Source: a virus
Direction: 5' to 3' (one strand)
DNA length: 26,292 nucleotides
Virus record (IMG/VR): IMGVR_UViG_3300033182_001465
Location: 1-26,292 of that record
Each line of letters starts with the position of its first letter. Position 1 is the stretch's first letter. Shown one piece after another: positions 1 through 26,292 of this stretch. The notes beneath the pieces are model-generated. The model saw only the letters and a list, made by a program, of their open reading frames with translations. It did no database searches and was not told the DNA's origin. The translations under genes and the position numbers were made by a program.

Positions 1-7
1 GATGAGT

Positions 8-817
8 TCAGCGAGGTTCTTGAGATTCGCCGTAGTAGAGGTTGAGGTCGGTTTGTAGTGGGAAGAGGTATCCGCCATCAGGGATTCGTTCTGCTTTCGG
101 CATGTCGGGTCGGCTGTTGATCCCAGAGTAGTGGGCGATCAGAGCGCGGCGCTCCATGCCCTTTATGTTCGCTCGAGATCCACGGTGAAGTGTACGGCCG
201 TTCCAGATCAGGACGTCGCCACGGCTCGGCAGATAGGTGACCGGTTCAATCCCGCTATCAGTCAGCATTTGTTCAAACACTGGGGTGAGTAGCCGTTCGC
301 TGTATTTCGGCCAGCGATGGTCTCGCTCTTCAGGTTTGAGATGCTTTTTCACTTTTTCTTGGGTGACGATCCGCCAACGATGCGAGCCGGGCACATATTG
401 GAACGGCCCGGAGTCGGGGTGAATGTCGTCGAACGCAATCCAAACGGCGGCGTAGGAGTCTCCGACGTGGGGCGGGTTCAGGTAGGTGTCTTGATGCCAG
501 TCTCGTTCTGTGGACACCCAGCCGGTGAGGTTGAGGTGAAGTCCGGGCGGTTCCCCGATCAGTTTCTCAATTTCATCGACCAGCGGTTTCCACAACAGGA
601 TGTCTTGGAGCGGTATATGTCTGGTATACGGGATCGGGTCCGGCCAGCCTTGGACGCGGCCAATGCTGCCGTTTTCTCGCTCCCAGCACGCTTCGTATTC
701 CTGCATCAGGGTTTCGGGCAGGAAGTTTTTGAGGATAACGACGCCTTTGTCGTTCCAGTCGCGTGGCCCCTCGGGCGGGGGCGGGTCGGTCAGATCCTCA
801 AGCGTCGGGCTGTTCAT
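8..817 (-). CDS. PhyH-like Fe(II)/2-oxoglutarate dioxygenase
   Basis: This is a 269-aa protein of the phytanoyl-CoA dioxygenase (PhyH) type, which couples 2-oxoglutarate decarboxylation to hydroxylation of an organic substrate. The iron ligands are visible as WHQD (His108, Asp110) and the distal His211 in TLHRGS. Arg223 or Arg224 in MERRALIAHY is placed to bind 2-oxoglutarate. The family signatures DSGPFQYVPGSHRW (about 135-148) and GDVLIWNGRTLHRGS are intact, so an active enzyme is expected. The ATG at 815-817 has a GGAG about 10 bases upstream and overlaps the small gene at 798-950 by 20 bases, so the two are probably co-transcribed. The substrate is unknown. PhyH proteins act on lipids, amino acids, ectoine and natural products, and the position next to tail-fibre genes also allows a role in modifying virion or host-surface molecules. 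Confidence 0.9.
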   Translation of the reverse strand: MNSPTLEDLTDPPPPEGPRDWNDKGVVILKNFLPETLMQEYEACWERENGSIGRVQGWPDPIPYTRHIPLQDILLWKPLVDEIEKLIGEPPGLHLNLTGWVSTERDWHQDTYLNPPHVGDSYAAVWIAFDDIHPDSGPFQYVPGSHRWRIVTQEKVKKHLKPEERDHRWPKYSERLLTPVFEQMLTDSGIEPVTYLPSRGDVLIWNGRTLHRGSRANIKGMERRALIAHYSGINSRPDMPKAERIPDGGYLFPLQTDLNLYYGESQEPR

Positions 818-950
818 TTTGCGGTAGCTCCGGTGGCGCCTGCATGGCTTTGACGGCGGCCCGAAGGACAGCGTTGTCCACGGTGAGGCGTTTCACCTGT
901 TCAGCGAGGTCGTCAATCACGGCGTGGAGGTTGATATTCGCTTCTGCCAT
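798..950 (-). CDS. Small helical protein, 50 aa, unknown function
   Basis: This short reading frame encodes a 50-aa protein beginning MAEANINLHAVIDDLAEQ. Residues 8-36 show a heptad-like spacing of Leu, Val and Ile (LHAVIDDLAEQVKRLTV then NAVLRAAVKAM), as in a short coiled coil, followed by a Pro-rich acidic tail. No Shine-Dalgarno site precedes the ATG. Instead a TAAGAT hexamer ends exactly six bases before it, which suggests a leaderless transcript. Its 3' end overlaps the start of the PhyH gene by 20 bases. Small coiled-coil proteins of this kind are common near phage tail genes, but no specific family was recognised. The reading frame and start context make it likely to be real. Confidence 0.65.
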   Translation of the reverse strand: MAEANINLHAVIDDLAEQVKRLTVDNAVLRAAVKAMQAPPELPQNEQPDA

Positions 951-1021
951 ATTTTGATCTTACCACTCGGTATGAGGTGAGGTATTATGGTTGTATCTGA
1001 ACGCAATTGACGGAGCGCATA
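951..1021. promoter_or_regulatory. Divergent promoter region between the PhyH operon and the tail-fibre genes
   Basis: This 71-base gap separates divergent genes. On the minus strand TAAGAT (962 to 957) lies six bases before the ATG at 950, a leaderless arrangement. On the plus strand TATTAT (983-988) is a possible -10 box; the downstream ATG at 1022 has its own GGAG, so that transcript would carry a short leader. No convincing -35 boxes were seen for either. Confidence 0.45.
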
Positions 1022-1849
1022 ATGACGGTTTCTCAATCAACACGCTTGGGTGTGACGCTTTGGACTGAGGACACAGATCAGTTTACGCGCACCCAGATGA
1101 ACGATTCTCACGGCAACATTGAGTTGCTGGGGGCACGCTTCACGGCAGGCGCTTCGCTACCGACATTGCCAGATGATGCCTATGAGCGGGCGTTTTTCTA
1201 TAACAGCACCTCAGAACTCTTGTATTTCTCTGCCGAAGGCACTGCGTGGGTTGAGGTAATCACCGATATTGATGCCGCCACGATCACTGGAACGGAAACG
1301 TTGACGAATAAAACGTTGACTGCGCCGGTCATTTCTACGATCTCAAACACCGGAACCATTACGTTGCCGACTTCAACTGACACCTTGGTTGGACGTGCCA
1401 CCACGGACACGCTGACTAATAAAACCGTTGATAACTCGGAACTAAACCGGACGACTTTGTCATCCCCGATTGAGCAGTGGAACATTGTGAGCGCCGCCGC
1501 AACTGGCACGGTCAACGTTGACTACCTGTCTGGCTCAGGTTGGATATGGACGTCAAATTCGTCTGGCAACATCACAGTGAATGTGCGCGGCGACGGCTCA
1601 ACCACGTTGAACTCTTTAATGGCTGTGGGTGAATCAGTTACCGTGGCTGCCGTGTTCCCGATGGGGACGACGCCGTACTATGTGACCGCAATGCAGATTG
1701 ATGGTTCTGCGCAAACCGTGAAGTGGGCTGGTGGCGAGGCAGTTACGGAAGGTAATGCGAGTAGCCACGAGCTGTATTTCTTTACCATCATTAAAACCGC
1801 TGCTTCTCCGACGTATGTGGTGTTGGCGCAGCGTGGCCAGTTTGCGTGA
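1022..1849 (+). CDS. Phage tail-fibre-like protein, first of two tandem paralogues
   Basis: This is a 275-aa structural protein. The N-terminal ~60 residues (GVTLWTEDTDQFTR to GARFTAGASLPTLP) resemble the attachment domain found in many marine phage tail proteins. The middle has two repeats of the TLTNKT type (around 91 and 130), typical of trimeric beta-structured fibres. The C-terminal domain (about 155-275) has the pattern YYVTAMQIDGSAQTVKW through SPTYVVLAQRGQFA, which recurs at the end of pelagic phage fibre proteins. The ATG at 1022 is preferred over a TTG 15 bases upstream because GGAG sits six bases before it and the paralogue at 1868 starts at the same point. It is likely part of the virion and may take part in receptor binding. 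Confidence 0.82.
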   Translation: MTVSQSTRLGVTLWTEDTDQFTRTQMNDSHGNIELLGARFTAGASLPTLPDDAYERAFFYNSTSELLYFSAEGTAWVEVITDIDAATITGTETLTNKTLTAPVISTISNTGTITLPTSTDTLVGRATTDTLTNKTVDNSELNRTTLSSPIEQWNIVSAAATGTVNVDYLSGSGWIWTSNSSGNITVNVRGDGSTTLNSLMAVGESVTVAAVFPMGTTPYYVTAMQIDGSAQTVKWAGGEAVTEGNASSHELYFFTIIKTAASPTYVVLAQRGQFA

Positions 1850-1867
1850 TCAGGTGAGGGTCAGACT

Positions 1868-2698
1868 ATGGCGGTAGAGCAGACGGAACGGTTCGGTCTT
1901 TTCCAGTGGACCCAACAGTCAGATAACTTTACGCGCCTCCAAATGGTTGATTCGCATGAGCAAATTGAAGCTCTGCTTGCCCGCTTTGAGGAAGGCGCAA
2001 CACTGCCGACGCTTCCCGATTCGTCGTACGCTCGAGCGTTTTTCCATGACACGACAACGGACGATCTGTATTTTTCATCTGACGGAACGTCATGGCAAAG
2101 TGTGGTTCACGATCTTGATCCTGTAGAACTCGCTACAGTTCAGACGTTAACCAATAAGACGTTTACGTCGCCGGTGATTTCGCAAATCAACAACGGTGGA
2201 ACTCTTACTCTCCCGACCGCAACGACGACGCTGATCGGCAAGCAAACCACTGAAACGTTGGAAAACAAAACATTCCAAGGCGCAGATTTTGAGCAACCAA
2301 AACTGATCGGCAACTTGGAGAAGTGGAACATCGTTGCGTCAGCGCCTCTTGGCAGTTTGAACATTGATGTGCAAAGTTCGGCTGCGTGGTATTACACGAG
2401 TAACGCTACGACGAACGTTTCGCTGAATTTCCGAACGTCGTCTTCAATACCTCTGAGTGAGTCTTTGGCTCAGTCTGAAACAATCACGGTTGTGTTTGCG
2501 ATGACGAACGGATCGTCGGCTTACTATGTCACCACTATTTTGGTTGATGGTGTGGTGCAGGGCGCAAAATGGGTTGATGGCAGTGCACCAACATCAGGAA
2601 CTACGAACAGTGTTGACGTTTACACGGTGACGATTCATCGCAAAACTGGGGTGACTCCGTCGTACACGGTGTTTGCTCAGGTCAATCAGTTCGGCTGA
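1868..2698 (+). CDS. Phage tail-fibre-like protein, second tandem paralogue
   Basis: This 276-aa protein is a full-length paralogue of the gene just upstream. Both have a matching N-terminus (GLFQWTQQSDNFTRLQM here), TLTNKTFTSPVI in the middle, EKWNIV at about 154 and the C-terminal YYVTTILVDGVVQGAKW through VFAQVNQFG. The two genes are separated by 18 bases carrying a GGTGAGG ribosome-binding site, so they form a two-gene unit. The duplication suggests hetero-oligomeric fibres or alternative receptor-binding subunits. The 3' end overlaps the convergent gene at 2686-3162 by 13 bases. A structural role is inferred from family resemblance. Confidence 0.82.
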   Translation: MAVEQTERFGLFQWTQQSDNFTRLQMVDSHEQIEALLARFEEGATLPTLPDSSYARAFFHDTTTDDLYFSSDGTSWQSVVHDLDPVELATVQTLTNKTFTSPVISQINNGGTLTLPTATTTLIGKQTTETLENKTFQGADFEQPKLIGNLEKWNIVASAPLGSLNIDVQSSAAWYYTSNATTNVSLNFRTSSSIPLSESLAQSETITVVFAMTNGSSAYYVTTILVDGVVQGAKWVDGSAPTSGTTNSVDVYTVTIHRKTGVTPSYTVFAQVNQFG

Positions 2699-3162
2699 GG
2701 CATCTCAACCCACTGGTTTGTTCGGTCATCAAAAAACCAGTTTTTGTTGAGATCAGGGATTGGGACATCGGGTCCGGCTTTGAACCAGACATGAACGTCA
2801 GGATCCCATTTGTATCCGAACCCATCCATCGGGTACGGCTCCGCAAATACCCATGTCATAGTGTCAGGATCTAACACAAATTTTTTGCCCATGCATTCGT
2901 GCGGTGGCTGCGGGCCGACGAAAGCGTCACGTTCTTCGTCGTAATATCCGCCGATACTTGCAAAGTTGTATCTAAACGGCTCTTTGCCTTCAGAATGAAC
3001 GCCACCTAACATATGGATTGACGTGCGAAGCACCCTCATCCCAGTCTCATCGCTATAAAACTGTTCCCAGTCAGTGATCCCGTCAACAACTTCGTTTTCG
3101 TCACGTCCAACTATGACATTCACTACGACGTTGTTTTCGTCCAGAATTGCGTAATGTGCCAT
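2686..3162 (-). CDS. Phage hypothetical protein next to tail-fibre genes
   Basis: This is a 158-aa protein starting MAHYAILDENNVVVNVIVGRD. The opening pattern (short strand, a polar turn, then VVVNVIVGRDE) matches small proteins found beside tail-fibre or structural genes in marine tailed phages, which are often annotated only as hypothetical. Aromatic and acidic residues are abundant, with Trp-rich stretches such as YKWDPDVHVWF and NWFFDDRTNQWVEMP near the C-terminus. The ATG at 3160-3162 is preferred over a GTG at 3166-3168. It lies two bases past the TGA of the upstream glycine-rich gene, so the two are translationally coupled. A role as a fibre chaperone or small virion component is possible but not shown. 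Confidence 0.75.
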   Translation of the reverse strand: MAHYAILDENNVVVNVIVGRDENEVVDGITDWEQFYSDETGMRVLRTSIHMLGGVHSEGKEPFRYNFASIGGYYDEERDAFVGPQPPHECMGKKFVLDPDTMTWVFAEPYPMDGFGYKWDPDVHVWFKAGPDVPIPDLNKNWFFDDRTNQWVEMPQPN

Positions 3163-3164
3163 CG

Positions 3165-4040
3165 TCACCAGTGTATGGTGCCTGTGCCGTGCAGAAGTTC
3201 AAGAAGTTGGTATGCGCCAACGGTGGTGAGACGGTAACTGAGACCGGCGCTGACTTCTGGATCTTTTCCTTGGTATCGACACATCACCACTCCGGGTTGT
3301 CCACCACCACCCCAACTGCTGGCTGCGCCGTCTCCGTAGCTACTGCCACCTCCACCTTTGGCGTAAGAGACAGGGGATCCGGTGATGGACGATGTGGTTC
3401 CGCCACCATTGTTGTAAGTTGTGGCTGCGCTGCCGGATCCGCCTGCACCAAGACAGGCGCCGGGGAATCCTTGATTGGCAGTACCCGATCCTCCGCCACA
3501 ACCACCGCAATATCCTGAACCCGAGCATCCTGCGCAGTCGGAGTGTGGGAAGTTCCCTCCCCCTCCTCCTCCGGATCCACCCGACCCAGCGTTGGATCCG
3601 ACTACACAGCACGGATATCCGCCTCCGCCCCCGCCAATAGCGGTGTAACCGAAAGCCGACGTGTTGCCACCCTTGTTGCCGTTTGATGTGCCACCTGTTC
3701 CGGCAGCACCAGCGCCGATCGTGATCGGATAGTTCGTGCCAGCGGTAGGTTCAAGAACAGGAACAGGCGACGTGTTCCGACCGGATTTTTCTCCGATTAC
3801 CGAGGAGATGTATCCGCCTCCTCCGCCACCTGTTCCCTCAGCTCCTGAGAGATAGTGGGGCTGGCATCCACCGGGAAACTCGGTGCGCCACGGCTTGTAT
3901 CGCTCGTAATAGTGGGGTGCGCCTTGTCGGCCTGCCCCTCCACCACCAGCAACAATGATGAATTCAACAAATTTTGGCGGTCCCACCCCGATGCGGCCGA
4001 GGGCTTTTCCCGGTTGGGATGATGCTGCGAACAAAGGCAT
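3165..4040 (-). CDS. Glycine-rich phage tail adhesin-like protein
   Basis: This is a 291-aa protein dominated by poly-glycine loops. It has the signature layout of glycine-rich phage receptor-binding proteins: a short N-terminus, FIIVAGGGGAG at about 27, many GGGGGG runs, PGVVMCRY at about 248 and a final beta-hairpin-like segment (YQLLELLHGTGTIHW). In known glycine-rich phage adhesins such loops form a polyglycine-II sandwich at the fibre tip. The middle part is rich in cysteine (YPCC, DCAGC, YCGGC, ACLG), nine in all, which is unusual for this class. The ATG at 4038-4040 has GGAG six bases upstream and a possible TATCAT -10 box at 4071-4066. It is co-transcribed with the following 158-aa protein. 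Confidence 0.8.
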   Translation of the reverse strand: MPLFAASSQPGKALGRIGVGPPKFVEFIIVAGGGGAGRQGAPHYYERYKPWRTEFPGGCQPHYLSGAEGTGGGGGGYISSVIGEKSGRNTSPVPVLEPTAGTNYPITIGAGAAGTGGTSNGNKGGNTSAFGYTAIGGGGGGYPCCVVGSNAGSGGSGGGGGGNFPHSDCAGCSGSGYCGGCGGGSGTANQGFPGACLGAGGSGSAATTYNNGGGTTSSITGSPVSYAKGGGGSSYGDGAASSWGGGGQPGVVMCRYQGKDPEVSAGLSYRLTTVGAYQLLELLHGTGTIHW

Positions 4041-4105
4041 GATGACTCCAAAACGCTTTGTTCCAATGATACCCGATACCTGTCCGCCTTAGATAAAATG
4101 CCGAC
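4041..4105. promoter_or_regulatory. Divergent promoter region with leaderless -10 for the PhyH gene at 4106
   Basis: On the plus strand TAAAAT (4094-4099) is followed by exactly six bases and then the ATG at 4106, and there is no Shine-Dalgarno site, so a leaderless transcript is likely. On the minus strand TATCAT (4071 to 4066) could serve the glycine-rich gene, which does have a GGAG. No clear -35 boxes. Confidence 0.45.
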
Positions 4106-4744
4106 ATGAACGAATTGGATTGGGTTAACGATGGGGCAATCATTTTTCGTGGACTTATCCCGCCCGAAGACATTGATGCGTTTCTGGATTTCCAGAAAAC
4201 AACGTACTTTGATAAAGGTATGGAGTCTCGTGACGACGACTTTCTTATCTATCCCGAAGTTCGAGATCTGGTATGCCACAAACAGATTTACGAAGCTTTT
4301 CAGCAGATAGAAGTTGAAGGGGCAGTAGAAGCATGCCTCTTGGAATGGTTCTACAAACCAACCGGATGGCACTCCGACCGCCTGCCGGGAATGACCCGAA
4401 CAGCCGGCGTCATCATCGTGTTAGAAGAAATGGATCCCACCAGCGGTCTCTTTGAAATGATCCCTGGCTCTCACAACTGGGAGTTGGAACTGGGATACTG
4501 CAAGCCTCAAGCCGACGGCGAAACCGGCGAATACCTCCAAGAAAAGATCGCCCCCCACTTGAACTCCACCTACCGGTTCCACGGCACAAAAGGTGACGTG
4601 CTGATCTGGAACTCAGAACTCATTCATCGACGATCACCCAAAACCGCCGACCTGCCACGCAAAACCGTGGTCACCCTCTGCCACAAGCCGATAAACCAAG
4701 TCTTCCGCCACAACGACGGATTCTTCTACTCACTCAGCATCTAG
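4106..4744 (+). CDS. PhyH-like Fe(II)/2-oxoglutarate dioxygenase
   Basis: This 212-aa protein is the second PhyH-like oxygenase in the window. WHSD provides His89 and Asp91, His174 in LIHRRS is the distal iron ligand, and Arg185 in PRKTVV is a candidate 2-oxoglutarate contact. SGLFEMIPGSHNWE (113-126) and GDVLIWNSELIHRRS (163-177) are the usual flanking motifs. It is shorter than the gene at 8-817 and differs in its substrate-facing N-terminal half, so the substrates probably differ. It is a single-gene plus-strand transcript with a leaderless-type promoter. It converges on the minus-strand operon that ends at 4747, two bases beyond its stop. The substrate is unknown. Confidence 0.9.
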   Translation: MNELDWVNDGAIIFRGLIPPEDIDAFLDFQKTTYFDKGMESRDDDFLIYPEVRDLVCHKQIYEAFQQIEVEGAVEACLLEWFYKPTGWHSDRLPGMTRTAGVIIVLEEMDPTSGLFEMIPGSHNWELELGYCKPQADGETGEYLQEKIAPHLNSTYRFHGTKGDVLIWNSELIHRRSPKTADLPRKTVVTLCHKPINQVFRHNDGFFYSLSI

Positions 4745-4746
4745 CG

Positions 4747-4875
4747 TCAGTAAATGTATGGTGGCGAGTCATCCTTGCCGAGCATCCGCCTGATCGCCCA
4801 ACGAATCTTCAACTTCCAGATTGTCCACTTGAGTTTGAGGCGTTGAGTTCGTCCAATTCGGTGCCTTCGTACCAT
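4747..4875 (-). CDS. Small basic protein, 42 aa, last gene of the tailoring operon
   Basis: This short gene lies partly inside the 3' end of the upstream gene (67-base overlap). Its ATG at 4873-4875 has a perfect AAGGAG eight bases upstream, which strongly favours translation. The 42-aa product (MVRRHRIGRTQRLKLKW at the N-terminus, IRRMLGKDDSPPYIY at the C-terminus) has about fifteen Lys/Arg residues alternating with Trp, Ile and Leu between residues 12 and 31, an amphipathic pattern that could bind membranes or nucleic acid. It is the last gene of the minus-strand operon that begins at 13730. No family was recognised. Confidence 0.62.
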   Translation of the reverse strand: MVRRHRIGRTQRLKLKWTIWKLKIRWAIRRMLGKDDSPPYIY

Positions 4876-5912
4876 GGTTTCAACTCCTTGATCATGTCTG
4901 ATGTGATCTGTTGGCCCAACATTACTTCAGCAAAATGAATTTGACTGTGTAAACCTGGATGGGCAAGGCTGTGCTCACCTCGGTCAAAAGCGCTCGTCCA
5001 CGCCACGGCTTGCCATTCAGACTGTGGCTCCAGATCGCAACATCCGTCAACGCCGACCCAAGGGGCTGGCGTTGGAAAACCCCACCCTAGATAATCGCTC
5101 GGTGGGACATGCTCCAGTCCTTTGTCGGAAATATATGTAGGCCATTCTTGCAGTTCGGGGTAGCCAATTTTTCTAAAAATGTCTTGCGAACTTCCGTGCC
5201 ATGAGAAAAGTTTGACGGTGATGTTTAGGCTGTTGCAGAGGGCAACCAGTAGATCGTATGCGGCAAGGTTGCGGTCAACCAAAAGATCAACGGGAAGTGT
5301 CCCCACCGTGTTATCTGATGCTGTGTGAATATAAACCTCGTGGTCACGCTTACTGTGATTGAATGTGGTGTAGCAGTTAATTTCGTCATTGTAAGCCAAC
5401 GTTTCACGACCGAGGCGCCCATCAGTGGACAACGCAATTATGTATGCACGCCAAATATCAGGCGACAGCAGATACACGCTTTTCGGCACACCATACTTAC
5501 CTATGTGATGGACAAATCTTTCAACTTGCGTCCATATGTTGTGGCCAGTTCGAGACACGTTGTTCACCGTTTGGCCGGTGATGTGCTCAACGATGGCTGG
5601 CCAAGTGAAGTTGTAAGGAAGGCCCATTCCTGCGGTCACCGAGCATCCCAACGTCACGATGTCAGGTGAATGATGATGTTCGTGCCAATGATGACCATCT
5701 GAATTCACACGATAACGAACCAATCGAGTAAACCGATCATCCTCAACGGCTTGATGCAACCAGTCGCCCATTGAGTATCCAACTGTCTCGCCGTTTAAAG
5801 CGATGCTAAACAAACGAGTTTTCTGAAAATCATCACCATTGTAATGGGGATAAAATTCCAGACTTGGATGACGCAACATGGCGAGATTGTCAATTAATCG
5901 TTCAGGTTTCAT
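4809..5912 (-). CDS. SGNH/GDSL-hydrolase-like protein, copy 2
   Basis: This 367-aa protein is paralogous to the gene at 5909-6988. A block-I-like motif TLGCSVTAGMGLP places the nucleophile at Ser91, NVSRTG supplies the oxyanion glycine (about 123), and the C-terminal HPGLHSQIHFAE places a candidate catalytic His at 318. The usual DxxH aspartate three residues before that His is missing; a conserved Asp sits eight residues upstream instead (FDRGEH). SGNH enzymes are esterases, lipases or O-acyl-transfer/deacetylation enzymes. In this operon, next to a carbamoyltransferase and oxygenases, an acyl-ester step on a glycan or small molecule is the natural guess. The ATG overlaps the upstream stop in an ATGA. 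Confidence 0.68.
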   Translation of the reverse strand: MKPERLIDNLAMLRHPSLEFYPHYNGDDFQKTRLFSIALNGETVGYSMGDWLHQAVEDDRFTRLVRYRVNSDGHHWHEHHHSPDIVTLGCSVTAGMGLPYNFTWPAIVEHITGQTVNNVSRTGHNIWTQVERFVHHIGKYGVPKSVYLLSPDIWRAYIIALSTDGRLGRETLAYNDEINCYTTFNHSKRDHEVYIHTASDNTVGTLPVDLLVDRNLAAYDLLVALCNSLNITVKLFSWHGSSQDIFRKIGYPELQEWPTYISDKGLEHVPPSDYLGWGFPTPAPWVGVDGCCDLEPQSEWQAVAWTSAFDRGEHSLAHPGLHSQIHFAEVMLGQQITSDMIKELKPWYEGTELDELNASNSSGQSGS

Positions 5913-6988
5913 GGGTTCTTCGGTTCCAAATCAGTCCCTTGAAACCATGGGGATATATCAGCAACGTGTTCTTGTTGGATCTTCAACCGAGACAAGGTTT
6001 CAGCAAAATGTATCTGACTGTGAAGGCCGGGATGAGGACGTAGCCAACTTTCCGTTCGATCTAAAGCCACGGTCCACGCCTTCTCCTGCCAGTATCCGAT
6101 CGGATACAAATCGCAACATGCTGCGCCACCCATTGACCGAACACTCGCAGGGAACTCCCAAAAAGAAAGCATCTCAGAGTGTTCGTCAGACTGCGGGTTG
6201 CCAGCCAAAGCAACCCAACTGGGCGGATCAACAACACATTCATATCCGCATTGACGGAAACAATCCAATGTCTGATCGTGCCACGAAAACAAGCGGACAT
6301 CAATGTCACTAGTTTCCGCAAACATCATCAGCATCTCAAGCGACTTCAGATTTTTATCAACGATGACGTCAACAGGAATCAGCGTCTTTTCACCTGACAG
6401 AGATTGGTGGACGTACGGCTCGTAACTGATCGTTGTGTAACCGTTTTGGCTGTGATCGTACAAAAGTGTGCGCTGATACCAGTCGTCTGGCCCGACAGCC
6501 AGCTGCCCACGGAAAATGTCTGGAGACAGTATCCAAATACTTTTTGGCAAACCGTACTTACGCATATTGCCGAATGCTCGGTAAACCTGATGATCAATGG
6601 ACGAGCCTGCTCGAGCAACACTGTTAACCGTCTTACCCAAAACACTTCGGCAAATATCCGGCCACGTAAAGTTGTACGGCAAACCCATCCCAGAGGTAAT
6701 TGAGCAGCCCAATGCAAGAACATCTGGATTGGCCACGTTGTCTGGACCGTGTGTTCCATCTGAGTTCACCCAGTAAAGACAGTCTTTGTGACCGCCATCA
6801 AATTCAGGAGAGCCGTGTGTGTAGTGATATTCGGCGCCTCGACTCCAACGAAAACGCTGACCATTCCGTGGGTCGGTTGCGCGAAGAACCTTTTGGAAGT
6901 CGCGGGTTTTTAGGTTCGGATAAAGAGTCTTGTCACTTGTGCGAAGCACTTGCGGGTCAATGCTTCCACTGAGTGAAGCAAACTTCAC
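5909..6988 (-). CDS. SGNH/GDSL-hydrolase-like protein, copy 1
   Basis: This 359-aa protein shares with its neighbour the motifs LGCS-x-T-x-GMGLPYNFTWP (nucleophile Ser96), YG-x-PKS, LSPDI, RLFSWH, CCDL, HPGLHSQIHFAE and a PW-x-x-GT C-terminus, so the pair arose by tandem duplication. The start was set at the GTG 6986-6988, not an earlier GTG at 7024. It overlaps the carbamoyltransferase stop as GTGA, has AAGGA seven bases upstream, and gives an N-terminus (MKFASL) that aligns with that of the paralogue (MKPERL). The DxxH aspartate is absent here too (LRPHPG), with a conserved Asp nine residues before the His. A hydrolase or acyltransferase role is inferred from the fold motifs only. Confidence 0.7.
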   Translation of the reverse strand: MKFASLSGSIDPQVLRTSDKTLYPNLKTRDFQKVLRATDPRNGQRFRWSRGAEYHYTHGSPEFDGGHKDCLYWVNSDGTHGPDNVANPDVLALGCSITSGMGLPYNFTWPDICRSVLGKTVNSVARAGSSIDHQVYRAFGNMRKYGLPKSIWILSPDIFRGQLAVGPDDWYQRTLLYDHSQNGYTTISYEPYVHQSLSGEKTLIPVDVIVDKNLKSLEMLMMFAETSDIDVRLFSWHDQTLDCFRQCGYECVVDPPSWVALAGNPQSDEHSEMLSFWEFPASVRSMGGAACCDLYPIGYWQEKAWTVALDRTESWLRPHPGLHSQIHFAETLSRLKIQQEHVADISPWFQGTDLEPKNP

Positions 6989-8433
6989 GAGACGATCCTT
7001 ACATGCGGGTTGTCGTACTTCCACCGATCCACATCAAAAATGTCGTCAAGCAAAGGTTGATTCTTCACGTTGAGACTCGTGTTGAGGAGCACAGGTACCC
7101 CCGTGTGGGTTTTCCATCGTTGAAGAACTTCATACAGTCCAAAATGTTGATATTGGTTGACGGTCTGAACGCGGCTCGTTCCGTCCTTGTGTATGACTGC
7201 CGGTAAAAGATCTGGCCGTTTGCAGCGCACAGCGAACTGCATGTACGGCGAGGGTCGGTCTAGGTCAAAATATGTGGCGGCGTCTTCCTCAAGAACAACA
7301 GGAGCGAAAGGTCGAAATGGTTCACGCTTTTTGACAGTATTGACTTTGTCTTTCATTTCTGGCGTTCGTGGATCCGCCAAGATGCTCCGATTGCCGAGAG
7401 CTCGTGGACCGAACTCCGCTTTTCCGTTAGCAACTGCAACGATTCCGTTTGTCGTCAACTCGTCAACTATTTGGGCAATGGGATACGAGCCGCCGACGTT
7501 GTGACCGAGATACGGGCCTTCCCAACGGACATGCTCACCGTGGACGGCTAAGGCTGCGCCGAGACTGGAGCCTGCGTCTCCGGGGTTTGGCATGATCCAC
7601 ACCTCGTCCCACATGTCCCACAACATGCGGTTCGCCACACAATTGAGCGCACAGCCACCGGTAAAAACCAAATTCTTGGACGGGCTGTCTCGGCGGATTC
7701 GGTGCATGATTTCGCAAAGCCGTTCCTCGTAAACCTGTTGTACGGCAGCGGCGATGTCGTATTTGTCTTGATCCGTGGCAATTTTGTGCGGCCAGTCGGG
7801 GATGCCGTAGTGGAGATTGTATGGCTGGTAGTGGAATTTGGGAAAGTATTCCTCTACCTCCAGTATGTACCGTTCCGGTCGCCCGAAAGCGGCCATGCCC
7901 ATCAGGATGTATTCTTCAATACCCGGTGTCAGTCCGAGCAGTTTTGTGAAAGCGCTGTAAAACAGGCCGAAACTTGTCGGGTAGCGGAGACCGCCACGGC
8001 GCACCATGCTGGTGCTCTTGGCGTCCCAGATGCTCAGCGTGTCAAACTCGCCGATGGCGTCAATTACTACGATTGTTGCGTTATCAAACGTTGACGTGTA
8101 ATAGCCGGCGGCGGCATGGCTTTTGTGGTGACCGACTTGAATTTCTGGGATGCGTTTTAGTGCGGGCGACGTCTTTGTGTACAGGTGGTCGTAGGAGCCG
8201 TTGATGCCGCCGTGCACGAATCGGCGCCATCGTTTCTTGGTTCGATTTTCAAAGTACGCAATCACATCCGGTTGACCGAATTGCATTGCTGAGCCGAATA
8301 GTTCGTGTGGATTGGAGAACGAGTGTTTTTCTTTGTTTACTCTCTCGCCGTGCGTGGCAAACACGATCCGGCCGCCTTCCACGACCGAGACGGCAGCGTC
8401 GTGAGACGAGTCGTTGATCCCCAGAATTCTCAT
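6985..8433 (-). CDS. NodU/CmcH-family O-carbamoyltransferase
   Basis: This 482-aa protein has both halves of the family. The N-terminal ASKHA-type Kae1-like domain has GINDSSHDAA (5-14), VGHHKSHAAAGYY (100-112, metal-binding His), IDAIGEFD (124-131) and FTGGCALN (257-264). The C-terminal YrdC-like domain has GKAEFGPRALGNRSILADPR (337-356), PFRPFAPVV (372-380) and NTSLNVKNQP (451-460). Family members make carbamoyl-adenylate from carbamoyl phosphate and ATP and pass the carbamoyl group to a hydroxyl on a sugar or antibiotic, as in Nod-factor, cephamycin and tobramycin pathways. It is shorter than typical members (about 550-600 aa) because the tail after NTSLNV is brief. It overlaps the P450 stop as ATGA and the next SGNH gene as GTGA. 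Confidence 0.93.
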   Translation of the reverse strand: MRILGINDSSHDAAVSVVEGGRIVFATHGERVNKEKHSFSNPHELFGSAMQFGQPDVIAYFENRTKKRWRRFVHGGINGSYDHLYTKTSPALKRIPEIQVGHHKSHAAAGYYTSTFDNATIVVIDAIGEFDTLSIWDAKSTSMVRRGGLRYPTSFGLFYSAFTKLLGLTPGIEEYILMGMAAFGRPERYILEVEEYFPKFHYQPYNLHYGIPDWPHKIATDQDKYDIAAAVQQVYEERLCEIMHRIRRDSPSKNLVFTGGCALNCVANRMLWDMWDEVWIMPNPGDAGSSLGAALAVHGEHVRWEGPYLGHNVGGSYPIAQIVDELTTNGIVAVANGKAEFGPRALGNRSILADPRTPEMKDKVNTVKKREPFRPFAPVVLEEDAATYFDLDRPSPYMQFAVRCKRPDLLPAVIHKDGTSRVQTVNQYQHFGLYEVLQRWKTHTGVPVLLNTSLNVKNQPLLDDIFDVDRWKYDNPHVRIVS

Positions 8434-9689
8434 GTTGCTTTTGCTGGCAGGGACACCCAGCCGTTACCCCACTTGGACGGACAATAAACTGATTGATCGT
8501 ACAGCAGCGTGCACTGCGGGATCCGCTCCATCATTGCTTTTAGCGCAGCACGCATTTCGGCCCGCGCCAAGTTGGCTCCCAAACAATAGTGTGGGTTTGG
8601 TGCCCCAAACCCGAGGTGTTTTGGCTTTACGGGTCGCCGAATATTGAATGACAGCGGATCGTCAAACGTGTTGGGGTCGGCGTTTGCCCCGGTATACCAC
8701 AGGCATACTCTCTCGCCTGCCTTGATTTCCTGTCCTCCTACTTCAACATCGGCAATCGCCGTCCTAGTGAAGTGCATGATGGGCGTGTGATGACGCACAA
8801 TTTCTTCTATTGCGGAATCAATCAGCTCATCAAAGTTGGCACGAAGGTCATCTTCTTGATCACGGTATTCCTGAAAGTAATGAAAAGCGGAACTAACTGC
8901 GATTGCTGTTGTCTCAACACCAGAGATGACAAGGAGAATGAAGAAGTCCACGAATTCTTCAACGGTGAGTGGCCGGATTCCATTTACTGGTCTCAGTAGT
9001 TGTGAAGTTAAGTCGTCGGTCGGATTTTTGAGTCGAACTTCAGCGAGTTGTATTCCATACTTATGCAGTTTACGTGTTGATTTCACCCATTTGATGAGGT
9101 CGCCACTGCGATGGGCGGGGTGGGCTTCGCCCATCATGTATGCGACAATGTCGCTAATCCAAGGCTGATCTTCTTCCGGAATTCCCATCATCCCGCACGT
9201 AACCATTGAAGGAATTCTGTTTGCGAAATCGGCACGGACATCTGCGCCCCCATTGCGGAGTTTGTTTACGAAAAAGTCCGTGTTCCGATCAACAATACGC
9301 TCTATTGAATCAACAAGACTTCTAATACTTTTCGGTGTGAAAGCTGCGGATACTAGATCACGAAGTTCGTGATGCTCAGGATTGTCCAACGTCACAATAG
9401 AGCCGTTAAACGGCATCAACGCACGATGGCGTTCCGTGATCGCCTCGTTGTCTTGCGCAAGAATAACCCCATATTTGCTGGAAAACGAATCGTTGTCGGT
9501 TCCCACACGAACGACATGATCGTACGAGGTCAACGCCCAGTACGATCCTTTTGGATTGTTTCCCTCAGTGAACTTGACCGGTTTCTGTTCAGACGCCAAC
9601 CACGAAAAGCGCCTTTTTCTCGCCTCGTGCGCCTGTATGGAATCGGATAAGTCGTCAATCCATTGATCACTCTGGAGGTTCAAATCCAC
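8430..9689 (-). CDS. Cytochrome P450
   Basis: This is a 419-aa soluble bacterial-type cytochrome P450. Visible motifs are HHELRDLVSAAFTP in the C-helix region (about 106-119), ISGVETTA in the I-helix (255-262, oxygen activation), EIVR as the ExxR motif (296-299) and the haem loop GFGAPNPHYCLGANLAR with the thiolate ligand Cys369. The haem loop resembles bacterial class I enzymes of the CYP125/CYP142 type. The start was set at GTG 9687-9689, seven bases after AAGGAG, and overlaps the upstream oxygenase by 23 bases; an earlier TTG at 9734 lacks such support. No ferredoxin or reductase gene is visible in the window, so electrons would have to come from the host. P450 genes are very rare in phages. 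Confidence 0.95.
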   Translation of the reverse strand: MDLNLQSDQWIDDLSDSIQAHEARKRRFSWLASEQKPVKFTEGNNPKGSYWALTSYDHVVRVGTDNDSFSSKYGVILAQDNEAITERHRALMPFNGSIVTLDNPEHHELRDLVSAAFTPKSIRSLVDSIERIVDRNTDFFVNKLRNGGADVRADFANRIPSMVTCGMMGIPEEDQPWISDIVAYMMGEAHPAHRSGDLIKWVKSTRKLHKYGIQLAEVRLKNPTDDLTSQLLRPVNGIRPLTVEEFVDFFILLVISGVETTAIAVSSAFHYFQEYRDQEDDLRANFDELIDSAIEEIVRHHTPIMHFTRTAIADVEVGGQEIKAGERVCLWYTGANADPNTFDDPLSFNIRRPVKPKHLGFGAPNPHYCLGANLARAEMRAALKAMMERIPQCTLLYDQSVYCPSKWGNGWVSLPAKAT

Positions 9690-10395
9690 CGTAAATCTCC
9701 TTGGGTGGGCGAAGTTCGTCAGCGATCCTGTCAATGTCTTCAGGCGGAATCATGTCCATGACCTCGGCCACGTTCTCAACATCGTAAAACCAGCCTGTAG
9801 GAACCGACGGCAAAAGGTTATGAACCAAAGTTCGTGCTCGAGGCCAGAATGATGTGATGACGTACCGCTCGCCTGAGATTACGGGATTGACCCCGTGCAT
9901 GTACTGATGCGACGACGGGAACGCAATCATTAGTCCTGGACGAGGAATGATCTGCACCCCGTAATTCTGAAAGTAGATTTCTCCGCCCTCAAAGTCGCCG
10001 TTTAGGTATGTGACCGTGGCAAAATCGTTATGGTGAAGGGACAGGCTTGAGTGCCGTTGAGTGAACATCACCTCGCCGTCTGGTCGCCCGATGTCGGAAT
10101 GAGGTGACTGGTAGTCGCCGAGAACCCACTTTCGGAACCCCATTCGGCGGGTCTGTACCAACGTTTCGCCGAAGAACGCTTCTAGCGCTTTCTTTTTTTC
10201 CGCCCTGAACTTCTGAATGATTGGTTCAACGTGCGGTGGCGCAGAGGTCGCTAAAAGCTGCCAGTGTTGCCGTTCGGAAAAGTCGGCATGTTCTGGTTGA
10301 GTCCACTCTGCTTCATCCCGCATGTAGTGGTACAGGACTTCAACGTCGTGACGTTCAATGAAGTTTTCGCAGACAAGAAGTTGCGGAAGGATCAT
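9667..10395 (-). CDS. P4H-like Fe(II)/2-oxoglutarate oxygenase
   Basis: This 242-aa protein is of the prolyl-4-hydroxylase-like class. Iron ligands are His99 and Asp101 (SPHSD) and His167 (MHGV); Arg177 in SGERYVITSF should bind the 2-oxoglutarate carboxylate. The strand TYLNGDFEGGEIYF (129-142) is shared, with variations, by six other oxygenases of the window. The gene sits between the acidic protein (ATGA overlap) and the P450. Position in the operon suggests it acts on the same substrate pathway as the P450 and carbamoyltransferase, but P4H-like phage enzymes have also been proposed to hydroxylate proteins, so this is open. Confidence 0.9.
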   Translation of the reverse strand: MILPQLLVCENFIERHDVEVLYHYMRDEAEWTQPEHADFSERQHWQLLATSAPPHVEPIIQKFRAEKKKALEAFFGETLVQTRRMGFRKWVLGDYQSPHSDIGRPDGEVMFTQRHSSLSLHHNDFATVTYLNGDFEGGEIYFQNYGVQIIPRPGLMIAFPSSHQYMHGVNPVISGERYVITSFWPRARTLVHNLLPSVPTGWFYDVENVAEVMDMIPPEDIDRIADELRPPKEIYGGFEPPE

Positions 10396-10766
10396 TCCTC
10401 AACGACGGCATCAACTTCGTCGTCATCTCCTGCTTCAGCCGCATCTTCCTCAGCGGCCTCTTCCTCGGGCGTGAGATAGGCGTAAAGCACGATGCGGGCG
10501 TGACGCTCCAACGTGGGAAGTTCCAATGGGAATGGGAGATCCGCTTCTAGGTGACCCAAAATTTTGTATGCGATCGTAGAGTCGGCAATTGAGGCACCGA
10601 TCGGCTTCAGGAGACGGAAATTTGTTCCATCCCAACGGATCTCGTAAGCCCCAGACTCGTGCTCAACCAAAACGGTTTGCGCATGAGAGGTTTTTTCCAA
10701 CTCACCGATCTGGCTAGTGCCGGCGTCGGGAAGTTCGGTCTCAGTTGTGCTCGTCTTCTTGCTCAT
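10392..10766 (-). CDS. Acidic-tailed hypothetical protein
   Basis: This 124-aa protein has a polar N-terminus (about 1-30), a compact middle with beta-type pattern (TVLVEHESGAYEIRWDGTNFRLLKPIG is part of it, 31-57) and a strongly acidic tail from about 99 (TPEEEAAEEDAAEAGDDDEV). The central GAYEIRWDGTNFRLL could be a small beta-sheet binding module. It overlaps the previous gene by 26 bases and the next by ATGA, so it belongs to the operon. Acidic tails can mimic DNA or mediate subunit contacts; nothing specific was recognised. Confidence 0.72.
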   Translation of the reverse strand: MSKKTSTTETELPDAGTSQIGELEKTSHAQTVLVEHESGAYEIRWDGTNFRLLKPIGASIADSTIAYKILGHLEADLPFPLELPTLERHARIVLYAYLTPEEEAAEEDAAEAGDDDEVDAVVEE

Positions 10767-11538
10767 GGTCGCTCATGTTAGCAGTATCTGAACGTTGAGA
10801 AAGTGTGGGATCAACATTGAGTTTTGGTTTGATGGGCGTCGGATGACCCATCATCTCGTACACGAGTTCCACGTTCTCGTAATGGTGCCACCATGTCTCC
10901 GGCAGGGAGTTCTGCATCAAGGTCCGTGACATCGTTGCGCATCGAATCCAGTGCGTCGCCGAAGTCAGTCGCTCGCCGGACGTAATTTCAGTTACACCGT
11001 GCTCATAACCCGATGCACATGGGAAGGCGACGAGCATTCCTTGCTCGGGCTGCAACTCAAACCCGATTCCGGGGAAGTGGAGCGTTCCGCCCTCAAAATC
11101 CTCGTTGTAATAAAGAACTGTTGCGACTTCAAGGTATCCGCGTGGGACGAGTTCAACTTCGCCGAAGCGGACCGGCTCAAAGTCCAACAGCAGATCTTGT
11201 CTGAATCCGTCTCCGTGGCCTCCCATGTGGGTTCCTTCAACCCATTTGCGGAATGCTGGTGCCGGCTTGTACAAGAAGTCGTCACCGAATTCGTACTCAA
11301 TCGTCTTGTGCATCCGCTGGTTCAGATACTTGTAGACAGCGCCAAGATTGTTAGCGGCCCAATATTCGTGGTTGTAAGTGAAGTGCGGGGGCTGACCCTC
11401 CATGTGGTCGGATCCTTGGATCTTGATCCAGAACTCGTCGCTCTGGATGTGAGACAGCCAAAAAGCGCATTCCTCTCTGTCTAGAAAGTTAGGAATGACG
11501 CGAATGAGGTTCGGGTTCCTGTTAGCCCAGTTTGACAT
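10741..11538 (-). CDS. P4H-like Fe(II)/2-oxoglutarate oxygenase
   Basis: This 265-aa protein carries the facial triad His108, Asp110 (GGHGDGF) and His180 (EHGV), with Arg190 in SGERLTSATHW as the 2-oxoglutarate contact. YYNEDFEGGTLHF (143-155) is the shared P4H-like strand. It resembles the neighbour at 9667-10395 along its whole length, including the segment after the distal His (RTLMQNSLPETWWHHYENV here, RTLVHNLLPSVPTGWFYDV there), so the two are diverged duplicates. The ATG at 11538 has AAGGAG upstream. A His-, Asp- and Glu-rich tail (SDHEQEDEHN) follows the catalytic domain. The substrate is unknown. Confidence 0.9.
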   Translation of the reverse strand: MSNWANRNPNLIRVIPNFLDREECAFWLSHIQSDEFWIKIQGSDHMEGQPPHFTYNHEYWAANNLGAVYKYLNQRMHKTIEYEFGDDFLYKPAPAFRKWVEGTHMGGHGDGFRQDLLLDFEPVRFGEVELVPRGYLEVATVLYYNEDFEGGTLHFPGIGFELQPEQGMLVAFPCASGYEHGVTEITSGERLTSATHWIRCATMSRTLMQNSLPETWWHHYENVELVYEMMGHPTPIKPKLNVDPTLSQRSDTANMSDHEQEDEHN

Positions 11539-12076
11539 CGCCGCTCCTTACAGCTCCACGACTAAGGATAACACTCGTTTTTGTGGCACTGACCAGCAAC
11601 TTGGTGGATTCGTTGTGGATCATTATTGCGCCGTGAACAGGGACAATGACTGGCCGTGACAGATGTCCTACGGGGAAGGCGAGTATCAGGTCCGGTCCGA
11701 TGGGCAGAAACACCGTGTGTGAACAATTCTCTGCGGGAGGCGGCGGGATCCACAGCAGTTTGTCATTTTCGGGCGCCACTGTCTCGGTTGCCGCCCACGA
11801 ACCGATCTGTTCCATGTCAAAATGCTTTAACATGTTTTTGGCAATGTCTCGTTCAAAATGATGAAGAGCATCAAATACGACTTTGTAATGTTTATTGCCC
11901 GAGAACTCAATATAGGACAAATCGCAATAGTTGAACTTTGGGAAACTTCCCACCATTCGTGGCGCAAAGCGTCCGCAGAGTTCGCCGTCTTCTGACGTTT
12001 TCCGCAACGTCTCTTCAACAGTGAACGAAACAGCAGTGCAGAAATTTTGAAGCACTGGTGCTTGTTGTTCTGTCAT
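11522..12076 (-). CDS. Unknown operon protein, 184 aa
   Basis: This 184-aa protein was not matched to a family. The second half is beta-rich with a proline run (KLLWIPPPPAENC, about 106-118) followed by HTVFLPIGPDLILAFPVGH, PVIVPVHGAIMIHNE and TKLLVSATKTSVILSRG, a strand pattern that could fit a cupin-like or jelly-roll barrel. No clear HxD plus distal His triad is present, so it is not called as an oxygenase. It overlaps the TauD-like gene by ATGA and the following oxygenase by 17 bases, which ties it firmly to the operon. It could be an accessory or substrate-binding subunit, but this is a guess. Confidence 0.7.
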   Translation of the reverse strand: MTEQQAPVLQNFCTAVSFTVEETLRKTSEDGELCGRFAPRMVGSFPKFNYCDLSYIEFSGNKHYKVVFDALHHFERDIAKNMLKHFDMEQIGSWAATETVAPENDKLLWIPPPPAENCSHTVFLPIGPDLILAFPVGHLSRPVIVPVHGAIMIHNESTKLLVSATKTSVILSRGAVRSGDVKLG

Positions 12077-13083
12077 GACGGAGGTTGCCCGATTTCGGAC
12101 AAATACTGCTGATATTCGTCTTCAGAAAGAGTTGTGGTCGGCTCTGATCCTACGCCGAATGGGAAACACCAGTATCCCCAAAACGAGCGTTGACCTGGCT
12201 CAAAACCTCCGTGGACTCCGTGAGCCATCCGGAACAGGTCTGGCACCACAACATCCCATTGCTCCCACTCCCACCAAATCTGATTGTCCGGATTTTTGAT
12301 CTCCGAGGTGACCCAATCCATTATCTCTTTGAAAAATTCTTCGTCTTTTTCTGTCGGCAGGTTGCCGTCAATTTTGAGGAGGTAATCCTGAAGTCCCCAA
12401 GCGGCTTTGCAGGGGCAAGTTCGCAACGTCGGTTCGCCCGTGTGCGGACTATCTTCAATTGCTTTCCGAGCAAAAGAGCCGACGATTTGGCCAGTGTCCT
12501 CGGTCCAAATCACGTCATGCCCAGCATTGCGCTTCCACATGAACTGCTTTGTGAATTCCTCTTGCGAGGCAGGAATGCTTTGCCAGTTCGGAAGATGAAT
12601 AATGAGCGCAGCCTCCAAAAACGACCGGTATTCGGTCGGAAGCTTGTCGCAGAGCGCCTGCATATCTACGAAGCCGGTGCTCCCAGTGCCCTTCGGTGCC
12701 GTGAAGTGATACATAAACCAAGCAGCAGCACGCTGAGTGTGCTCAAGGGAAACTCCCTCTAGGTGCCATTGGAGGACCTCCACATCCGGTGCGTTGTCGT
12801 TCTGATCAATCAACTGTTGGATTCGTGGGTCGTGAACTTGGTGGTAGCGCCAACTATCGTAACTTTTCGTTTCTGCGTTAATTCGGTTCCATGAAGGCGT
12901 AAAGCCGACGTTGTTCCCGATTGCTGTAAGCAATTCGATGATTTCAAAGTCACCGTACTGGCTTCGATCCTCGTCGGGATTGCGAAAAGCGACGATTCCG
13001 CGTTCAAGGAACTTCGCTGTTGCCGTTGTTGGGCGGGTAGCGATATCTAGAAGTGGCTGCGGAAAAGTAAAGTCATTGATCAT
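12073..13083 (-). CDS. TauD/TfdA-like Fe(II)/2-oxoglutarate dioxygenase with HxE motif
   Basis: This 336-aa protein follows the TauD/TfdA layout: a metal site at WHLEG (His107, Glu109), then TGSTGFVDMQALCDKLP (133-149), which matches the GxTxFxDM segment of the family, and a C-terminal WDVVVPDLFRMAHGVHGGF with His288 or His291 as distal ligand and Arg299 in PGQRSFW. The first acidic ligand is Glu instead of the usual Asp. HxE facial triads are known in some 2OG oxygenases (for example clavaminate synthase and asparagine oxygenase), so activity is plausible. An inserted region of about 60 residues (150-220) contains CPCK. The ATG has GAGGAAG upstream and overlaps the GPx-like gene. Confidence 0.82.
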   Translation of the reverse strand: MINDFTFPQPLLDIATRPTTATAKFLERGIVAFRNPDEDRSQYGDFEIIELLTAIGNNVGFTPSWNRINAETKSYDSWRYHQVHDPRIQQLIDQNDNAPDVEVLQWHLEGVSLEHTQRAAAWFMYHFTAPKGTGSTGFVDMQALCDKLPTEYRSFLEAALIIHLPNWQSIPASQEEFTKQFMWKRNAGHDVIWTEDTGQIVGSFARKAIEDSPHTGEPTLRTCPCKAAWGLQDYLLKIDGNLPTEKDEEFFKEIMDWVTSEIKNPDNQIWWEWEQWDVVVPDLFRMAHGVHGGFEPGQRSFWGYWCFPFGVGSEPTTTLSEDEYQQYLSEIGQPPS

Positions 13084-13730
13084 GCTTCCTCATCAAGAAA
13101 CAGTTCAATCGCAGCCCGGATTCGCTTGAGAGCCTCAGCTGGGGAAAAGTTGGCGTATCCTGTCTCAAAGTTTGCCGGCAGGATGCTTCCGTTGGTAAAG
13201 CGTGCCACTCGTTTGCCGTCACGGGAAACAACAAACTTTTCGAAGTTTCCACGGATTTCCCCGGCTTCTACACCGAGGCGTTTGAACAGATCGTGCGGAG
13301 TTTGCTCTGGCTCATCGTCTCGGTTGTGGCGGGAGGCCAACAGCTCTGTGAACGGAAGTCGGATCCGGTAATGCTGATATGCGAAACGATGGCATTCTTC
13401 GGCAGTTGACCGAGAATCCTTGAAATCTCCGTATCCGAACTCACAATAATCATTAGTTGGCACGCACACGATCTCAAAGTCACGATCTTGGTAGTCGTAC
13501 CGCAAAACTTGGAGCATCGGATACTGCATTGAGTTTCCGCATTCGCCAGTGACATTCACGATCATTGTCACTTTTCCATGTCGGTCAGCCAAGCAATCAT
13601 CTTGGCCACCGACATCCTTGACTTTTACGTCATACACCGATTTTCCGTCTGGGGTGTCCGTCAAGTGGCCCTCACGGCGGAGGTAATCCTCTAACTCAGA
13701 ACGATTTTGGATTCCGTCAATGGTCTGCAT
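13080..13730 (-). CDS. Glutathione-peroxidase-family protein with altered catalytic tetrad
   Basis: This 216-aa protein, first gene of the tailoring operon, has the thioredoxin-fold pattern of glutathione/thioredoxin peroxidases: SVYDVKVKDVGG (31-42), GKVTMIVNVTGECG with peroxidatic Cys64, DFEIVCVPTNDY (84-95), LFKRLGVEAGEIRGNFEKF (148-166) and SRDGKRVARF. In the family the tetrad is Cys, Gln, Trp and Asn. Here the Cys (64) and Asn (162) remain, but the Gln position reads Asp94 and the Trp position reads Gly161. The ATG at 13728-13730 has AAGGAG five bases upstream, so an in-frame extension to 13913 is not used. It could reduce peroxides formed by the neighbouring oxygenases or have shifted to another thiol reaction. 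Confidence 0.8.
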   Translation of the reverse strand: MQTIDGIQNRSELEDYLRREGHLTDTPDGKSVYDVKVKDVGGQDDCLADRHGKVTMIVNVTGECGNSMQYPMLQVLRYDYQDRDFEIVCVPTNDYCEFGYGDFKDSRSTAEECHRFAYQHYRIRLPFTELLASRHNRDDEPEQTPHDLFKRLGVEAGEIRGNFEKFVVSRDGKRVARFTNGSILPANFETGYANFSPAEALKRIRAAIELFLDEEA

Positions 13731-13844
13731 TTTTTCTCCTTGCTCTCCAGGATGAGTATAGTGATGAGTATAGTTCGGTGAATTCGGCCAAGGGGGCCAT
13801 GATGTATAATCGGCATAGAGTTCGTCCCGTTTTGAGGAGCTGAC
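13731..13844. promoter_or_regulatory. Divergent promoter region between the two main operons
   Basis: This 114-base gap separates the minus-strand tailoring operon from the plus-strand small-gene operon. On the plus strand a perfect TATAAT lies at 13805-13810, 34 bases before the ATG at 13845, which has GAGGAG. On the minus strand two TATACT boxes occur, at 13772-13767 and 13760-13755; TTCACC lies 16 bases upstream of the second. Both operons therefore seem to be driven from here. Confidence 0.55.
13751..13774. repeat. Perfect 12-bp tandem repeat in the divergent promoter
   Basis: GATGAGTATAGT occurs twice head to tail (13751-13762 and 13763-13774). Each copy contains one of the minus-strand TATACT hexamers, so the duplication creates two -10 boxes or two operator sites for one regulator. 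Confidence 0.7.
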
Positions 13845-14309
13845 ATGGTTGCCTTTCGTATCGTCAATTCTGCCGCTGTAGCGGAGCAGGTGGTTGAAAC
13901 CATCAAGTTGCACGAGTCACGTTGCTGGACGAATTGCCTGCTTTTGGGCATTGATCCTCGAACTTTCAAAATGGATTACGAGGTTCCGGCCCCCGTTGAC
14001 GACGAAGAGCAAGATGGGGAAAATAGCCTTTATGATTTTCAGGAGCGTGCCAGAAATGGTTATGCGCTCGCTGGGCGGTCCGATTTTGCCTTCGGTGATT
14101 GCTTGGATCATGACACCAAGGTGTACGCCACGGAGTTTGCTATTGAGGCGCTAGAAGCCTTGCTTCTTGAGCGGTGCGTTGAGCATGGCTTAGACCCAGC
14201 CGATATTGACGAGGGTTGGAGTAGCGGCGATTTAGGTCTGGTGGACGTAGAGGGCTACAACGAGAAACTCCATATGGCTTATAGCGTTATGGACAGTCTG
14301 AACGCGTGA
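13845..14309 (+). CDS. Hypothetical protein, 154 aa
   Basis: This 154-aa protein opens a plus-strand run of six coupled genes. Helical stretches are visible at 10-25 (AAVAEQVVETIKLHES), 64-75 and 119-134 (EFAIEALEALLLERCVEHG), with an acidic linker (PVDDEEQDGENS, about 50-61). The ATG has GAGGAG six to eight bases upstream and a TATAAT box 34 bases before it. No family was recognised. The high acidic content and small size are typical of phage accessory proteins. Confidence 0.75.
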   Translation: MVAFRIVNSAAVAEQVVETIKLHESRCWTNCLLLGIDPRTFKMDYEVPAPVDDEEQDGENSLYDFQERARNGYALAGRSDFAFGDCLDHDTKVYATEFAIEALEALLLERCVEHGLDPADIDEGWSSGDLGLVDVEGYNEKLHMAYSVMDSLNA

Positions 14310-14322
14310 TCCGGAGGAAGTA

Positions 14323-14532
14323 ATGGCTCTCTCTGACGCCCAAGTTGCTAAAGCTCAAGCCGACGCTCGAGCATTCTTGGAGTACTCAATCATTGGCTTG
14401 TGTGCATGCTTGGGTATCCCCGTCACGTCAATTGGTGATTCGTACGACAACCCGGTCACCGAGGACGACGAGTTTTATATCGTTCATGACGCTCTTTCTC
14501 GTCAAGTTGCGGCCCTCGCTCTCCTGCCGTAA
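14323..14532 (+). CDS. Hypothetical protein, 69 aa
   Basis: This 69-aa protein begins MALSDAQVAKAQADARAF and has a hydrophobic helix-like segment FLEYSIIGLCACLGIPV (18-34), too short and polar-flanked to be a confident membrane span, then an acidic region. The ATG has a strong GGAGGA site five bases upstream, and its TAA shares one base with the next ATG (TAATG), so translation is coupled. Function unknown. Confidence 0.72.
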   Translation: MALSDAQVAKAQADARAFLEYSIIGLCACLGIPVTSIGDSYDNPVTEDDEFYIVHDALSRQVAALALLP

Positions 14533-14765
14533 TGGAAATCCGATCTGAGCATCTGAACAAGGCATTGGGGGCAAGCGAGAACAAATCTACGCCTTCTGTA
14601 AAACAGCCAAGGCAAAAGGCGAAACGAGTGACCGACCTTGAAGTTCGTTTTGACAAAGAAAGCGGGCTGCTCACTATCGGCGGGCGAGTTTCCACCCAGT
14701 GCGAGAACGTTAAGTGGGATGCGGAAATCACGTCTGAAAACATTGACGACACAAAACGAATCTGA
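14532..14765 (+). CDS. Hypothetical protein, 77 aa
   Basis: This 77-aa protein starts in the TAATG overlap with the gene before it. The N-terminal MEIRSEHLNKAL resembles the start of the next gene (MEIKSAHLSEPEL), so the two may share a short docking segment or descend from one ancestor. A basic linker (KQPRQKAKRV, 24-33) precedes a beta-type half (DLEVRFDKESGLLTIGGRV). Function unknown. Confidence 0.68.
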   Translation: MEIRSEHLNKALGASENKSTPSVKQPRQKAKRVTDLEVRFDKESGLLTIGGRVSTQCENVKWDAEITSENIDDTKRI

Positions 14766-14773
14766 GTACCGGT

Positions 14774-15007
14774 ATGGAAATCAAAAGCGCACATTTGTCT
14801 GAACCGGAGTTGGTCACGTTCCGTGAGAAGGCGACCCGCTGGAACATTACGGGTCGAAATGACCCCTATATCTCGCCTTTGTGGGATGAGCAGGCGCAGA
14901 GCGCTATCCAGTGGCGAGATGGTGTGATCATTGCCCCCGCTGACAGCGAAGTTGTGTACATCCCCATCATTGTTGAGATGGACGCCGACGAAATGGATCA
15001 ACTATGA
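14774..15007 (+). CDS. Hypothetical protein, 77 aa
   Basis: This 77-aa protein begins MEIKSAHLSEPELVTFREKA and ends in an acidic tail (EMDADEMDQL). It follows the preceding gene by eight bases and overlaps the next one as ATGA. Its first eight residues match the preceding gene's N-terminus closely. A short beta-rich middle (GVIIAPADSEVVYIPIIVEM, 49-68) is visible. Function unknown. Confidence 0.68.
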   Translation: MEIKSAHLSEPELVTFREKATRWNITGRNDPYISPLWDEQAQSAIQWRDGVIIAPADSEVVYIPIIVEMDADEMDQL

Positions 15008-15345
15008 GGCACACGTCAACGCACGGTCATGCGCTGTATGACCCTGTCGCTCAGGTTGGGGAAGCGGAAACCAGAATCGCAACCGCCATGCTTATCTGCG
15101 GGCTAGATCTGGCTAATTATGATGCGTGCACGATTGATGAATTGGTCGCAGCCGCCAACGCAACGTTTCCTCCGTCAACGACACGTATCACCACTCGGCT
15201 TTTTGGAAAAACCGGCATTGAGGACAAAAACTTGATTGGTGCCGTGGACTGGCTCATCAAACTTAACGGCGCCCTACACATAAGGCTTCGCATTGATTGG
15301 CGCAACCGGCACATGGGGAAGTGGGTGATTGCAAGTGGCGGGTAA
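15004..15345 (+). CDS. Hypothetical protein, 113 aa
   Basis: This 113-aa protein starts in an ATGA overlap. A helical N-terminal half (AQVGEAETRIATAMLICGLDL, 16-36, and IDELVAAANATF) is followed by a segment TTRITTRLFGKTG and a C-terminal part ending RLRIDWRNRHMGKWVIASGG that is basic and Trp-containing. The end overlaps the next gene by 17 bases if that gene starts at 15329. No family was recognised. Confidence 0.68.
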   Translation: MRHTSTHGHALYDPVAQVGEAETRIATAMLICGLDLANYDACTIDELVAAANATFPPSTTRITTRLFGKTGIEDKNLIGAVDWLIKLNGALHIRLRIDWRNRHMGKWVIASGG

Positions 15346-16117
15346 CTATCTTGCAGAGCGAGCTCGGACTGCCCGACTCCTCTCCTCAGAATGGGATGCT
15401 GAGGGTTTTGACACCTACATCACGCGCATCAGCGACTGTGGCGCAATCGGTCAACAGATGGTTGACGACGCGGCGGCCGACAAACGTTTGATCGCAACGA
15501 ACGTCAGTGACGTAATTTTGATGTACGACATTGCGACTACAAATAGTCCTGAACTGCGCGAAGTGATGTTTTACCAAGCGACGTTCGGGTTGGGGATTAT
15601 GGAGTTGGTCACCTCGCTCCACTGGACGGAAACGTCGGGCCTCAACATTCTGTCATGGCCGGGCTGCCCGTCAATTTTTTGGGAAGACGATGTTGAGAGC
15701 GGAAACAACAATATCTACTTTTTAAACGATTTTTCGCTCCACGTCCTTGAAGAGTATTACCAGTCGCCGTCCTCACCTTTTGCTGACCCGTCCAGCATCC
15801 AGTATGGAGTTGTTGATTACTCTGAACTCAGAGACGGATCAGTTGACGGGTTTTTTGACATTATCGCCGTGTACCTTCCTGATCTGACTGATTTCACTGG
15901 GGAGACGATCAACAGCATTATTGACGCGCTGAAACCGGGTGGCCTGCTCACCATCAGGCAGATGGCACCGAGAAACGGTTTCTATTATCGGACAGATCAA
16001 ATCCACAACTACTGGGATCACGACTACAGCATAGTGTTGGCTGAACATCCAGATTTGATCAGCCGACACTATGCGTGGGGCAACGGAGTGGTTTTCGCCC
16101 GCAAGAAATCAAACTGA
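15329..16117 (+). CDS. Putative class I SAM methyltransferase-like protein
   Basis: This protein of about 262 aa has the second half of a Rossmann methyltransferase: FFDIIAVYLPDLTDF (175-189, motif IV position) and SIIDALKPGGLLTIRQMAP (196-214), where the LKPGG turn is very characteristic. The first half is divergent: LNILSWPGCPSIFWEDD sits where the glycine-rich SAM loop is expected, but a canonical GxGxG is missing. It may be an active but diverged enzyme or a degenerate one. The start is uncertain between TTG 15329 and GTG 15335; the latter has GGGTGA six bases upstream. The stop is directly followed by the promoter of the next oxygenase gene. Confidence 0.62.
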   Translation: MQVAGNYLAERARTARLLSSEWDAEGFDTYITRISDCGAIGQQMVDDAAADKRLIATNVSDVILMYDIATTNSPELREVMFYQATFGLGIMELVTSLHWTETSGLNILSWPGCPSIFWEDDVESGNNNIYFLNDFSLHVLEEYYQSPSSPFADPSSIQYGVVDYSELRDGSVDGFFDIIAVYLPDLTDFTGETINSIIDALKPGGLLTIRQMAPRNGFYYRTDQIHNYWDHDYSIVLAEHPDLISRHYAWGNGVVFARKKSN

Positions 16118-16123
16118 TACACT
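16118..16123 (+). promoter_or_regulatory. Leaderless-type -10 box (TACACT)
   Basis: TACACT starts right after the stop codon at 16117 and ends six bases before the ATG at 16130. No Shine-Dalgarno site is present. TTCGCC at 16094-16099 is a weak -35 candidate. Confidence 0.45.
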
Positions 16124-16129
16124 CACATC

Positions 16130-17137
16130 ATGAGACTTTTTGGACCTCCAGACTCCGACAAATTCGCCTATCATAAAATCGGCGAAGGCGACCTTGAGTG
16201 GATTGATTCCCTCAAGTACACCAACTATCCAGGAGGCGTCGTTCACTTTCATGGCGCCTTCAACGTGGATCAAGCAAGAATTCTGCCATATCTGGACGAC
16301 TTGGCGTACATGCCGTCCTGCGGCCTAGAGATCGTCAAAGATGAAGATGGCAACATGATCCACGGCAAGACATTTGAGGGCACGATCGTTAGCATTAGCG
16401 ATCTTCTTGCTTTGCCTATGCGGGTCGGTGGCCACGGCGAACCGGAGCCAGTGAATCCTCTCACTCCAGAGGATATTCGAGAGTTTTTTGAGCATGTTGA
16501 AGAAACGTTCTATATGGCGCTCCTTCGGTATTGTGACCTTTACCCGTTGGTGGTCAACACGTTGCTGTGGCGCATGAGAGGACACGCACTCCGGTACAGC
16601 CCGGACGCTTCTTTGGGCATCCATAACGACAACGACACCAACACGCTGATGCGTAACGGGCAGCGTTGGGTGTCCGGCCGTGAAATTGCGATGTACCAAG
16701 TGACGAACGGTTTGGCGTACTTCAACGATGACTACGAGGGTGGAGAATTCCGATTCCCGTATCTGGATTTGACAATCAAGCCACAAACCGGCGACATCAT
16801 CTTGTTCCCAGCGAATTACATCGGCACGCACGGTGTTGCGCCAATCAAATCTGGTTTCCGGTACTCGTACCTGACGCAGTTTGGTCATGGTGGGGGACAC
16901 CGTTATGAGGTCACCGAGCCGAATGACAGCAACATGTGGCTACCGCCGGTTTGGATGCCGTTCTTGGCTCAAGATCTGCATAAGTTGCAACAGACCGAGT
17001 TTTCCCACTTGGACACCTCGGGGGATCGTGCTGTTGGCTTGAGTATGTCCACCACGTTGGAGCAAACCCGTGAGGCTGAGGGTGGCGCAGAAGGTGAGTT
17101 CATTCCGTATGAGGAACCTGCTACTGTTGCCTCGTGA
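16130..17137 (+). CDS. P4H-like Fe(II)/2-oxoglutarate oxygenase with long N-terminal extension
   Basis: This 335-aa protein has a P4H-like catalytic core at about 140-255: His165 and Asp167 (IHNDND), YFNDDYEGGEFRF (197-209), the distal His234 (GTHGV) and Arg244 (SGFRYSYL). The ~130 residues before the core are not matched to a known domain and may bind the substrate; a Glu/Gly-rich tail of about 40 residues follows. The core is closest by eye to the gene at 19795-20448 (GTHAV and FFGHG there, GTHGV and QFGHGGGH here). It has its own leaderless-type promoter and couples to the next gene by a GTGA overlap. Confidence 0.9.
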   Translation: MRLFGPPDSDKFAYHKIGEGDLEWIDSLKYTNYPGGVVHFHGAFNVDQARILPYLDDLAYMPSCGLEIVKDEDGNMIHGKTFEGTIVSISDLLALPMRVGGHGEPEPVNPLTPEDIREFFEHVEETFYMALLRYCDLYPLVVNTLLWRMRGHALRYSPDASLGIHNDNDTNTLMRNGQRWVSGREIAMYQVTNGLAYFNDDYEGGEFRFPYLDLTIKPQTGDIILFPANYIGTHGVAPIKSGFRYSYLTQFGHGGGHRYEVTEPNDSNMWLPPVWMPFLAQDLHKLQQTEFSHLDTSGDRAVGLSMSTTLEQTREAEGGAEGEFIPYEEPATVAS

Positions 17138-17445
17138 AGTTCACCAAATACGTTGACGTTGATTTGGCTAAGCACCCAGATCTAGTTGATCAGGTTAAGC
17201 AGATAGCCGCAGATGACCGAGTAAGTAAGCACAAAAGCTGGTACGGCCCGTTTTCTCCGTTTGCGGGATGGCATGTCTCTTGGTCAATGTCGTACCTTGA
17301 CGAAGAAACGAACTCTGACAGTGACATCCCAGACGCTTACGGGAATGCGGAGACCGAAGATGGTTTAGTGTTTTGGTGGACTCGCGTCAATCACACTGTT
17401 GAGATCAGGCAGTGTGCCCAAAAAATTGAGTTAGAGATCTCTTGA
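17134..17445 (+). CDS. Hypothetical protein, 103 aa
   Basis: This 103-aa protein starts with GTG in a GTGA overlap with the oxygenase stop, so it is translationally coupled. It is rich in Trp (KSWYGPFSPFAGWHVSW, 34-50, and VFWWTRVNHTVEIRQ) and acidic residues. The aromatic segment suggests a small beta-sandwich, but no family was recognised. Its 3' end overlaps a convergent minus-strand gene by 15 bases. Confidence 0.7.
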   Translation: MKFTKYVDVDLAKHPDLVDQVKQIAADDRVSKHKSWYGPFSPFAGWHVSWSMSYLDEETNSDSDIPDAYGNAETEDGLVFWWTRVNHTVEIRQCAQKIELEIS

Positions 17446-17610
17446 TCCGTGCCGCGCCTTATCGTGGGTGCGTAACGGATGGCCGTAGGGAAGGAGCTGG
17501 CGTTTCTTGCCGGCTTTTGTACCTGTAACAGTTTCTTTTTCGCCGGTCTGCGGGTTGATCCGAGTCCGCTCGTTTCCACGTACGCCACTTCCCTTTTTGC
17601 CTTTGCCCAT
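17431..17610 (-). CDS. Small basic protein, 59 aa
   Basis: This short gene encodes a 59-aa strongly basic protein starting MGKGKKGSGVRGNERTR and containing NPQTGEKETVTGTKAGKKR. The ATG at 17608-17610 has AGGAG eight bases upstream and lies three bases after the stop of the gene at 17614, which supports coupled translation. The Lys/Gly/Arg-rich composition suggests nucleic-acid binding or an unstructured virion or nucleoid component. No family was recognised. Confidence 0.62.
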   Translation of the reverse strand: MGKGKKGSGVRGNERTRINPQTGEKETVTGTKAGKKRQLLPYGHPLRTHDKARHGSRDL

Positions 17611-17613
17611 GGC

Positions 17614-18297
17614 TTAACTCCTGAAGTCGTACTGAATGAAGAACCCGGCTTCGTCTGCAACCCCCATGGCTAAGGCCAGTAGGGCTGTTTCTCGGTCGTT
17701 GCCGTGAGGCATTATATCGTGTGACAAAGCTTCTGTGAGGACATCAACATAGGCGCTTTCTCGTAGCATTTCGGTGCCTTCTGCGTGCATGAACGCGCCG
17801 TAATCCACCTTCTTGCCGGCTTTGACAGTGAACGGTTGAGCGCAGATATGTATCCCCGAAGAATCTTCAGTTTCTTCCTCAACATGTAGCACCGATAAGC
17901 ATTCCTTCACTGGACTGTTTGCGTTATCAGTGAAATGTTGAATCAGATCCTCGTTTCGAGTTTCCTCCGGTTTATCCGAGACCCAGCCTTCGGCCAAAAT
18001 GGTGAAAGACGTACAACCCCATCCGGCCCGCATTATCGCTGCTGTCTGAAAAATTCTGGCCAAACGTTGTTGCTCGTCTTTCGGGTCGCCGAATTGAAGA
18101 TCCATTTGACCCAAGCAGTGCAACTCATCGTCAACCCAGCCGACGATATTTATGGCAAGTTCTTCGCCTATGCCGAACTCCGAAATGAGATGGTCTTTGG
18201 CTTCCCGACCGACAGCAAGAACTAAAGCAACTTTTGCCGCTGAGTCTGGATACAGTCCGTCCACACGGCACAACCCTACATCGTGGGGATTCTTCAC
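17614..18297 (-). CDS. Hypothetical protein, about 227 aa
   Basis: This protein of up to 227 aa has an alpha/beta pattern (KVALVLAVGREAKDHLISEFG, LAINIVGWVDDELHCL, MRAGWGCTSFTILAEGWV) and an acidic mid-section (HVEEETEDSSG). No family was recognised. The start is uncertain: the longest form begins at GTG 18297 without any ribosome-binding site, and an internal GTG at 18264 would remove eleven residues and has a TAGGGT eight bases upstream. It is followed at once by the 59-aa basic protein. The divergent neighbour is the histone-like gene. Confidence 0.68.
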   Translation of the reverse strand: MKNPHDVGLCRVDGLYPDSAAKVALVLAVGREAKDHLISEFGIGEELAINIVGWVDDELHCLGQMDLQFGDPKDEQQRLARIFQTAAIMRAGWGCTSFTILAEGWVSDKPEETRNEDLIQHFTDNANSPVKECLSVLHVEEETEDSSGIHICAQPFTVKAGKKVDYGAFMHAEGTEMLRESAYVDVLTEALSHDIMPHGNDRETALLALAMGVADEAGFFIQYDFRS

Positions 18298-18301
18298 CGT
18301 G

Positions 18302-18307
18302 TAAAGT
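18302..18307 (+). promoter_or_regulatory. Leaderless-type -10 box (TAAAGT)
   Basis: TAAAGT ends seven bases before the ATG at 18315, and there is no Shine-Dalgarno site, so a leaderless transcript is suggested. No recognisable -35 element. Confidence 0.4.
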
Positions 18308-18314
18308 GTTTGTC

Positions 18315-18635
18315 ATGACAGAGAAGAAGACGCCTGCAAAGAAAACTCCGGCCAAGAAAACTCCGGCTAAGAAGCCTGCCAACAAGAAGGCGCCCGCTAA
18401 GAAGGCCGTGGCAAAAAAAGCGGCTCCGAAGAAGGCTGTGGCGAAACGTCCTGCCAACACCAAGTCGCCTGCTGGCATCAATACCGGTGTCCTCAACAAG
18501 ACGCCTCTCAAAAAGAGCATTGCTCCAGACGTGGATTGGCCCGAACCGCCAGCGCCGAAAATCTATGAGAACAATGTTCCGAAACCGCCGACTCGAATGG
18601 AGATTATCCGTCGCTGGTTTCGTCGGCTTAGATGA
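18315..18635 (+). CDS. Lysine/alanine/proline-rich histone-H1-like protein
   Basis: This 106-aa protein has an N-terminal half (4-50) made of KKTPA and KKAVA-type repeats, the composition of histone H1 tails and of bacterial H1-like or HU-tail nucleoid proteins. Such tails bind DNA without sequence preference and compact it. The C-terminal half is proline-rich (DWPEPPAPKIYENNVPKPP) and ends in a basic segment RRWFRRLR. The ATG at 18315 was chosen over an upstream ATG at 18234 because that extension (27 codons) lies inside the divergent gene and the 18315 start has a correctly placed -10 box. A role in phage DNA packaging or host nucleoid takeover is possible. Confidence 0.75.
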   Translation: MTEKKTPAKKTPAKKTPAKKPANKKAPAKKAVAKKAAPKKAVAKRPANTKSPAGINTGVLNKTPLKKSIAPDVDWPEPPAPKIYENNVPKPPTRMEIIRRWFRRLR

Positions 18636-18641
18636 CTACTG

Positions 18642-18656
18642 TCGGCGTCTAGCCGA
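18642..18656. terminator. Short stem-loop between convergent genes
   Basis: TCGGC, a five-base loop and GCCGA form a five-pair hairpin just after the stop of the histone-like gene and across the stop of the convergent gene. There is no U-tract on either side, so terminator activity is doubtful. Confidence 0.22.
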
Positions 18657-19083
18657 TGAAGCGTAGAACTTCGTCGGCAGAGAGAAGTACGACTGCGCCA
18701 GACAGGCTTTGAACGCCGTCCTCATCAACTTCTAACGCCACTTCAACAGCATCTTGAGTTAGTTGTAGTTTCTTAGCGAGTTCTACTTTGATGGCTTGGG
18801 CCGTTCCCTCGTTGATCGCAAGTTGCGACCCGAGAGCATCCAACACGTCGTCGGCGGGATACTCATCTCGTACGGGTCGTGACTCAACACGGGATTCATA
18901 TTCTTCGGATAACACGCATCCCGAACATGCCATTGTTCCAGCCGACGCAGCTCGTTTGCGGACTTCCACATGGCCGCAGTCCAATACGTGGTGGTATTCC
19001 ACGCGACCCCATGATCCGATCCGGTTTATCTCACGGATTTCACGTCGAGGTGCTTTCTTTAGGTTTACTGGCTTTTTAGCCAC
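18649..19083 (-). CDS. Zinc-ribbon-containing hypothetical protein, 144 aa
   Basis: This 144-aa protein has a basic N-terminus and a Cys/His cluster: YHHVLDCGHVE (30-40) and MACSGC (51-56). This gives Cys36, His38, Cys53 and Cys56 as likely zinc ligands. The C-terminal part (about 85-144) is alpha/beta and ends in SADEVLRFIG. The start was set at GTG 19081-19083, which has AAGGA nine bases upstream and overlaps the previous gene by 19 bases; a longer form from 19164 would overlap that gene by 100. Zinc-ribbon proteins often act in transcription or replication, but no family was assigned here. Confidence 0.68.
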   Translation of the reverse strand: MAKKPVNLKKAPRREIREINRIGSWGRVEYHHVLDCGHVEVRKRAASAGTMACSGCVLSEEYESRVESRPVRDEYPADDVLDALGSQLAINEGTAQAIKVELAKKLQLTQDAVEVALEVDEDGVQSLSGAVVLLSADEVLRFIG

Positions 19084-19421
19084 GCTTCGCAGTCCTTGAT
19101 GGCTTTCGCCAACCCGGTGCCCCACATTGATGTCAACGTTAAGGCGAACGGTTGCACCATCCACAACGGAATGTCGTCTTTCGTTCCGACCGGCAATCGC
19201 TCCAAGAGAGCATCACGGCGATCCCACAACATCTGCCGATTTTTCAGCCACTCCTGCAAAAACTGAACGTTGGCTTCCTCCAGTGCGTCGGCGTTCACGA
19301 TCTTGCTGACAACGGGCGGTGGAAACAAGTCTTCTGACTCTGGGTCAACCAGCTCGGCCAGTGCACAAATCTGGCGCAAGCCGTCCGGAATATCAATCGT
19401 TGACATTGACTCGTCGCTCAT
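19065..19421 (-). CDS. Hypothetical protein, 118 aa
   Basis: This 118-aa, mainly helical protein starts MSDESMSTIDIPDGLRQ. Its centre (VSKIVNADALEEANVQFLQEWLKNRQMLWDRRDALLERLP is the helical core, about 38-77) could form a helical hairpin. The ATG has AAGGGA eight bases upstream. The coupled downstream gene encodes the zinc-ribbon protein, so the two may act together. No family was recognised. Confidence 0.72.
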   Translation of the reverse strand: MSDESMSTIDIPDGLRQICALAELVDPESEDLFPPPVVSKIVNADALEEANVQFLQEWLKNRQMLWDRRDALLERLPVGTKDDIPLWMVQPFALTLTSMWGTGLAKAIKDCEAWLKSQ

Positions 19422-19429
19422 GGTACTGT
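19400..19429 (+). promoter_or_regulatory. Promoter with TTGACA and TACTGT, leaderless-type
   Basis: A perfect TTGACA (19400-19405) is followed after 18 bases by TACTGT (19424-19429), whose end lies seven bases before the GTG at 19437. The downstream gene has no Shine-Dalgarno site, so the start codon probably coincides with the transcription start. The promoter lies inside the 5' end of the divergent gene. Confidence 0.5.
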
Positions 19430-19436
19430 CCCTTCT

Positions 19437-19601
19437 GTGCCGTATTACACAGTTCGATCCGTGGTTTGTTCCATCCTAGTAGGCGTCGTGGTGGGGGCGC
19501 TACTGATTGTTCTGCGTGGCTCGTTGACTGCTCCGACGCCATGCCCTGCGACTATTTTTGCGGAGATGGCGCCCGGACTGGACTGCGAGGTGGCGCCGTG
19601 A
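19437..19601 (+). CDS. Small single-TM protein, 54 aa
   Basis: This short gene encodes a 54-aa protein with one strong membrane segment, VVCSILVGVVVGALLIVL (about 9-26), followed by a short polar C-terminus with two cysteines (TPCPATIF, LDCEVAP). It is the only GTG/ATG start in the frame after the upstream stop, has no ribosome-binding site and sits just behind a TTGACA promoter, consistent with a leaderless message. It overlaps the next gene as GTGA. Small membrane proteins of phages include lysis regulators and superinfection-exclusion proteins; the length alone does not decide. Confidence 0.52.
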   Translation: MPYYTVRSVVCSILVGVVVGALLIVLRGSLTAPTPCPATIFAEMAPGLDCEVAP

Positions 19602-19810
19602 AGTTCCACGATTTTCAGAACACCGTCATGTCCGAGTATTCATCTTGGCGAAAAATTGACTCCACAATGCGGCTAGGTCAGGTGTGCTTCAACCTGCTAA
19701 CAGTGTTTAACCCAAAGATCGCCAATGAGATCCGAGCAACACCTCTGGATCCTTTTTACAAGGATTACGTGTCGCAGGATACGTGGGAGTACCTTCAGGA
19801 ACGTTGGTAG
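19598..19810 (+). CDS. Hypothetical protein, 70 aa
   Basis: This 70-aa protein begins with GTG in a GTGA overlap and a GAGGTGG ribosome-binding site about six bases upstream. It has a basic, aromatic composition (MKFHDFQNTVMSEYSSWRK, then FNLLTVFNPKIANEI and DPFYKDY) and ends WEYLQERW. A longer reading frame from 19319 runs through the divergent gene and is not credible. It overlaps the convergent oxygenase gene by 16 bases. The layout of aromatic and charged residues fits a small helical protein; function unknown. Confidence 0.6.
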   Translation: MKFHDFQNTVMSEYSSWRKIDSTMRLGQVCFNLLTVFNPKIANEIRATPLDPFYKDYVSQDTWEYLQERW

Positions 19811-20448
19811 TTTACGGCGTTGGTGCGAGTGCCATGGCCGAAGAACTCTAGGTACGACACACGTTTTCCGTTCGTCACATCTTTGACGGCGTGCGTGCCG
19901 AGATATCCGCTGGAGTACACGATTGCTGACCCGAACGTCGGCGAAATCTCACAGTCTGGATAGCGGAACGCTAGTTCCCCACCTTCACAACGATCGTCCA
20001 ACACAAGTGAGGCAGTCAAAACGTTCTGGATAGAAGCTTCGCTTGCCTCGCCGTCACCGACCAGATTGTCATGATGGAAGCCCATACCGGCCGATATCCC
20101 ATATGAAGCTAAGTGTGGATCTGTCCGCCACCAAACACTCTTTTTGACGTCGGGATATGCCTCCATATAGGTATCAACCGCATATCCGACGGCTTCATAG
20201 ATTTTCTGAAAGATCTGACGGTCGTGTTCGTCGCACTTTTCTGTCAGGTGAAGTGCCCGTCTTGGCGACGCCTCAATATCTGCCGCCTCAAAACGGTATC
20301 CGCCTCGATTCAGGTACGAGCCGTCTTCTTGAAGAAAATAGTCTTCTGGTTGCTCGTCAAACCGACGTTGAATCCATCCGTCCAACTCCTCACGATCGTG
20401 CGTGAAAATGTCTGGGAACTCAACGACACCGAAGCCGTGGTTGATCAT
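19795..20448 (-). CDS. P4H-like Fe(II)/2-oxoglutarate oxygenase
   Basis: This 217-aa protein has His125 and Asp127 (GFHHDNL), the shared strand LDDRCEGGELAF (150-161), distal His186 (GTHAV) and Arg196 (NGKRVSYL). It ends with EFFGHGTRTNAVNY, like the FGHG segment of the oxygenase at 16130-17137. It is the last gene of the 25452-to-19795 operon and starts in a TAATG overlap with the Rossmann-domain gene. The substrate is unknown. Confidence 0.88.
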   Translation of the reverse strand: MINHGFGVVEFPDIFTHDREELDGWIQRRFDEQPEDYFLQEDGSYLNRGGYRFEAADIEASPRRALHLTEKCDEHDRQIFQKIYEAVGYAVDTYMEAYPDVKKSVWWRTDPHLASYGISAGMGFHHDNLVGDGEASEASIQNVLTASLVLDDRCEGGELAFRYPDCEISPTFGSAIVYSSGYLGTHAVKDVTNGKRVSYLEFFGHGTRTNAVNYQRS

Positions 20449-21044
20449 TAAACCTCAAGGCCGGCAGCCAAGTTTTCAGCACGCTCCCGATCATTTCGGA
20501 GTCGCTTGAACTTCTTTGCGGTGATTCCGTCACGATCCTCGGTGTACATGATGTCCCAGTACCCACAGGTAAACAGTGACCCGACATCGTGGGCGCGCTC
20601 CCCAGAAAGATACATGGTGTGCTCATCGGTGTAGCCCTGAACTCCAGGGTACGGCCATCCGTACAATCCGGCCTCAACGTACGAAACTCCGCCGTCGTTC
20701 AGAATCTTTGCCATCTCCTGCTCGGATTCCTCACCCCAGAGGCCGTTGGCATCAACGTAAATGCCACCCCACTTCCGGTCGCGTGCCATCTCTGCGTAAT
20801 CAACGCACGCACCGCCGTTGACGATGCAGAAAATCACGTCGCACTGGTCAAACACTGCGTCAATCGTTCCAAGATCAATCATGTGGAACTCGGCCGCGCG
20901 TTCCACAGTGACGGAACTTCGGCCTTCAGACGCCCAGTAGGGGATGTTGCCGCTTCCGTGTAGGCCGCGGGCGATCGTGCCGCCCATCTTGCCCGGATGA
21001 AGAATGCCGACCTTAGCCGACTGGGGGGAGAATTGAGTATCCAT
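20448..21044 (-). CDS. Stand-alone NAD(P)-binding domain of the 6-phosphogluconate dehydrogenase-like type
   Basis: This protein of about 198 aa has a Rossmann nucleotide-binding start VGILHPGKMGGTIARGL (about 12-28), the GxxxxGxMG form typical of 3-hydroxyisobutyrate and 6-phosphogluconate dehydrogenases, followed by DVIFCIVNGG (69-78), YVDANGLWG (95-103) and VEAGLYGWPYPG (122-133). The all-helical C-terminal domain of the family is missing, so it ends about 100 residues early. It may be a domain that works with a partner, or a reduced enzyme. The start was set at ATG 21042-21044, which overlaps the upstream gene by 32 bases; an ATG at 21059 is also possible. It lies between two 2OG oxygenase genes. 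Confidence 0.72.
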   Translation of the reverse strand: MDTQFSPQSAKVGILHPGKMGGTIARGLHGSGNIPYWASEGRSSVTVERAAEFHMIDLGTIDAVFDQCDVIFCIVNGGACVDYAEMARDRKWGGIYVDANGLWGEESEQEMAKILNDGGVSYVEAGLYGWPYPGVQGYTDEHTMYLSGERAHDVGSLFTCGYWDIMYTEDRDGITAKKFKRLRNDRERAENLAAGLEV

Positions 21045-21837
21045 CTTCCATGTACACATTCGTTGAGATTGAAGCCATTGCGGGGTTTTCCCGAGGGTCA
21101 ACCACGTTTTCGCTTACTGCCGGATTGGGTGTTCCCTGACAATACCACCCGAGGTACGAGTAGCGCCACCCTCCGGTGACGGGTCGAACCTCGTGGGCCG
21201 CCATGTAGTTGGACGGGAAGAACAAGATGTCGCCCTTCTTGATGTCCTTATGAGTGATGTCTAGATACTCAAAGTGGTGTTCACCTCCGGTGAAATTGGT
21301 TCCGTCCAGTTCTTCTTCAGTTTCAACACGGTCATTGAGGTAAGCGACAACAGACACGCTGTTTCTGGTGGCGAGCTGATCCCGCGGGTGCGGTCTGCCG
21401 TATTCGTAGTCAGTGCTGACGTCGGCGTGCATCCCAAGGAAACCGCCGACTGGGTAGGCAACGATGTGGCTTTTGATTTTCCACCAGATGCATTTCCCGG
21501 CGATCGGGAATTTGTTCAGGTAGTCAAGGAGGCAGGCGTCACGCTGTTCTTCAATGTGGTTGAGGGTGTCAATAACTTCCTGTCGGCTGTCTTGATGAAC
21601 AAAGCTACCTCGCCACGGCATTTCGTCAAGCGACCGTCTGGAGAAGAAGTATTTGCTGCGGTTGATGTAGCCCTCTTCCCCGGTGATCGGATCAACACCT
21701 GGTTCGTACATCGTGTCGCGTTCCTTCTGGAGTGTTTCCTTGCAGTAGGACCGCATCCAGTCCCAGTCCAGTTCAAAGGCGTTTTTGTATAGAACGACGC
21801 CTCCGCCGAGATGTTCACCGATTTTTGTCATGTTCAT
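21013..21837 (-). CDS. P4H-like Fe(II)/2-oxoglutarate oxygenase
   Basis: This 274-aa protein carries His137 and Asp139 (GMHADVS), strand NFTGGEHHFEYLD (181-193), GDILFFPSNYMAAHEV with distal His215, and Arg225 in GGWRYSYLGWY. A distinct N-terminal 110 residues and a short insertion (ETEEELDGT, 172-180) separate it from its relatives. Two candidate starts, ATG 21837 and ATG 21831, differ by two residues. It overlaps the TauD fusion gene by 23 bases. The conserved GW-x-YSYLGWY end suggests a functional barrel. Confidence 0.9.
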   Translation of the reverse strand: MNMTKIGEHLGGGVVLYKNAFELDWDWMRSYCKETLQKERDTMYEPGVDPITGEEGYINRSKYFFSRRSLDEMPWRGSFVHQDSRQEVIDTLNHIEEQRDACLLDYLNKFPIAGKCIWWKIKSHIVAYPVGGFLGMHADVSTDYEYGRPHPRDQLATRNSVSVVAYLNDRVETEEELDGTNFTGGEHHFEYLDITHKDIKKGDILFFPSNYMAAHEVRPVTGGWRYSYLGWYCQGTPNPAVSENVVDPRENPAMASISTNVYMEDGYSILPPVG

Positions 21838-23401
21838 CCAAATCTAGCATGTATCCGAGATAATCATGAATGCGTTCAATCACGCGCCGTCGATCATCGT
21901 TGTCCTTCAGGTGATTGAAACATCCGTAGACGGTATCTACGGCGAACTGAACCAAGAAGTCCTCTGGTGGGTCGTCGTCCCCCCAGTTGATGTACTGAAT
22001 AAACGGCAGATTTTGGTATGACCATGGCCGGAACTGAAGTGGCTGGTGATCAAACCAATCAGGGTAGTGCCATGCGTGTCCTGCGTGACGCATGTCTGGA
22101 TGCCAGTTGACGTAACCCTTGATGTGTGGGATGGCGTTCCGAGTGCAGTCCTCGTTGTCGTACTGGAATAGGTCAAAATCTGGTTCCCAGAAGCAGTGGA
22201 AGTCACCATTTCGAGAGCAGAGATACATGGTGCCGGCAACAGGACAGTCCGGCAGGCAATGCTTTTTGTAGCGCATGAGATTGCGAAACACGGCGTTGTT
22301 CTCGTCCTGCATAACGATGTAGACGTTGAAAAGGTCGTCGTTGACCTCGTGCGCTAGTCGGTTGACGTCTTCTCGCCAGTCGCCGTTCTCGTCGGCGATC
22401 ACGAAAAGTGTGACGGTCTGGTACAAATGATCAACTTCTTCAAGTGCGTAGAAGCCTTTGGTGAACACCAGTGGAATGTGATCTGGGTTGGGGCCGGAGG
22501 TTGAGTCTTTCTCCACGCCTTCGTAACGGATCGTGTCTCCGAAGTTCGGGTTGCGTGAATCCTCAGTGTCCGGATCGTAGAACGGTTGCTCGTCGCCGAT
22601 TTGGAATCGATCAAAACGTCGTTCTGATCTTTCCCATCCCGGAGCGAAGGCGTGGAGCACTGCCCTGTTGTCCCACACCAGCACGTCGCCCACTTCCCAC
22701 TGCCATGTCCAGCGGTTTTTCTGGTTGGCGGCGTACTGCTGGACGTTTTCACGAACTTCCTCAAACCAGAGGGGTGGCGGATCTTGATCGGTCTCAAGTG
22801 CTGTGGATGGACCTGTCCAATACAGCATCGTTTCGCCAGTGTCGGGATGCGTTCGCAACGCAGGGTGAGAGATCACGGTTCGCCCGACGTCGTCACCCGG
22901 TTCGGCGTTCCCCGTTATTCCTAGCAGGCGGGCGGTCTGCAAGCGTTCTTTCAGATTGTCCGGTAGCTGACGGTACAGATCTGTTAGGGAAAGGAACAGC
23001 GTGTCGCCGTAGCCAGGTTCAACGTCAAACTTGATCATTTTCATTGACGTGAGCACTGGCGGCTTTTCCAAAAACGGGTTGTCTACATGCCATGCGAACC
23101 TGATGAATCGCTCAACGTTCTCTTTCTCTTCAACGTTGGGGATTGACGCATGATGCTGATCGGCGAGCATTCCGGGTTCACCGTTCGGCATGTCGGTGCC
23201 CAACTCGCCGTAATACAAAGCTTCCATCAACAGCAGGTGTTCAGATGAAGACGGGTTCATTCCCTTGAACCCGATGACCTTGTTTCGCTTCAAGATTTCT
23301 TTGAAGTAGAGAGGATCGTTGAGGACGTCGCTGACTTTGACTCCTTGAACTTTGAATCCGAGATCTCCTAGACGTAAACCGGCTGCGATTCCACCGTGCA
23401 T
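21815..23401 (-). CDS. TauD-like dioxygenase fused to a C-terminal domain of unknown function
   Basis: This 528-aa protein has an N-terminal TauD/TfdA-like oxygenase (about 20-270): FAWHVDNPF with His105 and Asp107, PGYGDTLFLSLTDLYRQLP (129-147), DVLVWDNRAVLHAFAPGW with His250, and Arg261/262. The remaining 220 residues are not matched to a known domain. They include a strand-rich part (TVTLFVIADENGDW, 330-343) and a Cys/Trp/His-rich part (HCLPDCPVAGTMYLCSRNG and GYVNWHPDMRHAGHAWHYP). This extra domain could be a substrate or metal-binding partner. The ATG shares one base with the stop of the DUF6065 gene (TAATG). Confidence 0.86.
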   Translation of the reverse strand: MHGGIAAGLRLGDLGFKVQGVKVSDVLNDPLYFKEILKRNKVIGFKGMNPSSSEHLLLMEALYYGELGTDMPNGEPGMLADQHHASIPNVEEKENVERFIRFAWHVDNPFLEKPPVLTSMKMIKFDVEPGYGDTLFLSLTDLYRQLPDNLKERLQTARLLGITGNAEPGDDVGRTVISHPALRTHPDTGETMLYWTGPSTALETDQDPPPLWFEEVRENVQQYAANQKNRWTWQWEVGDVLVWDNRAVLHAFAPGWERSERRFDRFQIGDEQPFYDPDTEDSRNPNFGDTIRYEGVEKDSTSGPNPDHIPLVFTKGFYALEEVDHLYQTVTLFVIADENGDWREDVNRLAHEVNDDLFNVYIVMQDENNAVFRNLMRYKKHCLPDCPVAGTMYLCSRNGDFHCFWEPDFDLFQYDNEDCTRNAIPHIKGYVNWHPDMRHAGHAWHYPDWFDHQPLQFRPWSYQNLPFIQYINWGDDDPPEDFLVQFAVDTVYGCFNHLKDNDDRRRVIERIHDYLGYMLDLDEHDKNR

Positions 23402-24129
23402 TACTGAGGCTCCTCGAGTTTGACGTGGCCGTCAAATGCCGGCCCGATTCTGTTCCCGTCCGCATCCAAACCGGTGCGTATGCCACCCATCCATGTCCAC
23501 GGCTGCTCACGAAGTTTAGTCATTTTCGCATCGCTGTATCTTTGACGTGCGTCGTTGATTTCGTTTTGATCTTCGTCCCACATGTTTTTCACGTTGAACT
23601 TAACACTGGGCATCAAATTGGTGTCGTAGAACTGGAAAAACATGAACGGTGATCCCGCAGGAAACGTAACCGGCTTGCCGATCTTGGTGATTTTCCAGTT
23701 CATATTGAACTCGTCCGGCCACCAGTCGGATGGAATATGGGCAGTTAGGGGTACGGCGCCATCCACAAAAAGATTGGGTGAACCGGATATCCATGTGGCT
23801 ATACCGGGCGGGGTGTGGAAGGTCCACCCCACAGCGAACGACATGATCCCGACGATTGACGGCACCACGATCGGCCGAGTGTAACTCTGGCCGTTGATCT
23901 CAAAATCCATGGTTTCGCCGGAGAGCACGCGGGGCACTGTCATTCCGCCGTCCCATTCGATGACGACATCCTGCTGAAGCACCATTTCCCAGCCGTTTAC
24001 GTTTGCCTCAGTAAGGGGAAGGCATTTGTAGGCATGTTTTTTGTAGGTGTCGTCCATCCAGTCGCGGCGTACTGTCGCTTGGCGGATCTCTGGGGGGTTC
24101 TGGTGGCTCCTGACGAGCGTTACTTCCAT
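23401..24129 (-). CDS. DUF6065 family protein
   Basis: This 242-aa protein has the hallmark sequence pattern of the DUF6065 family: RDWMDDTYKKHAYKCLPLTEANVNGWE (about 22-48), EWDGG (58-62), FHTPPGIATWISGSPN (104-119), WWPDEFNMNWKITKIGKPV (138-156) and PFMFFQFYD. Proteins of this family have no experimentally known function and occur in bacteria and phages. The start was set at ATG 24127-24129, just after the TGA of the upstream oxygenase; an extension to 24207 would lie inside that gene. It sits between a P4H-like oxygenase and the TauD fusion, so its role is probably in the same pathway. Confidence 0.82.
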   Translation of the reverse strand: MEVTLVRSHQNPPEIRQATVRRDWMDDTYKKHAYKCLPLTEANVNGWEMVLQQDVVIEWDGGMTVPRVLSGETMDFEINGQSYTRPIVVPSIVGIMSFAVGWTFHTPPGIATWISGSPNLFVDGAVPLTAHIPSDWWPDEFNMNWKITKIGKPVTFPAGSPFMFFQFYDTNLMPSVKFNVKNMWDEDQNEINDARQRYSDAKMTKLREQPWTWMGGIRTGLDADGNRIGPAFDGHVKLEEPQ

Positions 24130-24130
24130 A

Positions 24131-24826
24131 TCAGGCGAGCGCCATTGTCTGGCCTGAGGCAGACGGCAGACCGATCGGAGACGTGGACTGCTGGTATGGG
24201 CCGGCATGGTCCTGATGGTTCCGGTCGTTGTAGTCGTACATGGTGACCGCCGAGTACTTGGTGCCCTTCTTCACCGGTAGTGAGGCGTGGGCGTAGATGA
24301 AGTCGCTCGGGTGGATGATGACGTCACCGAACTCGGGGATGAACTTGAGGTTCTTGTACGGCATCATGTACTCGCCGCCCTCATAGTCGTCGTTGATGTA
24401 TCCGATTGCGGACACGGCACATGAGTACGAGAATCCTGAGTCGGGGTGAACGGCAAAGTGCTGCCCTTCACCGTACTTCACGAAGTTTGTTGCCTCCTCG
24501 TATTCGAGGGACAGGTTGTAGATGCTGGAGTAGTGGCGAACGCATTCGCGGACACCGGCGATGACTTCTTCGTACACGGCTCCAAGGTCAGTGAACTCGG
24601 CAGGTACGGGCATGTCGGCTTGCCGCAGTTTGAAGTCAAAGCAGTCTCGGTAGTCCTTCATGATGTCGTTGTCGCCGACCATTGCCTGCTTCCACGAGTA
24701 GTACTCGGTGGTGCTTCCGGCGAGGCCACGCTCAAGCCGTCCGACAAAGTCTGAGTCTTTTGGCCAGACGTCCTTGTACAGGATGATTCCGTCGGTGGGG
24801 ACTCCGAGGGTTCCGGCTACGCGCAT
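24131..24826 (-). CDS. P4H-like Fe(II)/2-oxoglutarate oxygenase with Lys in place of Arg
   Basis: This 231-aa protein has His127 and Asp129 (AVHPDSGFS), the shared strand YINDDYEGGEYMM (143-155), distal His180 (YAHASLPV) and Lys190 (KKGTKYSAVTMYDY) at the place where its relatives have Arg. A lysine can replace the 2OG-binding arginine in some members of the superfamily, so activity remains plausible. The start was set at ATG 24824-24826, five bases after GAGGT and just beyond the previous stop. A Gln/His-rich tail (NRNHQDHAGPYQQ) follows. Confidence 0.88.
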   Translation of the reverse strand: MRVAGTLGVPTDGIILYKDVWPKDSDFVGRLERGLAGSTTEYYSWKQAMVGDNDIMKDYRDCFDFKLRQADMPVPAEFTDLGAVYEEVIAGVRECVRHYSSIYNLSLEYEEATNFVKYGEGQHFAVHPDSGFSYSCAVSAIGYINDDYEGGEYMMPYKNLKFIPEFGDVIIHPSDFIYAHASLPVKKGTKYSAVTMYDYNDRNHQDHAGPYQQSTSPIGLPSASGQTMALA

Positions 24827-24828
24827 TG

Positions 24829-25452
24829 TTACCTCAATTCGGTGATGGTGTAGAACGACGGTGTGGTCCATCGCTCTCCGCTGATGATTTGCTTCACTCC
24901 GTGAAGATAGTGGACGTCACCCGGGTGAGCAACGGCCAGTCCGGGTTTGATGTCAAGTTCAATGTCAAACTCTGGGTAATAGAACTGTCCGCCTTCGAAT
25001 TCGTCGTTCCAGTAGATGATGGAGTTGATGTCGTAGGTCGGGAACGGGTTTGGCGTTCCATCGTTTAGTTGCTTGTCGGCGTGCGGTAGCTGTTCGTTAC
25101 CGGGTAGCCAACGGATCAGGACCGGTGGACGCTGATATAGACCAACATTAAATTTGCTTTCAAGTACCGCCTGCATCTTTCGGATGTACTTGTCAATTAG
25201 GGCGTGCATGTCTGGTGCGATACGTGCGAGAATGTCGCCACTGCACATCCGGTCCCACCAGTACGAGGCGTCGTAGATGCATTCGCCATCTTCGTTGAAC
25301 TCGTCGCCGCGCGGATTTTCCCACTCGTTGATCGTCGGGAAGAATGCTTGGAGCGTTTGCAGATCATCGTGGTCAACAAAGTCTTCAATGATGACAATGT
25401 TGTCTGCCGAGGTGCCGAAGTGGCCGGGTTCAATTAGGGATTTTTCCTCCAC
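24829..25452 (-). CDS. P4H-like Fe(II)/2-oxoglutarate oxygenase, first gene of its operon
   Basis: This 207-aa protein has His124 and Asp126 (LPHADKQ), strand YWNDEFEGGQFYY (147-159), distal His184 (YLHGVKQI) and Arg194 (SGERWTTPSFYTI). It is the shortest of the P4H-like set and has almost no extra domain. The GTG at 25452 has no ribosome-binding site but lies seven bases after a TACAGT box, which suggests a leaderless transcript. It is followed by the other oxygenase, DUF6065 and TauD fusion genes in one run, so this promoter probably starts that operon. Confidence 0.88.
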   Translation of the reverse strand: MEEKSLIEPGHFGTSADNIVIIEDFVDHDDLQTLQAFFPTINEWENPRGDEFNEDGECIYDASYWWDRMCSGDILARIAPDMHALIDKYIRKMQAVLESKFNVGLYQRPPVLIRWLPGNEQLPHADKQLNDGTPNPFPTYDINSIIYWNDEFEGGQFYYPEFDIELDIKPGLAVAHPGDVHYLHGVKQIISGERWTTPSFYTITELR

Positions 25453-25459
25453 GGGGTGG

Positions 25460-25465
25460 ACTGTA
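25460..25465 (-). promoter_or_regulatory. Leaderless-type -10 box (TACAGT)
   Basis: On the minus strand TACAGT (25465 to 25460) ends seven bases before the GTG at 25452, in the 18-base gap behind the membrane-protein gene. No Shine-Dalgarno site precedes that GTG. A -35 box was not recognised. Confidence 0.42.
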
Positions 25466-25470
25466 GCAGA

Positions 25471-25743
25471 TCATTTCCCGTGGATGGCTCGCCGGATGTG
25501 TGGCTCCAATGTGAGGTGAATTGTCACTCCAAGGGCAAGAGGGTATGCCCACCAGCGGTGCTTGGGATGAAAAATTGCTTTCCAGCAACTGCGGGTCAAC
25601 GTCTCAAATTTGCCGCTACGAATTGACAGAACGTCGTGCAGAATGACGTACAACGCAATTACTGCCCAGCCAAACGATCCGGATTTCCCCTTATTTGTTT
25701 TTAGGTCAACCGGCTCGGTGAAGTTGCGCCACAGCCAGCCCAT
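25471..25743 (-). CDS. Small phage membrane protein, two hydrophobic segments
   Basis: This 90-aa protein has two hydrophobic segments, GWAVIALYVILHDVLSI (about 25-41) and WWAYPLALGVTIHLTLEP (about 64-81), around a loop with FETLTRS and HPKHRW. The general plan (short basic start, HD after the first span, ETL, HP-x-x-RW, second span ending in HL) resembles small membrane proteins encoded by actinobacteriophages. The ATG has GAGG four bases upstream, six bases beyond the stop of the repeat protein, so the two genes are coupled. A holin or other lysis-related role is possible from size and topology but is not supported further. Confidence 0.72.
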   Translation of the reverse strand: MGWLWRNFTEPVDLKTNKGKSGSFGWAVIALYVILHDVLSIRSGKFETLTRSCWKAIFHPKHRWWAYPLALGVTIHLTLEPHIRRAIHGK

Positions 25744-25749
25744 CTCGCC

Positions 25750-26292
25750 TCACTTAAAGCGAGGCGGGAAGAACGGCGGGAAGTGTGGCGGGAAGTGTGG
25801 CGGGAAGTGGGGTGGGAAATGTGGAGGGAAGTGGGGCGGGAAGTGGGGCGGGAAGAACGGGGGGAAGAACGGTGGGAAGTGTGGCGGGAAGTGGGGCGGG
25901 AAGAATGGAGGGAAGTGCGGGGGGAAGTGCGGGGGGAAATGCGGGGGGAAGAACGGAGGGAAGTGCGGGGGGAAATGCGGCGGGAAAAACGGGGGGAAGA
26001 ACGGAGGGAAAAACGGGGGGAAAAACGGGGGGAAGAACGGGGGGAAAAACGGGGGGAAAAACGGGGGGAAGAACGGGCCGATTGCACGAACGACAATGGT
26101 TGTGCCGAGAGGAATTTCAAAAGAAGTGGTACCGGTATAGGTGACACCGCTAACAACAATCTCGTGTGCCTTGCCGACATCACCGGAAACTTCCGTGTCT
26201 GAAGTATCGGCAGCCTCAGAGACGTTCGTAAACCCGAGCGCCTGAAGGGCGGTTACACGGTCACCCGCATCCTCGTTGTCAGTGAAGGTGAA
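25750..26292 (-). CDS. C-terminal part of a virion-type protein ending in [F/H]FPP repeats (start outside window)
   Basis: An open frame enters from the right edge and ends at TGA 25750-25752, giving the last 180 residues. Its first part is an ordinary folded region: FTFTDNEDAGDRVTALQALGF can be read at the edge, with a PASTA-like or small alpha/beta look, then EIVVSGVTYTGTSFEIPLG and TIVVRAIG. After that come 26 four-residue units of the form F-[F/H]-P-P, ending RFK. The frame is stop-free, has sensible codons before the repeat, and its stop is just ahead of a coupled gene on the same strand, so this strand is favoured over the glycine/lysine-rich readings of the other strand. Likely a phage structural protein; the start is missing. 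Confidence 0.72.
   Translation of the reverse strand, partial: FTFTDNEDAGDRVTALQALGFTNVSEAADTSDTEVSGDVGKAHEIVVSGVTYTGTTSFEIPLGTTIVVRAIGPFFPPFFPPFFPPFFPPFFPPFFPPFFPPFFPPHFPPHFPPFFPPHFPPHFPPHFPPFFPPHFPPHFPPFFPPFFPPHFPPHFPPHFPPHFPPHFPPHFPPFFPPRFK
25765..26076 (-). repeat. 26 tandem 12-bp units encoding F-[F/H]-P-P
   Basis: Units such as GGCGGGAAGAAC and GGGGGGAAAAAC on the plus strand repeat every 12 bases without a break in frame. On the coding (minus) strand the variable residue is Phe in the N-terminal eight units and mostly His towards the C-terminus (13 Phe and 13 His in all). The region is extremely purine-rich on the plus strand. Confidence 0.85.

Follow-up and report, generated by a model that had tools for sequence, protein, structure and literature searches.

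A phage-borne operon joining 2OG oxygenases, a cytochrome P450, a carbamoyltransferase and SGNH-like proteins near tail-fiber genes

A large uncultured phage carries, near its tail-fiber genes, an operon that joins a carbamoyltransferase and 2OG oxygenases with a lineage-conserved phage P450, CgnD-like SGNH enzymes, and tail genes. We propose, at a probability of about 0.4, that this operon tailors a protein or peptide encoded by the phage, most likely one associated with the tail, and we favor this reading over the tailoring of a glycan. The operon supplies a concrete candidate substrate class, which makes the question of its function testable by mass spectrometry. If the reading is true, fiber self-modification would change the annotation of receptor-binding proteins and their production for use. 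We found no description of such phage chemistry, in line with the sequence-only reading, which knew of no described phage pathway with this set.

The window, meaning the whole stretch of DNA that was analyzed, spans 26,292 nt (IMG/VR record IMGVR_UViG_3300033182_001465, positions 1 to 26,292). The operon consists of ten minus-strand genes at 13730-4809, none of which has an internal stop in its ORF. Neighboring genes, listed here in operon order, overlap successively by 4, 4, 17, 26, 4, 68, 4, 40, and 4 bases.

13080..13730, minus strand: GPx-like thioredoxin-fold protein (ATG start at 13730; Pfam GSHPx, 4.6e-10)
12073..13083, minus strand: TauD_1, TauD/TfdA-type 2OG oxygenase (Pfam TauD, 6.6e-17)
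11522..12076, minus strand: h184, conserved protein of unknown family (36-48% identity in syntenic contigs)
10741..11538, minus strand: P4H_2, prolyl-4-hydroxylase-like 2OG oxygenase (2OG-FeII_Oxy_3, 3.9e-7; phrog_61, 4e-17)
10392..10766, minus strand: h124, small conserved partner protein (12-sequence alignment; AlphaFold model)
9667..10395, minus strand: P4H_1, prolyl-hydroxylase-like 2OG oxygenase (2OG-FeII_Oxy_3, 4.1e-9)
8430..9734, minus strand: cytochrome P450, CYP124/125-like (Pfam p450, 1.9e-23)
6985..8433, minus strand: predicted NodU/TobZ/NovN-type O-carbamoyltransferase (Pfam N- and C-terminal domains; phrog_1601, 2e-104)
5909..7024, minus strand: SGNH_B, predicted SGNH-fold hydrolase (alignment; structure model)
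4809..5912, minus strand: SGNH_A, paralogue of SGNH_B (39% identity)

The sequence-only reading had described eleven overlapping minus-strand genes from 13730 to 4747. The overlapping same-strand chain stands, but it holds ten genes: the last stop codon is at 4809, and no eleventh gene lies within 4747-4808. A plus-strand PhyH-like gene (4106-4744) adjoins the downstream end. Pfam matches bear out the three 2OG oxygenases, the P450, and the carbamoyltransferase named in that reading; the window encodes 11 2OG oxygenases in total, 8 of them outside the operon.

The gene order recurs in phage contigs with virion genes, which supports a phage-borne tailoring operon. In IMG/VR, contigs of three further metagenomes (L007, L008, and L009/L063) carry the operon together with both flanks; the last gene, SGNH_A, is absent from L009/L063. 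A second arrangement, P4H-h124-carbamoyltransferase-P450-SGNH-SGNH, occurs on a 79-kb contig carrying a terminase, and the P450 and carbamoyltransferase genes are adjacent in two distinct arrangements. In a 137-kb relative without the P450 (G003), the cassette lies beside tail-sheath, tape-measure, and fiber genes; the PHROG sheath family matches this contig at 9.7e-36, and the Pfam sheath model has no match in 13 contigs. Overall, a core of h124, P4H, carbamoyltransferase, and SGNH genes recurs, with the P450 before or after the carbamoyltransferase. The P450 is not the defining member of the operon; many relatives keep the 2OG, h124, carbamoyltransferase, and SGNH genes without it. The operon genes are under purifying selection (pS of about 0.7-0.8 versus pN of 0.07-0.45), and this, with the gene order shared by independent contigs, goes beyond chance.

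Two readings that would remove the operon from the phage were considered, namely, a chimera or misassembly and a bacterial chromosomal cluster without phage neighbors. Bacterial P450 relatives share 32-37% identity with the phage enzyme, and the best 80 of them, at loci ascertained through the P450, have no carbamoyltransferase or SGNH neighbors. Because the contigs from other metagenomes are syntenic through both flanks and these bacterial relatives stand without any partner genes, both readings fail.

Among the oxidative enzymes, the GPx-like protein keeps the glutathione peroxidase Cys, but the Gln and Trp positions of the "peroxidase" of the sequence-only reading, read by eye, look replaced. 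Its relatives on long phage contigs are 61-76% identical, and TauD_1 is 51-62% identical in syntenic contigs; h184 has no Pfam or PHROG match. In an alignment of three sequences, residues H99xD101, H167, and R177 of P4H_1 are invariant, and the nearest solved structures are prolyl 3-hydroxylase 1 and procollagen-proline dioxygenase. With an HxD...H motif, a distal Arg, and prolyl hydroxylases as nearest relatives, P4H_1 is a putative prolyl hydroxylase by sequence. P4H_7, an oxygenase of a second operon in the same phage, is likewise closest to prolyl hydroxylases among solved structures, although the similarity of both proteins to prolyl 3-/4-hydroxylases is weak overall (E values of 1e-4 to 3e-6). 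In many relatives, the gene for the small protein h124 adjoins those for a P4H and a carbamoyltransferase. The protein has an acidic tail, a conserved but poorly ordered N terminus with Pro13 and Gln19 (12-sequence alignment), and an AlphaFold core at residues 31-100 with pLDDT above 90; this fold has no PDB or viral match at an E value of ≤0.001.

The best PDB matches of the P450 are CYP125/CYP124, and its heme Cys384, E311xxR314, and I-helix E274-T276 (ETT) are conserved in an alignment of five phage P450s. For redox partner genes, no Fer2 match above the cutoff was found in 17 contigs and no Fer4_15 match in 11, these contigs being partial; host redox partners may serve the P450. Isolate phages yielded one weak P450 match, in an unverified faecal scaffold. 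The phage-encoded CYP102L1 of Mycobacterium phage Adler was reported as host acquired (Lamb et al. 2019, cited in PMC9405906 and PMC11814380), whereas the present P450 is a divergent CYP124/125-like enzyme whose gene forms part of a conserved phage operon.

The carbamoyltransferase has the C-terminal PF16861 (Carbam_trans_C; 2.8e-52) and the N-terminal Kae1-like PF02543 (5.7e-39) domains, and both the metal-site HHxxHA (H102/H103/H106) and the EFGPRALGNRS motif (residues 340-350) are invariant. These motifs align with NovN and GdmN, and a profile search finds NovN, GdmN, and TobZ. Most characterized NodU-type enzymes act on sugars, polyketides, and other small molecules. The closest plasmid-borne carbamoyltransferases (46-47% identity) adjoin an SGNH-like GCSxT protein, DUF6071. 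The phage Nol-like enzymes (phrog_1601; cyanophages and Pelagibacter phage HTVC008M) belong to the same family, and some lie beside 2OG oxygenases and tail genes, but those of annotated isolate phages are 26-35% identical to the present enzyme and neighbor sugar genes; no related SGNH gene, and no P450 beyond the weak match above, was found in isolate phages. Since 2010, lists of auxiliary genes in marine phages have included carbamoyltransferases and 2OG oxygenases (PMC3037559); in the literature searched, we came across no demonstration of what these enzymes do.

These sugar-gene neighborhoods bear on the possibility, which we rate as somewhat unlikely, that the carbamoyltransferase and SGNH proteins modify a virion glycan, a nucleotide sugar, or a glycan of the host surface and that the oxygenases share this substrate. 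Cyanophage carbamoyltransferases lie between tail-fiber and neck genes, next to phosphoheptose isomerase, heptose kinase/adenylyltransferase, and nucleotide-sugar epimerase genes, that of HTVC008M is near a glycosyltransferase and a UDP-glucose dehydrogenase, and many SGNH enzymes are carbohydrate esterases. However, no glycosyltransferase or sugar-nucleotide gene was recognized in the window, and identity between the cyanophage enzymes and the present one is only 26-29%.

None of the 29 members of the SGNH family matches Pfam SGNH/GDSL models, but the SGNH_B model (pLDDT 86.4, pTM 0.88) has an SGNH fold, with matches to CgnD, TesA, and GDSL lipases. Ser108 and the C-terminal His331 of SGNH_B, the predicted catalytic Ser and His, are invariant in an alignment of 29 sequences, with GCS replacing GDS. 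The modeled structure is closest to CgnD (Z 13.6, rmsd 3.6, 212 aligned; next Z 11.2). Searched against PDB sequences, the SGNH profile did not find CgnD, and the GDSL proteins that it did match aligned weakly, around the Ser block only; the likeness is thus one of structure, not of sequence. CgnD is the leader-peptide-cleaving peptidase of crocagin (RiPP) biosynthesis, a pathway that also has a 2OG oxygenase (CgnC) and a carbamoyltransferase, CgnI (PMC10070186). The phage set likewise holds a 2OG oxygenase, a CgnD-like hydrolase by fold, and a carbamoyltransferase. In contrast, crocagin is made by a bacterial RiPP cluster, and the phage set has a P450, h124, and several further 2OG oxygenases in addition. 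No homologue of the aminopeptidase-like, peptide-binding proteins CgnB/CgnE and no CgnA-like precursor was recognized in the phage set, nor a Pfam peptidase among the ten operon genes.

The phage context and the CgnD-like fold favor a protein or peptide as substrate. The genes present, their order, their conservation under purifying selection, the phage setting, and the folds are observed, whereas the substrate and all of the chemistry, including the sequence of its steps, are inferred. In the proposed pathway, side chains would be hydroxylated by the 2OG oxygenases and the P450. The carbamoyltransferase, drawing on carbamoyl phosphate and ATP, would convert a hydroxyl into an O-carbamate, and the SGNH-fold pair would cleave an ester bond or a peptide bond, in the way that CgnD acts when crocagin matures; h124 would be either the substrate or the partner that presents it. 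Of the candidate products in the sequence-only reading, a glycan is retained and a nucleotide disfavored; the protein or peptide that we favor was not among them.

Alternatively, h124 or some other precursor might be matured by SGNH cleavage into a phage-encoded small molecule or RiPP-like peptide that the infected cell releases. P450s and carbamoyltransferases are common tailoring enzymes in antibiotic clusters, and the CgnD-like fold and the 2OG, carbamoyltransferase, and SGNH set resemble crocagin. This is unlikely given that no transporter or recognizable precursor was found, that the h124 core is folded, unlike a typical leader-core peptide, and that the operon lies among tail genes. Far less probable is DNA hypermodification, in which a TET/JBP-like 2OG enzyme would yield 5hmC and the carbamoyltransferase 5-carbamoyloxymethylcytosine, protecting phage DNA. 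A phage-associated 5hmC carbamoyltransferase of the same NodU/TobZ fold family is known (metaGPA, PMC8670742), and P4H_1 (1e-4) and P4H_2 (3e-4) have weak Tet_JBP matches below the cutoff. The present enzyme, however, is 26% identical to it and has GNR where it has CNT, and a C5-cytosine methylase occurs in only 1 of 17 contigs. The absence of a thymidylate-synthase-type (dCMP) hydroxymethylase from all 15 related contigs, themselves partial, argues against carbamoylated DNA, and the 5hmC pathway has no place for SGNH and P450 enzymes. That the 2OG oxygenases mainly adjust host 2-oxoglutarate/nitrogen signaling within a loose auxiliary metabolic gene set, as proposed for cyanophages (PMC3037559), is highly improbable, as it does not explain why the gene order is conserved, why the genes overlap, why a carbamoyltransferase and a pair of SGNH genes are present, or why a proline-rich fiber gene lies adjacent.

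The protein-tailoring reading also draws on two further features of the window.

19795..25452, minus strand: another 2OG operon in this phage (Pfam; PHROGs for P4H_7)
25753..26292, minus strand: ([FHYW]FPP)n repeat protein, truncated where the contig ends

The second operon encodes P4H_4, an NAD-binding protein, P4H_5, TauD_2, DUF6065, P4H_6, and P4H_7, in an order conserved in long phage contigs. Of 50,697 isolate-phage records, 3 match P4H_7 and none matches DUF6065, in a search whose sensitivity differs from that behind the FPP-locus figure given below. Relatives of the FPP-repeat protein carry fn3, PASTA-like, or S74 chaperone domains (the latter a tail-fiber chaperone, C-terminal in some), and the prolyl-hydroxylase-like enzymes encoded by this sister operon may act on the FPP-repeat fiber protein, their candidate substrate. 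More tentatively, these phages may run a dedicated tail-fiber modification, in which prolyl-hydroxylase-like enzymes hydroxylate the ([FHYW]FPP)n fiber and the P450, carbamoyltransferase, and SGNH enzymes add decoration in some lineages, so that the fiber would be both hydroxylated and carbamoylated. In two long contigs (G005 and G006), the FPP repeat and P4H_7 occur without a carbamoyltransferase, and the repeat was not seen at most carbamoyltransferase loci fetched; therefore, the P450, carbamoyltransferase, and SGNH enzymes are not directly tied to the FPP protein. The repeat protein itself adjoins prolyl-hydroxylase-like genes in dozens of contigs. When FPP-repeat loci are picked out by their DNA pattern only, 56 of 78 have a P4H relative at 60 bits or more, at a median distance of 1.2 kb; this is a raw share, as a control scan of viral contigs with random patterns gave no hits from which an IMG/VR background rate could be drawn. 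In L074-L078, the cassette stands in line between the fiber plus FPP-repeat gene and the P4H_7 operon.

The operon DNA in the window, which is the complete IMG/VR record of 26,292 bases, is phage borne and conserved. Ten minus-strand genes form a chain from 13730 down to 4809, with neighboring genes overlapping by 4 to 68 bases; the eleventh gene proposed in the sequence-only reading is absent, as 4747 to 4808 is intergenic. The families named in that reading for the peroxidase-like (GPx), TauD, two P4H-like, P450, and carbamoyltransferase (CarbTr) proteins are backed by Pfam, and SGNH_A, SGNH_B, and the small conserved proteins h124 and h184 matched no family in Pfam or PHROG. In total, the window encodes eleven 2OG oxygenases within 26 kb. 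The genes are arranged as follows:

Low-side flank: PhyH-like gene (plus strand), Gly-rich fiber-like protein, small phage protein, and two fiber-like genes (PHROG matches phrog_5906, phrog_7759, and phrog_2295)
13730 down to 4809, minus strand: GPx-like, TauD_1, h184, P4H_2, h124, P4H_1, P450, CarbTr, SGNH_B, SGNH_A
High-side flank: hypotheticals (plus strand), then P4H_3, then a second operon (minus strand) of 2OG oxygenases with DUF6065
25753-26292, minus strand, other end of the window: ([FHYW]FPP)n repeat

The GPx-like protein (13080-13730, minus strand) keeps the GECG cysteine but apparently lacks the usual glutathione peroxidase Gln and Trp, and many relatives carry a second GPx-like copy. 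TauD_2 (21815-23401, minus strand) extends approximately 260 residues C-terminally past its oxygenase domain, a region with no Pfam match.

Two further contigs, L007 (3300010389_003201) and L008 (3300047562_005006), carry all ten genes in identical order plus the opposite-strand flank, at protein identities of 46 to 89%. A third (L009/L063; 3300033182_001600) covers the window nearly completely and is missing only SGNH_A among the ten. Nonsynonymous difference is far below synonymous difference in all comparable genes (pN of 0.07 to 0.45 versus pS of 0.68 to 0.82). Contigs with CarbTr relatives at 56 to 65% identity reach 137 kb, and a terminase was found on 9 of 15 contigs tested. On the 137-kb contig (G003), genes for tail sheath (phrog_23, 9.7e-36), tape measure (phrog_167), and fibers come after the cassette, which occupies 126 to 132 kb. 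A 79-kb contig with a terminase (G007) has the alternative order P4H-h124-CarbTr-P450-SGNH-SGNH; P450 identity between this arrangement and that of the window is only 32 to 34%, and the association is therefore either old or was made twice. At the corresponding site in loci L010 to L018, the P450-CarbTr-SGNH insert is missing, although GPx, TauD_1, and the flanking 2OG genes are present; the cassette position therefore varies within the phage group. Mosaicism between close relatives is strong: compared with G013/L009, PhyH_a (8-817) is 98.8% identical (to G013), CarbTr 87%, TauD_1 51%, and P450 45%.

Phage CarbTr and 2OG genes are each already known, and the literature cites one phage P450, that of Mycobacterium phage Adler. 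No description of the CarbTr/P450/2OG/SGNH combination in a phage was found in the literature searched, which included few subscription papers. The operon can be classed with phage auxiliary tailoring clusters, with putative chemistry. It shares with the bacterial crocagin (RiPP) cluster a CgnD-like fold (the SGNH_B model), a 2OG oxygenase, and a carbamoyltransferase. CgnD, a Ser-His-Asp hydrolase, cleaves the leader peptide off the crocagin core, and the cluster also encodes CgnC (2OG oxygenase) and CgnI (carbamoyltransferase) (PMC10070186). The confident SGNH_B model (pLDDT 86.4, pTM 0.88) matched GDSL/TesA hydrolases and CgnD in Foldseek, and a second structural aligner ranked CgnD top (Z of 13.6 across 212 residues; next, 11.2). 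The h124 model has a folded core of a beta-sheet plus helix, an acidic tail, and a poorly ordered N terminus bearing invariant Pro13 and Gln19; no structural relatives of h124 were found.

The P450 retains heme and ExxR motifs, and its nearest solved structures are CYP125/CYP124. Its bacterial relatives (32 to 37% identity) are almost all actinobacterial, and the operon's partner genes were not found beside them. Because the tested contigs had no Fer2 ferredoxin above the cutoff and no Fer4_15, electrons for the P450 may be supplied by the host.

Among 54 fetched loci whose P4H_7 relative reached 50% or more, the FPP repeat was present in 45 (median distance, 2 kb); in the nine others P4H_7 was centered approximately 2 kb or less from the locus start. 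No fetched locus in this comparison had the repeat but not P4H_7. These loci were ascertained mostly via GPx, and the association was re-tested using the DNA repeat pattern as the sole search key. Among 78 newly fetched repeat loci, a few of them overlapping contigs already covered, 56 had a P4H relative of at least 60 bits, 47 had P4H_7, and 38 had DUF6065 (median nearest distance, 1.2 kb). Two FPP-repeat proteins tested carry a C-terminal S74 chaperone domain, as in tail fibers, and others bear fn3 or PASTA-like domains. The FPP-repeat gene adjoins an ORF of 2,094 or 1,944 residues in G003 and G002, which in G003 matches tail-fiber families. The solved structures nearest P4H_7 and P4H_1 are prolyl hydroxylases. 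From this co-location, the domains, and the structural nearness, we infer with good motivation that FPP repeats are hydroxylated by the prolyl-hydroxylase-like enzymes; the repeat proteins could form a hydroxyproline-bearing class of phage fiber. Such tetrapeptide-repeat proteins also occur at L010 to L062, L074 to L078, and L199 to L276, often adjoining prolyl-hydroxylase-like 2OG oxygenases and DUF6065. Two representatives were unmatched in an isolate-phage collection.

That the ten-gene operon itself acts on the FPP-repeat protein is more weakly supported than FPP hydroxylation; it is suggested by the analogy with CgnD, the neighboring tail genes, and the in-line placement of cassette and repeat gene in L074 to L078. 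CarbTr is absent from two contigs that carry the repeat (G005 and G006), and thus carbamoylation would be at most an optional decoration. The strongest rival is glycan tailoring, since cyanophage CarbTr genes adjoin heptose-nucleotide genes. DNA carbamoylation is unlikely given a thymidylate-synthase family in 0 of 15 contigs, a cytosine methylase in 1 of 17, and a CarbTr only 26% identical to the known enzyme (PMC8670742). The 2OG-signaling idea (PMC3037559) leaves the operon unexplained.

The solved structures nearest CarbTr are NovN, GdmN, and TobZ. Its closest plasmid-borne relatives (46 to 47%; Mesorhizobium and Streptomyces) each adjoin a DUF6071 protein gene, and in profile comparison the Streptomyces DUF6071 aligned with the phage SGNH family across the GCSxT block (E value, 2.7e-5; probability, 74.5), which suggests that CarbTr and SGNH are an older functional pair. 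At these bacterial loci (L317 and L318), DUF6071 is an SGNH-like protein with the GCSxT block, and the Mesorhizobium genes lie near a radical SAM and a 2OG oxygenase gene. In L092 and L093, CarbTr is shortened to a 214-residue ORF (approximately 9542-10183) flanked by P4H_1 and SGNH, and the CarbTr C-terminal domain is unmatched in G012; CarbTr may have been lost recently. A 154-kb contig (G004:C1:130394-130864) has a single TAG within the CarbTr frame, which would reflect either stop-codon reassignment or a broken gene.
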